In this document: piece by piece, positions 1 to 64,000 of the stretch | Layout: every line of letters starts with the position of its first letter | How positions within the stretch are numbered: position 1 is the stretch's first letter | Assembly (NCBI RefSeq): GCF_000196115.1 | Contig: NC_005027.1 | Coordinates: forward strand, 5,824,001 to 5,888,000 | DNA from: Rhodopirellula baltica SH 1 | GTDB lineage: Bacteria > Planctomycetota > Planctomycetia > Pirellulales > Pirellulaceae | Direction of reading: 5' to 3' | Length of the DNA: 64,000 bases | Notes under the pieces: model-generated | Told to the model about the DNA's origin: nothing | The model's database searches: none | Seen by the model: only the letters and a program-made list of their open reading frames with translations | Position numbers and translations under genes: made by a program

Positions 1-1065
<1,065 letters not shown>

Positions 1066-1174
1066 TCATCCATTGTCCGTCTGGTCACCGCTGATTCCAG
1101 ACCCCTTTGTTTGCTCTTGGAAATTCCCGTCCGATCCGTGGTGTATGGGCACGTTCGCCAGACCGTGAATCACG

Positions 1175-1230
1175 AAAAAACGGAGCCCACCCGCAGCGAA
1201 TTGAAATCGCTGGCAAGTCTGGCTCCGTGA
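1175..1230 (-). terminator. Rho-independent terminator of the small lipoprotein gene
   Basis: On the minus strand, CGGAGCC (1187-1181) pairs perfectly with GGCTCCG (1227-1221) across a loop of about 33 nt, and the distal arm is followed by a run of six T (the a-run at 1175-1180 on the plus strand). It lies about 40 bp past the stop of the gene ending at 1271, as expected for intrinsic termination before ligA. The loop is long, so folding strength is uncertain. Confidence 0.6.
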
Positions 1231-1270
1231 TGAACTGCGGTTCGATCGGACTTATCGCGAGTCCATTTGA

Positions 1271-1528
1271 CTACTCGGCGGTGCCGGCAGCTGCATCGAT
1301 GCCTTCTTTGGCTTTCTCGCCACCTTGGTCGATGGCACCATCAACGGTTTCTTTGGCAGCTTCAGGAACCATGTCTGTGGTCGCGTCTTTCGCGGAACCA
1401 GCAGCGGAATCGACGCCCGCTTTGGCTTGGTCAGCGATTCCGGCAGCGGTGTCCGAGCCTTTTTCGCATCCGCTCAAAACAGCAACAAACGCGAGGGCGA
1501 GCAACAATTGGGTGAGCTTCGTGAACAT
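1271..1528 (-). CDS. Small alanine-rich lipoprotein
   Basis: About 85 residues starting at ATG 1528. The N-terminus MFTKLTQLLLALAFVAVLSG-C is a lipoprotein signal peptide with a lipobox (L-S-G-C), so the mature protein begins at that Cys and is membrane anchored. The rest is low-complexity, rich in A, G, D, E and K with repeated AAG/AKE/AKD segments, resembling small amphipathic stress or entericidin-like lipoproteins, although I recognise no named family. An in-frame extension to 1636 exists, but the signal peptide and the AGGATC stretch just upstream of 1528 favour the short form. It has its own terminator and appears monocistronic. Confidence 0.75.
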   Translation of the reverse strand: MFTKLTQLLLALAFVAVLSGCEKGSDTAAGIADQAKAGVDSAAGSAKDATTDMVPEAAKETVDGAIDQGGEKAKEGIDAAAGTAE

Positions 1529-1656
1529 CAATTTGATCCTAGAAAAATGGACTGGGCGAATCCCGACAAAATGAGTGATCCCCCCTACGAAGGCAACCCT
1601 ATCCCAATCGCGTTGGAACACAAGTGGACCGGGCAATGCCGACTCTTATTCGGCGT

Positions 1657-3027
1657 TCATTCCTCCAAAGATGCGCACACCAATTGCTTGTCATTTCTGG
1701 CAAAGATACAGCGGTTAGCGTATGCGGGATGAGACCAGGTGACACCGTTGCGGCGTGGCAGTTGAACAGTGGTTGTGTCAAGCAAATGTGTTTGGCTGAG
1801 CGGTTGATATCCTTCTGGCGTCAAATGTGCGATCGTTAGTTGACCTTGATCGTTGAACATCCAATCCGTTTGCGATCCCGCTTGTTGATGGACCACAGTG
1901 TGGATCGTGCCCCAGCGATTTCGCGGAACCGCGGTGGTGTCTTCCCATACCCGTTCGCCGGTCTCTGCATCGAGGCACCGCAGTTCGCCATAGCTGTCGA
2001 CACCGTAGACGTATCCGTCACGCATGACCGGTGTGCTGATGATTGATTGCAAAGCACGTGTGTTCTTTTCGTCGACACCGACTCGATGCCACTTTTTCTT
2101 CGCGGTTGGTTCGGTCGCGGACAACTCGACCATCATCGAACCATCGTAGAACGAAGTCACAAACAAAAGGTTGTCATTGACGACGGGTGTGGCGACTCCA
2201 ATCGGCATACGAGACGGAGGGAACGGGATGCTCCAGAACACATCGCCGGTCGAAGGAGACAATCCGCTGATGCTGTCTCCCGTCCAGCAGACGACGACAT
2301 CTTTGCCGCCTTGTTGAATCAGGATCGGAGCGGAATAGCAGGCACGTTCATCAAGCGAACGCCATACTTCTTTGCCGGTTGCCAAATCAAATCCAACCAC
2401 GCACGCCCCGTCCGAACCCCCGACGATCTGGATCACAATGGGCTGATCGGTGTCGCCGACAACTACAAGAGGAGCACCAGTGATGCCCCAAGCTGGCATG
2501 TCGATATCGTATTCCTGATGCAGATCGTGTTTCCAAAGAATGTTTCCATTGGCAGCATCGAGACAATGAAAATGTCCCATTGAACCCACCGCCAATGCCT
2601 TTCCTTCATGAACAGTGACGCTGGCACGCGGACCGGCTCGATAGCCGATTTCGTAAGCGGCTGGATAAGACTGTTCCCAGATCAGACTGCCATCTGATTC
2701 TGCGAAGCACAGCACACGTTCGATTTCATTGGGCTCCGATTGACGGTCGGTGACATAGACGCGTCCGTCAGCCACGGTCGGTCCGCTGTAGCCTGAACCG
2801 ATTGCTACCGACCATTTCAGCGGAAGTTGGCCTTCAGGCAGCTCAGTTACGATCCCGGTCTCGGTCCAATTGCCATCGCGATCAGTGCCTCGCCATTGAG
2901 GCCAATCCTCTGCGATCGCGTTGCCGCCAAAAATCAGCAAAGTTCCGAGCAACAACAATCGTTTTGCCGACCGGCCACAAATGCCTGACGAGAATAGAGC
3001 ACTTCGAATCAAACGTCGGATAGCCAT
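1657..3027 (-). CDS. Exported PQQ-like beta-propeller repeat protein
   Basis: 456 residues from ATG 3027. The start is chosen because it places a Sec-type signal peptide at the N-terminus (MAIRRLIRS..., hydrophobic LLLLGTLLIFGG, then NAIAEDWPQWRG). A longer in-frame reading to 3345 would bury the signal. The mature part has the WPQWRG opening and repeated blades typical of planctomycete PQQ-binding-like propellers: GRVYVTDR, GKALAVGSMGHFHCLDAANGNILWKHDL, GKEVWRSLDERACYSAPI, GYVYGVDSYGELRCLDAETGERVWED. The family includes BamB-like scaffolds and PQQ enzymes; no catalytic residues point to dehydrogenase activity, so a periplasmic binding or scaffold role is likely. Divergent from the MscS-type channel gene. 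Confidence 0.85.
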   Translation of the reverse strand: MAIRRLIRSALFSSGICGRSAKRLLLLGTLLIFGGNAIAEDWPQWRGTDRDGNWTETGIVTELPEGQLPLKWSVAIGSGYSGPTVADGRVYVTDRQSEPNEIERVLCFAESDGSLIWEQSYPAAYEIGYRAGPRASVTVHEGKALAVGSMGHFHCLDAANGNILWKHDLHQEYDIDMPAWGITGAPLVVVGDTDQPIVIQIVGGSDGACVVGFDLATGKEVWRSLDERACYSAPILIQQGGKDVVVCWTGDSISGLSPSTGDVFWSIPFPPSRMPIGVATPVVNDNLLFVTSFYDGSMMVELSATEPTAKKKWHRVGVDEKNTRALQSIISTPVMRDGYVYGVDSYGELRCLDAETGERVWEDTTAVPRNRWGTIHTVVHQQAGSQTDWMFNDQGQLTIAHLTPEGYQPLSQTHLLDTTTVQLPRRNGVTWSHPAYANRCIFARNDKQLVCASLEE

Positions 3028-3263
3028 CGGAAGTTCCTGATCGGAAAAAGAGTACGGAACGTGGAAGTCTAATGCGTCCGCGAGGACGTTACGAGTTGCT
3101 GTATTTTGCCTGGGTTCGCTGTTTTGTCGCTCTCCGCGGCGTGAAACACGATCGCTGTGGCGATCAAACTCAAATTTCCGTATTGAAACGGTGTCCGTTC
3201 TCCGCCGACGGCCAAATCTTTCCGGCGGTTTCGCCGCCATACTGATTGCACGCAGTGGTCCCG

Positions 3264-6200
3264 ATGAGCCACCCACTGAGATCGACGTCTCGTTCCACTC
3301 ATTCGCAAATGCGAATTTCGCTGGCTCATGCCACGGCATCGGCAATTGATATCGATCGCTCCATCGGCAGGCGGTGGACCGTTTTGCTGTGGTTTATCTG
3401 CTGCATATTGGTGTGGCTCACCATCAGCATCGCAGACGCGCAAGAGATTGTTTGGACGACTCCCAAGCCGCCTCCCTTCACTTCATCAAACGTCACGTCT
3501 TCGACTGTCATTTCGTCGAGTCCTGGTTGGGCAACCCAAACCGAATCAGTCAGCGCGAGCCCGGGTTACACCGAACACGGACACTCCGAAACTTCGACGC
3601 GAGGACGTTTGTCGCCTCCCGAGTTCACCTCCAACAACGCGTTCACTTCCGGCAATCCGTCCAGTTCGTTCGCTGATTCGCGGTCGTCGCGGTTGGGCGA
3701 TTCGCAGCTGCAAACTCGGCCCGTCGAAAAAAGGTACACAGCGTCGTCTGAAGCATCGCCTCTGAATCTCAACCGACAAGCCCGCACAGCGTCGGGATGG
3801 TCCCGCACCGATTCAGATTGGGCCCGCACCACGTCGGAGTGGGATGGCGCAGATGCCACGGAAGCAAAAACGGTGAGCTATCCGTTGCTGCCACGCCAAC
3901 GCGGAGAGTCCGACGAGTGGCGACAATCGCCCTACGCCGACATGCATGTGCGAGCCGCTCAGCAATCCGAAATGCGATTCCGCTCGCTCGCTCAAACATC
4001 AGATCCCATTGCGGCGGACATCGCAAATCAAAACGTGGATTTGGTTCAGCAATGGATCGAACTTGCAACGAGTTACAACCAACTAGCGACTCGCCTTTAC
4101 GATGCCAAGGATCAACTCGATGCGACGCGTTCGGACTACGAAGACGTCCATCAAAAGCTCACTCGCCACGGTTTGACACCGACCATTGGTTTGTTGCTTC
4201 GCCACAAAAAGGATCAGCTGGATCAGTGGCAAATTGAAAACAGCCAGACGGCTTTGGCCAGCGAAGCACTTGGGAAGGCGAGACAAAAACAATTGGAACT
4301 CGACCTGATCCGGTTGGATGGTTCGGATCCGGAGCAGCAAGCGGCGCAAGTTCTTGGTGATGTTGGTTACGACGCAAACCGCTATGGCGATCCGCTGCGT
4401 TTGCAAGTGGAGGAATTGCTGCGTCAACGAGCTGCGTGGATTCGCTCGCTGCAGGTCGGTTATCAGGATCAGCAGCAAAAGATCAGTGAATTGGATTCTA
4501 TCGCGACCGCATCGCAGTCATTGGCAACCGACTACCGAATGCTGATCGATCGGCATGTCATGTGGATTCGCAGTGATGAGCCAATCGGACTGCGTGACGC
4601 TCGCAATCTGAAAGGCGGCATGGCGGCCTTGTTTGACTCCAATCGAAGTGCCGACTTTGGCCCGACCTTTGAGCGGAAAATCTCTGCCAATCCAGTGGGT
4701 GCGATTGGTTTGCTCGTCGGAATCGTCTTGATATTGGTGCTTCGTTGGATCGCGAAGTCTTGGTTGGTCGCCATCGGAAGCCGTAGGAGAATGCGGAAGG
4801 CATCGCCGAATAAGCGGAAGCTTTACGCCGGTGTGCTCACGGTTTTGGTCGCCGCTGGGATTCCCGCGGTCCTGTTCTGGATTGGTCGATGGTTGGGAAC
4901 CGGTGTGGTGTCCGAAGCAACATTGCATGCTGCGAGTGCCTTTTGTGCAGGCAGTTTGGTAGCGTGGTTGATCGAAGTCCCACGGCAATGGCTGCGGGCG
5001 GACGGGTACTTGGATCAGCATGTCGACATCGAGTTGTCGCGTCGCCCACGAGCGATGAAGTACCTGACCATCATTGGGATGGGATTGGTCATCGCTGCGT
5101 ACACCATCACATTGATGAGCCAAATCGATCACGGGATGTGGCGTGGTTCCGTCGCTCGAGTGGGATTCATTCTGGCGATGTTGCTGGTTGGATGGACGAT
5201 GCATTTGGCGTTGCGACCGGTCGGGGGTTTTCTGGAACCGTTGATTGAAAAGTATTGCGGTAGCGTCATCCATCGCGGTCGATTCCTGATGTATTTCGCT
5301 GGCATCGGTTTGCCGTTGTTTTTGATTGGTTTGTCTGCACTTGGGTACAGCGTCACGACGCACGAGATCATTCAGCGGATCATCTTCACGGCCGCAACCT
5401 TGATGTCTGCGTCGATTCTTTGGGCCGGTGTGAAGTATGTGTCCGCCGAACTTTGGCATCTGCTGACCGGGACGCGTGGATCCACTCAAGAGCCAGGTGA
5501 CAGTGAGGAACTTGAAACGGGACGCGTCGCTGGTGCACTCGGCGAACACTTTCTAGAGCTCAAACACCACCTCGCGTTTCTGTGTCAGTGTGCATTGGCC
5601 TTGGGGGCAATCGTTTGCTTTGGATGGCTTTGGATCGATGTGTTTCCAAATGTGCGGATGGGTAACCCGGTTCTATGGACGGTCGAGGACACTGTTCAGC
5701 AGGCAAGCGTCAACACGACCGGACAAACTATTATGCAGTCCGTGGTCGAAACGACGCCTGTTACCGCGATGAATCTGTTGCTTGCTGCGGGAACACTTTT
5801 CGTCGCCTTTCAGCTGGCAAAGCTGTTGCCTGCCCTGTTCGATGCACTCGTGTTGCAACGGGTTTCGTTCGACGAAGGCATGGAACATTTCACGTTGGTG
5901 CTGGGAAGATTCCTGCTGTTCAGTGTTGGATGTTTCATCGCCTGCAAATGGATCGGAGTTCGCTGGCACACGATCCAGTGGTTGGCGGTTGGATTGATGA
6001 TCGGCTTGGGCTTTGGTTTGCAAGACATGGTCCGAAACCTGTTTGGCGGGTTCATTGTGTTGTTTGAAAAGCCCGCCAGATTGGGTGACCTGATTACAGT
6101 CGGGAACTTCACTGGACGCGTCGCGGCGCAGCGTCTGCGAACGACGGTGTTGTCCGACGATGATGGTCGAGAAGTGATCATTCCCAACAAGAATTTCGTC

Positions 6201-6629
6201 AGCGACGACGTGGTCAACTGGATGGGGGCGGGACGTCTGTGCGTGATTCCCATGGAGGTTGCCGTCACGCGAGACGAGCGGCCAGCGGACCTGTGCCGGA
6301 CGTTGCAGGAATTGATGATCGAGCAGCCGGACGTGCTGCTGACTCCGGCGCCCCAGGCAACGTTGGTCTGCGTCGGCCAGCGATCCCAACGGATTGAAGT
6401 GCGTGCTTGGATCGAACAGGGGCAGAACGCTGAACGCTATCGTGACCAGTTGTTGAAGCTCGTTCGACGCCATTTGCTCGAACGAAACTTGCTGGCGCAA
6501 AACCAACCATCTCAACCGGAGATGCGAGATGTGTTGACCAAGCAAGACGATTCGGAAGACTTCTTCGACGACGACTTTGGTCGACCTCGAATTTCCGACG
6601 CGATCCGCAAACGCAAACGGCGGGCGTAA
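3264..6629 (+). CDS. Large mechanosensitive ion channel, MscS/MscK type
   Basis: About 1121 residues from ATG 3264 (a TTG at 3246 is an alternative). The layout matches large MscK-type channels: an N-terminal hydrophobic export segment (RRWTVLLWFICCILVWLTIS), a long polar and coiled-coil periplasmic region (to about residue 480), roughly ten membrane helices, then the conserved MscS pore helix and beta domain. The pore segment reads WLAVGLMIGLGFGLQDMVRNLFGGFIVLFEKPARLGDLITVGNFTG, followed by DGREVIIPNKNF, all diagnostic of the MscS family. The protein should release turgor on hypo-osmotic shock. The first ~220 residues are Ser/Thr-rich with repeated SGWSRTDSDW-type motifs, unusual for the family and possibly lineage-specific. 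It appears monocistronic. Confidence 0.93.
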   Translation: MSHPLRSTSRSTHSQMRISLAHATASAIDIDRSIGRRWTVLLWFICCILVWLTISIADAQEIVWTTPKPPPFTSSNVTSSTVISSSPGWATQTESVSASPGYTEHGHSETSTRGRLSPPEFTSNNAFTSGNPSSSFADSRSSRLGDSQLQTRPVEKRYTASSEASPLNLNRQARTASGWSRTDSDWARTTSEWDGADATEAKTVSYPLLPRQRGESDEWRQSPYADMHVRAAQQSEMRFRSLAQTSDPIAADIANQNVDLVQQWIELATSYNQLATRLYDAKDQLDATRSDYEDVHQKLTRHGLTPTIGLLLRHKKDQLDQWQIENSQTALASEALGKARQKQLELDLIRLDGSDPEQQAAQVLGDVGYDANRYGDPLRLQVEELLRQRAAWIRSLQVGYQDQQQKISELDSIATASQSLATDYRMLIDRHVMWIRSDEPIGLRDARNLKGGMAALFDSNRSADFGPTFERKISANPVGAIGLLVGIVLILVLRWIAKSWLVAIGSRRRMRKASPNKRKLYAGVLTVLVAAGIPAVLFWIGRWLGTGVVSEATLHAASAFCAGSLVAWLIEVPRQWLRADGYLDQHVDIELSRRPRAMKYLTIIGMGLVIAAYTITLMSQIDHGMWRGSVARVGFILAMLLVGWTMHLALRPVGGFLEPLIEKYCGSVIHRGRFLMYFAGIGLPLFLIGLSALGYSVTTHEIIQRIIFTAATLMSASILWAGVKYVSAELWHLLTGTRGSTQEPGDSEELETGRVAGALGEHFLELKHHLAFLCQCALALGAIVCFGWLWIDVFPNVRMGNPVLWTVEDTVQQASVNTTGQTIMQSVVETTPVTAMNLLLAAGTLFVAFQLAKLLPALFDALVLQRVSFDEGMEHFTLVLGRFLLFSVGCFIACKWIGVRWHTIQWLAVGLMIGLGFGLQDMVRNLFGGFIVLFEKPARLGDLITVGNFTGRVAAQRLRTTVLSDDDGREVIIPNKNFVSDDVVNWMGAGRLCVIPMEVAVTRDERPADLCRTLQELMIEQPDVLLTPAPQATLVCVGQRSQRIEVRAWIEQGQNAERYRDQLLKLVRRHLLERNLLAQNQPSQPEMRDVLTKQDDSEDFFDDDFGRPRISDAIRKRKRRA

Positions 6630-6774
6630 CAAGTGACATGAGCCTGGCGGGATTGGCTCAGTCCGGAACATCAATGATGTGATCGGTAACGAAGTGAGAT
6701 GGCGCATGACTTGCTTAGGTCGATGCGCTAATTGGAGAAACTTTTCTTCCCACTTCGAAATCGAAAGGTCATAA

Positions 6775-7605
6775 ATGTTCTATCACGATGGTGGCAAGCT
6801 TCAGTATCCCGTTCGCGTTGAGAAACCAAGTCCACTCTTTGCCAAAGCTCTTCAGCAAGCCATTGGCGGTGTCCAGGGCGAAGTTCGCGTTTGCTTGCAA
6901 TATCTATTTCAAGCTTGGGGCGCACGTGGTCCGGCAAAGTATCGAGACATGTTGCTCGAAACGGGGACGGAAGAAATGGCGCACATTGAAATGTTGGCAA
7001 CCGCTGTTGCATTGAACCTGGAAGGTGCACCGCTGGAACAAGAAGAAGCGGCGAAAGACCCGGTGGTGATGGCGGCAATGGGCGGCATGAACATCCAACA
7101 TGCGATCGGTACCTGCATGGCCGCGATGCCGGTCGACAGCGAAGGTGTGCCGTTCAATTGCAGTCATGTGTATGCCAGCGGAAACGTTGCCGCGGACATG
7201 CTGGCCAACGCGACTGCTGAATCCACGGGACGCATGCTCGCGGTCCAGCTATGGAAAATGACTGACGATCCCGGCATGAAAGACATGTTGAGCTACATGA
7301 TCGCTCGCGACACCATGCACCAAAATCAATGGCTCGCGGCTTGGGAAGAGTTGGGCGGTCCCGAAAATCATCCGATCCCGAACTCGTTCCCGCAAGAAAA
7401 CGAGAACAGTGACTACGCGTACGCGTTCATGTCCTTTGGCATTGGTGATGACTTCGAAACCCCGCGGGGTGAATGGACCAAGGGCAAATCGTTTGACGGA
7501 AAAGGTTCCAACTCCGTGGTCAGAATGCGACCACTGGGTGACAAGCCACAGTTGGGAGCGGCTTCTCCGAAGACCGCGGCCCAAAAAGGTCAAATGAAGA
7601 AATGA
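6775..7605 (+). CDS. Manganese catalase (non-haem dimanganese)
   Basis: 276 residues, the usual length for the family. Decomposes hydrogen peroxide with a dinuclear Mn centre inside a four-helix bundle. The five expected metal ligands are present: E36 (GEVRVCLQYLFQ), E67 and H70 (TEEMAHIEM), E149 (ATAESTGR) and H182 (ARDTMHQNQW), each one residue later than the classical Lactobacillus enzyme ligands 35/66/69/148/181. A GAAAGG-type ribosome site lies just upstream of ATG 6775. The next gene starts 43 bp downstream on the same strand and may be cotranscribed. No signal peptide, so it is cytoplasmic. Confidence 0.96.
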   Translation: MFYHDGGKLQYPVRVEKPSPLFAKALQQAIGGVQGEVRVCLQYLFQAWGARGPAKYRDMLLETGTEEMAHIEMLATAVALNLEGAPLEQEEAAKDPVVMAAMGGMNIQHAIGTCMAAMPVDSEGVPFNCSHVYASGNVAADMLANATAESTGRMLAVQLWKMTDDPGMKDMLSYMIARDTMHQNQWLAAWEELGGPENHPIPNSFPQENENSDYAYAFMSFGIGDDFETPRGEWTKGKSFDGKGSNSVVRMRPLGDKPQLGAASPKTAAQKGQMKK

Positions 7606-7648
7606 GAATGTGCTTCCACCCTTGGTCGACTGAATTGAAGGAGACATC

Positions 7649-8047
7649 ATGAAAAGTAGTATGAAACGACGTGAAGCGGTTGGCACATTGCTCACCGGAG
7701 GCGTCGGCGGCCTCGCTGGCATCCTTGCAAACCGTCCGGTGCAAGCTTCTGACGGAAGTGCTTCGGTAACCGATGTGTTCTGTTCGGAATTGACGCTTTC
7801 ACCGCAGAAAACGTCTGAAACGAAAGCGGTGAATCAGTTGCGGGAATTCGTGCCGACCCGCGTTCGTTCTGGACATGTGTTCTGCACGCTGACCTCCCAG
7901 GATGCGAAGAACCCGGCGATCACATCGGTGTACGCCGCACCGGTCGTCCGAGACGGTCAACCTGGCGCAGAGATCACGATTCATTTTTTGGGGCAACCTC
8001 GAAGTGACGTGAACCTGAGCCTCTTGCATGTGGGTGTGTCGGCCTGA
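7649..8047 (+). CDS. Small exported protein with Tat-like signal peptide, unknown function
   Basis: 132 residues. The N-terminus MKSSMKRREAVGTLLTGGVGGLAGILANRPVQAS has an R-R pair followed by a weakly hydrophobic stretch and an A-x-A-like cleavage site, which resembles a twin-arginine signal. The mature part is about 95 residues with two short beta-rich segments (GHVFCTLTSQD, SVYAAPVVRDG, AEITIHFLGQPRSDVNLSLLHVGVSA); I recognise no family. It follows the Mn-catalase with 43 bp between, preceded by GAAGGAGA (ribosome site), and is followed by a strong terminator, so the two genes are probably one operon. A role linked to oxidative stress is inference from position only. Confidence 0.75.
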   Translation: MKSSMKRREAVGTLLTGGVGGLAGILANRPVQASDGSASVTDVFCSELTLSPQKTSETKAVNQLREFVPTRVRSGHVFCTLTSQDAKNPAITSVYAAPVVRDGQPGAEITIHFLGQPRSDVNLSLLHVGVSA

Positions 8048-8079
8048 TTCGAACACGCTATTGCCTCGTCAACTCGCTC

Positions 8080-8117
8080 GCCCGCCACGATTGTTCTCGG
8101 TCGTGGCGGGCTTTTTC
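8080..8117 (+). terminator. Rho-independent terminator after the catalase operon
   Basis: A perfect 11-bp stem, GCCCGCCACGA (8080-8090) with TCGTGGCGGGC (8101-8111), closes a 10-nt loop and runs into five T residues (8112-8116). It sits about 33 bp after the stop at 8047. Confidence 0.9.
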
Positions 8118-8678
8118 TTACGAAGGTCGACAGGAATGATCGGGTGCGACGAAGTGAGCCGTTTGGGCGTTAGCCCCGGTTCTACGTGGGAGCAACGACG
8201 CTACTCCTTAAATCAGATGCTGAAAGACTCCTGCCGAACTGCTTAGCAGCATGTTGATTTAGTCGTATACCGAGTGACAACAATTAGCCGATGGGCGTTA
8301 GTCCCGGTTGGCGTCTGACTAACCGCCGCTAACGCGGTACGGCTCATTAAATCAACAGCCCGCTAGGCGTTTTGCATTATGGCAACGTTGATCGCTGCTG
8401 ATTCGAATCATCGGCGCGGGAGTTGCTAAGCAAAGCGTGAACAAAAAATACGATGTTAGCGGTGTGGCGCAAGCCGCCCGGTGAGGTTCCGGAGGGCTCG
8501 CGCCCTTCCGCTACGTCGCTTGTTGTTCACGTGGTCCTAAGTCAGTCAAGCGTCTGGCGACTCACAACATGTTCATGGACTCTCGCCTAGGTTTGCAGAT
8601 TGTTGGCTATCACTCGGGTCTTCCGTTGATGTCATTTTCGATTCGGCGGGGCAATCACATCGAAAAGGAACTGGATAG
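8118..8678. other. Gene-free, repeat-rich interval
   Basis: No convincing coding frame. It holds two direct copies of a ~24-bp element (8157-8180 and 8286-8309), an imperfect inverted copy (8321-8344) that can fold against the second, and a GC-rich stretch at 8465-8520 (cgcaagccgcccggtg...) that resembles another dispersed repeat. The promoter for the alcohol dehydrogenase at 8679 should be near the right end; I could not identify a -35/-10 pair with confidence. Confidence 0.6.
8157..8344. repeat. Dispersed palindromic repeat, two direct copies and one inverted
   Basis: Copy one is at 8157-8180 and copy two at 8286-8309; both read agccg[t/a]tgggcgttag[c/t]cccggtt. The inverted relative at 8321-8344 reads, on the other strand, agccgtaccgcgttagcggcggtt. 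Copies two and three can form a hairpin. This looks like a REP-type element. Confidence 0.75.
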
Positions 8679-9848
8679 ATGAAAGCGGTTTGCTGGCACG
8701 GTCGAAATGACATTCGCGTAGACAACGTTGACGACCCAAAGATTTTGGACCCTCGCGACGCGATCATTCGCATCACGGCCTCCGGGATTTGCGGTTCGGA
8801 TTTGCATCTGATGGCCGGTGCCGCTCCCGCGATGGAAGCCGGCGATATCATCGGGCATGAGCCGATGGGCGAAGTCGTCGAGGTCGGAAATGCCGTGAGC
8901 AACTTAAGCGTCGGCGACCGAGTCGTGGTTCCGTTCACGATTTCTTGTGGCGAATGCTTCTTTTGTCAAAGCACGTTGTATTCATTGTGCGATCAGTCCA
9001 ATCGCAATGCGGAACAGGCGGAGAAGATCATGGGGCATTCGCCCGCCGGCTTGTTTGGATACACACACATGCTTGGTGGATACGCGGGTGGACAGGCGGA
9101 ATATCTTCGCGTGCCGTATGCAGACGTTGGTCCGATCAAAGTTCCCGATGGATTGCCGGATGAACAGGTCGTTTTCTTATCGGATATTTTTCCGACCGGT
9201 TACATGGCGGCCGAGAACTGCGAGATCACACCCAACGACACGGTTGCGGTTTGGGGCTGTGGTCCCGTTGGGCAATTCGCGATCCAGAGTGCATGGATGC
9301 TCGGTGCTAAACGAGTCATCGCGATCGACAATGTGCCCGAACGATTGGAAATGGCTCGGTCGGTTTCCAAGGCGGAAGTCATCGACTACGAAAAATCGGA
9401 TGTGTACGAGACTCTGCAGGAATGGACAAAGGGACGAGGACCCGATTGCTGCATCGATGCGGTCGGTGCGGAGAATCACGCAGCAGGAAACTTGCAGTCC
9501 GTGTTGGACGATGCCAAGACAGCGTTGCATCTCGGATCGGATCGGCCGCACGTGCTGAACGAGATCTTCAAATGCTGTCGCAAAGGCGGCCGAGTGTCCG
9601 TGCCTGGTGTCTACTTCAGCAGCGTGAACTTGCAGTGGGGAACCGCGATGAACAAAGCCCTGCAGATTCGTTTGGGCCAGACTCACATGCAGCGCTACCT
9701 CACGCCGTTGATGGAAAAGATCACCGATGGCGAGATCGATCCATCGTTCGTGATCACTCACGTCGAGCCCTTGGACAACGCCCCGGAAGCGTACAAGAAG
9801 TTCCGAGACAAAGAAGACGGCTGCATCAAGGTCGTCTTGAAGCCATGA
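8679..9848 (+). CDS. Zinc-dependent alcohol dehydrogenase (formaldehyde dehydrogenase-like MDR)
   Basis: 389 residues, cytoplasmic NAD(P)-linked oxidoreductase of the medium-chain family. Catalytic zinc ligands are visible: C38 ([10 protein letters not shown]), H60-E61 (GHEPMGEV). The structural zinc site is present as C90, C93, C96 and C104 ([16 protein letters not shown]). The nucleotide-binding fold is marked by [30 protein letters not shown]. The insert after the structural zinc lobe and the [26 protein letters not shown] segment resemble glutathione-independent formaldehyde dehydrogenase-like proteins, so a small aldehyde or alcohol is a likely substrate. AAGGAA lies at a proper distance upstream of ATG 8679. 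Stands alone between gaps. Confidence 0.93.
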
Positions 9849-9988
9849 AGATGCAGGCATTTTAATAAGTTCTCTGCTCACCCGACACCGAGGTGTGAAA
9901 TCAATGACGCATCGAATATTGTGCCTTCAATAATCAGCAATGACGAATGTTTTGGGTCGATATGTTGCGTCTAAATGCCAGGGTATTC

Positions 9989-10780
9989 ATGAAGAAAGAG
10001 CTGTCGTTCCTCTGTAGTCAGAGTTTGTTGTTGCTTGCCGTCGGATGTACACCATCAGCATCTGATCTTGAAACACCACAAACTCCGGCGGTGGTCATTG
10101 ATCAAGCTGGGAACGTTGAGGACGCAGTTGCTTGCATTTTCAGACAGCGAATCGAAACCATTCGAGGCGACGTCACAGCAGGAACCGCCTTTTCAGCTAA
10201 GCTGCCGCAGTCCGATCGCAAGGTGATCGTCACTGCAATTCATTTGCTGGGTCCGGCAGGTGGATTGTCGTCGCAAGTGTCGGCGGTAGAGATTTCGAAC
10301 GTCGTGGAAACGGTCTCGATTTTTCGAATTGCAGGTGACGAACAGGAACAAAGTTTTCCAGCGATGCCATATCAACTTGCAGGTGCTGCTCCATTCCCTG
10401 AAAGTTCGACGAATGGTGATGTGCTCGTCTTTGCTGTTCCAGATGGAACGGCTTTGGACGCAATCGAGTTTTCTACGGAGGCTCTTCAGCCTGTTGATCC
10501 GGTATGGTTGGCAGCGCACGTGATTGGCGGGGCGCCCGATGGTCAGTTTCTTCATCAGGGACGATTCCTTGGAATCGACGACGACGGCTATTTCGAAATG
10601 GAGTTTTTGAACGCGCAGTTGGATTTGCGAGCAACCAGCGGTGCACCAATCGTCAATAACAGCGGGTATGTTGTGGCTGTGAATCTGGCTGGGATGGAGG
10701 TGGAAGGTGCTCTTTGCGGATATGGCAACCCTGTCACGCGATTTGTGCCTGGACTGGACGAGGCCATGCCCGATGAATGA
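9989..10780 (+). CDS. Trypsin-like serine protease fold lipoprotein
   Basis: 263 residues from ATG 9989, chosen because it begins a lipoprotein signal (MKKELSFLCSQSLLLLAVG-C). The mature region shows a divergent chymotrypsin-fold pattern: TAGTAFSAKL...VIVTAIHLLGP (candidate catalytic His), GDVLVFAVPD (candidate Asp), and ATSGAPIVNNSGYVVAVNL, where S-G-A-P replaces the usual G-x-S-G-x-P (candidate Ser). The ordering and spacing fit a trypsin-like peptidase domain, but the His, Asp and Ser are assigned by eye and the protein may be catalytically impaired. Followed 52 bp later by another lipoprotein on the same strand. Confidence 0.7.
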   Translation: MKKELSFLCSQSLLLLAVGCTPSASDLETPQTPAVVIDQAGNVEDAVACIFRQRIETIRGDVTAGTAFSAKLPQSDRKVIVTAIHLLGPAGGLSSQVSAVEISNVVETVSIFRIAGDEQEQSFPAMPYQLAGAAPFPESSTNGDVLVFAVPDGTALDAIEFSTEALQPVDPVWLAAHVIGGAPDGQFLHQGRFLGIDDDGYFEMEFLNAQLDLRATSGAPIVNNSGYVVAVNLAGMEVEGALCGYGNPVTRFVPGLDEAMPDE

Positions 10781-10832
10781 TCTCGTGTACCATCGGAGTC
10801 AGTCAATTCACTCGCCTTTTAAAATTTTGCCC

Positions 10833-11720
10833 ATGTTTCGGTTCACGCTGGTTGCCTTCCTTGTGGTTTTGGGCACCGCCTGCAGTGGCGACGAACCAGT
10901 TGTGTCGAAGCGAGAGAAGCTTGCTGGGCGTGTTGCGAGTCTCGTCGTCGATGGTTGGCGACGCGACGTCGAAGCGGCAACTCAAAATGTGATCGAGTCT
11001 GTTCTGCCCAAGGCGATGCGAAAGCGATTGGAGTCCAGTGAGGGTGAATTCAAGAACAGCTTCGATTGGAAGCAGGTTGAAACCTATGTCGCAGATGAGT
11101 ATTTAGCAAAATTTGACAACGTAGAGCTCGGGGAAATTCATGCGTTCTATTCGTCCGCAACAGGTGGCAAATTCCTTGCGGAACAAACTGATCTGAAAAA
11201 CAAGGTCCTACGCCGGGTAGCACTTGCGAAGCTCGAGTTGCCGTTGATTCTGCGAACAAAATCCAATGTTTCCAGTGTCGTCGAAGGCGCTACGGGGCCT
11301 TTGAAGAAATTGCTGGAAGACGCTATTCAGTCCCCACCAATTTCGCCAGAACATTTGGTCGGAACATGGTATACCGACGATATGGATGAGCAAGGTAACG
11401 GATACCGGGGTTGGCACAAGAAAAGTCTGTCGGGGTCCAACGCGTTGCATGGCGTGCAGATCAACCATGCATCCAAAGAATTCATGAGTTTCAGCGATGA
11501 GGGCGTTTGGGTCCTCCAAGGAAAATTGTTGGCGGAAACTAACTTCAACTATGCAGAAGAGAGTCAGCTGATAGTTATCGAATCGGTCACCGCGGATGAG
11601 TTGAAGTATCGGTTCGTCGAGTTGAATGCTGAGCCATCAGAATGGCCGTTGATCGTTGACACAAAGAAAGAGATCACGCTTCCCGAGAAGCCGACCGGTT
11701 ACAAGGACCCATTCGAGTGA
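10833..11720 (+). CDS. Lipoprotein with DUF2059-like helical domain
   Basis: 295 residues from ATG 10833, which begins a lipoprotein signal (MFRFTLVAFLVVLGTA-C). The first half of the mature protein is helical and contains ELGEIHAFYSSATGGKFLAEQ, which resembles the DUF2059 core (an aromatic and G-K motif in ...FY.s..GkK.). The second half (HLVGTWYTDDMDEQGNGYRGWHKK...) is beta-rich and looks like a separate lipocalin-like or DUF domain. An in-frame upstream reading from 10707 overlaps the previous gene and is rejected. Function unknown; presumably envelope-anchored. Confidence 0.75.
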   Translation: MFRFTLVAFLVVLGTACSGDEPVVSKREKLAGRVASLVVDGWRRDVEAATQNVIESVLPKAMRKRLESSEGEFKNSFDWKQVETYVADEYLAKFDNVELGEIHAFYSSATGGKFLAEQTDLKNKVLRRVALAKLELPLILRTKSNVSSVVEGATGPLKKLLEDAIQSPPISPEHLVGTWYTDDMDEQGNGYRGWHKKSLSGSNALHGVQINHASKEFMSFSDEGVWVLQGKLLAETNFNYAEESQLIVIESVTADELKYRFVELNAEPSEWPLIVDTKKEITLPEKPTGYKDPFE

Positions 11721-11782
11721 ACGATTGGCAACAGTCGAAACATCTTTCAAGAGAAATTGTCGTTTCGTTCTCAGGCGTGCCT

Positions 11783-12067
11783 TCAATTCGGCTCTGGCTT
11801 GAGGCCGTGCTTCTTCGCGAATTCGATCAATCCCGGGGCCAGTGAAGCGGTTGTTCCTGAGAGTATGTCAGCCCAATCTTCGATCGGATCCATCGCGTCT
11901 TCGAGTTCACTTCGAGTTTCGTAGTCATCTCGCTTGGTTCGGTTGACGATGCTGTCGTAGTAGCGCTTCAATTTCCTTGCCAACTGATTGGCCTCTTTGA
12001 TCTCCGGGGCAGTTGCTGCTTCCACTAAATGTTCGTGGGTACCAGACTGCGAATCCAAAGGCCACAA
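11783..12067 (-). CDS. Hypothetical charged protein, possible remnant
   Basis: 94 residues, highly charged and mostly helical (HLVEAATAPEIKEANQLARKLKRYYDSIVNRTKRDDYETRSELEDAMDPIEDW). Composition looks like real protein rather than a shadow frame, but I recognise no family and the start is unclear (TTG/ATG choices near 12067). It lies just outside the left boundary of the island and may be a fragment of a gene disturbed by earlier insertions. On the opposite strand, 12013-12216 overlaps its start. Confidence 0.35.
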   Translation of the reverse strand: MWPLDSQSGTHEHLVEAATAPEIKEANQLARKLKRYYDSIVNRTKRDDYETRSELEDAMDPIEDWADILSGTTASLAPGLIEFAKKHGLKPEPN

Positions 12068-12216
12068 CCATCAGCTACAAGCACATTAAAGAGACGCTGA
12101 AGCGAGAGTACAGCATCGAGTGCAAGAGCATTGCCAACTTCTTTGTCGGCATGTTGGATGGATACGAGACAGAGGGTGGAAATCGCAACAAGTCGATTGT
12201 TCTGCCCAAGGGGTGA
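12013..12216 (+). pseudogene. Coding-like fragment, probable C-terminal remnant
   Basis: About 67 codons ending in a stop at 12214-12216. The segment NPKATTISYKHIKETLKREY followed by SIECKSIANFFVGMLDGYET has the residue mix of genuine protein and ends in a basic tail (NRNKSIVLPKG), but there is no good start codon or ribosome site and the N-terminal part looks cut off. It sits within 150 bp of the island's left attachment copy. It could be the last part of a gene broken by integration or by an older element. Low certainty. Confidence 0.3.
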
Positions 12217-12347
12217 GGGCCGCCTGCCATTGGCAGCATTTTGGCGGTCTTTACCGGTCAGAGAGAATTTTGGCCGGTTTTTGGCGAAAGCCAGAATCGC
12301 GAAAACCTGCAAATAACGCCATCTCCCTAAGCGGAGAAATGGGGTAG

Positions 12348-12391
12348 TACACCCGGCGGGGCTCGAACCCACAACCTTCGGCTTCGGAGGC
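12348..12391 (-). repeat. Left attachment site: 44-bp copy of the tRNA-Arg 3' half
   Basis: Aligns base for base with 34391-34434 except C12362 versus T34405. It covers the acceptor 3' strand, T arm, variable loop and the anticodon stem-loop of tRNA-Arg, then diverges, so it is not a full tRNA gene. With the intact tRNA and adjacent integrase at the other end it marks the far boundary of the genomic island. Confidence 0.9.
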
Positions 12392-13168
12392 AGCCCGCGA
12401 AGTAGCCTCGAATCACACTTTTGCTTATAAGGCTTGAGAGGATTCTATGCCAAAATTTACCGGGTGCAAGTAAGAGCAGTTTGATGCAGTAAATAGCGAA
12501 CGTTTCGGGTATTTCGATTTCGCTAGCGGGTAAATACCCGGTGGGTGTTTGGGGCTCGATGGATCCCAGATCCAGGAATGGATGCGAGTCGACTCCGATA
12601 TTGAGAGGCTCTTTGGGGCGGAGTGAAGTCGCTAGTCTCGTGGGAGTTTGCAACGTGCTTTTGAGATCGGAGAGCGGTTAAAACATTGGTGCGACGCAAT
12701 GTTTCGTTCTGTGAGTGGGGAATTTCCCCACCTGCACGCCTGGCTGTTCATGGTTTTCATCGAAACCATCTCAGCCCCCCGGGTGTTGATGCAAACACGC
12801 GGGATGATCTTCGCCTGTTTTTCCATGTTTGGACGGCACGAAGGCTCCTTCTCGATGCCATGGGAGACCGTAAAACATTGGGTTTTTGACAAGTGGACAG
12901 GTCGTTCAGTCCAGCATTCAGAGGAGCTTCCAAAGTGAAGGCTCTCTTCATCCACACGGGAGTGTGGCCGGTCGTCAGGTGGTCAGGTGGTGCAACGTTT
13001 TCGTGAAGGCTTTTAATGAGTGCGAAGGGCTTCGACGCCTATGCAGTTCGAAGTTTCTCGAACGACGCCGCCAACCTCGCAACGCTGTATGCGCTTCGGT
13101 GGCAAGAACGTCGACTGGTGTTGTTCCGTCGGCGATTGGATTGGCGTAACCCGAGTTCGACAGACGCG
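12392..13168. other. Gene-poor left end of island
   Basis: Overlapping frames on both strands at 12632-12955 look like low-quality shadows. The first 150 bp carry putative integrase arm-type sites: cacacttttgc at 12414-12424 (inverted relative to 34323-34333) and gggtaaataccc at about 12528-12539 (compare 34299-34310). A perfect palindrome-like element gtggggaatttccccac is at 12715-12731 and recurs as gtggggaattccccac at 14187-14202. No gene is called. Confidence 0.6.
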
Positions 13169-13996
13169 TTACCGCTCGTTTAGCTTGACAACCCGAAAGG
13201 CTCTGACTCTCGCATTCTCTTCGCGATCAAGACTCTTTGTGTCTGTGAGTACATTGACACCCGGCGTGACCTTACGACTCTCGTTGGAATAGTCGATGCG
13301 ATGGCCGTCAGCATCAAGCCATTCAACTTCCACGTAACAATCGACACTCTTGTTTGAGTTGTTGACGACATCGACCCGCCAGCTTCGATGAACGTATCTT
13401 CTCGTTCTTTTTCCGATCTTGTCTCTGCATTCAGCGATGCCGAGCACCATGTCGCTCGCTTTCCGGCCATTGACTTCTGTGACGCGAAAGGAATGCACGC
13501 GGTCGTTCTCTTCACGGTCGAAAATTTCGATGTCTGATATTGCGTTGACACCTGGCGCCAACGTCCTGGCTTCATTCGCGTATTTGACACGAAACCCATC
13601 CGCGTCCAGCCACTCGACCTCGAGATAGGCCTTCACATTCGCGTCAAGATGGTTCTCGACGTCGACACGCCATGACCGGTAAATGTAGTTTGAAGTGCGT
13701 TTTGCGATTTTTTGGTTGAAGGAAACCACGTCTAGGATTGGCTCTGCAGGTGCGACCTGTGCATGCGTTGTTGCTGTAGGCGCTTCGGTGATTTCATCTG
13801 GGGTGGGGTCGATGGCAGATACAGCATCGATGATGACGTTTGGAGCGACTTCCGGAGATTGTTTGTTGCTGACGAACGCTACCGGCGCAATTGGATCAGA
13901 GTCTGCTTCTTTGCCGCTGGTCAAGAAGTACGTTCCGCATACACCGAGAGCGATGGAGCCGGTGCAAGCCAAGACAGTGAAGACGGTTGATTTCAT
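13169..13996 (-). CDS. Exported protein with two copies of a ~75-residue beta domain
   Basis: 275 residues from ATG 13996, preceded by AAGGG at a good distance. The N-terminus MKSTVFTVLACTGSIALGVCGTYFLT is a signal peptide or anchor. After a low-complexity linker the protein has two tandem copies of one domain: KIAKRTSNYIYRSWRVDV... and KIGKRTRRYVHRSWRVDV..., each followed by a VEWLDADG(F/H)R motif, a (N)E(A/S)R segment with PGVN, and DREEN.RV..FRV. The pattern recalls FxLYD-like extracellular domains that describe modified backbone beta strands, but I am not sure of the family. Located in the island cargo; its neighbours give no functional clue. Confidence 0.75.
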   Translation of the reverse strand: MKSTVFTVLACTGSIALGVCGTYFLTSGKEADSDPIAPVAFVSNKQSPEVAPNVIIDAVSAIDPTPDEITEAPTATTHAQVAPAEPILDVVSFNQKIAKRTSNYIYRSWRVDVENHLDANVKAYLEVEWLDADGFRVKYANEARTLAPGVNAISDIEIFDREENDRVHSFRVTEVNGRKASDMVLGIAECRDKIGKRTRRYVHRSWRVDVVNNSNKSVDCYVEVEWLDADGHRIDYSNESRKVTPGVNVLTDTKSLDREENARVRAFRVVKLNER

Positions 13997-14801
13997 CGTG
14001 TGCCCTTCGAGTCGCAATGTAGATCTGGTTCAACAAAGCTTAGAACGCGAAGATGTCTGGGGAGATCGTGTTGTACCGAATGGGGGTTCCTGGCTTCGTT
14101 TTGCAGCGCTGGTGTAGCGGGCTTGCGGGTTGGAGCGATCGAATCGATCAAAAGCTCAGGATGCAACGGTCGTTGTACCGAGGTAAGTGGGGAATTCCCC
14201 ACCCAGGATTCTGCTCGTTCAGGCTGAAGTCCAAGCTCGGTAAGAGAGTCGCCGGCTGATCTTCCTGCGATTGTGAAGCCACCTGTGTGGGATTACGCAC
14301 TCGAACCACCTGCCACTGCGATCTCTCAAGAGACTTTGGTCTGCATACGTCCCACGTGACTTCGGAAATCACTGTGCACGTAAGAGAAAGTTAGCGCGCC
14401 CAGCCTAGTTGCAAAAAAGGCAGCTTTGATTGCGACGCTATCCAGGATCGACATGTGGGGCTGGCAAGGAGGACGTGCCTTTGCGCACGGTTTGGTACAC
14501 GAAGTCGATTGAACAGGAGAAAACCCCGGATCGCCGCGGGCCGAAGAATCCCGTTGCCTAGAATGGATACCTCCCCCTTGTGAGACTATCTTGTTGAGTT
14601 TGAGCGTTCGGTCATGGATGGTCGAAGCAAGCTGGCTGAAAAGCAGCTGCTCGAAATGGATGCCGCAGACCCCGCGACAATGCGATCCGAATCTGGATTC
14701 GTATGAAACATTCGCTCATCGAAGGGCCGTATTTGTTCAACCCGGCCCTTTTGCCAGGCGATCAGTGAGCACTTTCAATTTGAGAACTGTCAGTGAACAA
14801 A
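13997..14801. other. Gene-free interval in island
   Basis: No convincing gene. It contains the palindrome gtggggaattccccac (14187-14202), a repeat of the element at 12715. A short coding-like stretch near 14584-14706 (frame ...VMDGRSKLAEKQLLEMDAAD... ending at a stop) could be a relic. Promoter signals for the gene at 14802 were not identified. Confidence 0.5.
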
Positions 14802-15371
14802 ATGAAACGCAAGTTCAAAAAGAATCAGCGCCCTCGATCACTGGTCGAGAGGGAAGATCAACTGAAGAGAGACGCTGTTTTCACGGCGACTCATGAGTCT
14901 GCTCATGCAGTGCTCGCAGTCGTCGGAGAGGCGGATGAGGTCTATTGCCGTATTAGTTACCGAGAGGTCGACCTACGAGAGGAGTTAGCGTTCACAGGTC
15001 AGTGTATCTGGCATGGACTTGATCCGAGGTGGTTGCCCTTTGTTGGTGTAGCTGGTGCATTAGCGCAAGGAAGGCTCCGAAACGGTTCGATTGAGCTGCA
15101 GTTCAGTCGGAAGATTTGTGATGGACGGTTTCCTTTGAGCCCATCGGACAAGGCTCATGCCGGACTCGTGACACTACCCTTACTTTCCGCTACAGGAGAT
15201 CTCATTGAACAGTTCTGGTCGGAGATCACAACACTGGCATCGCACGTTGCACGCCATCCACGTGACGGAGACTCATGGAGTACAAGCCGCGAAATGATCC
15301 TTGACCTATGTCCAAATCTTCCAATTGGGCTGCACGCACCGAAACTGGTTGGTGAGGATCAAGCAAATTAG
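14802..15371 (+). CDS. Hypothetical protein with M41-like HESAH metallopeptidase motif
   Basis: 189 residues from ATG 14802 (a GTG at 14793 is an alternative). Near the N-terminus it carries H31-E32-S-A-H35-A-V-L-A-V, a match to the HExxH zinc motif in the helical context (A.HESAHAVLA) found in FtsH/M41-type peptidases and in small stand-alone homologs. No AAA domain, no membrane helix, and the third ligand is not obvious. The rest contains a GALAQGRLRNGS segment also seen near the M41 motif region. A solitary cytoplasmic protease-like protein on a defence-bearing island could be an effector, but that is inference. No RBS seen. Confidence 0.7.
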   Translation: MKRKFKKNQRPRSLVEREDQLKRDAVFTATHESAHAVLAVVGEADEVYCRISYREVDLREELAFTGQCIWHGLDPRWLPFVGVAGALAQGRLRNGSIELQFSRKICDGRFPLSPSDKAHAGLVTLPLLSATGDLIEQFWSEITTLASHVARHPRDGDSWSTSREMILDLCPNLPIGLHAPKLVGEDQAN

Positions 15372-15547
15372 CTACGCGATGGAAACGCCGGATTGCGTTG
15401 TTTTCGACGAGTGCTCAATCGAAAAGGAACTTCAGATCATGGTATTTGCGTCACTTCGATCGGATGAACATTTCGAGGATTGATGATTTGTCCGGATGAA
15501 CGCGAGTGAGTCTGAAAAATTGATTTGCAAACAGCTGATGTCGCCTA

Positions 15548-18500
15548 CTATTTCGTCTCGCTCGGATATGGGTCATTGCTGAAAAATTTCAATCGCGTTT
15601 TGCCTGAGCTCTCAAAGTTGCTGGAGTTGAAAATGATCGCGGTTGGACTTCGGCCCGGAAGCAAGAGCGTCATTTGGTAGTCGTCGAAGGCCGCGTTGGA
15701 TCTGCTGATGCTACCTGGCAATTCCTCAGCGACGCCTCCCCATTCATACAGTCCAAGCAAGCTCTTGCTCTGTTGTCGCCAAAGCGTGATTCGCGCAGGC
15801 ACAGGTATTGAATCTCCGAGGCCGATCTCGCCATCAACGATCTCGATTGAGTCGCGTTGGTCAGCCCACGGCTCCGGCCATTTCGAGGTCGTCTCTTTCC
15901 ATTGTTTTCTAGTTTCTTTCAAGATCTTGTGCAGCCAGTGTCGGCCGTTTGCAGAAAGCTGCTTGTCTTTGGCTTTGTCAATGAGCTTCTGAATGGAATC
16001 GTCGTCTCCTAGCCGAGCCACGGCCATGCCATACCGAAAGTGGCTAGCGATTTGATCGTTGTCACCGCCACAGTGATCAAGAACGAGTCTTAGATAGCTG
16101 TCCAGCCACGCACGTTGCCGCCTTTCAAGGAGGACGCCTTTCCATGCTTTGCGCACCGCAGGCTCAGGGTCTTCAGAGAATCCCAATTCACGAATGGTGC
16201 TGTCATCAAATTGGAGCGGCAGCCAAGCTGCCGCTTCCGCAGCCCTCTTTCGTAGCTCAATGTCGTCAATCCTGCTCCAAAGTGAACATGTTTGAAATAG
16301 AAAATTACCTGCAATTTCAGAGCAAGCGCGGTACGCGGAGCGACGTACTTGGTAAGCAGGGTCCGTCATGAGCTCAAAAAAGATCCCTACGCTTGAAGCC
16401 TCCAGGCCGTTGTTTTGTAGTGTGCAAGATCGAACAGATTCGCTGTACGCGTATTTTGTCTCTGGCAACCAGTCTTGCCATTCAGTACTGGCTGCCAATC
16501 CAATCAGGGCTGTTGGTGCGACGTTGGAAAGCAGCTTGAATAGCCCGGATTCGGATGTCCGGTCTGTGTTGTATTTGGTAAGTCGGCTGGCTAGGGCTTC
16601 TCCAATTGAAGGTAGACAGTTTTTTCCGACAGCCTTCAAACCTGCTGTAAGCTGATAAACTGTTTCAGGCTGGCCTTGGTTTAGGCAATCGACAACGCAC
16701 TTCTCGTATCCCATTTGATTCGACGCGAAGAGCATTCCGATTAGATAGCCCTGCCATCCTTCAGTCTCGGTGGCGTCTTTTATTCGCAGTTTCTCACCCT
16801 GAACTTCAATGCCAAGTCTGAGATGGAGCAATTGTTCAACATCGCGTGAAAGCCAGCCTCGTTTCAGAATGCAATCCCAGGCCTGCCAGCTCAGACGAGG
16901 TTCATCGGCTTTCGCGATTTCAACAACACCCCCCCGCCATTGTTCTGTTTCAGGAACATCAATCGCGCCGATCGCTTCCAACGCATCTCCACGAGAGAAG
17001 CTTTGGAGATCGCCATCACTGGCAAATGACCAAAGGGAAGACACAAATCGAGCAGGTACAAAGCCATTTTTTGCCAAGGAGCAAAATGCTGATATTGCAG
17101 CATCTCGTTGGCATTCCTTTTCAGCTGTTTTCGAAACATGAAGAAGTGTTTCGATGACATCCTCGTCGCCCTCCCGTATACGACAGAATGCAAGATCAAC
17201 AATTGCGGCAACCGTTGACAAAAGCGCATAGCCGTTATGGGAGAATCCAAATTGAAGAATTGCTTCAAACGCCGAACGACTGTTGCTGCTGCGAACGAGA
17301 TCGACGATCCCCTTCTGTCGGAAAACGTGCTGGTCTCCCGTCTGGTCGATATTTTCGGCACTTTTGACTGCTTGAAGAATCGTATCGGGAACTGCATTGA
17401 TCTGAAAGCAAGCAAGAGTTGCTGCTGACTCGGATGAGGCAAAAGCATTAGTTTCGCCCAGAATGACGTCATGGATTAGGTTGTCTGACCAGCGATGTCC
17501 AAACGTTGCAAGGATGTCGAGAGATTCCTTTTTAAGGCTCTGTTTGATCGTGTGAAAGTTTCCGGTGTTTTCCGTGTTAAGTCGCGCAAGCGATTCAAGA
17601 ACTCGCACCAAGGTGTCTGTCCTTGATGAACGCCAATTCTCAAGATGAATTGGCTTCAGCAAGTCCCGCAGGCGACTCAGAAGAATGTAGTTTCGTGTTG
17701 TATCCTGTGGGGCATCGTTGCATTCAAGCACGAAATCAAAATAGTCCGTGACAACTTGGGATGATGCACAGCGGTAACCATACTCGCCAGAACGAGTAAC
17801 TATTTTGTGCTCTTCACGAATGAGATTCCAGATGCGATCGTTAGCTGGAGTGTTGGCATCACATCGGTCAACAGCACGAGTTGCAACGCTAATCGCGAGT
17901 GATAGGTCCCGGTCGGGCTCGTTCTCCGAATTAGCCAGGGCGATTTCTAGCAACCACTCTGCCAACTCGATGTATTCAGGTCCGACCAGTTCTTGTATTG
18001 CTAGGGTTACTACATCATCAATCTGATCCTGCTCCAATTTTCGTGTCACGATTTCCAGAATCCGCTCCCGGTCTGACTTTTTCGGACCGAGCGAGATCAA
18101 TGTAGAGACTGCAGCGTCTGAGTGCTGGGATTCTCGATCGGCAATGTTCCATAGCAAATCAACGAGTGAGCTCTCTCGATATCCAATTCGAGAGATAATC
18201 CACAGAATTTCTTGGTGTGGATTCGTTCGTAGGCGTTTCTCTAGTTCTGACATGACCCCCTTGCGGATCGGAATCATTAGTTCTGCAGGGAAACCATACA
18301 GCCAATCATACAGATACTGCCTCGCTCGAAAACTATCCATCTCGCGCAAGTCGAAATCGCCACCACCAGCGTCGTTTGCAGGCGAACACAACGGGACGAT
18401 CTGGGCTAGTGCGAATTCAGCTAGTCTGTCTGTATCTAGGGAGCTGAACTCCCGTATTAAGTCGATGGCGTTGCGTCGAAGAAACCATAGATTGGAAGAA

Positions 18501-18634
18501 TCGAGGGTTGCCGATGCTTCGGAAATTGCATGCAAGACCTTCTCGACTGATTCGATCGTGGTTGCATCTTGAAGCATCGCGTAGATTCGAGACTGTTCAT
18601 CTGCCGCTCTTCCTGGAGTATTTGGCGAGGTCAT
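15548..18634 (-). CDS. Very large helical-repeat-like protein, last gene of the RM-STAND operon
   Basis: 1028 residues from ATG 18634, which overlaps the stop of the STAND gene as ATGA. I recognise no catalytic motif. Almost the whole protein is predicted-looking helix pairs with repeated segments of Ala/Leu-rich helices (for example LYDWLYGFPAELMIPIRKG, RKAWKGVLLERRQRAWLDSYLRLVLDHCGG and SAYRACSEIAGNFLFQ), consistent with an ARM/HEAT-type solenoid. The C-terminal ~90 residues switch to a beta-rich segment (ITLWRQQSKSLLGLYEWGG... SNDPYPSETK). Translationally coupled to the STAND NTPase, so it is probably its partner or target-recognition arm. Codon use looks more AT-rich than the hsd genes. 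Confidence 0.75.
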   Translation of the reverse strand: MTSPNTPGRAADEQSRIYAMLQDATTIESVEKVLHAISEASATLDSSNLWFLRRNAIDLIREFSSLDTDRLAEFALAQIVPLCSPANDAGGGDFDLREMDSFRARQYLYDWLYGFPAELMIPIRKGVMSELEKRLRTNPHQEILWIISRIGYRESSLVDLLWNIADRESQHSDAAVSTLISLGPKKSDRERILEIVTRKLEQDQIDDVVTLAIQELVGPEYIELAEWLLEIALANSENEPDRDLSLAISVATRAVDRCDANTPANDRIWNLIREEHKIVTRSGEYGYRCASSQVVTDYFDFVLECNDAPQDTTRNYILLSRLRDLLKPIHLENWRSSRTDTLVRVLESLARLNTENTGNFHTIKQSLKKESLDILATFGHRWSDNLIHDVILGETNAFASSESAATLACFQINAVPDTILQAVKSAENIDQTGDQHVFRQKGIVDLVRSSNSRSAFEAILQFGFSHNGYALLSTVAAIVDLAFCRIREGDEDVIETLLHVSKTAEKECQRDAAISAFCSLAKNGFVPARFVSSLWSFASDGDLQSFSRGDALEAIGAIDVPETEQWRGGVVEIAKADEPRLSWQAWDCILKRGWLSRDVEQLLHLRLGIEVQGEKLRIKDATETEGWQGYLIGMLFASNQMGYEKCVVDCLNQGQPETVYQLTAGLKAVGKNCLPSIGEALASRLTKYNTDRTSESGLFKLLSNVAPTALIGLAASTEWQDWLPETKYAYSESVRSCTLQNNGLEASSVGIFFELMTDPAYQVRRSAYRACSEIAGNFLFQTCSLWSRIDDIELRKRAAEAAAWLPLQFDDSTIRELGFSEDPEPAVRKAWKGVLLERRQRAWLDSYLRLVLDHCGGDNDQIASHFRYGMAVARLGDDDSIQKLIDKAKDKQLSANGRHWLHKILKETRKQWKETTSKWPEPWADQRDSIEIVDGEIGLGDSIPVPARITLWRQQSKSLLGLYEWGGVAEELPGSISRSNAAFDDYQMTLLLPGRSPTAIIFNSSNFESSGKTRLKFFSNDPYPSETK

Positions 18635-20493
18635 ATTTCTTCTCTCTCTTGGAGGTATTCCAAGAACCAGGGGTACTCCCAAATCCAGTCCCTCGAAACA
18701 GAACGTTGGCGAATGAGGCCAGCGGAGCAAGCCTCATTGAATAACGCGACTGCAGTTTGCAACGAACATCCAGAATCTGTTGCGGGTGTTATCCAGTGGT
18801 CCCGGTATTTGCGGGGCGTCAATGGAGGTTCCTGTGACGATCTTGCGGCACTTACAAGTATTATGAGCAAGTCATAACGTCGCAAAGTAGCAGGAATTCT
18901 GCGGTTGCACTTTAAGCGAAAACGATTGAAATAGTGCTCCGACATGAGTTGCAAGCTCCCTTCACCGCCGGTCAAGAAGAGCCGTTGTTTTTCGAGAGGT
19001 AATTCGGTGAATATTCCCCATAGTACAGGGCGGTATAGAAGTTTCAGATGAGTCGAGTTGGCAGAAATGCGGTTTTCGGCAAGCACACTGGATTCACCAC
19101 CGACGTCGAACTGTATGCGATTCTCGATCAGTTCACGAACGCCGGGATCTATGATGGTAGCGGCGAGTTCCGCCATTTCCATTGGGGTGAACGTCTCTAT
19201 ATCGAAAGTGTGTTTGGTTTCGCCTTCTGTGCAATGCTTATGATTGAAGATGTCCTCCCAGTCGTCGTTTTCCCGACAAGTTACAAGTAGAGTTGTATCC
19301 CAGTCGCCATCCAAACGCTCATTGAGAGAACGCAATGCAAGTGCCTGGATGAAGTTGCTTGCATTGGCTGGAAGTGCGTCGAGTCCGTTTCGCTCATCTG
19401 CACCATCAATGCACACTGCAAGCCTGGGAGTCTTCGGGTACGCGACACTCAGTCGTGCCAAAGAACGATCCAACGATGAGCCGTCTTCAGTAAGGCGTTG
19501 ATTTCGCCATGCAGCAATTTTCTCGATCAGTCTCGATTCGGTAATCTCGTAGGCATGCTCGACAATGCAGAATCCTGGCGGGTTCACGTTGTCTTCAGTG
19601 ATAGCTGCGGCGGCATCAAAGAGGGCAACCGATTTCCCCAGACCACCCTTTCCCGTCAGCAATACGATGGGGAACTGGCAAACTGCATTTACAATGTCCG
19701 CGACTACGCTACGCGGCATTGTCGAGGCCCCTCTGGTTTCTAATTCTCGACGTTCATTGATGTTTTTCTCTCTTACAAGACGAGAGCTTGTATCAAGAAG
19801 GCGATAGGGCGACGGAATGCCAGTCAAAGCTTTGAAACAATCTACAGCTGATACTTCGCGTCTACCGCTTCTGCCAGACGTTTGGAGTAGAAGCCCGAGT
19901 AGTTCGTTCACTCGCGTCTCTAGCTCCTGTGGCAAAACTCCGAAACGAGCGGCTTCACGTTCCAGTTTTTGAGTAAGATTTGACTCGTTCGTTGGATCGT
20001 AATCAAGCTTGATGAAAATTTTTGCTAGCAACTCGGCGTTGGGAAGATCGCCAGTTTGCTTTGAAGCTCTTAGCTTCTTCACGATGGCCTGGGCCTTCTG
20101 GTGGTGCGTCAGCTCATTGTTCAATCGGATGTCCCAAAGTTCCTGAACAGCGTGCTCCCATGTCATGTTGGTTGTCAATGTGAAACCGCATTCATCTACT
20201 GATCCACCAGCCTCGTTGGCACTCACCAACATCTTTTCAAGGATATCGAGAAGAGAGGCTCTCGAAGTTGAGCGTCCGGTGCTTGTGAATTTGTATTGGT
20301 TCAGGACCTTCAGTTGACCATAGCTGTCCACGGTTGCACTGTCCTGGCCGTAACGCTCAAGCAACAGCACGTCGCGTGGAGAATTTGGATCATCGAACTC
20401 GCTGGATAACTCGATGATCTCAACGCCATTGCCAAGCAGTTGGAAAATGAATCCTGCGAGTGAGTATCGCCCCGCTTCTGCGGTATTGCTCAA
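18631..20493 (-). CDS. STAND-type P-loop NTPase with nuclease-like N-terminus
   Basis: 620 residues from TTG 20493 (AGAGAG upstream; TTGA overlap with the previous stop; no ATG or GTG start is available). Residues 281-288 (GKGGLGKS) form Walker A and 358-366 (LAVCIDGAD) Walker B, with TTLLVTCRE after it as sensor 1, typical of STAND/NACHT-like ATPases. The N-terminal 110 residues (AGRYSLAGFIFQLL... LKVLNQYKFTS) resemble the start of DUF4297/Cap4-type nuclease domains; Q66-Y-K68 may be the QxK motif, but the acidic residues are not certain. The C-terminal part is helical with DWIWEYPWFLEYL. In defence systems such proteins sense infection and trigger an effector. Confidence 0.75.
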   Translation of the reverse strand: MSNTAEAGRYSLAGFIFQLLGNGVEIIELSSEFDDPNSPRDVLLLERYGQDSATVDSYGQLKVLNQYKFTSTGRSTSRASLLDILEKMLVSANEAGGSVDECGFTLTTNMTWEHAVQELWDIRLNNELTHHQKAQAIVKKLRASKQTGDLPNAELLAKIFIKLDYDPTNESNLTQKLEREAARFGVLPQELETRVNELLGLLLQTSGRSGRREVSAVDCFKALTGIPSPYRLLDTSSRLVREKNINERRELETRGASTMPRSVVADIVNAVCQFPIVLLTGKGGLGKSVALFDAAAAITEDNVNPPGFCIVEHAYEITESRLIEKIAAWRNQRLTEDGSSLDRSLARLSVAYPKTPRLAVCIDGADERNGLDALPANASNFIQALALRSLNERLDGDWDTTLLVTCRENDDWEDIFNHKHCTEGETKHTFDIETFTPMEMAELAATIIDPGVRELIENRIQFDVGGESSVLAENRISANSTHLKLLYRPVLWGIFTELPLEKQRLFLTGGEGSLQLMSEHYFNRFRLKCNRRIPATLRRYDLLIILVSAARSSQEPPLTPRKYRDHWITPATDSGCSLQTAVALFNEACSAGLIRQRSVSRDWIWEYPWFLEYLQEREEI

Positions 20494-20687
20494 TTTAAAC
20501 TCTCTGATGCCGCCTGGAAGTTTATTTGATACTTTCGTTTCGTTTGCATCTTTTCGTGCATTGCACGCGGGACTCTTCGGTTAGTCGGTGCTTCTGATTT
20601 CGCTTTTTCGCAATGTGCCTGCGAGACTAATTCGTCCTGAAGTGTATTTGATAAAGGAGATCCGTTCCGCTTGCTGCCCAGGTTCAT
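20490..20687 (-). CDS. 65-aa basic protein coupled between nuclease-like and STAND genes
   Basis: ATG 20687 overlaps the previous stop as ATGA, and its own stop overlaps the STAND start as TTGA, so it is fitted exactly between the two genes. The protein is strongly basic with no transmembrane segment (SKRNGSPLSN...AHCEKAKSEAP...RAMHEKMQTKRKYQ). No recognised family. It could be a small regulatory partner or simply a translated leader that couples expression to the STAND gene. Confidence 0.6.
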   Translation of the reverse strand: MNLGSKRNGSPLSNTLQDELVSQAHCEKAKSEAPTNRRVPRAMHEKMQTKRKYQINFQAASESLN

Positions 20688-21271
20688 GACATTTTCTTGA
20701 AGTTCAGCGGGCGGTGGATGAGCGAGAAGTGTTTGCGGGATTTGGAGCGACTCTGGGTCAGCATTCCTTGCAGTAGTCGTGATGCTTTGACTTCTTCAAC
20801 GAGGACGCCCATCAGGTCTTGCCATTCGTCGTTGGTGGGTTCGTAGTCGACCCAGGAGGCCATGAAGTCAAAATTCAGGCCGTGGCGGATGAGACGTCCG
20901 GGCAATGGATAATGGTTCCGTTTGCCGAGCAGGATCCCGTACCGCAGGTAGGGATGCACGTTCTTATGAGTTGCCGCTTTGGTGCTGTAGGTGAGCGCGT
21001 CATGCGTGGTGACGGTTTTCTGTTTGCATTCAATGACGACTCTTGGGATCCATGTTTCATCCTCGAATTGGTCGTAGATGAGCACGTCTGTTTGGTATTG
21101 GCTGGTGCACTGTTCGCCTGGTTCAGTGTCGGAGTAGCTCAGCACTTCAAACGCATAGGGAAGCTTCTTGCCCGCCTCGACGCGCACCGTCGATCCCTTG
21201 AGGGACACAGACTGCATCCTCTTTTGCAGTTCCTCAATGAACGTGTCGACCCACTCTCTTTCACTAGGCAT
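20684..21271 (-). CDS. PD-(D/E)xK-like nuclease domain protein
   Basis: 195 residues from ATG 21271, overlapping the hsdS stop by 8 bp. Residues 61-65 TDVLI supply a candidate catalytic Asp (D62) and 79-85 VIECKQK the E-x-K motif (E81, K83), separated by a strand and loop, as in the core of PD-(D/E)xK nucleases (and the HsdR N-terminal domain, HSDR_N_2 type). Upstream is a helix and a conserved-looking glycine-rich turn. The remainder (YLRYGILLGKRNHYPLPGRLIRHGLNFDFM) resembles that same family. An additional restriction-like nuclease in the operon, separate from HsdR. An N-terminal extension to 21346 lies inside hsdS and is rejected. Confidence 0.75.
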   Translation of the reverse strand: MPSEREWVDTFIEELQKRMQSVSLKGSTVRVEAGKKLPYAFEVLSYSDTEPGEQCTSQYQTDVLIYDQFEDETWIPRVVIECKQKTVTTHDALTYSTKAATHKNVHPYLRYGILLGKRNHYPLPGRLIRHGLNFDFMASWVDYEPTNDEWQDLMGVLVEEVKASRLLQGMLTQSRSKSRKHFSLIHRPLNFKKMS

Positions 21272-22916
21272 TCGACGCTGCTTTTGCTGTGGTTGCTTTT
21301 TTCTTCTTCGATGTGTTTTTGGCTGAGTTGGCCACGCGTTTTGCACGGATGCGAGCGAGGAGTTCGGAGGCGGGTTCGTCGCGTGGGTCCTGCGGGACCA
21401 ACTCGCCTCGGAACGCTTTCGAGAGGATGGATTGGTCCAGTTGCGTCAGCGACGATTCCATTGAGGCTAAACCGCTCGCCACCGACGTGCAGGCTTCGTC
21501 ATTCGTGACAAGTAAGTCAGCGACGGCTTGCTGTTCGGCAAGTGGGGCGAGAGCGATCGGCGCATCCAGGATTTTGCCCTGCGAGAGATTACGCATCGAG
21601 TTGCTTGTGCCAGTGGCGTTGTCTTCAAAAAACTTACGCACCGACTCAGACCGTAAGCCGTAGAGCAAATACTCCGGCACCAGTTCCTTTGAGGCAGGAT
21701 TCATGCGAAGTGTTTTGTCCGACAGCATTAAGTTCGGGTAGTCTGCCTTGACGAGCACCACCGCACCGATGAGCTCGACCGTGTTCGCACGGGAAATTAG
21801 TAGATCGCCTTTCCGTGGCGTCGGCGTATCTCCGATTTCGTCACCGTCCTTCAACGCTTTGTTTGCGTTGGGATCGAATTCTCGCCAAGTCACGGCGCTG
21901 ACCTTCAAGACACCATATTCGCCATCTCGTGCAGGGTGCGACAATGCCGTTGGACTTCGACCCGCATCGAAGGACTCAATGAGGTCTCCGACTTGACACC
22001 AGCACCAGCCGTCCGGCAGTTCGGGCAACTCCGACTCATCAACCGGCTCCGGTTCCTTGTACTTGTCCTGCCAGTTTTTGGGGGGCTGTTTGCCTTTGGC
22101 TTCGTACTTCGCGAGCTGCTCGGCTTCCCAGCGTTCTCTTCGCTCGGTGCGGATGCGTGACAGCAGTTTGAAGGCCGGTTCGACATTGGGGTTGGCCTCT
22201 CGCCAGTCTGCCGTCAGCTTCCCACTGAAAGCATCGCGCAGCACACTCTGACGAAGCTGACCGATCAGCGGCCCGACTTCCGAAAGCAAAAACCGCGCAC
22301 GCGAACTACGCTCCTGAAGCGACTCGATCGCCGACACGATACGAGACTGCTCGGCGAGTGGGGGAAGTGGAACTTGCGTTGCTTCAAACTTGCCCTTCGT
22401 GACGTGTCGCAACCCGACTCCTCCATGCGCCTTTCCAATCAACTCTTCAAGTTTGTGATTGATCGCAAATCGGAAGAACGTCATGTTCAAGTCATCTTCG
22501 TCGATAAGCACGCGGAAGATGTGCTGATTGAGCAACGCCTTGGGGCCGTTCCAGATGTGCGCTCCGAACGAGGTCCCCGGTGTACCTGACCAAGCGAAAA
22601 GAAGCTCGCCGGGCCGAACGAGGTGCTTGTCAGCGTACTCGCCGTCGAAGTGATTGTATTTGGCTTCGGCTTTATTGAGGTTTTGAATCCGAATGATCGG
22701 AAGCCCTGTCTCACTCCATTCCTTTGGCTTGAAGGCGCGTCCATTGACGAGATCGCAAAGGTCACCAATTGGAACGTCAGCCCAGCCCTCCGGCAACGCT
22801 TCTCCACTGGCACTCTCGCCGCCGGACCGTGCGACTTCCACCGACTCGCCCCGCGACAATTTATCCTGTGTCGGCGTCTGTTTCTGTTTTGCCGGACTCT
22901 GTTTTTTAGCGATCAT
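21264..22916 (-). CDS. hsdS: Type I restriction-modification specificity subunit HsdS
   Basis: 550 residues, ATG 22916 overlapping the hsdM stop as ATGA. Determines the DNA target of the complex. It has the classical two-half architecture: first target-recognition domain about residues 45-200 (WADVPIGDLCDLVNGRAFKPKEWSETGLPIIRIQNLN), a central conserved helix (LAEQSRIVSAIESLQERSSRARFLL), second domain about 300-460 (DGWCWCQVGDLIESFDAGRSPTA), then the distal conserved helix (LAPLAEQQAVADLLVTNDEACTS). The linker near 255-295 is acidic and proline-rich. A C-terminal tail is lysine-rich (AKNTSKKKKATTAKAA). Partner of hsdM and hsdR upstream. Target sequence cannot be read from the protein. Confidence 0.95.
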   Translation of the reverse strand: MIAKKQSPAKQKQTPTQDKLSRGESVEVARSGGESASGEALPEGWADVPIGDLCDLVNGRAFKPKEWSETGLPIIRIQNLNKAEAKYNHFDGEYADKHLVRPGELLFAWSGTPGTSFGAHIWNGPKALLNQHIFRVLIDEDDLNMTFFRFAINHKLEELIGKAHGGVGLRHVTKGKFEATQVPLPPLAEQSRIVSAIESLQERSSRARFLLSEVGPLIGQLRQSVLRDAFSGKLTADWREANPNVEPAFKLLSRIRTERRERWEAEQLAKYEAKGKQPPKNWQDKYKEPEPVDESELPELPDGWCWCQVGDLIESFDAGRSPTALSHPARDGEYGVLKVSAVTWREFDPNANKALKDGDEIGDTPTPRKGDLLISRANTVELIGAVVLVKADYPNLMLSDKTLRMNPASKELVPEYLLYGLRSESVRKFFEDNATGTSNSMRNLSQGKILDAPIALAPLAEQQAVADLLVTNDEACTSVASGLASMESSLTQLDQSILSKAFRGELVPQDPRDEPASELLARIRAKRVANSAKNTSKKKKATTAKAASNA

Positions 22917-24436
22917 TCTCGACCTTCACTGCCAAGGCCACCCGAACCACTGCTGGCGAGGCTCGCCGGTTCCAGCAGCTCGGCAAGCGCGTCCATCTCG
23001 GCAAGCGCCTCGCCCAGACGCTCGCGGATCATCGCCGCGATCTCGTCCGGCTCCGCAAGCTCACTGCCGCTGCCACCGGCGCTATCGTCCTGCAGCCAAC
23101 TGATGTCGAGGTTGTCGCCTCGCTCACGCACGAAGTCTCGCGAAAAGACCCGGAAGCGGCTCTCCTCGCCTTCGTGAACGGTGTCGTCTTCATAGAGGGC
23201 GGGACAGGTTTTCTTGCCGCCCGTCTTCTCGGTCCGCTTGCTGGTGCCGTCGGCTTTCTTGCCGTAGCACTTCTCGAACTCGGCGAAGTGTCCGTGCGTC
23301 AGCGGCGTCCGCTTGCCGAAGGCGGGCATGTTCGTCCGCAGGTCATAGACCCATGTTTGCTTCGTATTGCCAGTGTCTGTTTTGCCTCGTGTGAAGAACA
23401 GCACGTTGGTCTTCACGCCCTGTGCGTAGAAGATGCCCGTGGGCAGCCTGAGGATCGTGTGCAGGTTGCACTTGTCCATCAGGTCGGCGCGGATGCGTGT
23501 GCCGACACCTTCTTCGAAAAGCACGTTGTCGGGCAAAACGACGGCTGCTCGACCGCCGGGTTTCAAGCCGCGATAGATGTGCTGCAGGAACGCGAGCTGT
23601 TTGTTGCCGGTGACGAATGTGAAATCGTCTCGGGTGGGTTTGCCTCCGCCGCGTTTGGTGCCGAATGGAGGGTTGGTCAGGATCACATCGGCGTTGGGCA
23701 GGTTCTGGCCGATGCTGCCCATGGAGTCACCGCTAGCTAGGTGCCCGCCGACGCCGTGTAGCATGCAGTTCATCACCAACAGCCGGTGCGTGTCAGGCAC
23801 GAGTTCAACGGCATGATAGGCTTGCTGCTTTTGAAAAACTTGTTCGTCGGCATCGAGGTCGAACAGGTCATCGGTTTGGTTGCAGATGTATTGGTGAGCG
23901 GCGATCAAGAAGCCACCGGTGCCAGCCGCGGGATCCTGGATGACCTCACCTGGTTGAGGACGCATGCAATTGACCATGCATTCGATCAACGGACGTGGCG
24001 TGAAGTATTGACCGGCGCCGGACTTCTTTTCGCTGGCGTTTCGTTCGAGCAAGCCTTCGTACATGTCGCCGAGCCCTTCTTCTCGAGCGACGTACCAATC
24101 CAGTTCGTCGAGATCCTGGACGAGTTTGGAAAGGTTCTTGGGCTGACGAAGCGAGGTGTTGGCGTCCGCGAAAACACTCTGCACTCGCGGGCTGCCTTCG
24201 GTGCCAAGGTGAACCAGCATGGCTCGGTAGAACGCAAGTTGTTCCACGCCGTCTTTGCTTTCGAGATCGCTCCAGCGGTAGCCGTCGGGGAGCTCGGATT
24301 CTTGGCCGGTTTCCTGCATCATCTTCAGGAAGAGCAGGAAACTGAGCTCATTAACGTAGTCTTGGTAGGTGATGCCGTCGTCACGCAGGACGTGACAGAG
24401 AGACCACAGTTTGCCAACGATGTCGTTGGTATTCAT
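22913..24436 (-). CDS. hsdM: Type I restriction-modification methyltransferase subunit HsdM
   Basis: 507 residues, N6-adenine DNA methyltransferase. Motif I DPAAGTGGF at 168-176 binds S-adenosylmethionine and the catalytic NPPF is at 255-258. The N-terminal helical region (DIVGKLWSLCHVLRDDGITYQDYVNELSFLLFLKM) is the HsdM_N domain. Starts 21 bp after the hsdR stop; ends in an ATGA overlap with hsdS. Methylates the host site and forms the core of the restriction complex. The C-terminal acidic/alanine-rich stretch (LAEPDEIAAMIRERLGEALAEMDALAELLEPA) is probably a coiled-coil contact with HsdS. Confidence 0.96.
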   Translation of the reverse strand: MNTNDIVGKLWSLCHVLRDDGITYQDYVNELSFLLFLKMMQETGQESELPDGYRWSDLESKDGVEQLAFYRAMLVHLGTEGSPRVQSVFADANTSLRQPKNLSKLVQDLDELDWYVAREEGLGDMYEGLLERNASEKKSGAGQYFTPRPLIECMVNCMRPQPGEVIQDPAAGTGGFLIAAHQYICNQTDDLFDLDADEQVFQKQQAYHAVELVPDTHRLLVMNCMLHGVGGHLASGDSMGSIGQNLPNADVILTNPPFGTKRGGGKPTRDDFTFVTGNKQLAFLQHIYRGLKPGGRAAVVLPDNVLFEEGVGTRIRADLMDKCNLHTILRLPTGIFYAQGVKTNVLFFTRGKTDTGNTKQTWVYDLRTNMPAFGKRTPLTHGHFAEFEKCYGKKADGTSKRTEKTGGKKTCPALYEDDTVHEGEESRFRVFSRDFVRERGDNLDISWLQDDSAGGSGSELAEPDEIAAMIRERLGEALAEMDALAELLEPASLASSGSGGLGSEGRE

Positions 24437-24457
24437 GAATCGGTTCGTCCTGAACGA

Positions 24458-27400
24458 TTAAGTGGCCGTTTGCCAGATGCTGGTGATGATCGACTGCATG
24501 ACTTCGTTTAGGCGACCATCGAAAACTTTGTCGATCTTCACAAAACCACCGTGGTCCTGGAAGGCGCCGACTTCGAAGAGGTCACGATCGATGACCACGT
24601 TTTCTTTGATTTGCTTGCCGATTCGTTCCAGCCACTTTCTTTGCTGCGGTTGCCACTTTTGGCTGGTCAGGATGGATCGCATCGCTTCGTCGACCCGTTC
24701 TTCATAGGGAAGCAAGGGTTCGTTGAGCATGGCATGACGAACGAAGCCGAGAATACTCGCGGCGATGTCTTGATTGGTTGTGTCTTTGACGGCGGACTTG
24801 ATGGCAGTTTCGTTGAATCCGTGTTGCTCAAGTTGCAGTTGCAGTTCTTTGAGGTCTTTTCGGGTGAGATCTCGTGGTCGTGTGGTCACGAGGATCAGAG
24901 CTGGGATGTCGGTTTTATGCTCAACAAGGAATTGGCGGAACGATTCGAGGTAATCCTCTGGTTTCTGATTGCCACCGTATCCGCGCTCGATGCCAACCAA
25001 CGCATCGGCATGTTCCGAAATGATGATCGAACCGTCTGCCTTCCGTTGATCCAGTTCAGTGATCAAAGATGCGTGATCCGTGAGCCATTGTTGGAGTTCT
25101 GCGTCGGAGGAACTGGCCCACAAATCAGAGATCGCCTCGGGCGTGTCGCCCGCGAGAAGTTCAAAGGTATCGAGCCAGTTCTTGTTGATCGAAGGCGTTT
25201 TGCGTCGTAGTTTGGCGACGAGTTGTTGTCGGATGTCCGCATGTGCGTCCGGGTCTGAGCTGCTCTGGAAGAGTTCGACCAGCTTTTTGAACATTGTGAA
25301 TGGCTTGGCCACCACCGGTTTCATGTCGGTGTGGTCTTGCAGGGCTTCGTAGACCCCGACCGCGTCGTAGATGTGAAAGTACTCCTTGTCTTCGCCATCG
25401 AAAAACAAGTCTTTGCAGAGTCGAGTCGCGCGACCGATCATTTGATCGAACAGAATGCGGCTTTTCGTCCGTCGTAGGAACACGACGTTGGTGATCTCAG
25501 GGACATCGATTCCCGTCGTCAGCAGATCGACCGTGACGACGTATTTTGGGATGGGTTCATTCTTGAAACGACGGATGGCTTCCGAAGTGCGTTCGATGTC
25601 GCCGGTGATCTTTTTGACGGTGTCGTGTGGTTGTGGTCCGTGTCGTTGCTCAATCGCTGCTGTCAGCAAACGCACGACCATGTCCGCATGAGTGTCGCGA
25701 ACGCAGAAAATCAACGTCTTGCCGGGTTGCGTGTGATCGATTTGCTGGGCGAGGACGTCGCATACGACCTGATTGAAGCTTTCCGTGATCGCCAGCCGGT
25801 TGAACCCATCGATTTCAATGTCGATCTCATCCGGTGTCGTCTCGTCAGCGATACTTTTCGTGACGGTGTCGAAGTATTTCACCGTCTCGCCTGCATCCCA
25901 GTGCATTCCGCTTTCGGAGAGTTCCGTGAGAATGATGAACGGTGGTTCGTGGTCGACCAAGTTGTTGTCGATCACTGCTTGCCGATAGCTGTACTGATAG
26001 ACCGGGCTGCCAAAAATCTCGGTCGTGTGAAGAGCGGGTGTGGCGGTCAATCCGATCCGTACAGCATCGAAATGATCCAGCACTCGGCGGTATTTGGAGA
26101 CGTAATCGAGTTGGTCTCGATAGCCGAGCTCCTCTTCGCTCATATCTCGGTCGAGCGTGTAGCCGCGGTGGCATTCGTCGATGACGATGCAATCGTATTG
26201 GTCGACGGGGTACGGTTCGGAATTGCTGTCCTGGTCAACCACTCGTTTGACCATCGACTGAATCGTGCACAGGTGAAGCTTCGTTTCCCGGTCTGGCTTC
26301 ACGTCGCCGAGTTCCTTGACGTCGTAGATCTCAGGGAAGGACTGGTTCTGTTCGAGTTTGACGTCTTTGAATGCATCGAATGCTTGCTCGCCGAGGGATC
26401 GACGATCCACGACGAACAGAATGCGATTGAACCGGCTGGCTTTGATCAGGCGATACAGCAAACAAATCGCTGTGCGTGTTTTGCCGGTTCCCGTGGCCAT
26501 CGCGAGCAAAATCTCGGTTTGGTCTTTGGCGATGGCTTTTTCGACCGCCTCAATGGCATCTCGCTGATAGTAGCGGAGCGGCAGGTAGTCTCGCGGTTCG
26601 GTTTCTAGCTTTGCATTGGCAGCAGGGATGTCGAGCTTGAGCAGATCCTGCAGGCCTTCCGGTGTGTACCATCCGGTCAACGCACGTGGGTGATTGGTTT
26701 CAACACGAACGTCCCGAAACCAAATTCCGCTTTGGTCGATGAGCTGTCGGTGAAATGGAGTGCCATTGGTGGAGAATACAAACGGAACGCTGTACTCGCC
26801 CCATGGGCCTCCGGGCTGGACATAGTCCGAGGACATCCGGAACGACTTGGAGTACCGGTGTGCCTGATCGATTGCCGACCGGGCATTGCGCCGTTTCCGT
26901 TTGGCTTCGACCGTTGCGATGGGAGTGAGGCCGGTGAACAGGACATAGTCAGCGATTCCATCGTCGGTTGGGACTTCCGCGATGGCCATGTTCCGTCCTT
27001 TTTGCGGACGAATTCCGTTGGCGTATCGAAGTTCTGAGGTGTCGGCTTCCCATCCGGCATCACGCAATTGCTGATCAATCAGCTTGCGGGTGTCGAATTC
27101 ATCGAGACTGATCTCTTGTGCCGCTTTCTGCGAGGCCTCAATGATGTCTTCGCGAGCTTCGGCGGATTGCTCTGCGTTCTTGGCTGCGGTCTCGCTGAGC
27201 AATCGTTCGTAGTCTTCGATCCTCTGCTGCAGTGTCTCTTCGGTTTCGGCGGCAAGCTCCATCGCTGCCTGTTCGTTGCCTTTGGCCAGTTCGTAGGCGG
27301 ACTGGCGATCACGAACGACTTCGCCGAGTTTCTCGGACTCCGCTTTGGCGGCGTCCAATTCGGCCTGCTGCTTTTCGACTGTCTCTCGAAGTCTCGCCAG

Positions 27401-27874
27401 CTCTTCAGAGAGTTGTTCGTCTCCCTGGGCTGGATCAGCGGGAGGGACGAATGGACCTGCGTGGAAGTTGTTTGCACCGCGGACCGTTTTATGGAACCAA
27501 ATCGCCAGTTGCCGAACGAGTTTCAAGCAATGCAGTGCGTCTCGCCTTTCCCCTGCCAGCGAATGAGCGGCGGAGTTGCCCTTCTGTCGAACCGTTCGCA
27601 TCACGTCGCGAAGCTGTTGGTTCAGGATCCCACTGTCACGCAGTCGACGTTCAACGTTGACGAAGTCTTCCTGCGATCCGGTGGCGATACCGAGTTCCGC
27701 AGCGACCTCGCGGGCGAAGAACTCAGCAAGCTGCCTCAGCTTGACCAAGGCTGTGTTCGGGTCATCGAAGACGTACCGCTCGGCGCGCAGCGCATGGGCG
27801 AGAAGTACAGGCTGGTAGCCTTCGAGGAACCAGAAGTTTCCTGGATGATCTTTTGGTGTCTCGCCTTGTCCCAA
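24458..27874 (-). CDS. hsdR: Type I restriction endonuclease subunit HsdR
   Basis: 1138 residues from TTG 27874, the first start codon after an in-frame stop at 27884-27886. Domains: a DUF4145-like N-terminal helical domain (about 20-135), a coiled coil (about 155-255), the nuclease domain with D309 (IADYVLF) and E323-A-K325 (VEAKRKR), then a superfamily 2 helicase: TGTGKTR Walker A near 461-467, DECHRGY at 566-572, and later GLTATPA, TTGIDVPE and IGRATR motifs. It translocates DNA and cleaves when the site is unmethylated. First gene of a seven-gene leftward operon that includes hsdM, hsdS and the STAND module. The coiled-coil insertion distinguishes it from classical EcoKI-like HsdR. Confidence 0.95.
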   Translation of the reverse strand: MGQGETPKDHPGNFWFLEGYQPVLLAHALRAERYVFDDPNTALVKLRQLAEFFAREVAAELGIATGSQEDFVNVERRLRDSGILNQQLRDVMRTVRQKGNSAAHSLAGERRDALHCLKLVRQLAIWFHKTVRGANNFHAGPFVPPADPAQGDEQLSEELARLRETVEKQQAELDAAKAESEKLGEVVRDRQSAYELAKGNEQAAMELAAETEETLQQRIEDYERLLSETAAKNAEQSAEAREDIIEASQKAAQEISLDEFDTRKLIDQQLRDAGWEADTSELRYANGIRPQKGRNMAIAEVPTDDGIADYVLFTGLTPIATVEAKRKRRNARSAIDQAHRYSKSFRMSSDYVQPGGPWGEYSVPFVFSTNGTPFHRQLIDQSGIWFRDVRVETNHPRALTGWYTPEGLQDLLKLDIPAANAKLETEPRDYLPLRYYQRDAIEAVEKAIAKDQTEILLAMATGTGKTRTAICLLYRLIKASRFNRILFVVDRRSLGEQAFDAFKDVKLEQNQSFPEIYDVKELGDVKPDRETKLHLCTIQSMVKRVVDQDSNSEPYPVDQYDCIVIDECHRGYTLDRDMSEEELGYRDQLDYVSKYRRVLDHFDAVRIGLTATPALHTTEIFGSPVYQYSYRQAVIDNNLVDHEPPFIILTELSESGMHWDAGETVKYFDTVTKSIADETTPDEIDIEIDGFNRLAITESFNQVVCDVLAQQIDHTQPGKTLIFCVRDTHADMVVRLLTAAIEQRHGPQPHDTVKKITGDIERTSEAIRRFKNEPIPKYVVTVDLLTTGIDVPEITNVVFLRRTKSRILFDQMIGRATRLCKDLFFDGEDKEYFHIYDAVGVYEALQDHTDMKPVVAKPFTMFKKLVELFQSSSDPDAHADIRQQLVAKLRRKTPSINKNWLDTFELLAGDTPEAISDLWASSSDAELQQWLTDHASLITELDQRKADGSIIISEHADALVGIERGYGGNQKPEDYLESFRQFLVEHKTDIPALILVTTRPRDLTRKDLKELQLQLEQHGFNETAIKSAVKDTTNQDIAASILGFVRHAMLNEPLLPYEERVDEAMRSILTSQKWQPQQRKWLERIGKQIKENVVIDRDLFEVGAFQDHGGFVKIDKVFDGRLNEVMQSIITSIWQTAT

Positions 27875-28197
27875 AGATACGTCTCAATCGTCCGCGGTGA
27901 TTTGTGCGCCCGGATGTTCTGGACGAGGACTCTACTGACCTTGCACACAGCCTGCTTCGACGCATCGTGTGGCGAAAATGCGGTGCCCATCATTGAACGG
28001 GGTGCTCATTTTGATCAGGATGGCGTCGGTCTGCAAGACGAGAGAGGGGGGACTGGTAGTTCTGAAGCGGTTTCGGGGTGTCTCGTGCAAGCGATCGCAT
28101 CCGAATCGCAGGTTTGTTCAACCCAAGCTAAAGCTAGAAATCTGTTCATTCGCAGAGCGACGTCAGCTGAGTTTGAACATCGAGGAGTATCTGCTAA
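27875..28197. other. Intergenic region between divergent hsdR and a zinc-ribbon membrane protein
   Basis: Presumably carries the promoter of the leftward restriction operon and that of the rightward gene at 28198. No clear operator repeat was seen. Reading frames here are antisense shadows. Confidence 0.5.
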
Positions 28198-28968
28198 ATG
28201 ACCAATTCCACGGCGGCCAGAATGCAATGTTCAACGTGCGGCAGAATTCTACGGTATCCAGTTTCCAAAGCCGGGGCGGTAGTCAAGTGTCCGAGGTGTT
28301 CGGATTTGCTGCGTCTTCGCAAACCGGATGCGTCGCCCCTAATTGCACCTGAACCAGACGTTGAACCTCAACCTGGCGTGAATCAAGGTTTGCAAACGAA
28401 CGAACCAGCCGATTGGGATGCTGAACCCATCGAGGGTCCCGCGGCGATCAGAGAATTCAAGGCATTCCTGGCGACTGTCTGGCCTGGGTGGATTATCGGC
28501 CTGGGACTTTTCGCGTGGCTGTACTTTTCTGTTGTGAACTCGCAAAACTTGCCGCTGTTTTGCTATCCCTCCATTGCACTTGCTGGTGTTGGTGGCACTG
28601 TTATTCTCTCGCGTCGTTCCGGCCCCCGAACAGCAAAATGGATCGGCATACCGATCACATTGGCTGCAGTGGTTGCTTGGGGGTATTTCGACACCTACGA
28701 AAGTACCTGGCACAACGAAAACGTCCGATTCACCGACACCTATTCAAGATGGGGAGGCAATCTTGTCTACCGAGATCTCGACATCTTCGAGAATGAGGCG
28801 AGACAGGGACTGCCAGTCTTTTCCGAGGAGGGACCAATGGCCGGGACCGGCCGACCACATGGTGAGTGGAAGGTGATGATCTGGAAACCAGATCTCCGTA
28901 GCGAGACACAATTTTATTGGTACGGAGAAGAGATCGACGAAGGGGAGTGGTACTTGCGCAATCGATAA
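28198..28968 (+). CDS. Zinc-ribbon membrane protein, unknown function
   Basis: 256 residues, ATG 28198 with GAGGAG upstream. Near the N-terminus two C-x2-C pairs (MQCSTCGR..., VKCPRCSD) form a zinc ribbon, followed by a proline-rich linker, three hydrophobic segments (about 95-165: WPGWIIGLGLFAWLYFSVV, LPLFCYPSIALAGVGGTVIL, WIGIPITLAAVVAWGYFDTY) and a polar C-terminal domain with repeated Gly/Trp motifs (GEWKVMIWKPD, YGEEIDEGEWYLRN) that suggest a MORN-like or beta-hairpin fold. Lies between the restriction operon and the mobile core, in the opposite direction. A membrane-anchored role is likely; linkage to the defence operon is speculative. Confidence 0.65.
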   Translation: MTNSTAARMQCSTCGRILRYPVSKAGAVVKCPRCSDLLRLRKPDASPLIAPEPDVEPQPGVNQGLQTNEPADWDAEPIEGPAAIREFKAFLATVWPGWIIGLGLFAWLYFSVVNSQNLPLFCYPSIALAGVGGTVILSRRSGPRTAKWIGIPITLAAVVAWGYFDTYESTWHNENVRFTDTYSRWGGNLVYRDLDIFENEARQGLPVFSEEGPMAGTGRPHGEWKVMIWKPDLRSETQFYWYGEEIDEGEWYLRNR

Positions 28969-29117
28969 GCCATTGAACAATTGGCTCGTTGCCGCTGTTT
29001 AGAAAAACGGTTTGGATCAGACCTTTCGTTTGCGTTAAATGTTGTGCCACGATCAGCTCTGCTTCTCGATCACACTGTTCGCCTGAAGAAGGGACGCTCT
29101 TTGTTCCGCTGCCTTGC

Positions 29118-29160
29118 CCGCTACAGCTCCGTTCTTTTGGGATTTCTGGAGCTGTAGCGG
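29118..29160. terminator. Perfect 13-bp hairpin between convergent genes
   Basis: CCGCTACAGCTCC (29118-29130) pairs with GGAGCTGTAGCGG (29148-29160) around a 17-nt loop. It sits between the stops of two convergent genes (28968 and 29194), which suggests a shared terminator, although neither side is followed by a strong T run. Confidence 0.55.
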
Positions 29161-29193
29161 TGTACTTCTTGGTTTTGCAAGTCGTGTGTCGAA

Positions 29194-29529
29194 CTAGCGA
29201 TCCATGTTTTTCAGTTGATCAAGCAAATCCAGGATGGCCTGTTTGCGTCGATCAACGACAGGTTCGCACGCGGAACATTTCCATTTGCCGGTGACGTAGA
29301 GGACGTCACATTCTCGACCGCATCGAGGGCAGCGACATTCTTGGTCCGCGGTGGAAATCTGGGAGACCATCCCGTGATCGTCCAACAAGAGCTGTTGCGA
29401 CTCAATGAGCAGGTTGATCGGAACGGTCTTGATCGACCAGATGTCAATCATCTGATCATCGATTTTGACCGAACCGACTGCCAGAGCAAGCAGCTTTCGC
29501 TGCAGATTTTGCTTTGAAACGTTACACAT
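29194..29529 (-). CDS. Small zinc-ribbon protein of island core
   Basis: 111 residues from ATG 29529, overlapping the stop of the ATPase gene by 8 bp. The C-terminal half carries C-x-C-x2-C...C-x2-C (CRCPRCGRECDVLY...KCSAC), a zinc ribbon, followed by a short helix. The N-terminal half is beta/alpha without known motif. Overlap with the primase-like ATPase suggests a shared role in island replication or regulation. No family recognised. Confidence 0.65.
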   Translation of the reverse strand: MCNVSKQNLQRKLLALAVGSVKIDDQMIDIWSIKTVPINLLIESQQLLLDDHGMVSQISTADQECRCPRCGRECDVLYVTGKWKCSACEPVVDRRKQAILDLLDQLKNMDR

Positions 29530-31126
29530 TGTTCGAGTCCTCCAAATTTGCATCGTCGAGAAGGTCGTTGACGTCCGGAGGTGAAGTACCGGAGTCCTCC
29601 CCGCCAACGCCGCAATGCTGCGGAGCTCGGGGTTCACCTCCATCGTCGACCTCCTGGATCGCGATGATCGTGCGGTGCTTGTTCGAGTACGTATCGAAGT
29701 CAACTTCGATCCCGGCTCGACGCATCACGGGAGCCAGACGCCTGAGCTCACCGCCAAGTGCCTTCGGTGTTGAAGGAATCAATCTTTTCTGTCCCGGGTC
29801 ATGCTCCGCTTGGCTTTCCAAAAGGTCCAGCCAATCGCTGATTTGCATCGGTTCAGGGTTCTGCTGCAAGCATTCACGAATCAGGCCGATCAAGGGCTTG
29901 TCGTCGACCAGTGCTTGATTGGTCGCCTGGATGTTTTGGCTGTAAAGCCTCATCCAGCCTCCCGGCTGCAATCCCATCTCTGTCTCGGCGGCGGTAGCAA
30001 ACTGTGCGAAATCAGCCATTCGAGGAAGCTCAGGGATAAACACAGAATCCAGATTGCGGAGGCCAGCGGAAAGTAGTTCCAGCAAGCCGCCGAAAATCGC
30101 CGGAGCATCACGTTCGAAGTCGGACCAAATTTCTTTCTCTGTCCGACGACTACCCTTTTGAATCGTCGGCAGAGTGATGGAGATCGTCCGGTCGGCGAGG
30201 TCTTCGCGTGATGCTACATTTTCAATGGCAGTCAGGATGATGGGGCGTTTCGACTCAAAGATCACCTCTTCGTCGTTGGCGTACAACGCACGCGTTGAAA
30301 AGCCTCCGCCCGTCGATAGACGACAAAGAGCATCCGACAACGATGTAGAGATGGAACTCAGGTTGTCGAACGCCACAACTCTTCCGTTGTTGGCGGCAAT
30401 CGCAAGGTCTTGGGTTGATTTCGGCGCGGCTCGGATTGGAGACCGGTTCGGATCGACCAATGATCGCAGCATACGTGCCGTCGTCGATTTGGCTGACCCT
30501 TGTTCTCCCGAGAGCATCAACACCGGGTATGGACCCGACGGATGCAATGCCATCATCAACCAAGAGATCATCAGGTAGAAGTCATCGTCTTGGATATTGA
30601 TGTATTTCCGAAGGAGATCGAGGTCAGTTCCGTCAGGAGTCGGCAGAGATTGCATCGCCGCAGGGCGAACAAAGTTTGCGGAGACTGACGGAACAAATCG
30701 AACGTCACTCGCTGTGACTTCGATTGCTTGCCAGCGATCGTTGCACAAGTCAATTAGGATCTTGGATTCGTTGCCAGCAACCCGGATCGCCGGGGTTCCT
30801 TCTTCACCCTCGAAAATTGCTTTGCCCTCGAGCGTGGAAATGGCAGAGCCAATGCTGTTTGGGTTGGCAACGCGTCCATACGTTTCGTAAAACCGCCGTC
30901 CAATCAATCGTTGGAACTGTCTTGATTTCAGCGAATGAGTTTCTTGGTGACTGTCAATGAGAATCGTCGCGTAGGCGTTTCCGTCGGAACCGCTGTTCCA
31001 AAGCTGGCAGTCTTTTTCAGCGAGTTTGACGAGCAGCGTTGCGTCGCTGCTGTCACGTTGGTCGCGGTTCGGGATTTCGGATTCGCCAGTTCGAACCGAA
31101 TTGAGTTCTGGGGTATTCACCGACAT
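29522..31126 (-). CDS. Primase-helicase-like AAA+/SF3 ATPase of island core
   Basis: 534 residues from ATG 31126, one-nucleotide overlap (TGATG) with the upstream DUF1580-like gene. Walker A at 207-214 (GEQGSAKS) and a candidate Walker B at 250-255 (VVAFDN) with hydrophobic context (AANNGRVVAFDNLSSI), followed by conserved-looking FESKRPIILTAIENV as a sensor. The N-terminal 190 residues are mixed and could hold a cryptic primase-like or regulatory domain. Such helicases copy phage satellites and integrative elements. The C-terminal tail is disordered (GTSPPDVNDLLDDAN). Confidence 0.75.
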   Translation of the reverse strand: MSVNTPELNSVRTGESEIPNRDQRDSSDATLLVKLAEKDCQLWNSGSDGNAYATILIDSHQETHSLKSRQFQRLIGRRFYETYGRVANPNSIGSAISTLEGKAIFEGEEGTPAIRVAGNESKILIDLCNDRWQAIEVTASDVRFVPSVSANFVRPAAMQSLPTPDGTDLDLLRKYINIQDDDFYLMISWLMMALHPSGPYPVLMLSGEQGSAKSTTARMLRSLVDPNRSPIRAAPKSTQDLAIAANNGRVVAFDNLSSISTSLSDALCRLSTGGGFSTRALYANDEEVIFESKRPIILTAIENVASREDLADRTISITLPTIQKGSRRTEKEIWSDFERDAPAIFGGLLELLSAGLRNLDSVFIPELPRMADFAQFATAAETEMGLQPGGWMRLYSQNIQATNQALVDDKPLIGLIRECLQQNPEPMQISDWLDLLESQAEHDPGQKRLIPSTPKALGGELRRLAPVMRRAGIEVDFDTYSNKHRTIIAIQEVDDGGEPRAPQHCGVGGEDSGTSPPDVNDLLDDANLEDSNNV

Positions 31127-31416
31127 CACAGTCCCTCCTGGCTGAGGGCTTGCATCGCGTTGTTGTGTGCGGTGGACAGATTGATTGGAGCGGGCCGGGG
31201 GCTCTCGCGATGCAAAGACTGTTGAGTGTTCGCTTCGATGTAGCGGCGAACAGCTTCGACGGAAGTCATTCGCCGACCGCCAATCATCCAGGATTCCAAC
31301 ACGTTGCCGTGCCTGTTGGGTTTCAAAGACCACCGCATGGCAGTGCTGGGATGGGTGCGATGGCCGGTCTCTTGCTCAATCGCATCGAGCAAAGGAAGAA
31401 GCTTTTCTGATTGCAT
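31126..31416 (-). CDS. DUF1580-like small DNA-binding (excisionase-like) protein
   Basis: 96 residues from ATG 31416 with AGGAG about 9 nt upstream. The N-terminus MQSEKLLPLLDAIEQETGHR is followed by HPSTAMRWSLKPNRHGNVLESWMIGGRRMTSVEAVRRYIEA, matching the planctomycete DUF1580 family, whose pattern (T..RW...G..G..LE.....GGRR.TS.EAL.R) resembles winged-helix excisionases. A likely directionality or regulatory factor for the adjacent integrase. Longer TTG-initiated readings exist but have no ribosome site. Confidence 0.75.
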   Translation of the reverse strand: MQSEKLLPLLDAIEQETGHRTHPSTAMRWSLKPNRHGNVLESWMIGGRRMTSVEAVRRYIEANTQQSLHRESPRPAPINLSTAHNNAMQALSQEGL

Positions 31417-31471
31417 GTTGTGCAACTCCTAGTGAAATACGGAATGTTCACTAGGATCAGAGCAAATTGGA

Positions 31472-32872
31472 TTAAGTCTCCGCGCTCTTCTGCGCTCTTC
31501 CGCGCTTTCGCGCGCTCTCCCAATCAGATTTTTCTTGGATAACCAGCGAAAGACGCTCGCATGCTTCGGATTTTACCCATAGTTTCTCGATGCGAAGGGG
31601 AATGAGCACCCTTCGAAAGTAGTTGTTGGTTCTGCTACTTAAACTATTCACTGCGGATTCAGACGGTTCTGCGTTTCGGCTACCCCAAACACGCCCTGCA
31701 AGTTGACTGACAAGAAGGCTATGCTCGTTCTCTTCGATCGATTCCGGCTCCGCGGAGAGTAAAGCATCAATCAGTGTTCGTGACATGCCAGGAGGTTTTG
31801 ATCCTTCGGGCATCTGTCTGCTCAGGAGTATTTCCTCAGCGACTTTTCGTCGTTCAGCATACGATTGCTCCCTAGGTATCTCGGTCGTTGGTTGTTCCTC
31901 TTCTTGCGGCCTGGGGAAGGCTGTAACACGCGTTTCCTTCGTGCCGTCAGCATTCGTATCCGCAAATAAGCTTTGCCCAGCTTGCTTATGAATCCCACCC
32001 TCTGGTTCAGCGAGAGTCAGAGAGGAAGTCAACGAACTAGATCTTGAAGTTTCGATTCGCTGGTTTGGTGTTTCGTCGTTGATCGCTGCCTCAATCTGTG
32101 AGACTTCCTTTTCGACCAACTCGCGTAGGTAGTGTCGAGCTGCCTTTAATATCCGCGGTGTGATTTTCCCGTCCAATGCGTATACCCAGTCCATCCAAAT
32201 GAACATCGCTTGCTTCGAAATTGGCGGTAGTTGTTCCGTGTCGAGGAAAGACTGCATCTTTTCTCTTTCGGTTTGATAGTAGTCGCGTCGCGTTTGCAAT
32301 TCCGCTTGGGTGCGATCGTCATTCGGGTGCTTCTTGAGATGCTCTGCAATGAGGCTCTCGCGGAGCTTCTCGAGTTCGCGCTCGAGACACTTGAATTCCG
32401 CTTTTTCACGTATCACTTCATCCGGGAACGTGAAGTGGAACGGAACTACCGGCGAGACACACCCCGCAGGAATGGCTTGCGAATCGGGCACAATGTCGTG
32501 TGCTAAATAGTCGCTTTCAAAGTCTGTGGCAAACTCCTGTGGTGACAGATGAATTGCTAGAGCGATTAGGTATTCGTCATCGGACAGGCCCGTTTCGACG
32601 CGTTCTTCGATTGGGGCATGGCTGAGCGTGCCTTTTTCGAGTAGTTCTCTCTCGCAAAGCTCTGAAACAACTTGGCGGAGAACACGTGGCTCCATCGCAC
32701 GTGCGAAAAGCTCTCTTGAAAAGAAGGGGGAATCCACGGCAGGCAAACTAGGAAAAGGTTCATGTTCGAGATCCACAACGGAATGTGAGACCACTGGTTC
32801 TTGCTCGGTGGCGCACCCCGGTCCCGGGGCAAAAATTTTTCCCGACGTGCTCTTGAGGGAACGAGTTACCAC
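31472..32872 (-). CDS. Hypothetical 466-aa protein of island core
   Basis: 466 residues from GTG 32872 (start uncertain). Acidic N-terminal 130 residues, a long helical and charged middle region (about 150-270: LERELEKLRESLIAEHLKKH, RRDYYQTEREKMQSFL) that may form coiled coils, a disordered Ser/Thr/Pro segment, and a helical C-terminus with a basic tail (ESARKRGRAQKSAE). No catalytic motif seen. It lies between the integrase and the DUF1580-like gene, a position held in other integrative elements by replication initiation or regulatory proteins, but I have no direct evidence for that. The coding 3' end contains a gcgctctt short-repeat tract. Confidence 0.6.
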   Translation of the reverse strand: MVTRSLKSTSGKIFAPGPGCATEQEPVVSHSVVDLEHEPFPSLPAVDSPFFSRELFARAMEPRVLRQVVSELCERELLEKGTLSHAPIEERVETGLSDDEYLIALAIHLSPQEFATDFESDYLAHDIVPDSQAIPAGCVSPVVPFHFTFPDEVIREKAEFKCLERELEKLRESLIAEHLKKHPNDDRTQAELQTRRDYYQTEREKMQSFLDTEQLPPISKQAMFIWMDWVYALDGKITPRILKAARHYLRELVEKEVSQIEAAINDETPNQRIETSRSSSLTSSLTLAEPEGGIHKQAGQSLFADTNADGTKETRVTAFPRPQEEEQPTTEIPREQSYAERRKVAEEILLSRQMPEGSKPPGMSRTLIDALLSAEPESIEENEHSLLVSQLAGRVWGSRNAEPSESAVNSLSSRTNNYFRRVLIPLRIEKLWVKSEACERLSLVIQEKSDWESARKRGRAQKSAET

Positions 32873-33036
32873 GAGATTTGGACGTTATCAGCACTGTCTG
32901 GGAAAGTGCGGCGTTGCAGTGTCTGCGGCGTCCGTAGTCAGATGCAATGTCTGCTGGTCTTTGCAAACCTTTTACCAAATCAGCCGCTCGTTTTGGAGCG
33001 GCGTTTGCATTCATCTGATCTTCGAATCAGAGGTTG

Positions 33037-34281
33037 CTAGCCAACCTTTCGAGCGATTTCGATCCCTTTGGCAATGTCACGTTCCGCGTAGATCTGCGTG
33101 ACATCAGCATTCTTGTGGCCGAGAACCACTTGAGCTCCCTCCAGTCCGAATTGTTGGCGAATCACCGTTCCGCGAGTGTGCCGCAGACGATTGGGGCTCC
33201 AGCGATGTTCCGACCGCCATACCTTGATTTCATCTGCAGTCAGGCCTTCGGGGCCAGGGAAGGCTTTGTCGCACGCATTGTGAATCGCACGCCGGTAGCT
33301 GTCAGTCGTGTATTCAATACCGGGGGACTTCTTCGACTTTTTGCCTCGCAGTCCACCTCGGTCGTATTTCCGGCCCCGCCGATTTCCACATGACTTGGGA
33401 GTCTTGCGTTTCGCGGCACGTTCTGCCCTTCGCTGTTCCACTGCATCAACGGGGCGGAACAGGCAATCGTCCTCGCCACGATCCAAGTACGGCTTGAGAA
33501 TCGATTGTGCTTGAGGACCAATGAAAAGAAGTCGGCTGTGCCCGTGCCACTGTGTTTTGTGTTCCGTGACGGTTGCCACCCAAACATCTTCGGAACGATC
33601 AATGCATCCAGGCGTGAGCTTGCAGATTTCGCCAGGCCGACAACCGATCAGCAATTGAACACGAACCATGTCCCTGACGACTGGCGTGAGCATTGGGAGA
33701 GTGGCTTCGACGACCGATTCCTCGACAGGAAGAACTGGTTCCGTATCCGGAGCCTCAGTGCGACCGCTCTTCAATCCTGGGATCAGACGCAGGGTTTCGA
33801 ACACCGATGCGGGAATCTTTCCTTCGGAAGCTGCCCATTTGAACATCCGGACGATGCGCTGCATGTGGTGATTGATGCCCGGCCTGGAAAGGCCATTGTC
33901 AATCATTGCTTGGCGAACCGCTTTGAACTGTTGAGGGCCAAAGTCAGCTGCAGACGAATTCGCGTACAACTGCTTCACCGGCTTCAACGCAGCCTTGATC
34001 CGATGAAGTTCGGATGACTTGCCGTCTCCGTAGTAGCTGCGAGCGTAGTTCACGTAATCCAGCATGATCATCGCGACGGTCAGCTCCTGGGATTCCAATC
34101 CGAAGTTCGGGCTTCGCCCACTCGCGAGATACTCTATGACGACTTGGTCGTAGGCGTACTTGGATGTCCGGCTGTTCCAGGGGCCGAGATAGTAGTCACG
34201 CCCGTTGATGGTGACTCGGGCTTGTCCGCTGGAGTGTTTGCGGTACTTCGGGACCGCACCTTTTGAATGAAGCATGAGCAT
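33037..34281 (-). CDS. int: Tyrosine recombinase (integrase) of the genomic island
   Basis: 414 residues from ATG 34281 (ATG 34275 also possible). It has the catalytic set of the tyrosine recombinase family: first Arg in LLIGCRPGEICKL, then H-x-x-R in NRLRHTRGT, His in VLGHKN and the Tyr in VTQIYAERD. A core-binding SAM-like N-domain precedes it. The gene begins 110 bp from the tRNA-Arg and reads away from it, as expected for integrases that use a tRNA attachment site. A lysine-rich loop (AKRKTPKSCGNRRGRKYDRG) interrupts the catalytic domain. Confidence 0.93.
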   Translation of the reverse strand: MLMLHSKGAVPKYRKHSSGQARVTINGRDYYLGPWNSRTSKYAYDQVVIEYLASGRSPNFGLESQELTVAMIMLDYVNYARSYYGDGKSSELHRIKAALKPVKQLYANSSAADFGPQQFKAVRQAMIDNGLSRPGINHHMQRIVRMFKWAASEGKIPASVFETLRLIPGLKSGRTEAPDTEPVLPVEESVVEATLPMLTPVVRDMVRVQLLIGCRPGEICKLTPGCIDRSEDVWVATVTEHKTQWHGHSRLLFIGPQAQSILKPYLDRGEDDCLFRPVDAVEQRRAERAAKRKTPKSCGNRRGRKYDRGGLRGKKSKKSPGIEYTTDSYRRAIHNACDKAFPGPEGLTADEIKVWRSEHRWSPNRLRHTRGTVIRQQFGLEGAQVVLGHKNADVTQIYAERDIAKGIEIARKVG

Positions 34282-34390
34282 CACTTTCAATACCTTGCGG
34301 GTATTTACCCACAAGAAGACTTGCAAAAGTGTGCTCTGCCAACAGCGGCAGGTAATCGTTTTATCAACGAATCACGGGGTTAAACGCCAA

Positions 34391-34464
34391 TACACCCGGC
34401 GGGGTTCGAACCCACAACCTTCGGCTTCGGAGGCCGACGCGCTATCCAATTGTGCCACGGGTGC
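34391..34464 (-). tRNA. tRNA-Arg (anticodon CCG), island target
   Basis: 74 nt on the minus strand, without encoded CCA. The acceptor arm GCACCCG pairs with CGGGTGT with one G-U; the anticodon loop reads CTCCGAA, giving anticodon CCG (codon CGG); the T arm GTGGG-TTCGAAC-CCCGC (one G-mismatch tolerated) is canonical. The 44 bp from 34391 to 34434 are repeated at 12348-12391, marking it as the integration site. Confidence 0.9.
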
Positions 34465-34567
34465 ATGGGAATGAGCGTAGCCCATTCACGAAAACCATTG
34501 TGACGGATCAAGACAGGTTGCGACAGATGACTGTCGGGGTGGCGCTCACGCGAGTTAGGGCTGTTGT

Positions 34568-35974
34568 TCAGGTTGAGTGGCGGCGGTGCTTTGGATGGTC
34601 AACCAAAGCGATGCGGATGTCGCAGACGTTGGTGCCAGTGGGGCCCGTCAGAAGCAAGCCGCCGACTTGCCGCAAGAAGCCGTGCGAATCGTTGCGTCGC
34701 ATGGCGTCGTGCACGTCGAGGCCGAGTTCCATGATTCGCCGATGAACGTCGCCATCGATCATCCCGCCCGCGGCGTCGCTGGGGCCGTCTTCACCGTCTG
34801 TGCCGCCCGACAGAATCGCGAGTCGTGACCATTGGTCGTCGGTCAGATTCAATTCCAGCAGTCGAGCGTAGGCGGCCAGGACGAGTTGTCCGTTGCGGCC
34901 TCCGACGCCCCGAATCGATGCGTCGGCGAGTGAGACGGTTGGTTCGCCACCACTCAAAAAGGCATCTTGCCGATGCACGGCTGGATCCGCTTGCAGCATC
35001 GTGAGGGTTAGGTCAGCCAAATGCCTGCCGACAGATTCCGCATCGCCTTCGGATTGACGATGGCAATGCATGACGTGGTTGTAGCCCAGGGCTTCCGCGG
35101 TGATTCCCGCTGCGTCGACGGCGACCGCGTTGTTGCCAAGCACGAAGGTGGAATGGTCGGTCGCGGCGATGGTGGACGCGGGGTGATCGGCGGCCTGCTT
35201 CAGGTGTTCGCGAACAACGTGTGGCAGTTGGTGATCAGGGTCAAAGCGGTCCAAAACGGCCAGTGCGTCCATCGCCGTGGAGGTATCGGGGACGGTCGGT
35301 CCGGATGCGATCAGGTCGAGTGGATCGCCGAGGACATCCGAGAGCACGAGGGTCAGAAACTGTCCGGCCCGGTTGGCTCGCAGAAGTCCACCGCCTTTGA
35401 CATCGCTGAGGTGTTTGCGGACGGTGTTGAGAGCCACGATGTCGGCGCCGTGCGAGCTGAGCCAACGTGTGACGGTCAGTTTGTCATCGAGCGAAATGCC
35501 GGGCGATGGACGACACAGGAGTGCACTGCCGCCACCCGAAATCAGGCCGATCACCAGGTCGCGAGGTCCGGCGTCGGCGACCAGTTGGAGGATCCGGTCA
35601 GTGCCTTCGATCGCGGCGACGGTCGGCTCGTTGACTCCCGCCGGTCGAGCTTCTTGGATCGTGATGCCGGGCAGGTCGCGGTGGCATCCTTGGGGCACGT
35701 TGACATGTCCGATGACGGGAAAGTCCAGGCCGCTATCGGTGGTCAAGTGGTTCCGAATGACTTCCGATATACCCGCCGCCATCGCTGCGGAGGCTTTGCC
35801 GGCGCCGACGACGACAAAGCGATCAAAGGAGTCTTTGCGAATCGAGTGGTCGGCGATCAGCATCGCGGTCTCATCAAATGAGACCGAGTCGATGATCAGC
35901 CGGTCTCCCAGGACCGCTTCGACGCCGTGCGCGAACATGGCTTGGGCGTCGCTTAACAGCGTTCCTGGAGCCAT
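34568..35974 (-). CDS. Glycerate 2-kinase, GckA/TtuD (MOFRL) family
   Basis: 468 residues from ATG 35974. Phosphorylates glycerate to 2-phosphoglycerate with ATP in hydroxypyruvate, serine or sugar-acid breakdown. Family features seen: VVGAGKASAAMAAG near the start, GLISGGGSALLCRPSPGISL (GGGSALL), KHLSDVKGGGLLR, LVLSDVLGDPLDLIASGPT, then the MOFRL part FLSGGEPTVSL..GRNGQLVLAAY and LSGGTDGEDGPSDAAGG. The stop lies 94 bp from the tRNA-Arg 5' end, and the start is 5 bp after the stop of the upstream thioredoxin-like gene, so the two are probably cotranscribed. A longer upstream start at 36031 is rejected because it overlaps. Confidence 0.93.
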   Translation of the reverse strand: MAPGTLLSDAQAMFAHGVEAVLGDRLIIDSVSFDETAMLIADHSIRKDSFDRFVVVGAGKASAAMAAGISEVIRNHLTTDSGLDFPVIGHVNVPQGCHRDLPGITIQEARPAGVNEPTVAAIEGTDRILQLVADAGPRDLVIGLISGGGSALLCRPSPGISLDDKLTVTRWLSSHGADIVALNTVRKHLSDVKGGGLLRANRAGQFLTLVLSDVLGDPLDLIASGPTVPDTSTAMDALAVLDRFDPDHQLPHVVREHLKQAADHPASTIAATDHSTFVLGNNAVAVDAAGITAEALGYNHVMHCHRQSEGDAESVGRHLADLTLTMLQADPAVHRQDAFLSGGEPTVSLADASIRGVGGRNGQLVLAAYARLLELNLTDDQWSRLAILSGGTDGEDGPSDAAGGMIDGDVHRRIMELGLDVHDAMRRNDSHGFLRQVGGLLLTGPTGTNVCDIRIALVDHPKHRRHST

Positions 35975-35979
35975 GGGGA

Positions 35980-36573
35980 TCACGCAGTGCCATTGGGATC
36001 GAAATAGGTCGGCTCGTTGCCCTCTTTCCACTTGATGTTGCAGCCGATTGAGGGACGTTGTTCCGCCTTGGGCGAACGGTCCGCGATGGTTTCATCGAGT
36101 GCTGCACGCAAGTCTTCGCCGGTGACGGGCAAGTCGGACTTGGGACGGCTGGAATCGAGTTGGCCGCGATAGGTCAGTTTGTGGTCGGCATCGAACAGGA
36201 AGAAGTCCGGTGTGCAGGCGGCTCCGTAGGCGATGGCGACCGATTGGTCTTCGTCCAAGGCATAAGGGAACGCGTAGCCGCGAGATTCCTTTTCGGCTTT
36301 CATCGCATCGAAATCATCGTCGGGGTACTTCGCAATGTCGTTGCTGTTGATACCAACGACGCCGACACCATGTTGCATGTATTCGTCGGTCAACAACTTG
36401 AGTTGTTCGGCGACGTGTTTGACATAGGGGCAGTGATTGCAGAGGAAGATCACGAGCAACGCTTTGTGATCTTTGAAGTCGGTCAACGAGACCGTTCCGC
36501 CATCGGTTTCTGGCAGTGAGAAGTCGGGTGCGGCGGTGCCCAGTGGCATCATCGTCGAAGCGGTGCGAACCAT
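35980..36573 (-). CDS. Thioredoxin-like (AhpC/TSA-Redoxin) protein
   Basis: 197 residues. N-terminal strand PLGTAAPDFSLPETDGGTVSLTDFKDHKALLVIFLCNHCPYVKHVAEQL has the thioredoxin fold with a C-x2-C active site (CNHC). Middle: VVGINSNDIAKYPDDDFDAMKAE and AYGAACTPDFFLFDADHKLTYRGQLDSSRP with the cis-Pro (TPDFF), typical of the planctomycete 'thioredoxin family protein' group. No signal peptide, so cytoplasmic reductase or peroxidase-like. Precedes the glycerate kinase gene by 5 bp. Function in redox homeostasis inferred from the fold. Confidence 0.88.
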   Translation of the reverse strand: MVRTASTMMPLGTAAPDFSLPETDGGTVSLTDFKDHKALLVIFLCNHCPYVKHVAEQLKLLTDEYMQHGVGVVGINSNDIAKYPDDDFDAMKAEKESRGYAFPYALDEDQSVAIAYGAACTPDFFLFDADHKLTYRGQLDSSRPKSDLPVTGEDLRAALDETIADRSPKAEQRPSIGCNIKWKEGNEPTYFDPNGTA

Positions 36574-36619
36574 GGAAGTTCCTTGGGGCTGAGGGGGTGA
36601 ATTAGCAATTAGCTAGGAG

Positions 36620-37444
36620 CTACTTGGTTTGCTTTTTGATTTCGTCGAGCAAACGGCCTGGGCTGCCCATGGCGTGGTAGCCACCGTCGACATGCAGGAT
36701 TTCTCCGCTAATTCCGGAGCTGGCGTCGGACAGCAGGAACGCACCCGATTTTCCGACTTCTTCGTGGGTCACGTTGCGGCCCATCGGCGCCATGTGTTCG
36801 TACATGGTTAGCATTTCTTCGACGCCAGCGGCTCGTCCGGCCAGCGTGCGGATCGGACCGGCGGACAAAGCGTTGACGCGGACACCGCGAGCACCCATGT
36901 CAAACGCCAAATAACGCATCGAGGCGTCCAAAGCGGCTTTGCAAACACCCATGACGTTGTAGCCGGGGACGCATTTCTCACCGCCGTAGTAGGTCATCGT
37001 CAGGACGGACCCGCCCGGGTTCATGATGGGTTCGGCGGCTGCGGTGACGGCCAGCAAGGAGAAAACGCTGGATTCCATCGCCAATTTGAATCCAGATCGC
37101 GACGTGTGCATCGTTTCGCGACCCAGGTCGTCGCGGTCGGCGAAGGCGATCGAATGCAGCAAAAAGTCGATTTTCCCGAAGGTTTTCTCGGTGTGTTCAA
37201 AAATGGTGCGGATGTCGTCGTCGTTATTCGCGTCCATGGGTAGCAGGAATTCTGCGCCATCTTCTGGATCTGTCAATTTGGCAACTCGACGACGATTGCG
37301 TTGTTTTTCGTCGTCCGCACGGTCGGGAAGGTGGGTGAAACCGCATTTACCACCCTGCTTCAGAATTTCCTGAGCGATCGCCCAAGCGATCGAATGGTCA
37401 TTGGCGACTCCAATGATCAGTCCCTTTTTTCCTTCAAATTGCAT
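36620..37444 (-). CDS. fabI: Enoyl-[acyl-carrier-protein] reductase FabI
   Basis: 274 residues from ATG 37444. NADH-dependent last step of fatty acid elongation. Short-chain dehydrogenase fold with [13 protein letters not shown] (GxxxxxSIAxxIA), the [11 protein letters not shown] segment, [29 protein letters not shown] with the catalytic Y-x6-K (Y-N-V-M-G-V-C-K) and [15 protein letters not shown] near the substrate loop. Length is normal. Divergently transcribed from the sigma-54 activator at 37593 with about 150 bp between. An upstream in-frame start at 37519 is rejected because it lacks homology. Confidence 0.94.
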
Positions 37445-37592
37445 CTTCAACCTTTTCGGCTTAGTTCTATTTGATTGTCCAGCGGTGAACATCATCGCGG
37501 CGGTTTCCAAGACCGACAAGCCGACGTTCTTCTCTGGGCACCGAAGCGTGATTGGTTACTCATCTCTCAATGTTGTCAAAGCAAATTCAACC

Positions 37593-39617
37593 ATGGATCG
37601 GTCCCAGTCTGTTTTGCCTCCGCACGTTTCCTCTGCAGCTACGGAGGCATCGATGACCCACGGCAACGCGCTGACGTCATTCATGCCGGTTCTGCTGGGG
37701 TTAGTCGGAAATCAAGCATCGCTTCGTGGCGGCGTGGTCAGCCAGGTCCAGGATCGATGGCAATCGACATTTTGGACCGGAGATCGCTGGGGGCAAGCGG
37801 AGTCACTGGCCAGCCAAGCGGTCGCGGACGATCAATTTGTCACCGCGGATGGTTTTGCCGGACTGAGCATTCCCATTGCGCCGGGGGCCGACATGGCCAC
37901 TTCGGCAGGCAGAGGACCGGGATCGGCCGGCACGGGAGCGGCGGCAGGGAACCTCGGGTCGGGGCAGGATATTTTGCCGGGAGTTGGCAGCGACGCGATT
38001 GTGTTGTCAATCGATGGCAAACCGGCTGACTCGGACACATTGAAGATGTTGGCGACCGCTTTGGGCCGATTTTTGTGGCTGCAACGCAATCACCAAAACG
38101 ACGCTCGGCGATTGTGGCAAACTTCGAAGATGTTGCAGCATGCCGCCGTATGGCAGCAACTCGACAGCGACGCACAGTTGTTGGCATCGATGGCTGATTG
38201 TGCCTGTGAAGTTTTAAACTGCGAACGAGCCACCATTTTTCTATGGGACAAACGCACCAAGAAGTTGATTGGCCGGCCCGCGATTGGAATTGAGGGTGGT
38301 GTGCTCGAGGTGGAGGACAATGCGGGAATCGTTGGTGAAGCCTTGCACAGCGGCAGTCCTCGATGGTGGTCCGCCGGGGGCACCGATGAAGGCCGCGTCA
38401 ATCGACGCATCGATCAAGCTCAGAATTTCACGACACGATCCTTGTTGGCTGTCCCGATGGTCAACTCACGCGATCAAGTGATCGGTGTCTTCGAAGGTAT
38501 CAACGCTCGACCCGGCGACCACCGCAACGAAAGTTTTGATGCCGCGGATGTACGCACTCTGACCGAGTTGGCAATGCACGCCTCGATCGCGATTGATTCC
38601 TATCGGACGCGAACGGATTTGACCGAGACTCGTGATCGGTTGGTCGAGCAAGCAGCCCAGTCCAAGCCGTTGATTGGCAATCATCATTCCATCCAAGAAA
38701 TCCGCCGCAACGCCACGAAGGTGGCTCCGACGGATCTCAGCGTTCTAGTTTTGGGCAGCAACGGAACGGGCAAAGAAGTTTTGGCCCAGCACATTCACTA
38801 TCAAAGTGAACGTCGCAATGGCCCGTTTGTCGCGGTCAACTGCGCCGCGTTGGTTGAGACGTTGCTGGAAAGTGAGCTGTTTGGTCACGAGAAAGGTGCG
38901 TTCACCGATGCATCGGACACTCGAGTCGGCAAGTTTGAATTGGCAAACGGCGGCACGCTGTTCCTGGATGAAGTCGGCGACATGAGTGCCGGCGGGCAAG
39001 CCAAACTGCTTCGGGTTTTGGAAGAGAAAGTTGTCGTTCGAGTTGGTGGTTCGCGACCAATTCCCGTCGATGTTCGAGTGATCGCGGCGACCAATCAACC
39101 ACTGCAGGAGCTGATTTCGGCAAAGCGTTTTCGCGAAGATTTGTTCTTTCGGTTGAACGTTGTGTCGCTGACGTTGCCGCCACTGTCTCATCGCGGTGAT
39201 GACGTGATGGAGTTGGCCGAGCACTTCTTGGTCGATTTCTGCCGACAAATTGGGCGTGCGGTGCCGACATTCGCAGCCAGTGCCCGCGATGCGATGTTGT
39301 CGCATGATTGGCCAGGCAACGTGCGGGAACTGCGCAATACAGTCGAACGCATTTGTTACTTGACCACGACAGATGTGGTCGAAGCGAGTGATCTGATGAT
39401 GTCGCCTTCTGCGACGCGAGCGTCAACGGTCTCGCCGACGATGGACGACGTCGATGGCAACTTAAATTCAGCGACGCGAGAGTTCCAGATCCAACACATC
39501 GAGCGTTTGATCGCATCGTGTGGTGGCAACATGACCGAAGCGGCCGGCAAACTGGGTTTGCATCGTTCGAATCTGTATCGAAAGATGCGTCAACTGGGGA
39601 TGCCAACGTCCAGCTAG
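37593..39617 (+). CDS. Sigma-54-dependent activator with GAF domain (enhancer-binding protein)
   Basis: 674 residues from ATG 37593. A Gly/Ala-rich region (90-135), then GAF (about 190-340), AAA+ core (358-595) and C-terminal Fis HTH (640-672: [26 protein letters not shown]). Walker A is GSNGTGKE (388-395), Walker B GGTLFLDE (453-460). The loop that contacts sigma-54 is G-A-F-T-D-A (435-440) instead of GAFTGA, which raises doubt about contacts with sigma-54. The GAF domain likely senses a small molecule. Divergent from fabI, so it may control a neighbouring promoter, though no direct evidence exists. Confidence 0.9.
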
Positions 39618-39806
39618 TTCGCCATTGCGAGCAATCTCGCGGACGCTGGCTCAAGATCGAACCACGGTCCCAATTGTTCTCTAACACGAGCGTCTTGTTG
39701 AGTGATTCGAGACAATCATTCGGTGAGCGTTTGGGAACAATTGGGGCGGTGGTTTGATTTGCTTCTGGGCTGACTCAATCGCCGCCAACGCACTATCTTG
39801 GGAGGC

Positions 39807-40613
39807 ATGAACAATCCCAAGAAATCTTTTCATGAGTCGTCGTTCGGCGAGCTCGCGTGCACCGTTGTCGATGGTTCCGATCAACCTTGGTTGCCAGTCA
39901 TACTGTGTCATGGCTACGGAGCTCCCGGCGATGATTTGGTTGGCTTGACGGACTACTTGATCGACAAACTTGGAGACGCGGCCAAAGCTGTGCGGTTTGT
40001 GTATCCGGTCGCGCCAGGTGATTTGGCCGATCAAGGGATGCCTGGTGGGCGAGCGTGGTGGCCACTGAACATGGCATCCCTTCAGCAATTGCTCCAAACA
40101 TCCCAGTTCGACCAATTGCACGATCAGACTCCGCCGGGAATCGAAACCGCCAGTGGGCAATTGGTTTCTGTCGTCCAATCGGTGCTGAACAACATGCCCG
40201 CTGATCCACCCGCTTGCTCTGGTTCGCCGTCGATGGGTGGTGAGACGTCCCGTCCGTATGTCTTGGGTGGTTTTTCGCAAGGAGCAATGGTGACCATGAA
40301 CACGGCACTGACCGGCGACATTCCTCCGCCGGACGTTCTGGTTCAGTTCTCGGGTACGTTGGTGTGTGGACCGCAATGGATTGACGCTGCGTCGAAATCG
40401 GGAAGCGGACGATTGAAAGCCACTCGTGTCTTGCAGTCGCACGGAACGCAGGATCAGATCCTTCCATTTTCCAGTGCCGCGACATTGGCGGACACGTTGC
40501 ACGAAGAGGCTTTGGAATGGGAGTTCCGAGCGTTCCAAGGGCCCCACACGATCGAGGCGGGTACATTGGACCACTTGGCCCAATGGATTCTTGATTTGAC
40601 GGATCGCAAGTGA
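39807..40613 (+). CDS. Phospholipase/carboxylesterase-type alpha/beta hydrolase
   Basis: 268 residues from ATG 39807. The fold features of the phospholipase/carboxylesterase 2 family are seen: LPVILCHGYGAPGDDLVGL (oxyanion loop HGYG), nucleophile elbow GGFSQGAMV, the acid region near LQSHGTQDQILPF (Asp), and GPHTI (His). The gene ends in a TGA that overlaps the GTG start of the next gene (GTGA), so it is the first gene of a three-gene operon with two large membrane proteins. Substrate unknown. Confidence 0.85.
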   Translation: MNNPKKSFHESSFGELACTVVDGSDQPWLPVILCHGYGAPGDDLVGLTDYLIDKLGDAAKAVRFVYPVAPGDLADQGMPGGRAWWPLNMASLQQLLQTSQFDQLHDQTPPGIETASGQLVSVVQSVLNNMPADPPACSGSPSMGGETSRPYVLGGFSQGAMVTMNTALTGDIPPPDVLVQFSGTLVCGPQWIDAASKSGSGRLKATRVLQSHGTQDQILPFSSAATLADTLHEEALEWEFRAFQGPHTIEAGTLDHLAQWILDLTDRK

Positions 40614-43177
40614 CGTTCTTCAATGCAACGCTGATTCTCGGAACACTGGCCGCGGTGGTGCCAATCGCACTGCATCTGCTGGCTCGCCGTGAACCGCAAC
40701 GCGTTGTGTTTCCGGGGGTCCGGTTTCTAAGACCCAAACTGAGTTCGCAACGAAGTCGGTTGCGAATTCGTCGTTGGTGGTTGTTGGCGCTCCGTGTGTT
40801 GGCGGTCATCGCCTTGGCGGTCGCTTTGGCTCGACCACACATCGATTCATCGCTGTCTTCGACGTGGTGGACCGTTGGTCTGATGGGATTGACCGGAGTC
40901 GGTTTCTTGATTCTGGCCAGCGTTGCGGTCGCGCGCGGGATGGGACGGTCGTTGGCCATTGGCGTGGCGGTGGCGGGTTTGCTCGCCCTGGTCGGTTCGT
41001 TGTTCCTAGGGACCAGAACATGGGCGACTTCGGGTGATTTGTCGGAAGGCAACGAACAGCCTGTCGCGATGGCGTTGCTAATCGACAATGGTCCTTCGTC
41101 CAAACGGTTGATCTCAAGCTCCGACGGGACGAATTCCAGTCGGTTGGAAAACGCGATCGGCGAAGCGGCAACGGTGATTGAGCGTTTACCGGAAGGGAGT
41201 CGGCTGGTGGTGCTGGATCGTTCCGCGACACCGATTGGGTTTGCATTGGATGCCGCATCGGCGCGATTGCGTTTGTCTCAGATGAAGCCGCTGGCCAATC
41301 CATTGCCGGTTCAAGAACGCATGGACGCAGCGATCGAGTTGTTGCGATCCAGCGATTTGCCGGGCAAGCAGTTGGTGGTGGTTTCAGATTGGAACGCGGC
41401 GTCGTGGAAGCCGTCTGCGCAAACGCCCGCGATGCAACCAGAAGACGTTGCGATATCGATGTTGCAAGTCGATGCCAGTGTCGATGGAAACTTTGATGCA
41501 TCGGCCGAACGCTTGATCAATCGCTTTTTGTCGCCGCCCAAATTGATTGATGCGGCTTCGGCGCCGGGCGTCTCAATCCCCATTTCGGTATCGGTTGGAA
41601 TGGAATCGTCTTCCGCGAGCGAGGGGCAATCGATCAATGTGACGGTGCAACTGAGTTTGTACGAGCGTGATCCATCGTTACCAGTTATTCGCGATGGCGA
41701 ATTGGTTCTGCCAAGGTTACGAGGGGTGGATCGGGCATCGGCGACGGTTGTTGCGGGGGCCGATGCGGAATTGGTGTTGACGTTGCCGCCATTGGATTTG
41801 GGAACTCATCATGCGGTCGTTGAACTCGTCGGCGACGACGCATTTGGATGGGACGATCGTCGTTTTTTGACGCTTAATATTCCCGTTCCGCCACGTGTGT
41901 TGTTGGTAGGCGAAAACGCGGATGAACGGAACAGGTTGGGACACGGTCTGACGGCACCTATTGCACCGGATGAAGACGGAGCCGGGTTTCGTGTGGCCGG
42001 CGTGACGTATTCCGATTTGTCGGCGGTCGATTGGCAGCTGATCGATGCGGTCGCGATGATCGATCCGCCAATCCAAATCGATGCGGCGTCTCAATCGGTT
42101 GTGTCGGGTAGTGGGCTGACGCAGAGTACAGTGGATCAACTCGTCGAGTTGGCTCGTCGCGGCGGAGGTGTGGTGATGATGCTCGGCCCGTCAACGGAAG
42201 TGTTGGGTGTTGCGTCGCCGAACAATCAGGCAGGTTCCGATGGAACGAATCGATTGCTGCCTGATCTAGTGAGATCATGGCGTGTGCCTGAGCCCGGACG
42301 TTTCTTGGAAGAGCGTTTGCCTATGCATCCCATTTTGCGACCACTGACGTCGCTGGATGATCAGCCATCTTGGAGTGCATTTCGCGTGAATCGTTACTGG
42401 CAGAGCGAACCCAATGCGACTGCCGGTTGGCAGACCGTCGTCCGCTACGCCGGGACTCAGCACCCCGCCGTCGTTGCTCGGACCATCGCACCGGACGATG
42501 CCAACAATCAACCAGGTCGCGTCGCGGTGCTCACCACACCTCTGCCCGCCTTGTCAAAGAAAACTCGTTCGTGGAATCAACTGTTCACCGCTGCAGACGC
42601 TTGGCCCGCGTTTGTGATTTGGCGCGGTTTGATGCAGTGGGCGACCGGAGTATCGGATCAAGCCACAACGGTGTTGGTCGGCGCGACCGCGGTGGTTCCT
42701 GAAAAGGATGCCGCGAATCAGCTTCGGCGTGCCATCGATGCGGTGGAGGCAACGGCCGACGCCACGACGGAATCGAGCGTGCGACTGTACCCACCGATGG
42801 CCGAAGGCAACGAGATCGATGGGGAACCAACGATCCGTGAAGTGAACGTTGCCGATCGTGATGGTGTGTTTTCAGAGACCAACGAAGTCGGAACAACGTT
42901 CTTGCGTGGCCCTGATTATTGGGGCGGGTATTCAACGAACTTGGACCCCGTTTGGTCACGAGATGAACGGGTCACTGAGTCGGAGATGGATCAGCGATTC
43001 GGTGCCGAGCAATGGGTGCCATCGGATTCCGGAGAACAGTTGTCGATCCAAGGTCGCGTGGGTGGTTCGCCTCCCGTGTCACTGCATGGCCCAATGATGT
43101 TGCTGGCCGTGATTGTCTTTCTAGCCGAGCAATTGCTGAGCAATCGGTTTTACCGAACATCGGGAGAGGCAGCGTGA
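40610..43177 (+). CDS. BatA-like membrane protein with N-terminal double-TM domain
   Basis: 855 residues from GTG 40610 (overlaps previous stop). N-terminal two membrane segments (FNATLILGTLAAVVPIALHLL and RRWWLLALRVLAVIALAVALARP) match the BatA/aerotolerance-type double-TM domain. Two further TM segments follow (TVGLMGLTGVGFLILASVAVARG and ALLIDN... preceded by AIGVAVAGLLALVGSLFLG). A vWA-like domain begins near 155 (VAMALLIDNGPSSKRL), followed by beta-rich and GATase-like segments and a C-terminal membrane helix (PMMLLAVIVFLAEQLLSNRF). Member of a planctomycete family often next to MoxR and DUF58 genes; here it is next to the vWA partner. Role: membrane complex chaperone-like, inferred. Confidence 0.85.
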   Translation: MTFFNATLILGTLAAVVPIALHLLARREPQRVVFPGVRFLRPKLSSQRSRLRIRRWWLLALRVLAVIALAVALARPHIDSSLSSTWWTVGLMGLTGVGFLILASVAVARGMGRSLAIGVAVAGLLALVGSLFLGTRTWATSGDLSEGNEQPVAMALLIDNGPSSKRLISSSDGTNSSRLENAIGEAATVIERLPEGSRLVVLDRSATPIGFALDAASARLRLSQMKPLANPLPVQERMDAAIELLRSSDLPGKQLVVVSDWNAASWKPSAQTPAMQPEDVAISMLQVDASVDGNFDASAERLINRFLSPPKLIDAASAPGVSIPISVSVGMESSSASEGQSINVTVQLSLYERDPSLPVIRDGELVLPRLRGVDRASATVVAGADAELVLTLPPLDLGTHHAVVELVGDDAFGWDDRRFLTLNIPVPPRVLLVGENADERNRLGHGLTAPIAPDEDGAGFRVAGVTYSDLSAVDWQLIDAVAMIDPPIQIDAASQSVVSGSGLTQSTVDQLVELARRGGGVVMMLGPSTEVLGVASPNNQAGSDGTNRLLPDLVRSWRVPEPGRFLEERLPMHPILRPLTSLDDQPSWSAFRVNRYWQSEPNATAGWQTVVRYAGTQHPAVVARTIAPDDANNQPGRVAVLTTPLPALSKKTRSWNQLFTAADAWPAFVIWRGLMQWATGVSDQATTVLVGATAVVPEKDAANQLRRAIDAVEATADATTESSVRLYPPMAEGNEIDGEPTIREVNVADRDGVFSETNEVGTTFLRGPDYWGGYSTNLDPVWSRDERVTESEMDQRFGAEQWVPSDSGEQLSIQGRVGGSPPVSLHGPMMLLAVIVFLAEQLLSNRFYRTSGEAA

Positions 43178-45543
43178 GTTGGAGCCTCGACCCGATTTAT
43201 GATTCGTTGCCGGTGGCTTTGCTGTTGGTGGGTTTGATTGCGACGATGTTGTTCACAATCCTTCCGCCGGGAGTGAGCGGGCGTCGACGACAAGGATTGC
43301 TGTTGCTTCGTGGTCTGGCATCCATCGCTCTGGCTTTGGTGCTGCTTCGTCCGGCACTCGTGAGAACAGACAACCGGCCCGCGGCGGCCACTCTTGCCAT
43401 CGCGATCGATACATCGGCCAGCATGGGTTTGCCATCCGATGGATCGGAGAACCGTTGGCAGCAGCAGCGACGGTCGCTTGAGCGATTGGCAGAAGGTTTG
43501 TCGGATTCTGATCAAGCCTTGCAAGTCGTTGTCGTTGGGTTTGATGCATCGGCAAATGTGATCGGTGAGAGCGGAACGACTGAACTGAGAACGCTGGCAC
43601 AACGCGTTGGTGAAATTGAACATTCCGGGAAAGAGACCGATCTGTCGTCTCCTTTGTTGATGGCGATGAACCGAGGGCGAAACAGTCCGTTGACCGGGGT
43701 GGCGGTCTTCAGCGACGGAACCCAGGTCACCAATCGGTCCGAAGGCAACGAGGCGGAGCAGTCGGACCCACGACGAGAAGCACGCTTGGTGGGCGCGATG
43801 GGGGTTCCGGTATGGGCAATCCCTTTGGGGCCTCCCGCCGAGGCTTCTCGACAAATCGATTTGGCAGTCGAATCATTGCCCGAAACATTTCGCATGTTCA
43901 CGGGCAACGAATCCAGTGTTTTGTTTGATGTGCACACGAAAGGCATTGTGCAGTCGCCTGCCAAAGTTTCGCTGAAGTGGATCGATTCGGCTGGTCAAAC
44001 CGCGATCGCGGCGACTCGAACAGTCACACCCGAATCGATGGAACAAACCATCGCGATCGAAGTCCCTGTGTTGGCTCCTCCACCCGGCCAATATCGATTG
44101 GTCGCCAGTGTCGAGACACGATCGGGTGAGACGATCACGGATAACAATTCGCAAGTTGCATTTGTTGACGTTCGCGAAGGTGGCGGCCGAGTGTTGTACT
44201 TGGAAGGAACACCACGATTGGAGCAAAAGGATCTGCGTTGGGCGCTCAGTCGCTTTCTCGATTTGGAATTGACCTATCGATGGATTCCACGAGACACGGT
44301 AGGTGCATGGCCGATCGATTTGGTGGATGATTTCAGTCGCGGTCGCTATGACGTTGTGATCTTAGGTGACCTGCATTCATCGGCACTTGGGAATGAGCAA
44401 CTGCAGGAGTTGGCGGACTCAGTCGGTGAAGGCACGGCGTTGATTATGTTGGGTGGCGAACACACTTATTCGCGAGGCGGCTACGCGACGACGCCGTTGG
44501 CGAAAGTCTTGCCGGTTCAATTAGATGATCGGCAACGCCAACCACCAGGACCGTTGGATGCGTCGGATCGGTTGGGCAAGGACGCCGATCCAATGCGACA
44601 ACCAGTCGTGTTGCGACCGTCCACCATGCATCCCATCACGACGATCGAAGTCAGCAAACAAGGCAGTGTGGTTGGTTGGTCTGATTTGCCTTCTATGCCG
44701 GGGGCCAACCGATGGCCATCGGTTCGGGTTGCCCCGGGGGTTCAGGTCTTGTTGTCGACACCGAGTGACGAGCCAATGATGGTGGTTGGCGAATATGGTC
44801 GCGGCCGAGTGGCGACACTGGCGTTTGATTCGACTTGGACATGGCGGCGTGCGGGGCTGGGTGATTTTCATCGTCGGTTTTGGCGGCAATTGATTTTGTG
44901 GTCACTTGCTCGTGAGGATTCATCTCAGCAGACCATTCAACTTGATTTGGCGCCCCGGCGTTTTGTGGCCACCGAAGCACCCTTGTTCACTGCGACAATT
45001 CGAGGTGACCTATCATCCGTTTTGGATTCGCAATCGGTGTCCAACGTTGGGTCGCTCCAAGCCGAAGTGATTCTGTCGTCGGGAGAGACCGTGGTGGTAC
45101 CGATGTCCAGTACGGTGTCGACAAATGAATCATCCATTTCGTTGACTGGGCAGTTGCCATCGATGCCGCCAGGATTTCATCGATTGCGAGTCGGTCCGGT
45201 CAGTGAGGTAGCGACAACGGATTCTGGCGAACCGATTGAACCGGCAGAGGTCGCTTTTCAAGTCCTCGACGACACTCGAGAATTGAGTGTTGCGCAGACC
45301 GATCATGCTCTGCTTCGTCAGATGGCATCCGCGACATCGGGGTCCGGCGGGCGTGTTTTCGAGCCGGACCAGATGGATGAGTTGGTGGATTTGATTCAGT
45401 CACGCCGCACCGAGTCGACCCGCACGGTGATCGAAAAATTCAGATTGGGTGACGGACCGGTGAGCGGTTGGCTCATTTTTCTATTGTTTGCCGGGGCTTT
45501 ATCGGTCGAGTGGTTCCTGCGACGTCAATGGGGTTTGGCATGA
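43174..45543 (+). CDS. Membrane protein with von Willebrand factor A domain
   Basis: 789 residues from GTG 43174, overlapping the previous stop as GTGA with GGGAGAGG upstream. A TM segment (LPVALLLVGLIATMLFTILPP), a second one (GLASIALALVLLRPALV), then a vWA domain whose MIDAS is AIDTSASMGLP (D-x-S-x-S). After about residue 280 comes a beta domain and a glutamine amidotransferase-like region (RVLYLEGTPRLEQKDLRWALSRFLD... VVILGDLHSSALGNEQLQELADSVGEGTALIMLGGEHTYSRGGY). The C-terminus has a TM helix (GWLIFLLFAGALSVEWFLRRQW). Third gene of the esterase/BatA-like operon. Confidence 0.88.
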   Translation: MSWSLDPIYDSLPVALLLVGLIATMLFTILPPGVSGRRRQGLLLLRGLASIALALVLLRPALVRTDNRPAAATLAIAIDTSASMGLPSDGSENRWQQQRRSLERLAEGLSDSDQALQVVVVGFDASANVIGESGTTELRTLAQRVGEIEHSGKETDLSSPLLMAMNRGRNSPLTGVAVFSDGTQVTNRSEGNEAEQSDPRREARLVGAMGVPVWAIPLGPPAEASRQIDLAVESLPETFRMFTGNESSVLFDVHTKGIVQSPAKVSLKWIDSAGQTAIAATRTVTPESMEQTIAIEVPVLAPPPGQYRLVASVETRSGETITDNNSQVAFVDVREGGGRVLYLEGTPRLEQKDLRWALSRFLDLELTYRWIPRDTVGAWPIDLVDDFSRGRYDVVILGDLHSSALGNEQLQELADSVGEGTALIMLGGEHTYSRGGYATTPLAKVLPVQLDDRQRQPPGPLDASDRLGKDADPMRQPVVLRPSTMHPITTIEVSKQGSVVGWSDLPSMPGANRWPSVRVAPGVQVLLSTPSDEPMMVVGEYGRGRVATLAFDSTWTWRRAGLGDFHRRFWRQLILWSLAREDSSQQTIQLDLAPRRFVATEAPLFTATIRGDLSSVLDSQSVSNVGSLQAEVILSSGETVVVPMSSTVSTNESSISLTGQLPSMPPGFHRLRVGPVSEVATTDSGEPIEPAEVAFQVLDDTRELSVAQTDHALLRQMASATSGSGGRVFEPDQMDELVDLIQSRRTESTRTVIEKFRLGDGPVSGWLIFLLFAGALSVEWFLRRQWGLA

Positions 45544-45620
45544 GCGACGGATGCGTTCAACTGATGGGCCTTCCCGCCTGATCTCCTGCCTCGATTGCCG
45601 CCCTTATTTAGGACACCCGC

Positions 45621-46781
45621 ATGCAACCGTTTGATCTTCATCAACGAACGCGAATCGTGTTTGGGCCGAACGTTTCGAATCAGATCAACGAGTTGGCACG
45701 CTCTCTCGGTGGCGTCTTGGACTCGGGACGACCTCGAGTTTTGGTCGTCTGCGATCCAGGAATTGTCGCGGCTGGCCATTTTGATCGCATCACCGGGTTG
45801 CTGCGTGACAAAAACTGGGAAGTCCACGCGTTCCATGAATTCGCCGAAAACCCAACTTCGGCGATGGTGGACGCGGGGGTGAGTGTTGCAGCGGACTTTC
45901 AGCCGGATCTGCTGATTGGGCTTGGCGGCGGCAGCAGCATGGACTGCGCCAAAGGGATCAACTTTGTGTACAGCTGCGGTGGTCGCATTCATGACTACCA
46001 TGGCGTGGGCAAGGCGACGTCGGAGATGCTGCCGATGATTGCCATTCCGACGACTGCGGGGACCGGCAGCGAAGCTCAAAGTTTTGCTTTGATCAGCGAC
46101 GCTGAGACACACGTGAAGATGGCGTGCGGTGATCCCAAGGCAGCATGCCGAATCGCTTTGCTGGATCCGACGTTCACGTTGACCCAGCCACGCGGAGTGA
46201 CGGCGCTGACCGGCATCGATGCGATCTCGCATGCGGTTGAAACCTACGTCAGCAAGAAACGCAACGTGATGTCGACGACCTACAGTCGACGGGCATTCGG
46301 ATTGTTGGGCCGATCATTCGTCCGAGTGTTGCAGGTGCCCGATGACTTGGAAGCTCGCGCAGACATGCAACTTGGCGCGTGTCTGGCTGGCATGGCGATC
46401 GAAACATCGATGTTGGGCGCGGCGCACGCCACGGCCAATCCTTTGACTGCCCGGCATAACGTGGTTCACGGACAGGCGGTCGGATTGATGTTGCCAGCGG
46501 TGGTTCGTTTCAACGGAACTGTTCACGCGGATTGGTATTCGGAGTTGTTGCGTGAGTTGGAACCGCACAGTGAGATTTCCGAGGCGCCAACACGTTTGGC
46601 CGAATTGATTGAAGAGTGGATGCGAGAAGCGGATCTCGCGACGACGCTGGATGATCTATCGATCCCAACATCGGACATTGGATTGTTCGTCGAAGATGCG
46701 CTGAAGCAGTGGACGGGAACGTTCAATCCCATCGAGCTCGACGAAGACTCCACGAGAGCGCTGTATCGCGAAGTGGTTTAG
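45621..46781 (+). CDS. Iron-containing alcohol dehydrogenase
   Basis: 386 residues. Group III metal-dependent alcohol dehydrogenase. Motifs: GLGGGSSMDCAKGINF (NAD binding), IAIPTTAGTGSEAQSFALISD, TGIDAISHAVETYVS with a metal-binding His, GAAHATANPLTARHNVVHGQAVGLMLP with further His ligands. Oxidises or reduces alcohols/aldehydes; the true substrate is unclear. Not coupled to neighbours (77 bp upstream gap). Probably monocistronic; the next gene begins 7 bp after its stop on the same strand. Confidence 0.93.
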   Translation: MQPFDLHQRTRIVFGPNVSNQINELARSLGGVLDSGRPRVLVVCDPGIVAAGHFDRITGLLRDKNWEVHAFHEFAENPTSAMVDAGVSVAADFQPDLLIGLGGGSSMDCAKGINFVYSCGGRIHDYHGVGKATSEMLPMIAIPTTAGTGSEAQSFALISDAETHVKMACGDPKAACRIALLDPTFTLTQPRGVTALTGIDAISHAVETYVSKKRNVMSTTYSRRAFGLLGRSFVRVLQVPDDLEARADMQLGACLAGMAIETSMLGAAHATANPLTARHNVVHGQAVGLMLPAVVRFNGTVHADWYSELLRELEPHSEISEAPTRLAELIEEWMREADLATTLDDLSIPTSDIGLFVEDALKQWTGTFNPIELDEDSTRALYREVV

Positions 46782-46788
46782 TGCTCTG

Positions 46789-47349
46789 ATGTTCAACCGA
46801 CTACGAAGTGCCATCTTCGGTGAGCCTCATCAAGCAGCGCCTGCGTCCATCGTGGTTGAGCCAACAGAACTCGTGTTGTCATGCGCTGACACGAATGCAA
46901 CGCTTACAGTGAAAGTCAATGGGCAACGTATTGCGTGCCCGCACACGGAGTGGGTCGGTCAAATCGGATGCCGCATCTTCGACGGACAACTCGGCTTCCA
47001 GTTGCTCGTTGAGGCTTGCAGGCCTAGCAAAAGTGAGCTTGATTTGGTCCGACGAATCGTTGCGTATGAACATTCGTTGAAAGGCGAAGCACTCGATGCC
47101 ATTTTCGCGTACTTTGACGACCTTCGTCGAAATCATGGCGTCGATTTCCCTGAAGCGATTGGCGGTTGGTCTCGTGATCAAGTTGCAGATCTGGTTCACT
47201 CGCCGTGCTGCTTCATCGACGACCTTTCTGACGATGTGAATTCGAAAGCCTGCTTCATAATCTCGTTTTCGACCGATCTGGATGAGGAACACGGTGTCGA
47301 CGTTCTGGTGAACGACTGGCAAGTCGTTGACTGTGGATGCCTTGTCTGA
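46789..47349 (+). CDS. Hypothetical protein, DUF6985-like
   Basis: 186 residues starting 7 bp after the alcohol dehydrogenase stop. The N-terminal part is beta-rich (LVLSCADTNATLTVKVNG...CPHTEWVGQIGCRIFDGQLGF), the C-terminal half has a FSTDLDEEHGVDVLVNDWQVV motif that resembles the W-D-x-E-H-G-l-x-V pattern of DUF6985-like proteins. Name is tentative. Function unknown. May be cotranscribed with the upstream dehydrogenase. Confidence 0.6.
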   Translation: MFNRLRSAIFGEPHQAAPASIVVEPTELVLSCADTNATLTVKVNGQRIACPHTEWVGQIGCRIFDGQLGFQLLVEACRPSKSELDLVRRIVAYEHSLKGEALDAIFAYFDDLRRNHGVDFPEAIGGWSRDQVADLVHSPCCFIDDLSDDVNSKACFIISFSTDLDEEHGVDVLVNDWQVVDCGCLV

Positions 47350-48088
47350 CGGTATCCGTGACCCGATAGAAACACTCGCAACGAGACGTTGATCGTGGCG
47401 ACTTACTCAAATTGGCCAACGATTGAATACCCAGGCGTAGCTGCGTTCTACGTTCCACCTGGTGCTGAACATAAATTGATCGACGATGGTTGCACAATCT
47501 GCGTCACACACAACGCCACGGATGTTCTTGCGGGACTGTTTCCGCTGAGGCAATCGTCCGTTGCGTTCGACCGCGCGCCGATGTGATAGGAGAGTCCTAT
47601 CAGCCTGCGACAGAGGTTGATTGCCCAGGCGTAGCTTGCATCCAATCCGTGCTGGTAATCGAAGCAGATCGACTTTGGATTGCACGTGCCTATGGTCGGA
47701 TTGGAGGGGACGAGCTACTGCTTGTGCACCGGAATGGACCACGACAAATGGCACCAACTTTTCCTATGCCATTGTTCGTTTCTCTCGTTCCGCTGTTTGC
47801 ACTCGCAAGCGATGGGTGACAACTGCATGCGCACCTAGCGGTGGTGGAGACTCCACCGGCGTGCTGGACCTCGCAGTGGTTTGAACGCTGCTTGATCGAC
47901 GAAAGGCATCAAATGGTTTGATCGCTTTCGCGGTGTTGCCACAATGAGGATCCGCTCTGCTCTGGACGCCTCGCTTTGTTCCGAAGCATCGGCGGGGGAG
48001 CCAGGTGATAACCTGGCCTACGGCGGACTTCATCGCCATTGCTGGCAACGTGATCCTTGTCCTGATGGAAACGGGACGTCTCGGTCAA
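47350..48088. other. Repeat-containing intergenic region with weak frames
   Basis: A short frame at 47389-47586 (TTG/GTG start) resembles decayed coding sequence; it and a second frame at 47490-47819 share a tract (cccaggcgtagct) at 47428 and 47627, so they look like copies of a repeat rather than genes. The first copy of a ~58-bp element is at 47963-48021 (see the repeat entry). Nothing else recognised. Confidence 0.45.
47963..48021. repeat. Dispersed ~58-bp direct repeat, copy 1 (copy 2 at 49857-49914)
   Basis: Copies 1 and 2 align over their full length with a few mismatches and one indel. Each ends in the perfect hairpin GCCAGGT-GATA-ACCTGGC (copy 1 at about 47999-48016, copy 2 at about 49893-49910). 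They flank the DUF1598-like gene on both sides. Confidence 0.85.
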
Positions 48089-49717
48089 TCATTCCGCGTT
48101 CCACCACCAGCGATCGCTGGGGCGGGCGTCGACGAGTTCGCCGTAGTTGGCCAAGCTTGGACGCGGCAGCGTTTGACTTGGGAGCAAGTCCGACGGTGCG
48201 ACGCTGACTCCGCCACTCGCTAGGATCAGTTGGTGCATTTTGTTGCGGTGGCGATATCGATGCAGGACTGCGATCGAGTCCACTTGGGTCGGCGTTGCCA
48301 ACTGGGAGGACCTTCGGGACGCGAAATGCAGTAGTGCTCGCTGCAGAGTTGCGTGGTCGTTTTGAGGTGAAACCATCGTCGAGTTTTGCTGGCTGTTCTG
48401 CACCCAAAGTTGTCCCAACGCGGTGGCTTGGTAAACCGACTCGAGTGCTCCGTAGAGCGGATAGCGTGACCTGATCGTTGCCCACTGTTGATTGAAGTGT
48501 TTGACGAACGCTTCCGTCGATGGATCCAAGACAACATTGCCACGCTGGCCGTTCAGCAACGCCAGTTCGTTCTCTCCGCTGAGTCGCAAGGGCGTTCCCG
48601 ACAGCTGCCACAGGTTGGCGGAGTCGGCACGTTCGTGGTGAACATCCAAGGCTTGTCCGGTGAACCAAAGTCGAAGCAACAGATCGGCGGGCGGTGAGTT
48701 GCCCGCGGTGGCTTGAATGGTTTGCAAGTAGTTGCGGACTCCATCGGGCATGTCTTCATCACCGAGTGCCAGTCGTTTCATGTGTCGGTCCGCTTCGATG
48801 AGTAGCCATGCGATCTCATGATCCGCCGAGGTACCAAAGACGTGAATGTCTTGTCGACCCAAGGCCTCGGCCAATGACTCGGCCGCCAGTCCCATCGGCA
48901 CGTCACCGGAGACGATCGATTTTCCGAGAGCAGTCGCTTTCTTCAGTCCGTCCGGTGTGGGGTCGATCGTGCAACCAAACGGTTGTTGGTGAAGTGCGGC
49001 GGACAATCCAACGGCAAGCGACGTTAGGTTCATCGGCGGAAGACCCGTGCGGCGGTCGACTTGCCAACCGTTGATTTGCTCGAAACCACCGACGGTGCCG
49101 GCCAAGACGATGTCGTCATCGGTCAACAGAACTAGCGAAACTTTGGACAACCCACCGGCATGTCCAAGTGCATCGTTGTTGGAGTGCCGTTCTGACGTGT
49201 TGCGATCGGCAAGGTTCTCCGAAGCGAGTGCTTGCATCCATCTTCGAACCGACACGCATCGAATCTTGGCGGGTGACGTCCAGTGTTCCGGGACCAATTC
49301 GGAAACATCATCACGGCCGCGTGCCGCGTCCAACATCAATGCAGTCGCATGCTTCTTCCATTCAACCGACTTTGCCTCGGTCGCATTGCCTTCCTCGATT
49401 TCGCGAAGCAGGCCGTCGGGAGCGACGACGATACCGGCGGGATAAGGAGCCATTGTTCCTACGCCGCCGAGAGCTTCCCACGATTCGGGTTCCACCGTGG
49501 TTTGAATCAATTGCATCAACTGGCTGAAGTCGGCCAGCGATTGACCACCGGATGCACCCGGGTTTGCATTGCCGACCCCTGAATCGGCGGGATGGGACGC
49601 AAAGCCACCGGGATCGTTCAGGCCGCTGTTTTGTTGCGCAACTGAGTGGGGGGCTCCGGCGAAACCGAGCCAGGCGAGCAGCAAAACACTGGCGAGAAGC
49701 TTTTTCCAAGCGGACAT
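48089..49717 (-). CDS. Exported DUF1598-like planctomycete protein
   Basis: 542 residues from ATG 49717, which starts a signal peptide (MSAWKKLLASVLLLAWLGFAGAPHSVAQ). Middle region contains GTVGGFEQINGWQVDRRTGLPPMNLTSLAVGLSAALHQQPFGCTIDPTPDGLKKAT and RQDIHVFGTSADHEIAWLLIEADRHMKRLALGDEDMPDGVRNYLQTI, which match the DUF1598 pattern of Rhodopirellula proteins. The family has no known function. Flanked by both copies of the 58-bp repeat. Secreted or periplasmic. Confidence 0.8.
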   Translation of the reverse strand: MSAWKKLLASVLLLAWLGFAGAPHSVAQQNSGLNDPGGFASHPADSGVGNANPGASGGQSLADFSQLMQLIQTTVEPESWEALGGVGTMAPYPAGIVVAPDGLLREIEEGNATEAKSVEWKKHATALMLDAARGRDDVSELVPEHWTSPAKIRCVSVRRWMQALASENLADRNTSERHSNNDALGHAGGLSKVSLVLLTDDDIVLAGTVGGFEQINGWQVDRRTGLPPMNLTSLAVGLSAALHQQPFGCTIDPTPDGLKKATALGKSIVSGDVPMGLAAESLAEALGRQDIHVFGTSADHEIAWLLIEADRHMKRLALGDEDMPDGVRNYLQTIQATAGNSPPADLLLRLWFTGQALDVHHERADSANLWQLSGTPLRLSGENELALLNGQRGNVVLDPSTEAFVKHFNQQWATIRSRYPLYGALESVYQATALGQLWVQNSQQNSTMVSPQNDHATLQRALLHFASRRSSQLATPTQVDSIAVLHRYRHRNKMHQLILASGGVSVAPSDLLPSQTLPRPSLANYGELVDARPSDRWWWNAE

Positions 49718-49856
49718 CGTGACACCCCGAGAAGACGGCGAAGAGAAGGAGGTACTTCTAGCGTAACGGTCGGCATGCCCGCCGAACAGCAAAAGTTGGT
49801 GAGCTTTGTGGTCTCGGTGTGGCTGGTCGGACGTTGGGGAGTCTCGCGGGAGCGGC

Positions 49857-49914
49857 TGGACGGCTCGCTTTGTTCCAAAGCATCGGCTGGGTGCCAGGTG
49901 ATAACCTGGCCTAC
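49857..49914. repeat. Dispersed ~58-bp direct repeat, copy 2
   Basis: Second copy of the element at 47963-48021, same orientation, with the same GCCAGGT-GATA-ACCTGGC hairpin at its 3' end. It lies 27 bp past the holB stop on that gene's downstream side and could double as a weak transcription stop. Confidence 0.85.
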
Positions 49915-49940
49915 AATCATGGGCTGGTCAGACGGACCAA

Positions 49941-51071
49941 CTAGCCGATGGCTCCTCGGTCGCCGGTGGCGGCCAGGGTCAGGTCGGAGGCGTAGCAGTC
50001 GACGAGCGTACCGAGGTTGGCACTGCGGTCGATCTCGCGGAACGTTCGCAGGGTGCGATCAAGTCGCCGGTGGGTGGCAGGATCGTACTCGCCGGAGCTG
50101 GCGTCGGATCGCAGTTGCCGACGGTAGTGCTGGACCGCGATCGAGAAAACGTCTCGCAGAGCGGCCCGCCGTTTGGGAACGTCCTTGCTGATCGAGTCGA
50201 GATGCCCATTGATCAAGCGAACGATCGCGGTTGGATCAGGCACCGGAGCGGCGAGTTGATTCCATAGGGCTTCGCGGATTTGTTCGCCGCCTCCACGAGC
50301 CAACCGAGCGGCGACATGCATGTCACCGGCGGACAACTCGATTGCCGCATCGAGAGCATCGTCCGACATCGTCGGCAATGATTCCTCTTCGTGCTGCGAT
50401 TGATAATGATCGAGTTGTTTTCGCAACAGGGCTCGTCCCGCTTCGCCAGGTGGCGTTTGAAAACGAAGGACCTGACATCGTGAACGGATGGTGGGAAGTT
50501 GGCGTTGCTCGCTGCTGCCAATCAGGATGATCAATGCATTGGCGGGCGGTTCTTCCAACGTCTTGAGCAAGCAGTTGGCGCCTTCTTCATTGAGGAAGTC
50601 GGCGTCATGCAAAATCGCGACTTTGCGCTGAGCCTGCATGGGTCTCAGGTGCACGTCGTGGCAAAACCCTTCTTGCAAACGCGCGTCGACCGGACCGATC
50701 AACAGTTCCAATGGGATCAGCGTTTTGTCGTCTGGTTTGCGAACTTGGATGAAGTCCGGGTGCGTGCCCACTCGAACTTGAACGCACGACGGACATTCGC
50801 CACACGGGGCCATGTCGCGCGCGGTGCTTCGCTCGCACAGCAACGTTTGCGTGAGCAGAATCGCGGCGGAGGTTTTGCCGACGCCGTTGGGACCGACGAA
50901 TAGAAGGCTTCCGCCGAGGCGACCTTGGCGGATGGCTGCGGTGAGTCCCGTGATCAAGGCATCGTGCCCGATCAAGTCATTCCAAGATTTCAGCGGTGGC
51001 GCATCAACCGCGATTGCTCGCGTGGTTTTCGCGGCTTTGGGAGAAGACGTGGAGGCTTTCTTCGCGGCCAC
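49941..51071 (-). CDS. holB: DNA polymerase III delta prime subunit
   Basis: 376 residues from GTG 51071, four bases after the rpiB stop. Clamp-loader subunit with an AAA+ fold: HDALITGLTAAIRQGRLGGSLLFVGPNGVGKTS (Walker A GPNGVGKTS), a zinc module (CGECPSC after C-E-R-S), KVAILHDADFLNEEGANCLLKTLEEPP (sensor region) and IGSSEQRQLPTIRSRCQVLRF (SRC, typical of gamma/delta' subunits). The N-terminal 25 residues are low-complexity AKKAS... extension. Operon with rpiB and the Sua5 fusion. Confidence 0.9.
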   Translation of the reverse strand: MAAKKASTSSPKAAKTTRAIAVDAPPLKSWNDLIGHDALITGLTAAIRQGRLGGSLLFVGPNGVGKTSAAILLTQTLLCERSTARDMAPCGECPSCVQVRVGTHPDFIQVRKPDDKTLIPLELLIGPVDARLQEGFCHDVHLRPMQAQRKVAILHDADFLNEEGANCLLKTLEEPPANALIILIGSSEQRQLPTIRSRCQVLRFQTPPGEAGRALLRKQLDHYQSQHEEESLPTMSDDALDAAIELSAGDMHVAARLARGGGEQIREALWNQLAAPVPDPTAIVRLINGHLDSISKDVPKRRAALRDVFSIAVQHYRRQLRSDASSGEYDPATHRRLDRTLRTFREIDRSANLGTLVDCYASDLTLAATGDRGAIG

Positions 51072-51074
51072 GAA

Positions 51075-51548
51075 CTAGACGCCGCGATTGATGTCAGGCG
51101 TGTCGATGCTGTCGATTGCCGTAATCTTGTCGACGCGTTGTGCGTGGCGCCCGCATTCGAAATCGGTGCGAAGCCACATCAGAACCAATTCATCGACAGG
51201 GCGTTCACCGATCAAATCACCTGGCAAACACAGCACGTTGACATCGTTGTGGCGGCGAGACATTTCGACGATGACTTCGTCGTAACATGAAGCCGCTCGG
51301 ACACCATGGAATTTGTTGGCGACAATTGCCATTCCGATCCCAGTGCCGCAGATCAGGATCCCGCGATCCAATCTGCCGTCGCGAATTTGCTCGGCAACGC
51401 GGATTGCGAAATCGGGGTAGTCGACAGGGTCGGTCGAGTCGGTGCCCTCATCGCATACCTCGAACCCTTCGCGTTGAAGCGTTTGCAAGAGACGTGCTTT
51501 GATGTGCACGCCACGGTGGTCGCTCGCCAGGCCTACTTTGATTGTCAT
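51075..51548 (-). CDS. rpiB: Ribose-5-phosphate isomerase B
   Basis: 157 residues. Interconverts ribose-5-phosphate and ribulose-5-phosphate in the pentose phosphate pathway. SDHRG near the N-terminus, DPVDYPDFAIRVAEQI, then the catalytic Cys region GILICGTGIGMAIVANKFHGVRAA and the DVNVLCLPGDLIG tail are all RpiB/LacAB signatures. Stop is 4 bp before the holB GTG start and its start follows the Sua5-fusion stop by 3 bp, so the three genes form one operon. Confidence 0.95.
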   Translation of the reverse strand: MTIKVGLASDHRGVHIKARLLQTLQREGFEVCDEGTDSTDPVDYPDFAIRVAEQIRDGRLDRGILICGTGIGMAIVANKFHGVRAASCYDEVIVEMSRRHNDVNVLCLPGDLIGERPVDELVLMWLRTDFECGRHAQRVDKITAIDSIDTPDINRGV

Positions 51549-51551
51549 GCC

Positions 51552-52937
51552 TTACTCTGAACCAGCATTGTGCCGCGGTGGTTCGTCATCTGAACCTTCG
51601 CTCGGGCCATCGGACGGGAAGAAATCGGGAGGTAGTTCGCTGAGCCAACCTTCCAGTTCGCTTACGATTTGATCTGCACATTGTTCATATACGTCGACCG
51701 GCATTCCAACCGGATCACTGACATCGCCTCCGTCGCGACGAAGTGTGAACACTCTTTCGGCTCGATCCGGCCAAGCCGCCACGATCGCATCTCGGTGACG
51801 ACGGGTCATGGTGAGTACCAAGTCGGCCATCGACATCAATGAATCTTCGAGCGGTTGGCTGGCGTGTCCGGTCAGGTCCAACCCACGCCGGCCCATCACT
51901 TCGACTGACTGGGGGCTGGCTCCGCTGCCGTGTCCCGCCGCGACTCCAGCCGAAACGACACGAGCGACATCTTCGCGACCGAATTTACGTCGCAAAGCTT
52001 CCCGAAGCAACGTTTCTGCCATGGGGCTACGGCAGGTGTTGCCGGTGCACACGAGTGCGATGACTGGTTTGACAAATTGATTCATGGCAGCTTGTTGGAT
52101 CACTCCTGTTCGCTGGACGTGCCAGTGATTGCCGGTGACGCGGACCACCGTTCCTTCATCACCATAACGACTGATACCGTCGTCGAGCAGCAGTGGCAAG
52201 GACTCGCCCGTTCCGGCATTCAGCGCCGATTGCAATTTCTCCGCTGTGGTGGGCGGAGATGCGTCCGGCAATCCGATTTCACCCCAGACCAACGGGGCGG
52301 ACAGGTAGCGGTGGATGTGGCTGAGCAACCGATGCCCAGAGACTCGAAAGGCGACCGGACCACCCGCTGGGGACGGGCGTTGCCCAGCCCCCGCTCGCAA
52401 GGTTCCCGCAACCGACTCTGGCAAACAGCTCATCGCCGAAACCGTATCATCGCAGTCCGCGATCAACGTCAGCGGGCCTGGGAAGCATCGTTCGGACAGT
52501 CGTCGGCCCAAAATCGTCATCGGCATCAAAAAGTCGCCCACCGCTTCGGTGCTGCGGACACACAGTGCGATCGAACCCGCATCGGCCGGGGGAGCCACAA
52601 AGCCGGCTTGGCCCGCCGTGGATGCGTCCGATTCAGTCGACCAGCCTCGGCAAGTCGCTGTCCACTGTGCCAATCGACGCACCGCGGCCGGACACAGTGA
52701 GCTGGCCACCAATCCGTAGACTGTTTCGCTGGGAACACCGATGACCTGACCTTCGACCAGTGCTTGAACGCTGCGATGAACAATATCGCGTGGATCGTCG
52801 GTCGTTTGCAGGTCGTAAATCATGGGCACTTTGTGAGGTGGACGATCCATCCAACGCGGATGGCCGCTAAACTCAGAAGCAAACGCTAGCGGGACACCAT
52901 ATGCTAGCGATTCGAGCTCATCGATGGCAGCCTGCAT
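51552..52937 (-). CDS. Fusion: YrdC/Sua5 domain plus low-molecular-weight tyrosine phosphatase
   Basis: 461 residues from ATG 52937 (an alternative start is ATG 52823). Residues ~45-280 have the Sua5/YrdC (threonylcarbamoyl-AMP synthase) fold with the P-S-E-T-V-Y-G-L motif at 69-76. The usual K-x-R...PL motif that follows is not visible; the aligned region reads TAGQAGFVAPPADAGSIALCVRSTE, so activity is doubtful. Residues ~290-445 form an LMWPTP domain with C297-x5-R303 (CTGNTCR), and the distal DPVGMPVD supplies the catalytic Asp. Substrates are unknown. Operon lead with rpiB and holB downstream; divergent from the NHL gene. Confidence 0.88.
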   Translation of the reverse strand: MQAAIDELESLAYGVPLAFASEFSGHPRWMDRPPHKVPMIYDLQTTDDPRDIVHRSVQALVEGQVIGVPSETVYGLVASSLCPAAVRRLAQWTATCRGWSTESDASTAGQAGFVAPPADAGSIALCVRSTEAVGDFLMPMTILGRRLSERCFPGPLTLIADCDDTVSAMSCLPESVAGTLRAGAGQRPSPAGGPVAFRVSGHRLLSHIHRYLSAPLVWGEIGLPDASPPTTAEKLQSALNAGTGESLPLLLDDGISRYGDEGTVVRVTGNHWHVQRTGVIQQAAMNQFVKPVIALVCTGNTCRSPMAETLLREALRRKFGREDVARVVSAGVAAGHGSGASPQSVEVMGRRGLDLTGHASQPLEDSLMSMADLVLTMTRRHRDAIVAAWPDRAERVFTLRRDGGDVSDPVGMPVDVYEQCADQIVSELEGWLSELPPDFFPSDGPSEGSDDEPPRHNAGSE

Positions 52938-52974
52938 GCGACACGTCAGGCGTCACGTTCTCCAGGTAGGCCGC

Positions 52975-53973
52975 ATGCGCGAACCATCGCAAATCAATCC
53001 CGCAGAATCCAAACCGGTTGATCGGCGTCAGGCGTGTCAGCGATTGATGGCCGGAGCGACTTCGTTGATGGGACTGACGACTCTGAACGGTTGCGTTGCT
53101 TCCGCGTTCGGCGGGACACCCGAACTGGTTTGGGGACGACGTGGATTTTCAGACGGGCGTTTTTTGAAGCCGCGAGCGATGGCAATCGACCCGGACGACC
53201 AACTGTACATCGTCGACACGACCGGTCGGATCCAAGTTTTCGATGCCGATGGCCAACATTTGCGAACTTGGACGACGCCGGAAACAAACAACGGGCGTCC
53301 CACGGGAATGGTTTTCGACGGTGCAAAGAACCGATTGCTGGTCGCTGACACGCACTATTATCGAATGCTCGCGTTCACACCAACCGGGGAGCTCTTACCG
53401 GAGGATCAAATTGGCGGCACTTCCGGAAATGGCGCCGGCGAGTTCGCTTTTGTGACCGATATCGCGGTCGATGGCGATGGTTGCCTGTACATTGGAGAGT
53501 ATGGGGCGTCGGATCGGATTCAGCGGTTCGATCCCGATGGCACCTTCATGGCACAGTGGGGCGGAACGGGGCGTGAGGTCCAGCACTTTGTTCGGCCACA
53601 AAGCTTGGTCATTCACGAGAAGACACTGTGGATCGCGGACGCCTGCAATCATCGGGTCCAGCGATACGATATCTCGACGACCGAGCCACGATGGATTGGG
53701 TCATGGGGACAAGAAGGCAAGCAACTCGGCGATTTTTACTATCCCTATGGAATCGCGGTGGACCCGGATGGCACCGTGTTGGTTTGCGAATTTGGCAACC
53801 AACGAGTCCAACGTTTGACGCCCGACGGCGAGCCCATCTCGTCCTGGGGCGCCCCAGGACACGACCCTGGACAACTCTATGAGCCCTGGGGATTGGTCGT
53901 CGATTCTCGACGGCGAGTCCATGTGCTGGATAGCAACAATCACCGTGTGCAGCGATTCACGCTGCCGGGTTAG
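52975..53973 (+). CDS. NHL-repeat beta-propeller lipoprotein
   Basis: 332 residues from ATG 52975 with AGGTAGG four nt upstream. N-terminal R-R-x-x-C context and LTTLNG-C lipobox (about residue 40) indicate a Tat-linked lipoprotein. Six NHL-type blades follow, each with a KPRAMAIDPDDQLYIVDTTGRIQVFD-like motif: RPTGMVFDGAKNRLLVADTHYYRMLAF, EFAFVTDIAVDGDGCLYIGEY, RPQSLVIHEKTLWIADACNHRVQRYD, YPYGIAVDPDGTVLVCEFGNQRVQRL, EPWGLVVDSRRRVHVLDSNNHRVQRF. No catalytic residues known. A surface or periplasmic scaffold is likely. The start at 52924 would overlap the divergent gene and is rejected. Confidence 0.88.
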   Translation: MREPSQINPAESKPVDRRQACQRLMAGATSLMGLTTLNGCVASAFGGTPELVWGRRGFSDGRFLKPRAMAIDPDDQLYIVDTTGRIQVFDADGQHLRTWTTPETNNGRPTGMVFDGAKNRLLVADTHYYRMLAFTPTGELLPEDQIGGTSGNGAGEFAFVTDIAVDGDGCLYIGEYGASDRIQRFDPDGTFMAQWGGTGREVQHFVRPQSLVIHEKTLWIADACNHRVQRYDISTTEPRWIGSWGQEGKQLGDFYYPYGIAVDPDGTVLVCEFGNQRVQRLTPDGEPISSWGAPGHDPGQLYEPWGLVVDSRRRVHVLDSNNHRVQRFTLPG

Positions 53974-54082
53974 CAGGTGACCAATGTCGCCGATTGGCTC
54001 CGGCCAATCGACTCGCTTCGCTGTTGCGGGGGTGGATCTCCGTTGGGCGGAGCCAACGGGCGACGAACTCATTGGCGACGAA

Positions 54083-54934
54083 TCAATCGTGTGTCTGTTC
54101 ACGCAAGACTTCGGTCAGGCGATCGCGGATGATTTTTCCCCAAATGACGTAGCCTTCTTCGTTGAGATGCAGTTGATCGTCGACAAACAGATTTTCTCGC
54201 GGTTGGTTGTCGTGGGTCAAAAACGTTTCCGCCGTGGCCACGAAGTGAACATTGGGCTCGGTGAAGCAAACCTCACGCAGCATCGCGTTGAGTTCGCGAA
54301 TTTTTGGCCACGCGTCGTAACGTGAGCGTGTCGGTGTGACTTCGACTAACAAGACGGGGGCGTCGGAGCGGTGCTCGCGGGCGATCTCGACGACATGACG
54401 AACCAATCGTTCGACCTCTTCAGGAGTGGCGTCGGTTTCTTTGCCTGAGATGTCGTTGCCAACGAAGATCACGACAGCACGAAAATCATGGGGCGTGATC
54501 AATCGCTCGGCGAAAACGGCAAGATCCGAGTACTTGGCTCCTCCGTAGCCCCTTGGAATGACTCGAAACGGTGCCAAGTCATCGGCGGCCGTATCCCAAC
54601 GGCGAATGCTGCTGCTGCCGATCAGTAGTATTCCGTCGGCCGGATCAGTGGTTTTTGCGTCGAGAGTCTCGTATTTCTGGATCTCCTTTTCCCAACGTTT
54701 GGTGGCCGCTTCGCGATAGGGAGCCAAAACATCGGCATCGCTCTCAGATGGTTGGTTGGCGACACCAGCCGCAGCCGTGTCTTGAGCCTTTGCACGAGGG
54801 AAATGTGCGCTGGCAAGAATCGAAAGGCAGGCGAATCCACTCAAAATCCATGCCGCCAAGCGGGCGGAAGTGAATTGTGGCTTGGCGAGATGGGCATCGA
54901 CGGGCTGGCGAAAGGCAAACGTTTTCAAACGCAT
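54083..54934 (-). CDS. Exported SGNH (GDSL-like) hydrolase
   Basis: 283 residues from ATG 54934. N-terminal hydrophobic segment (AAWILSGFACLSILASAHFPRAKAQ) is a signal peptide. The esterase blocks are present: block I GILLIGSSSIRRWD (Ser nucleophile), the Gly block GYGGAKYSDL, block III FVGNDIS (Asn), and block V VDDQLHLNEEGY (Asp and His). Hydrolyses an ester in the periplasm or outside; acetyl-xylan or polysaccharide esterases of planctomycetes have this fold, but the substrate cannot be read from the sequence. Monocistronic. Confidence 0.88.
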   Translation of the reverse strand: MRLKTFAFRQPVDAHLAKPQFTSARLAAWILSGFACLSILASAHFPRAKAQDTAAAGVANQPSESDADVLAPYREAATKRWEKEIQKYETLDAKTTDPADGILLIGSSSIRRWDTAADDLAPFRVIPRGYGGAKYSDLAVFAERLITPHDFRAVVIFVGNDISGKETDATPEEVERLVRHVVEIAREHRSDAPVLLVEVTPTRSRYDAWPKIRELNAMLREVCFTEPNVHFVATAETFLTHDNQPRENLFVDDQLHLNEEGYVIWGKIIRDRLTEVLREQTHD

Positions 54935-55228
54935 GGTGTGAAACCTGGGGTGGGGAGCGAGGGCGGGAGCCAATGCTGGCGCGAGCGGGCAAATATTGAC
55001 GCGAGGGGGCGGTTGGGAGCTTCGTCAGGCGGGTGACGGGAGGGGAAGACAGAGCCAGAACGTTAAGATGCGTAGTTTAGCACGCATCCCAAGGGAATCG
55101 GAGAACACCTTCGCGGGTCAACCCGTCTTGTCACCTGGTGTTCAATCGCGAACACTGAACCTTCTTGTCCCGATTGGGCCTTTTGTTCATGACGGCAACC
55201 CTGTATTCCACGCCAAAGGCTACCACGA

Positions 55229-55912
55229 ATGTCCGATCCGTTTGGTTCCCCGTTTCCGTCCCTGCATGATCAGAACCTAAACGCGCAACACGCCATGGCT
55301 TCGGATCATCGTCTCGCAAACGCGGCTTCCTACCAGAGTTATCAACGCCAACGTCAGATGACGCTGGGCGATTTGTTGCTTGAAAACCGAATCGTTTTCA
55401 TGCAAGGCGAGATCCACTACGCCAATGCCAACGAAATTGTCATGAAGCTGTTGTATCTTCAGAGCGAGAATCGTCGCAAAGATATCCACCTTTACATCAA
55501 CTCGCCCGGTGGCAGCGTCACGGCAACGTTGGCGATTTACGACACCATGCAAATGCTGTCGTGCCCCGTCGCAACCTACTGCGTTGGCGAAGCCTGCAGC
55601 GGAGCGGCAGTGTTGTTGATCGGTGGTGCCAAGGGAAAACGATTCTGTTTGCCAAACAGTCGCGTGATGATGCACCAACCGCTCGGCGGAGTCTCAGGTC
55701 AAGTCAGCGACATTGAAATCCAAGCGGCCGAAATGTTCCGCTATCGCGACAAACTGAACGAAATCATCTCCAGCCATTGCGGTAAATCGGTGGAGCAAAT
55801 CGCCAAGGACACCGATCGCGATTTCTTCTTGGACGCACAACAAGCCAAAGAGTACGGGCTCGTTGACGACCTCTTGTTGGGAACTCCCGCAAGCGAAGAA
55901 GACGAAGACTGA
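55229..55912 (+). CDS. clpP1: ATP-dependent Clp protease proteolytic subunit ClpP (first paralog)
   Basis: 227 residues. Serine protease tetradecamer subunit. N-terminus is ~30 residues longer than clpP2. Catalytic triad in the expected spacing: S124 ([11 protein letters not shown]), H149 (MMHQPLGG) and D198 (DTDRDFF), His-Asp distance 49 as in E. coli. In the nucleophile elbow the usual Q-A-A-S-M-G is E-A-C-S-G-A, which keeps Ser but changes flanking residues. Lies 58 bp upstream of clpP2. Together they probably form mixed or paired rings. Confidence 0.93.
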
Positions 55913-55970
55913 TTCACCTCAGACTTCGGACCTCCCCTTCTCAACGAACCAAAACAACTAGGACATCATT

Positions 55971-56558
55971 ATGCCCGTCATTCCTTACGTGGTCGAAAGC
56001 AACGGCCGCGAAGAACGCACGTACGATATCTACAGCCGATTGCTGAAAGACCGGATCATTTTTCTGGGTCAACAAGTCGACGACCAAATCAGCAACGCGC
56101 TCGTCGCTCAAATGCTGTTTTTGCAAGCGGATGATCCCAAGAAAGACATCCACATGTACATCAACTCGCCTGGTGGTAGCATCACGGCGGGCATGGCGAT
56201 CTACGACACGATGCAATTCGTCTCGTGCGACGTCGCGACGTACTGCATCGGACAAGCCGCTTCGATGGGCGCGGTTTTGTTGACCGCCGGTGCCAAGGGC
56301 AAGCGATTCGCTCTGCCAAACGCTCGCATCATGATTCACCAGCCACTCGCTGGCATGCAGGGCACCGCTCGCGAAGTGGAGATTCACGTCGCTGAATTGC
56401 GCCGAATCAAGCAACGCATGAACGAGATCATGATTGAACACACCGGTCACTCGCTCGAGAAAATCGAAGAGGACACCGATCGTGACCGCTTCATGTCAGC
56501 CGACGAAGCGTGCAGCTACGGTTTGATCGACAAGGTCGTCAAAAGCGTCGACGACTGA
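55971..56558 (+). CDS. clpP2: ATP-dependent Clp protease proteolytic subunit ClpP (second paralog)
   Basis: 195 residues, classical ClpP length. Triad S98 ([11 protein letters not shown]), H123 (MIHQPLAG) and D172 (DTDRDRF), with [12 protein letters not shown] and [19 protein letters not shown] identical in context to family members. Partner of clpP1; degradation with ClpX/ClpA-type ATPases. Same strand, 58 bp gap, so an operon is likely. Confidence 0.95.
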
Positions 56559-56606
56559 TCGCTTGCGATAACAGGGATGGCCGGTTTTCCCCGGCCGTCT
56601 CGCATC

Positions 56607-56681
56607 GCCCCCTTCGTCTAGTGGCCCAGGACATCGGCCCATATCCGGTCGGAAACGCTCGTTCGAATCGGGCAGGGGGTA
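56607..56681 (+). tRNA. Aberrant tRNA-like sequence, anticodon reading CAT under one fold (uncertain)
   Basis: 75 nt: acceptor GCCCCCT pairs with AGGGGGT; D-arm GTC...GAC with TAGTGGCCCAG loop as in tRNA-Glu genes; T arm GCTCG-TTCGAAT-CGGGC. The anticodon arm ATCGG/CCGGT gives loop CCCATAT (anticodon CAT by position), but the base before the anticodon is C instead of T33, N26 is missing, and the variable region has two extra bases. No CCA encoded. It may be a degenerate or tRNA-derived element rather than a functional tRNA. Confidence 0.45.
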
Positions 56682-56815
56682 CTCTCGTCTTTTGACGCGT
56701 TCTTGCAGCGTCTTTGAGGGATGATTGCAAAGGGCAAATTGACAATTGCAAATTGCAAAATGTAGATTCAGGCAACCTGGTTCCAGCGTCACGCGTTCGG
56801 GTCGCGAAGTGGTTC

Positions 56816-56883
56816 GTAGCTGGATTCGCCAGAATTCAGTTGGTTGAATGTGTGAGTGTCCGAATTCTGGCGAATCCGGCTAC
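56816..56883. repeat. Inverted repeat with 22-bp arms
   Basis: Arms 56816-56837 and 56862-56883 pair with a single mismatch around a 24-nt loop; each arm contains ggattcgccagaattc. A typical dispersed hairpin of this genome type. Confidence 0.85.
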
Positions 56884-56943
56884 GGTCTGTGACCGCTTCG
56901 CACCGATTCGTCAGGCCAGGTGGGACTTGGCCTACGTTGATTG

Positions 56944-57035
56944 CCCACCGAGCGGCGTCGGTGGGTTACAGCTGTTTTAGTTTCCCACCGAACGGCGTCG
57001 GTGGGTTACAGATTCCGAGTGGCGTCGGTGGGCTA
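56944..57035. repeat. Tandem palindromic repeat next to argH stop
   Basis: Two full copies of a 27-bp element (56944-56970, 56984-57010) that reads cccaccga[g/a]cggcgtcggtggg plus ttaca, and a partial third (57013-57035). Each copy can form a hairpin of its own. Could act as a terminator for the leftward argH, whose stop is at 57054. Confidence 0.8.
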
Positions 57036-57053
57036 CGGTTGCGACGGTGCTGA

Positions 57054-58436
57054 TCACGCGTTTTCCAGACGCGACGTCCACTGCTTGATCTGCTCGCGAA
57101 CGCGGGCCGGTGCGGTGGAGCCTTCGCTGCGGAAGGCGGCGATTGCGTTGGAAGTACCAAGCACTTCGTAGACTGACTCGTCGATTTGGTCGCTGAGCTT
57201 TTGGTAGGTCTCCAGCGGCAAATCGGACAGCGTCACGCCCTGCTGCATCGCTTCGGAAACGATCGCACCGACCAAGTGGTGAGCGGTTCGTTGTGGCATC
57301 CCGCGAGCAATCATCCATTCCATCAATGTGGTCGCATCGAGGTAGCCCTTCTCGATCCTCGCTGCGATGGATTCCCGTTTGAGTTCGGCTCCGCGAACGA
57401 TTGGTGCGGCGAGTTCCAACATGGCTCGGGTTGTGTCGAAGGCATCGAACAACGGTGGTTTATCTTCTTGCAAATCACGGTTGTAAGCCAGCGGCAAATT
57501 CTTGATCAGCAACATCAGAGTTTGTAGAGCACCCATCACGCGAGCCGACTTGCCTCGGGTGAGTTCCAGCGTGTCCGGGTTCACCTTTTGCGGCATGATG
57601 CTGCTGCCGGTGCAGAAAGCTTGCGGGATTTGGATGAAGTCAAACTCCACCGTGCTCCACAAAATCCATTCTTCCGCCCAGCCACTCAGGTGGGACGCGA
57701 TCAGCGACATCACAAACGTGGACTCGACCACAAAGTCACGGTCGCTGCTGGTGTCGAGACTATTCGCGGTGATGCCTTCGAAATCCAGCGCCGAAGCGGT
57801 GTGCTGGCGATCGATCGGAAGCGTCGTTCCGGCGACGGCGGCTATGCCCAGCGAGCACTGGTTGACTCGTTTCCGGCAATCCGCGATGCGTTGCCGGTCG
57901 CGTTCCAGTTTTTCGATGTAGGCGAGCCAGTAGTGCGGCGCGAGCACCGGTTGGGCCCGTTGCAGGTGCGTGTAGGCGGGCAGGATGATGTCAAAGTCAT
58001 TCTCACAACGCGATAGAAATGCGGATTGCAGATCGACCAACAATGCATCGATTTCATCGAGGGATTGCCGGATCCACATTCGGGTGTCCGTGCTGACTTG
58101 ATCGTTGCGGCTGCGAGCGGTGTGCAGTTTGCGACCGGTGTCTCCGATCCGATCGATCAGGGCTTGTTCGACATGCATGTGGATGTCTTCGAGCTCAAAC
58201 CGCATCGGCAATTCGCCGCGATCCAGTTCGCCACGAATGGTTTCCAAAGTGTCCCGAATGAGCTTGAATTCATCTTCCGTCAGCAAGCCGACTTCGCGAA
58301 GCATGTTTGCGTGGGCGATCGATCCGCGAATGTCGTGCTCGTACAGCCGCGAGTCAAAACTGATGCTTTCGGCGTATGCTTCCAGTCGGGCATCGGTTTC
58401 GGCTTGGAAGACACCACTTCGAGACGGGCTGGCCAC
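57054..58436 (-). CDS. argH: Argininosuccinate lyase
   Basis: 460 residues from GTG 58436 (VASPSRSGVFQAETDARLEAYAES...), the normal length. Last step of arginine synthesis: cleaves argininosuccinate to arginine and fumarate. Signature seen: HMHVEQALIDRIGDTGRKLHTARSRNDQ, and the fumarase-superfamily GSSIMPQKVNPD (GTGSSIMPQKVNPDTLELTRGKSARVMG). Catalytic Ser lies in the SIMPQK loop. No usable ATG is found near the N-terminus; longer upstream extensions are not homologous. Followed by tandem hairpin repeats. Confidence 0.93.
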   Translation of the reverse strand: MASPSRSGVFQAETDARLEAYAESISFDSRLYEHDIRGSIAHANMLREVGLLTEDEFKLIRDTLETIRGELDRGELPMRFELEDIHMHVEQALIDRIGDTGRKLHTARSRNDQVSTDTRMWIRQSLDEIDALLVDLQSAFLSRCENDFDIILPAYTHLQRAQPVLAPHYWLAYIEKLERDRQRIADCRKRVNQCSLGIAAVAGTTLPIDRQHTASALDFEGITANSLDTSSDRDFVVESTFVMSLIASHLSGWAEEWILWSTVEFDFIQIPQAFCTGSSIMPQKVNPDTLELTRGKSARVMGALQTLMLLIKNLPLAYNRDLQEDKPPLFDAFDTTRAMLELAAPIVRGAELKRESIAARIEKGYLDATTLMEWMIARGMPQRTAHHLVGAIVSEAMQQGVTLSDLPLETYQKLSDQIDESVYEVLGTSNAIAAFRSEGSTAPARVREQIKQWTSRLENA

Positions 58437-58562
58437 GGTTGACTTTCTGGGTGAGAGGTTTCGAATGTTCAGGATTCGCGTGCCCAAATTCAGGCCCGAA
58501 TAGAATGTCGCAAGACACGGCTGGTGAAAACCACGCTGCCAATCTTCCACGAGACTCTGATC

Positions 58563-61532
58563 ATGCCTTCCCCGTCTGAACAATCCACCCCCATTCGCAC
58601 TTTGTTTCCTGAGAAGACCCTTCTCGCGACCGTGCTGGTGTCCGCCGGGGTGGTGTTTGGCCTCTTGATTGCCGGTGACGTTTCGGTCGCAAAAGCTCAG
58701 TTGCCCGCCACACCGCTTCAGCCCGCTCCAATTCCACCGGTGCCGTTCGGGCAATCCGGACAAGTCCCGCCGGGGCCGTTTTCTCAAGGGAATGTTGCTC
58801 CGCCGCTGGGTGGTGCAGCCAATGCGGTCGATGTTCGTGTGCAAGCTGTCACGGGCCAGCCTTACGGCGTGGCGGTCATCGAAATGCCACTGCGGAATCC
58901 GGTCGTCGGACCCGCTCCAGGTCCCCTGACGATCGATGGAGAACCTGCTCCGGCGACGACGAAAATTTACTATCCGGTGAGCAACGACGTCCGAGTCACG
59001 GTGGGACGTCCGCCATCGGAGCAACCCGTGCCCCAAATCGGTCGTGGCCGTTTGCTAAACCGAGTCGGCAACCTGATTCGCGAATTGACCTCCAGTGACG
59101 ATGCGACGGAACAAACCGTTGGTCGCCGAGTCATGTTTCTCTTCACCGGCGACCAACCGTTCTCAGTGCCCGTGCGAGATCACCTAGGGACTCTGACGAT
59201 GGTGGACGTTCGGCCCGTGACCGATCCCGGTCTCGCTCGAACCATGCAAACGGCTTGGTGGGATGAGACCACGGTCGCGGCAAAACGACAGATCGATGCA
59301 ACTGACACCCCGCCGTGGGTCCCGACCTACTTGATCGCAATGTTGTCGGGGCGTTTGAACTTGCCGTTGCCGGCCTGGTTTGGACGAGGTGATGAAACTG
59401 AAACAGAAGATCCCCTGCTTCACACGCTCGAGTGGATCGGTGGTGCAGCCGGAGTGGCCAACGAAGTCTTCGCTGTCGCGGCGGCAGGTGGTCCACTGCA
59501 ACAAACATTGAGCGACCCAACCCCGACTCAGGTCGCCGCGTTGCCGTTGCCCGCGTCACCGGTTTGGCAACCTCCGGTTTCGACCGCACCCGTCGAGCCA
59601 CCCGCAATCGAAGTGTTAGCGGAGCACGTGCCACCGGAGTGTTTTTATCTTCGTTATGGTTCGTTTGAAAACTACCTATGGTTTCGCGATCTGACACTCG
59701 AGTACGGCGGTGACATCTCGCGAATGATCACACTGCGTGGAATCAGCAATGAATCCGCGGAACGATTGGAACGTCAGTTGGGTGTTCAGACTAACGCGAT
59801 GAGTCGTTTGCTGGGTCCCAGCGTGATTGAGGACCAAGCATTGATTGGTCGCGACATGTACCTGGATGACGGGGCATCGATTGGTGTTTTGTTTCATGCA
59901 AAGAACGTGTTCTTGCTGCGAAGCAGTTTGAATAGCGACCGCACCAAATTGGCTGAAAGTGACGAATCGTTGACGCTGAAGAAAGTTGACCTGCAGCATG
60001 GTCCCGCAACGTTGCTTCGCAGCAGCGACAATCGCGTGCGATCGTTCTTGGTCGAAGCCGGGCCGTGCATCTTGGTAACGAACAGCGAAACCATTGCCGA
60101 CCGTTTTTTAGAGGTCGCGGAGACCGGTGAGTCATTGGCCGACACAACCGATTTTCAGTTGGCTCGCAGTTACATGCCGTTGGAACGCAACGACACCATC
60201 TTTGCTTACTTCTCCGCCGAGATGCTGCAGGGGTTGTTGGAGCCTTCTTACTTGATCGAGCTTCGTCGTCGAATGCAGGCGGAAGCCGACATTGCATTGG
60301 TTCGATTGGCTCGCATGGCAGCACGTTCCAACACGGTTCCCGGTGAGCCCGCGATTCAAGAAATCGATGGTTTGATCAACGCGGGATTCCTGCCTGAGAA
60401 TTTTGGTGATCGAGCCGATGGAACCGGCGTGGTTTCTTTCTCCAATCACTTAGTCGACACCCGACGTGGTGCTCGCGGAACGTTCTTGCCGATTGCCGAC
60501 AATCCAGTTGAAACGGTGACTGCCAGCGAATCGCGTTGGTATGGGCAAATCGCTGCTGCGTACAGCGAACAATTCAGTTCGCTCGATCCGATCGTGATTG
60601 GTGTGCAGCGAGAAGAGTTTCCGATCGATCCAACGGGACCCACCGAAGGTGAGCGTCGCGAACGGTTGACCATTCATGCTGAGATCGCGCCTTGGCAACC
60701 GGAGAACTATGGCAGTTGGGCGAAACAACTTGGCCCACCGACGCAAGTTGCGATGGAGTTTGCACCCGATGACGTGGTGGCATTGCAGGCTCACGTCGCC
60801 TCGGAAACGCTCGGACCACCAACGCACTTGTTCGCCGCAATCAAGGATTCGTTTCCGCCTGAACCGGAGTCGATCGATGGTTTGATTAGCAAGTATCGAG
60901 CCCTCAAGACTCTGCCAGGATATCTCGGTGCTTGGCCACAACCCGGTGCACTGGACCGATTGCCGCTCGGGCTAGGTCGCGGTCAGCCGGTCGGTCCAGG
61001 GATGAATCGTTTGATCGGTGGTTTGTATCGCTATACCGGTGGCGGCTTCAGCGTGTTGTCATTTCAACCTGACGTGCTAAATGCCTCGTTGCAGCACCTT
61101 TCCGCGAACGAGGTCGACGATCCGGCTCAGGTGCGAGGACGAATCGACAGCTTGAAGGGCACGAAGTTGGAGGGTTGGGTGAACCAACAGCTTTACGAGC
61201 GAGCGGCGACGGCTAGTCTCGCGGGAGCTGAGTTTTTGAATTCGTTGGTGGCTCAGTTGGGCGTTCCAGTGGAACAAGCGATCGACGAAGCCGAGTTGGT
61301 TTTGGGCGGTCGTCCACAATGCCCGCTTGGTGGCGACTACCAATTTGATCCCGCTCGACGACGGTTTGTCAGCACAGCTTGGCCGTCTGATCGATTCGGT
61401 CCCTCACCGTACGCACCGGCGGACTATCAAACTCCGTTGTTGGGTTGGTTCCGAGGTGCCGAGGCGCGTTTGACTCAGTACCCAAACCGTTTGATCGCCG
61501 ATGCAACGATTGAGATCGCTCGGGCTCAGTAG
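58563..61532 (+). CDS. Large exported protein of unknown function
   Basis: 989 residues from ATG 58563 (GTG 58524 is an alternative). N-terminal hydrophobic segment (LLATVLVSAGVVFGLLIAGDVSVAKA) is a signal peptide; a Pro/Gly-rich linker follows (PLQPAPIPPVPFGQSGQVPPGP). The middle region, LLVEAGPCILVTNSETIADRFLEVAETGESLADTTDFQLARSYMPLERNDTIFAYFSAEMLQ, resembles DUF3352-type envelope proteins. Other blocks are helical or beta without known motifs. I recognise no family and no catalytic residues. Probably periplasmic or on the outer surface, typical of planctomycetes. Confidence 0.75.
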   Translation: MPSPSEQSTPIRTLFPEKTLLATVLVSAGVVFGLLIAGDVSVAKAQLPATPLQPAPIPPVPFGQSGQVPPGPFSQGNVAPPLGGAANAVDVRVQAVTGQPYGVAVIEMPLRNPVVGPAPGPLTIDGEPAPATTKIYYPVSNDVRVTVGRPPSEQPVPQIGRGRLLNRVGNLIRELTSSDDATEQTVGRRVMFLFTGDQPFSVPVRDHLGTLTMVDVRPVTDPGLARTMQTAWWDETTVAAKRQIDATDTPPWVPTYLIAMLSGRLNLPLPAWFGRGDETETEDPLLHTLEWIGGAAGVANEVFAVAAAGGPLQQTLSDPTPTQVAALPLPASPVWQPPVSTAPVEPPAIEVLAEHVPPECFYLRYGSFENYLWFRDLTLEYGGDISRMITLRGISNESAERLERQLGVQTNAMSRLLGPSVIEDQALIGRDMYLDDGASIGVLFHAKNVFLLRSSLNSDRTKLAESDESLTLKKVDLQHGPATLLRSSDNRVRSFLVEAGPCILVTNSETIADRFLEVAETGESLADTTDFQLARSYMPLERNDTIFAYFSAEMLQGLLEPSYLIELRRRMQAEADIALVRLARMAARSNTVPGEPAIQEIDGLINAGFLPENFGDRADGTGVVSFSNHLVDTRRGARGTFLPIADNPVETVTASESRWYGQIAAAYSEQFSSLDPIVIGVQREEFPIDPTGPTEGERRERLTIHAEIAPWQPENYGSWAKQLGPPTQVAMEFAPDDVVALQAHVASETLGPPTHLFAAIKDSFPPEPESIDGLISKYRALKTLPGYLGAWPQPGALDRLPLGLGRGQPVGPGMNRLIGGLYRYTGGGFSVLSFQPDVLNASLQHLSANEVDDPAQVRGRIDSLKGTKLEGWVNQQLYERAATASLAGAEFLNSLVAQLGVPVEQAIDEAELVLGGRPQCPLGGDYQFDPARRRFVSTAWPSDRFGPSPYAPADYQTPLLGWFRGAEARLTQYPNRLIADATIEIARAQ

Positions 61533-61631
61533 AGTCCCGTACGATCGCCAACGATGATGGAGACCAATGGTGACTCCATTATCGTTCCAGTCATGGTTGT
61601 TTAGGCCATGATCATTAAGTGCAGCATGTGA

Positions 61632-62975
61632 CTACTGCGTCTTCAAGCAACACAGTTCGTCGTTGATGCGAAGGAATAAACGCCCGTCCGTGAAGGCGGG
61701 TGTGGCTCCGACCGGGCCGCCCAAGTCGAATGATTTGGCTCCGCTGGGTGAATCGCTTGCAGGAATCACGTGAGCGGTCCCGTCCAGCGAAATCGCTAGC
61801 AACTGATTGCCAATGATGATCGGCGAGGCACCGAAATTACCTCCCAGTCGTTTACTCCAGACTTTTTTGCCGTCGTTCTGCCAATCGATGCAAGTTGCGA
61901 TGCCGTTGTCCGAAATCAAGAACATCAAGTTGTCTTTGACCGCGGGAGTTGGGACGTAAGGTGCAGCGGTCGTGATGCGGAATGCTTCGGTGGGTTGATC
62001 GGAAGCATTCTTGGGGATGCGGACGGCGGACAAGTAGTTTCCGCCACCACCGCTTCCACAGGTGCCGATCGCTAGGTCGCCAACCACCAACGGTGAGCTG
62101 CAGCATCGTTTGTTGAATACCTTGATCGACCACAGCATCTTGCCGTTTTCTGGGTCGAGCCCAAAGACGCCGTCACCGGTGCTAGCGCAAATCAGTTGCT
62201 TGCCATCAGTCGTTGGGACACCGTAGGAAGGACGCGTTGAAGTGACAGGAGTTTCCCAAATCGTTTCACCGGTCTTGGGATCAAACGCCAACATGGAACT
62301 CTTGCCTGGAGTCTGCCACGCTTCCAAACTCTTGGATTGTTGATCGTTGAACAACAGCAACTTGGAATCGATCACGACGGGGCTGGCACCAAAACCATGC
62401 ACCCCTGACCAGGGCCCCAAGTCTCGCGACCAGACTGGTTCGCCTTTCATGTCGTATGCCAGCAATTCGGCATGCTTGGCGTCGCCGTAAGCGAAGTACA
62501 CGTGTCCTTCATGCACGACCGGTGTGCTGGAAGCGGCGGTGTTGCGGCTATGGCGATGACGCTCTTCAAACGGATGCGAGCGGCGCCAAAGGACTTCGCC
62601 GGTCGAGACATCGATGCTGACCAAATCCAGCTTCATCGATTTGTCGGCGGGATCGGTCGCGGTGTCAAGCAAGAAGACTTGGTTGCCCGCCACAACAGGC
62701 GATCCCACATGTCTCGCGTTGAGTTGTGTCTTCCAAGCGTAGTCGTCTTCGGTCCAAGTCGAAGGCAATGTGCCGGACCCAGCGTCGCCGTATGAGCTGG
62801 GGCCGTGAAATTGGGTCCAAGACGATACCGACTCACTGGTGGCCGGTTCGTTGGCCGAAGCAACAGACATGGACGAGGTGCTGGCAACGACGCATCCGCC
62901 CAAAACGGCACGGCGAATCAGCCTGGCCCAGCGTGAAGAAACGTGCGATTTGTTTTGCGGTGTGGAGGTGGGCAT
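61632..62975 (-). CDS. Exported PQQ-like beta-propeller protein (second)
   Basis: 447 residues from ATG 62975, chosen because it sits just before a basic segment and hydrophobic signal (RRAVLGGCVVASTSSMSVASANEP). Blades: WTQFHGPSSYGDAGSG opening, GEVLWRRSHPFEERHRHSRNTAASSTPVVHEGHVYFAYGDAKHAELLAYDMKGEPVWSRDLG, GETIWETPVTSTRPSYGVPTTDGKQLICASTGDGVFGLDPENGKMLWSIK, and GTAHVIPASDSP near the end, as in BamB/PQQ-binding-like repeats. A second copy of the same kind of protein as at 1657-3027 but not a close duplicate. Periplasmic; no catalytic motif seen. Confidence 0.85.
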   Translation of the reverse strand: MPTSTPQNKSHVSSRWARLIRRAVLGGCVVASTSSMSVASANEPATSESVSSWTQFHGPSSYGDAGSGTLPSTWTEDDYAWKTQLNARHVGSPVVAGNQVFLLDTATDPADKSMKLDLVSIDVSTGEVLWRRSHPFEERHRHSRNTAASSTPVVHEGHVYFAYGDAKHAELLAYDMKGEPVWSRDLGPWSGVHGFGASPVVIDSKLLLFNDQQSKSLEAWQTPGKSSMLAFDPKTGETIWETPVTSTRPSYGVPTTDGKQLICASTGDGVFGLDPENGKMLWSIKVFNKRCCSSPLVVGDLAIGTCGSGGGGNYLSAVRIPKNASDQPTEAFRITTAAPYVPTPAVKDNLMFLISDNGIATCIDWQNDGKKVWSKRLGGNFGASPIIIGNQLLAISLDGTAHVIPASDSPSGAKSFDLGGPVGATPAFTDGRLFLRINDELCCLKTQ

Positions 62976-63123
62976 GGGCTTTGGTGGGATGGAGGACGGC
63001 GTTGCAATCGGATTGCGACGGTTGTGTGGGTTGGGTTGAGTCTCTGCGTGAAGACGCACCGATTGTAAGTCAAAACGATTCGTTTGTTGCAATGGGCAAT
63101 CGGGGGGTGGTCTAAAGTTCCGC

Positions 63124-64000
63124 ATGATCCACATTGAAATGAGCGATTCGCCCGAAGACTTGTTGTCCGGCGGAAACACCTGGGACCGCCTCGCGGGCGG
63201 AATTCCTTTTCGTCAGACCGTTTGGCTGAGGTCATGGTGGCAGCAGTTTGGCGATGCCGAACGAGCTTTCTTCATGGTCGCCCGCGATGAATCGGGCGAT
63301 TGCCGTGGATTGCTGCCGTTGGAGCGAACGGAGGGCGATTTTCGTCGGTTACAAACGCTCGCAGCCGGGAACGTGTGCACCGATCACGTTTCGATTCTGG
63401 TGCGACCGGAAGATCGCGAAGAGGTTGCCACCGCATTTGCAAAACACTTGATTCAGTGTTCCGCCGACCGAAAACATGGTTGGGACCAAATTGATTTTGA
63501 CGGGACCATCGCAGGCGATCCCGCGATGGAAGTTTTGGCACGCAGCCTTGTTGCGGACGATGTGCCTACCAACATCCACAGCCGAATGCATCTTTGGTTC
63601 AATCGCTGCGAAGCAACTTGGGAAGACTTGCTGGCAACGCGTTCGCGAAAGTATCGAAATCGAGTTCGCGGGTTGCTTCGCAAGTTGGACGAAAGCGACG
63701 GAGAACTCTTCGTCCGCGATGCGGGGGCCCCTGAAGAAGTTCACATGGGGCTGATGAAGCTGATCGAGTTGCATCAGAAACGTTGGCAAGACGTCGGTGA
63801 ACCGGGAACCTATGCCGATGACCGCATGGTTCGGTTTGTCACCGATGCCACCGTCGAAATGAGCAAACGCGGACGATTGGTGTTGCCTCAATTGATCTAC
63901 AAAGGTGAAGTCATTGCGACGGAGTTGCACTACATCGGTGATGATGGACGACAGTACTGTTACAGCACCGGTGTCAATCATGCTTACCCCGATCTGAAGC
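63124..64000 (+). CDS. GNAT/FemAB-like acyltransferase, CelD/BcsL family (truncated by window edge)
   Basis: 292 residues visible, reading to the edge. Starts ATG 63124, divergent from the PQQ-propeller gene. Contains FRQTVWLRSWWQQFGDAERAFFMVARDESGDCRGLLPLERTEG near the N-terminus and YRNRVRGLLRKLDESDGELFVRDA...MKLIELHQKRW further on, typical of the GNAT-superfamily BioF2-like acetyltransferases involved in polysaccharide or cell envelope modification. C-terminus is missing. Confidence 0.82.
   Translation, partial: MIHIEMSDSPEDLLSGGNTWDRLAGGIPFRQTVWLRSWWQQFGDAERAFFMVARDESGDCRGLLPLERTEGDFRRLQTLAAGNVCTDHVSILVRPEDREEVATAFAKHLIQCSADRKHGWDQIDFDGTIAGDPAMEVLARSLVADDVPTNIHSRMHLWFNRCEATWEDLLATRSRKYRNRVRGLLRKLDESDGELFVRDAGAPEEVHMGLMKLIELHQKRWQDVGEPGTYADDRMVRFVTDATVEMSKRGRLVLPQLIYKGEVIATELHYIGDDGRQYCYSTGVNHAYPDLK

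Follow-up and report, generated by a model that had tools for sequence, protein, structure and literature searches.

A tRNA-Arg island of Rhodopirellula baltica SH 1 carries an integrase, DUF1580 and helicase module resembling those of phage satellites

Background

SCC elements use large serine recombinases (ccr), and tycheposons are tRNA-integrated elements with a tyrosine recombinase, a replication gene and variable cargo. Tycheposons are named in PMC11389934 and PMC10803314, and the latter describes the PICMI, minimalist satellites of the Vibrionaceae with an integrase, a variable gene, an AlpA-type regulator and a DUF3987 or DUF5906 primase. According to the same source (PMC10803314), the gene in the int-alpA interval falls into 13 families, most frequently has a 4-nt overlap with int, and the PICMI model demands a fis site and an AlpA protein (PF05930/PF12728). 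For SCCmec, PMC7581432 describes Cch and Cch2 as helicases related to the Reps of SaPIs and the primase of the Cch2 operon as separate proteins (CCPol-MP).

We analyzed a 64,000-nucleotide stretch of Rhodopirellula baltica SH 1 (contig NC_005027.1, positions 5,824,001 to 5,888,000; hereafter the window), in which a first-pass annotation had read five genes as the core of a possible planctomycete satellite-type module.

Results

The island and its tRNA-Arg target

The island spans 22.04 kb (22,043 bp between the copies of the tRNA end). Its integration target is a tRNA-Arg (CCG) gene at 34390..34465 on the minus strand, identified by ARAGORN, by the repeat and by a natural empty site in a congener. 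The near-side att copy, part of this gene, occupies 34391-34434, and the far-end copy, corresponding to the 3′ part of the tRNA, lies at 12348..12391 on the minus strand. These 44-nt copies differ by 1 mismatch; over 46 nt, 43 positions of the far-end copy are identical, while the runner-up place reaches only 26. In congener G527 (locus L311), the left flank continues directly into an intact tRNA. The att copies and this empty site show that recombination by the integrase takes place in the 3′ part of the tRNA-Arg gene. Bounded by directly repeated att copies of the tRNA end, with the tRNA left intact and an empty site in a relative, the island is a site-specific tRNA integrative element. Six congener stretches were compared at this site, of which G527 alone is cleanly empty and G537 is occupied; these two could be read, and L312, L313, and L315 are ambiguous. 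In a further stretch, L314, a second att-like copy lies 3.7 kb off.

Core genes

The integrase, 466-aa protein, DUF1580 protein, ATPase, and zinc protein are encoded, as first annotated, by five open frames, all on the minus strand. The tyrosine integrase (414 aa, 33037..34281, minus strand) was assigned by PF00589 (4e-9), a PHROG integrase family (4e-23), alignment and residues; it keeps R215, K242, R367, H389, and Y398, which we take to be catalytic, and has N364 where the HxxR box normally has His. The 466-aa protein (31472..32872, minus strand, GTG start) occupies the variable ‘X’ slot in the interval between Int and DUF1580 and matched no Pfam or PHROG family above the cut-off, hence no primase family either.

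The DUF1580 protein (96 aa, 31126..31416, minus strand) has PF07618 (1e-35) as its sole good Pfam match, and its AlphaFold model (pLDDT 86.0, pTM 0.64) predicts a winged-helix DNA-binding protein. Structural matches of the model are weak (best Z 5.6) and include excisionases and MerR-type domains (2kvv, Z 5.3; 8dgl, Z 5.1; TorI 1z4h, Z 3.5), the match to the PHROG_66 excisionase is likewise weak (E 0.28), and Foldseek returned no match below E 1 with this model. We propose the protein as a candidate excision factor or activator.

The ATPase (534 aa, 29522..31126, minus strand) contains the Walker A motif GEQGSAKS at residues 207-214, as had been reported. Searches against Pfam, PHROG, and PADLOC models gave nothing better than weak P-loop matches. 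A sequence search against the PDB was uninformative, with nearly all of the matches listed being to ABC-transporter P-loops, and the family was settled by the fold search. The AlphaFold model (pLDDT 86.5, pTM 0.84) matches the SaPI5 primase-helicase best (7ola_D, Z 17.8, rmsd 3.7 Å, 324 residues aligned), with further matches to D5/E5 (Z 14-16) and SCCmec Cch (5dgk, Z 12.0), and its residues 16-413 align with residues 332-690 of SaPI5 Rep, that is, with the helicase half. With its AAA+ fold, intact Walker A and conserved arginine region, the protein is a D5-like/SaPI5 Rep (SF3-type) helicase, so the concern that it might belong to a non-replicative family is not borne out. Of the earlier label ‘primase-helicase-like’, the helicase part holds; the window protein has neither a primase Pfam domain nor an N-terminal primase domain and is thus no primase-helicase (Pri-Rep). 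Its relatives include fusions to Prim-Pol, NrS-1-like, DUF3854, PriCT, or Toprim domains. We propose that the ATPase is a replication initiator, a role suggested by the modeled fold.

The zinc-ribbon-like protein (111 aa, 29194..29529, minus strand) has six Cys at residues 65-88. The gene overlaps agree with the first description, 1 base between DUF1580 and the ATPase and 8 bp between the ATPase and the zinc protein. Just past the helicase and zinc genes, at 29118..29160, lies a perfect 13-bp inverted repeat with a 17-nt loop, identical in the congener island described below, which we conjecture to be a possible origin element; this palindrome was the only repeat found within 28900-29300, where no direct repeats (iterons) were detected beside the helicase gene.

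Cargo and closely related copies

Beyond the core, a 256-aa uncharacterized protein is encoded on the opposite strand (28198..28968, plus strand), followed on the minus strand by the type I restriction genes hsdR (24458..27874, PADLOC 4e-243), hsdM (22913..24436, 3e-213), and hsdS (21264..22916, 4e-81). The distal cargo, also on the minus strand, comprises 220-, 620- (P-loop), and 1060-aa proteins (15548..21346). A 282-aa protein is encoded near the far end, again on the minus strand (13169..14017).

The first-pass annotation had suggested a search for the same core at tRNA sites with varying cargo, and such loci were found at tRNA-Asp in the same genome and, with partly different cargo, at the same tRNA-Arg in a congener. 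The tRNA-Asp copy (Int, P466, DUF1580, ATPase) spans 21,434 bp with an exact 45-nt att, and its Int, DUF1580, and ATPase frames are open. At the same tRNA-Arg, congener G537 carries island L310, which has the ends and the hsd genes in common with the window island and differs in the distal genes. The L310 copy of the 256-aa protein is 83% identical, the hsd proteins, HsdR included, are 96% identical, a 93% identical copy of the 282-aa protein lies near the far end, and for the helicase the identity drops to 76%; DUF1580 is broken there by an IS66-like insertion. Downstream of hsdS, L310 starts with a 535-aa AAA-type gene and a 292-aa HNH-like gene, tentatively a Septu-like pair from a PtuA entry in the PADLOC/PHROG tally and by eye.

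The proposal of a five-gene core as a unit did not survive wider comparison. Among 146 genomes of the order, the 466-aa protein was found in R. baltica SH 1 alone, and outside these in L310; its homologue in L032 and the L251 X protein have a C-terminal part in common, and the latter in turn resembles that of L274. The zinc protein recurs, among the loci searched, only in L310, with a weak extra match in L051 (E 0.004). What recurs generally as a core is Int–X–DUF1580–Rep, and the 466-aa and zinc proteins are local.

The family across the order

DUF1580 occurs in 65 of the 146 order genomes, and the arrangement of Int, a variable protein, DUF1580 and an interchangeable primase/helicase is common in the order. 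The window-type ATPase accompanies a family Int and DUF1580 at six loci only (the window, L032, L310, L284, L139, and L063). Among 27 further ATPase loci from Planctomycetota (L032-L058), searches with single sequences detected DUF1580 and a 466-aa homologue in L032 only, profile searches found no further DUF1580, and an integrase is present in L032, L041, and, weakly, L055. Several replicases occur in the slot, the window-type ATPase being just one of them, and most loci where this ATPase was found lack DUF1580. In 12 of 16 other loci, a primase/helicase recognized by Pfam takes the first or second position behind DUF1580, the first 10 proteins scanned having been picked by size (651-870 aa) and all 10 matching primase/helicase families; L267 and L271 have DUF3987 in this slot. 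No replication family was matched by the gene directly behind DUF1580 in either L262 or L274 (355 and 371 aa, with HsdM next), by the 469-aa Rep-slot gene of L286 or by a 403-aa gene of L284, where the window-type ATPase comes next, and in L377 (793 aa) and L396 (788 aa) a large gene is labeled Rep by position only. Int and X overlap by 4 nt in 3 of 19 loci measured.

The survey loci for att and tRNA were a non-random set, chosen by integrase similarity. A near-exact repeat of at least 42 nt bounds 13 of 31 tRNA-adjacent loci (11 exact, 42-53 nt; the window, 43/46; L287, 44/46). It was absent from the first-fetched stretch of 12 loci (L252, L254, L258, L261, L265, L268, L270, L277, L278, L279, L284, and L285), several of which stop at contig ends. 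The other 19 were mostly examined over longer stretches; among them, L267 has 21 nt only and L250, L266, L276, L280, and L283 have no convincing repeat. In a second set, the repeat was present in 4 of 22 loci (L377 and L396, with L264 and L271 already counted). Of 39 Int-bearing regions, 26 have a tRNA no more than 600 bp away on the same strand, 26 have DUF1580 within 6 kb downstream, and 18 have both; in this count, L262 and L287 score one integrase twice, and the left integrase of L287 itself falls outside the score. From att to att, other family members reach 25-46 kb, a size that would not fit small phage heads. The cargo tally (PHROG, PADLOC) took in 62 proteins of 8 elements and the first 25 of 57 and of 245 families, counted by family and not assigned to single proteins, with the larger elements L253, L260, L274, L275, and L282 outside it.

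Head and packaging genes

The first reading had seen no structural genes, and for head and packaging genes this holds: the whole genome gave no match to the HK97-type models for capsid (PF05065), portal (PF04860), and large terminase (PF03354), and the 148 island ORFs gave none to purpose-built capsid, TerS, TerL, portal, and protease profiles. Some sister elements, which at 10-15 kb are smaller than the 22-kb island, code for a capsid of the HK97 type, a small terminase, a portal, or a head protease. Head or packaging genes are present in L271, L377, L396, L378, and L379 and a head-protease-like gene in L264, either as a capsid gene alone, as small terminase, capsid, and protease, or as small terminase and portal; no element of the order sample was found with a full head set, and the window-type ATPase is absent from all six. 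Of 28 Phage_capsid places, at least 4 follow a family Int at a distance of 5.2-6.7 kb downstream, where a crude model expects ~0.09. Wider stretches were examined for 19 of the 28 (L271 and 18 others), with the Int profile matching in 4, and the expectation is rough, being drawn from 268 Int matches, fragments included, and an average genome size of 5.8 Mb; the Poisson value of 2e-6 overstates the significance, since islands cluster.

Among 80 viral contigs with related ATPases, 16 have a head or packaging-profile match within 10 kb, including portal and capsid in 11, 8 of which have TerS and TerL as well, and eight compact viral contigs have the gene order ATPase-portal-capsid-TerS-TerL. In 80 genomic ATPase loci such a match occurs in only 4 (TerS in each, capsid also in one), and 3 of the 27 Planctomycetota loci have a candidate TerL-profile match. 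TerS-bearing loci include L139, ordered Int-DUF1580-ATPase-TerS, and L063, where Int is followed at some distance by DUF1580-ATPase and then by TerS. Searching viral contigs with an integrase alignment gave relatives in 44 contigs of 7-96 kb, 8 of these contigs with a capsid-profile match and 15 with DUF1580; a single integrase sequence found 1 relative, and DUF1580 alone or the 466-aa protein alone found none.

Discussion

The order of integrase, X gene, small regulator, and primase is that of PICMI, and in other members of the family DUF3987/DUF5906 proteins stand in the Rep position. The island differs in its tRNA site, DUF1580, larger size, and restriction cargo, and with neither AlpA models nor DUF3987/DUF5906 listed for the window proteins it is not a PICMI. 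With SaPI/PICI and capsid-forming PICI it has in common an integrase, a small regulator, and a Rep helicase whose best structural match is SaPI5 Rep, and some sisters carry part of the head set; the window island differs in having no detected capsid or TerS and DUF1580 as small regulator, and so falls outside the capsid-forming PICI. A D5/SaPI5-type helicase without fused primase recalls the SCCmec replication module. The gene at the tRNA end of the window island is a tyrosine integrase. Tycheposons, likened here by their general description, resemble the island in tRNA integration, tyrosine recombinase, replication gene, and variable cargo and belong to another host phylum.

The satellite-type reading is supported for the module and the family in that the module is found again at different tRNAs and with different cargo, the ATPase fold is that of a replicative helicase, and some sisters have head or packaging genes; the part of the earlier proposal that placed the 466-aa and zinc proteins in the core is not. 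On balance, we favor the view that the island is an excising, replicating integrative element with type I restriction, probably mobilized by phage. DUF1580 would most likely act like AlpA/Xis, binding att or promoter DNA and turning the element to excision. The helicase, judged from its predicted fold, would most likely open an origin, perhaps the downstream palindrome, and load in hexameric form, allowing replication of the excised circle, with primers made, as a guess, by the primase of the host or of a helper, or else by a partner, for which the 466-aa and zinc proteins are candidates. The replicated DNA would then most likely be packaged by an infecting phage, because some sisters with the same kind of Int, DUF1580, and replicase slot bear genes for capsid, portal, small terminase, or protease. 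Type I restriction, the cargo in this case, may protect the host, and the element would thereby be retained. We infer helper dependence of the 22-kb island from the lack of head or packaging genes in it and of genome matches to the three HK97-type models, and given such a host genome, a helper would come from outside. Several observations weigh against phage mobilization: the island is larger than its head-bearing sisters, which in the order sample lack the window-type ATPase, other members reach 25-46 kb, this ATPase was seen with Int and DUF1580 at six loci only, and just 4 of 80 genomic ATPase loci have a head or packaging match; the weak structural matches of DUF1580 likewise weigh against its proposed role.

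We consider it less likely that the module only excises and replicates the element as an SCC-like cassette, with transfer by natural uptake, generalized transduction, or conjugation hitching and with the sister head genes separately acquired. Such a cassette would be in keeping with the relation of Cch/Cch2 to SaPI Reps and the separate Cch2 primase proteins, as given in PMC7581432, with the Cch match of our helicase, with packaging genes going undetected in the window island, with family elements of up to 46 kb, and with related ATPases in 28 plasmid records, whereas capsid, TerS, or portal genes within att-bounded 10-15-kb sisters and the ATPase-portal-capsid-TerS-TerL order in eight viral contigs argue against it. 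The open core genes and intact key residues in the window, together with the copy at another tRNA, whose Int, DUF1580, and ATPase frames are likewise open, make it improbable that this is an immobile resident defense island, its module a relic and selection acting on the restriction genes only, a reading that would suit the split DUF1580 of the congener and the higher identity of hsd (96%) than of the helicase (76%). Finally, an origin from a temperate phage by decay and loss of the structural genes, to which the integrase relatives in 44 viral contigs might point, is very improbable, since repeated independent decay would hardly yield the compact Int-X-DUF1580-Rep order that recurs many times with unrelated cargo, with att at both ends in a fair share of loci and at two tRNAs in this genome.

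Returning to the phage-mobilized element, we put forward more tentatively that Planctomycetota have their own large phage-satellite family, with Int-X-DUF1580-Rep at tRNAs, freely swapped replicases and members ranging from head-gene-bearing satellites to restriction and defense islands, all moved by phage. In the open-access papers searched (subscription papers and preprints lie outside this scope), we found none mentioning DUF1580 and none joining phage satellites with planctomycetes. If the family does consist of satellites, a major phylum would be added to satellite biology, a route by which restriction and defense genes spread among planctomycetes would be suggested, DUF1580 would gain a role, and a cultured strain, Rhodopirellula baltica SH 1, would offer a test system, with two copies bearing open core genes at two tRNAs.

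Boundaries and gene content of the tRNA-Arg island

All five genes named in the first-pass annotation at 29194-34281 (integrase, 466-aa protein, DUF1580 protein, 534-aa ATPase and zinc protein) were confirmed. All are encoded on the minus strand, and both overlaps that it had described (1 base and 8 bp) are present. The start of the integrase and the end of tRNA-Arg(CCG) are ~110 bp apart, and the 3′ part of this tRNA is duplicated 22,043 bp away (44 nt, one mismatch), a duplicate that scores 43/46 bases compared to 26/46 for the runner-up place. In the congener genome G527, the site is empty and runs uninterrupted from the left flank of the window through an intact tRNA to the right flank. 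The att copies and this empty site together indicate that the element spans about 12,391-34,390. No packaging gene was detected in the island, and models for capsid, portal, and large terminase had no match anywhere in the host genome. Just beyond the far att end, a stretch of 308 bp (12041-12347) is 98.7% identical to G527, compared to 86.5% for the opposite flank, which suggests that the far-side flank may have been recently exchanged.

Among 13 genomes of the genus, the ATPase was otherwise present only in G537, whose island (L310) lies at the same tRNA-Arg, is 24,666 bp long, and has an exact repeat of 47 nt. Identity to the window is high for hsdRMS (96%), the integrase (95%), the 282-aa end gene (93%), and the zinc protein (91%), and lower for the 256-aa protein (83%), the 466-aa protein (81%), and the ATPase (76%). 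That identity differs so between genes points to mosaic exchange. Downstream of hsdS, L310 carries an AAA-type and an HNH-like gene, read as Septu-like from PtuA among the tallied matches listed and by eye, in place of the window genes for a 620-aa P-loop protein and then a 1060-aa protein (15548-20493). The latter two had no PADLOC match at 0.01 and are candidates for an undescribed defence pair. The DUF1580 gene of L310 is broken, as judged by eye, by an IS66-like transposon at 4580-7322.

A second copy of the module lies at tRNA-Asp of the same genome, with exact 45-nt att repeats 21,434 bp apart. Its integrase, DUF1580 protein, and ATPase are 72%, 59%, and 54% identical to those of the window, its homologue of the 466-aa protein only 23% over 181 residues and 35% over 40, and no homologue of the zinc protein was found in it. 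For the cargo set to which its genes belong, the matches listed included one each to models of DUF499, DUF1156-methylase, and PLD-helicase, which we assigned to the tRNA-Asp copy from gene sizes and order rather than from a per-protein listing. A third related integrase (L250) lies near tRNA-Lys with a DUF1580 gene ~12 kb downstream, and no att repeat was found within 60 kb; a fourth DUF1580 gene is at genome position 2,162,547.

Fold and distribution of the ATPase and DUF1580 proteins

Searches of family libraries with the ATPase gave nothing above weak P-loop matches. Its AlphaFold model (45 sequences; pLDDT 86.5, pTM 0.84) is nearest to the SaPI5 primase-helicase (7ola_D, Z 17.8, 3.7 Å, 324 residues; 7om0, Z 17.1), followed by poxvirus D5/E5 (Z 14-16), AsfvPrimPol, PriRep1, NrS-1, and SCCmec Cch. 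By fold it is thus of a replicative kind, and not of the non-replicative family that would have counted against the module first proposed. Since residues 16-413 align with SaPI5 Rep 332-690, the protein corresponds to the helicase half without the primase; of the "primase-helicase-like" description, the helicase part stands and the primase domain is absent. The protein retains an intact Walker A motif, D254-N255, and D-R motif (309-313), all three of them conserved. Some relatives carry N-terminal Prim-Pol, NrS-1-type, DUF3854, PriCT, BT4734-like, AEP-TOTE, or Toprim domains, and several of the 27 aligned members were matched by PHROG profiles named primase.

The ATPase family was present in 31 of 392 sampled Planctomycetota genomes, 20 of 146 genomes of the order, at least 469 loci of a species-level genome collection, 148 stretches of viral contigs, 28 plasmid records, and one phage (two records). 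The window-type ATPase was seen together with this integrase and DUF1580 at six loci only (window, tRNA-Asp copy, L310 with its broken DUF1580, L284, L139, and L063), and lies elsewhere in most planctomycete genomes.

DUF1580 is predicted to fold as a winged helix (pLDDT 86.0). Its best structural matches, all weak (Z ≤5.6), include excisionases and MerR-type regulators. The protein occurs in 65/146 genomes of the order compared to 0/14 control genomes. From its position between integrase and replicase, we propose that it may be an AlpA/Xis equivalent; alpA of PICMIs is described in PMC10803314 as occupying this position, between int and the replication gene.

A recurrent gene order in related elements

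Integrases of the window family were found in 77 of 146 genomes of the order, often several in each. We surveyed 40 regions, taken mostly by integrase similarity; among the 39 bearing the integrase, 26 had a tRNA just upstream, 26 had DUF1580 within 6 kb downstream, and 18 had both. The gene order is integrase, a variable protein X (~120-460 aa), DUF1580, and a replication protein. The X proteins are mostly unlike one another, with small groups sharing C-terminal parts, and the replication slot holds Prim-Pol+DUF5906, Prim-Pol+AAA_25, DUF3987, D5_N/Pox_D5, DUF3854+DUF5906, Toprim+AAA_25, or the window-type ATPase. A Pfam-recognised primase or helicase was in one of the two genes after DUF1580 at 12 of 16 scanned loci; L284, with the window-type ATPase, is among the other four.

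In the stretches examined, 13 of the 31 loci next to a tRNA had att copies of at least 42 nt, as did L377 and L396. The copies start at tRNA positions 30-34, the anticodon arm, and delimit elements of 10.3-46.5 kb. In three cases, the next integrase starts close to the point predicted by att (13,891 compared to 13,889, 22,576 to 22,588, and 15,135 to 15,134 bp), from which L396, L287/L262, and L272/L263 are tandem accretions of elements.

Head and packaging genes in relatives

Several sister elements carry phage genes: Terminase_4, Phage_capsid, and a Clp-type head protease in L271 (tRNA-Met, 10,889 bp); one capsid gene in L377 (tRNA-Ala, 10,252 bp); a portal (PF04860, 3e-107) and a TerS-profile match in L396 (tRNA-Asn, 15,134 bp); and, in L264 (tRNA-Val, 11,039 bp), an S49 protease matching a PHROG head maturation protease, which alone could also be a non-phage protease. 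L378 has a capsid gene directly after DUF1580 at a contig end. In L379, a capsid gene is accompanied by a TerL-like one (PF03354, 3.6e-8), and no att was found there. Of the 28 places in the order with a capsid match, at least 4 follow a family integrase on its strand at a distance of 5.2-6.7 kb, where a crude model expects ~0.09. The full head set was found in no element of the order.

On viral contigs, a head or packaging match lay within 10 kb of the ATPase at 16 of 80 loci, with portal and capsid at 11. In eight of these (L148, L149, L150, L152, L153, L164, L166, and L169), the ATPase is followed on its own strand by portal, capsid, TerS, and TerL, the stretches being 11.9-19.9 kb long; these contigs are possibly capsid-forming satellites. 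L152 and L169 start, by eye, with an apparent P4-type integrase. Genomic ATPase loci had such a match in 4/80, with TerS in each and capsid too in one, and Planctomycetota loci in 3/27, all putative TerL-profile matches. L139 (7.9 kb; integrase-DUF1580-ATPase-TerS) and the Planctomycetota MAG locus L063 (integrase ... DUF1580-ATPase ... TerS) are, by predicted gene content, the module of the first-pass annotation with a packaging gene attached.

Nature of the element

The proposed likeness to the integrase-regulator-replication modules of satellites is borne out by fold, gene order, and neighbouring genes; the core resembles that of PICIs and PICMIs, with DUF1580 where those have their regulator. 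We modestly favour a phage-mobilised integrative element, which would depend on a helper. Against such dependence weigh the lack of a detected packaging gene, a genome without a capsid, portal, or large-terminase match, and the size of some relatives (>40 kb). An SCC-like cassette is a distinctly less probable reading; in its favour, SCCmec has a related helicase and shows that modules of this kind can also work in other cassettes (PMC7581432). That the island is an immobilised defence island seems unlikely, and that it is a decayed phage very improbable. Carrying restriction genes is consistent with being a satellite, since anti-phage systems are encoded by many satellites, according to a review (PMC11389934).
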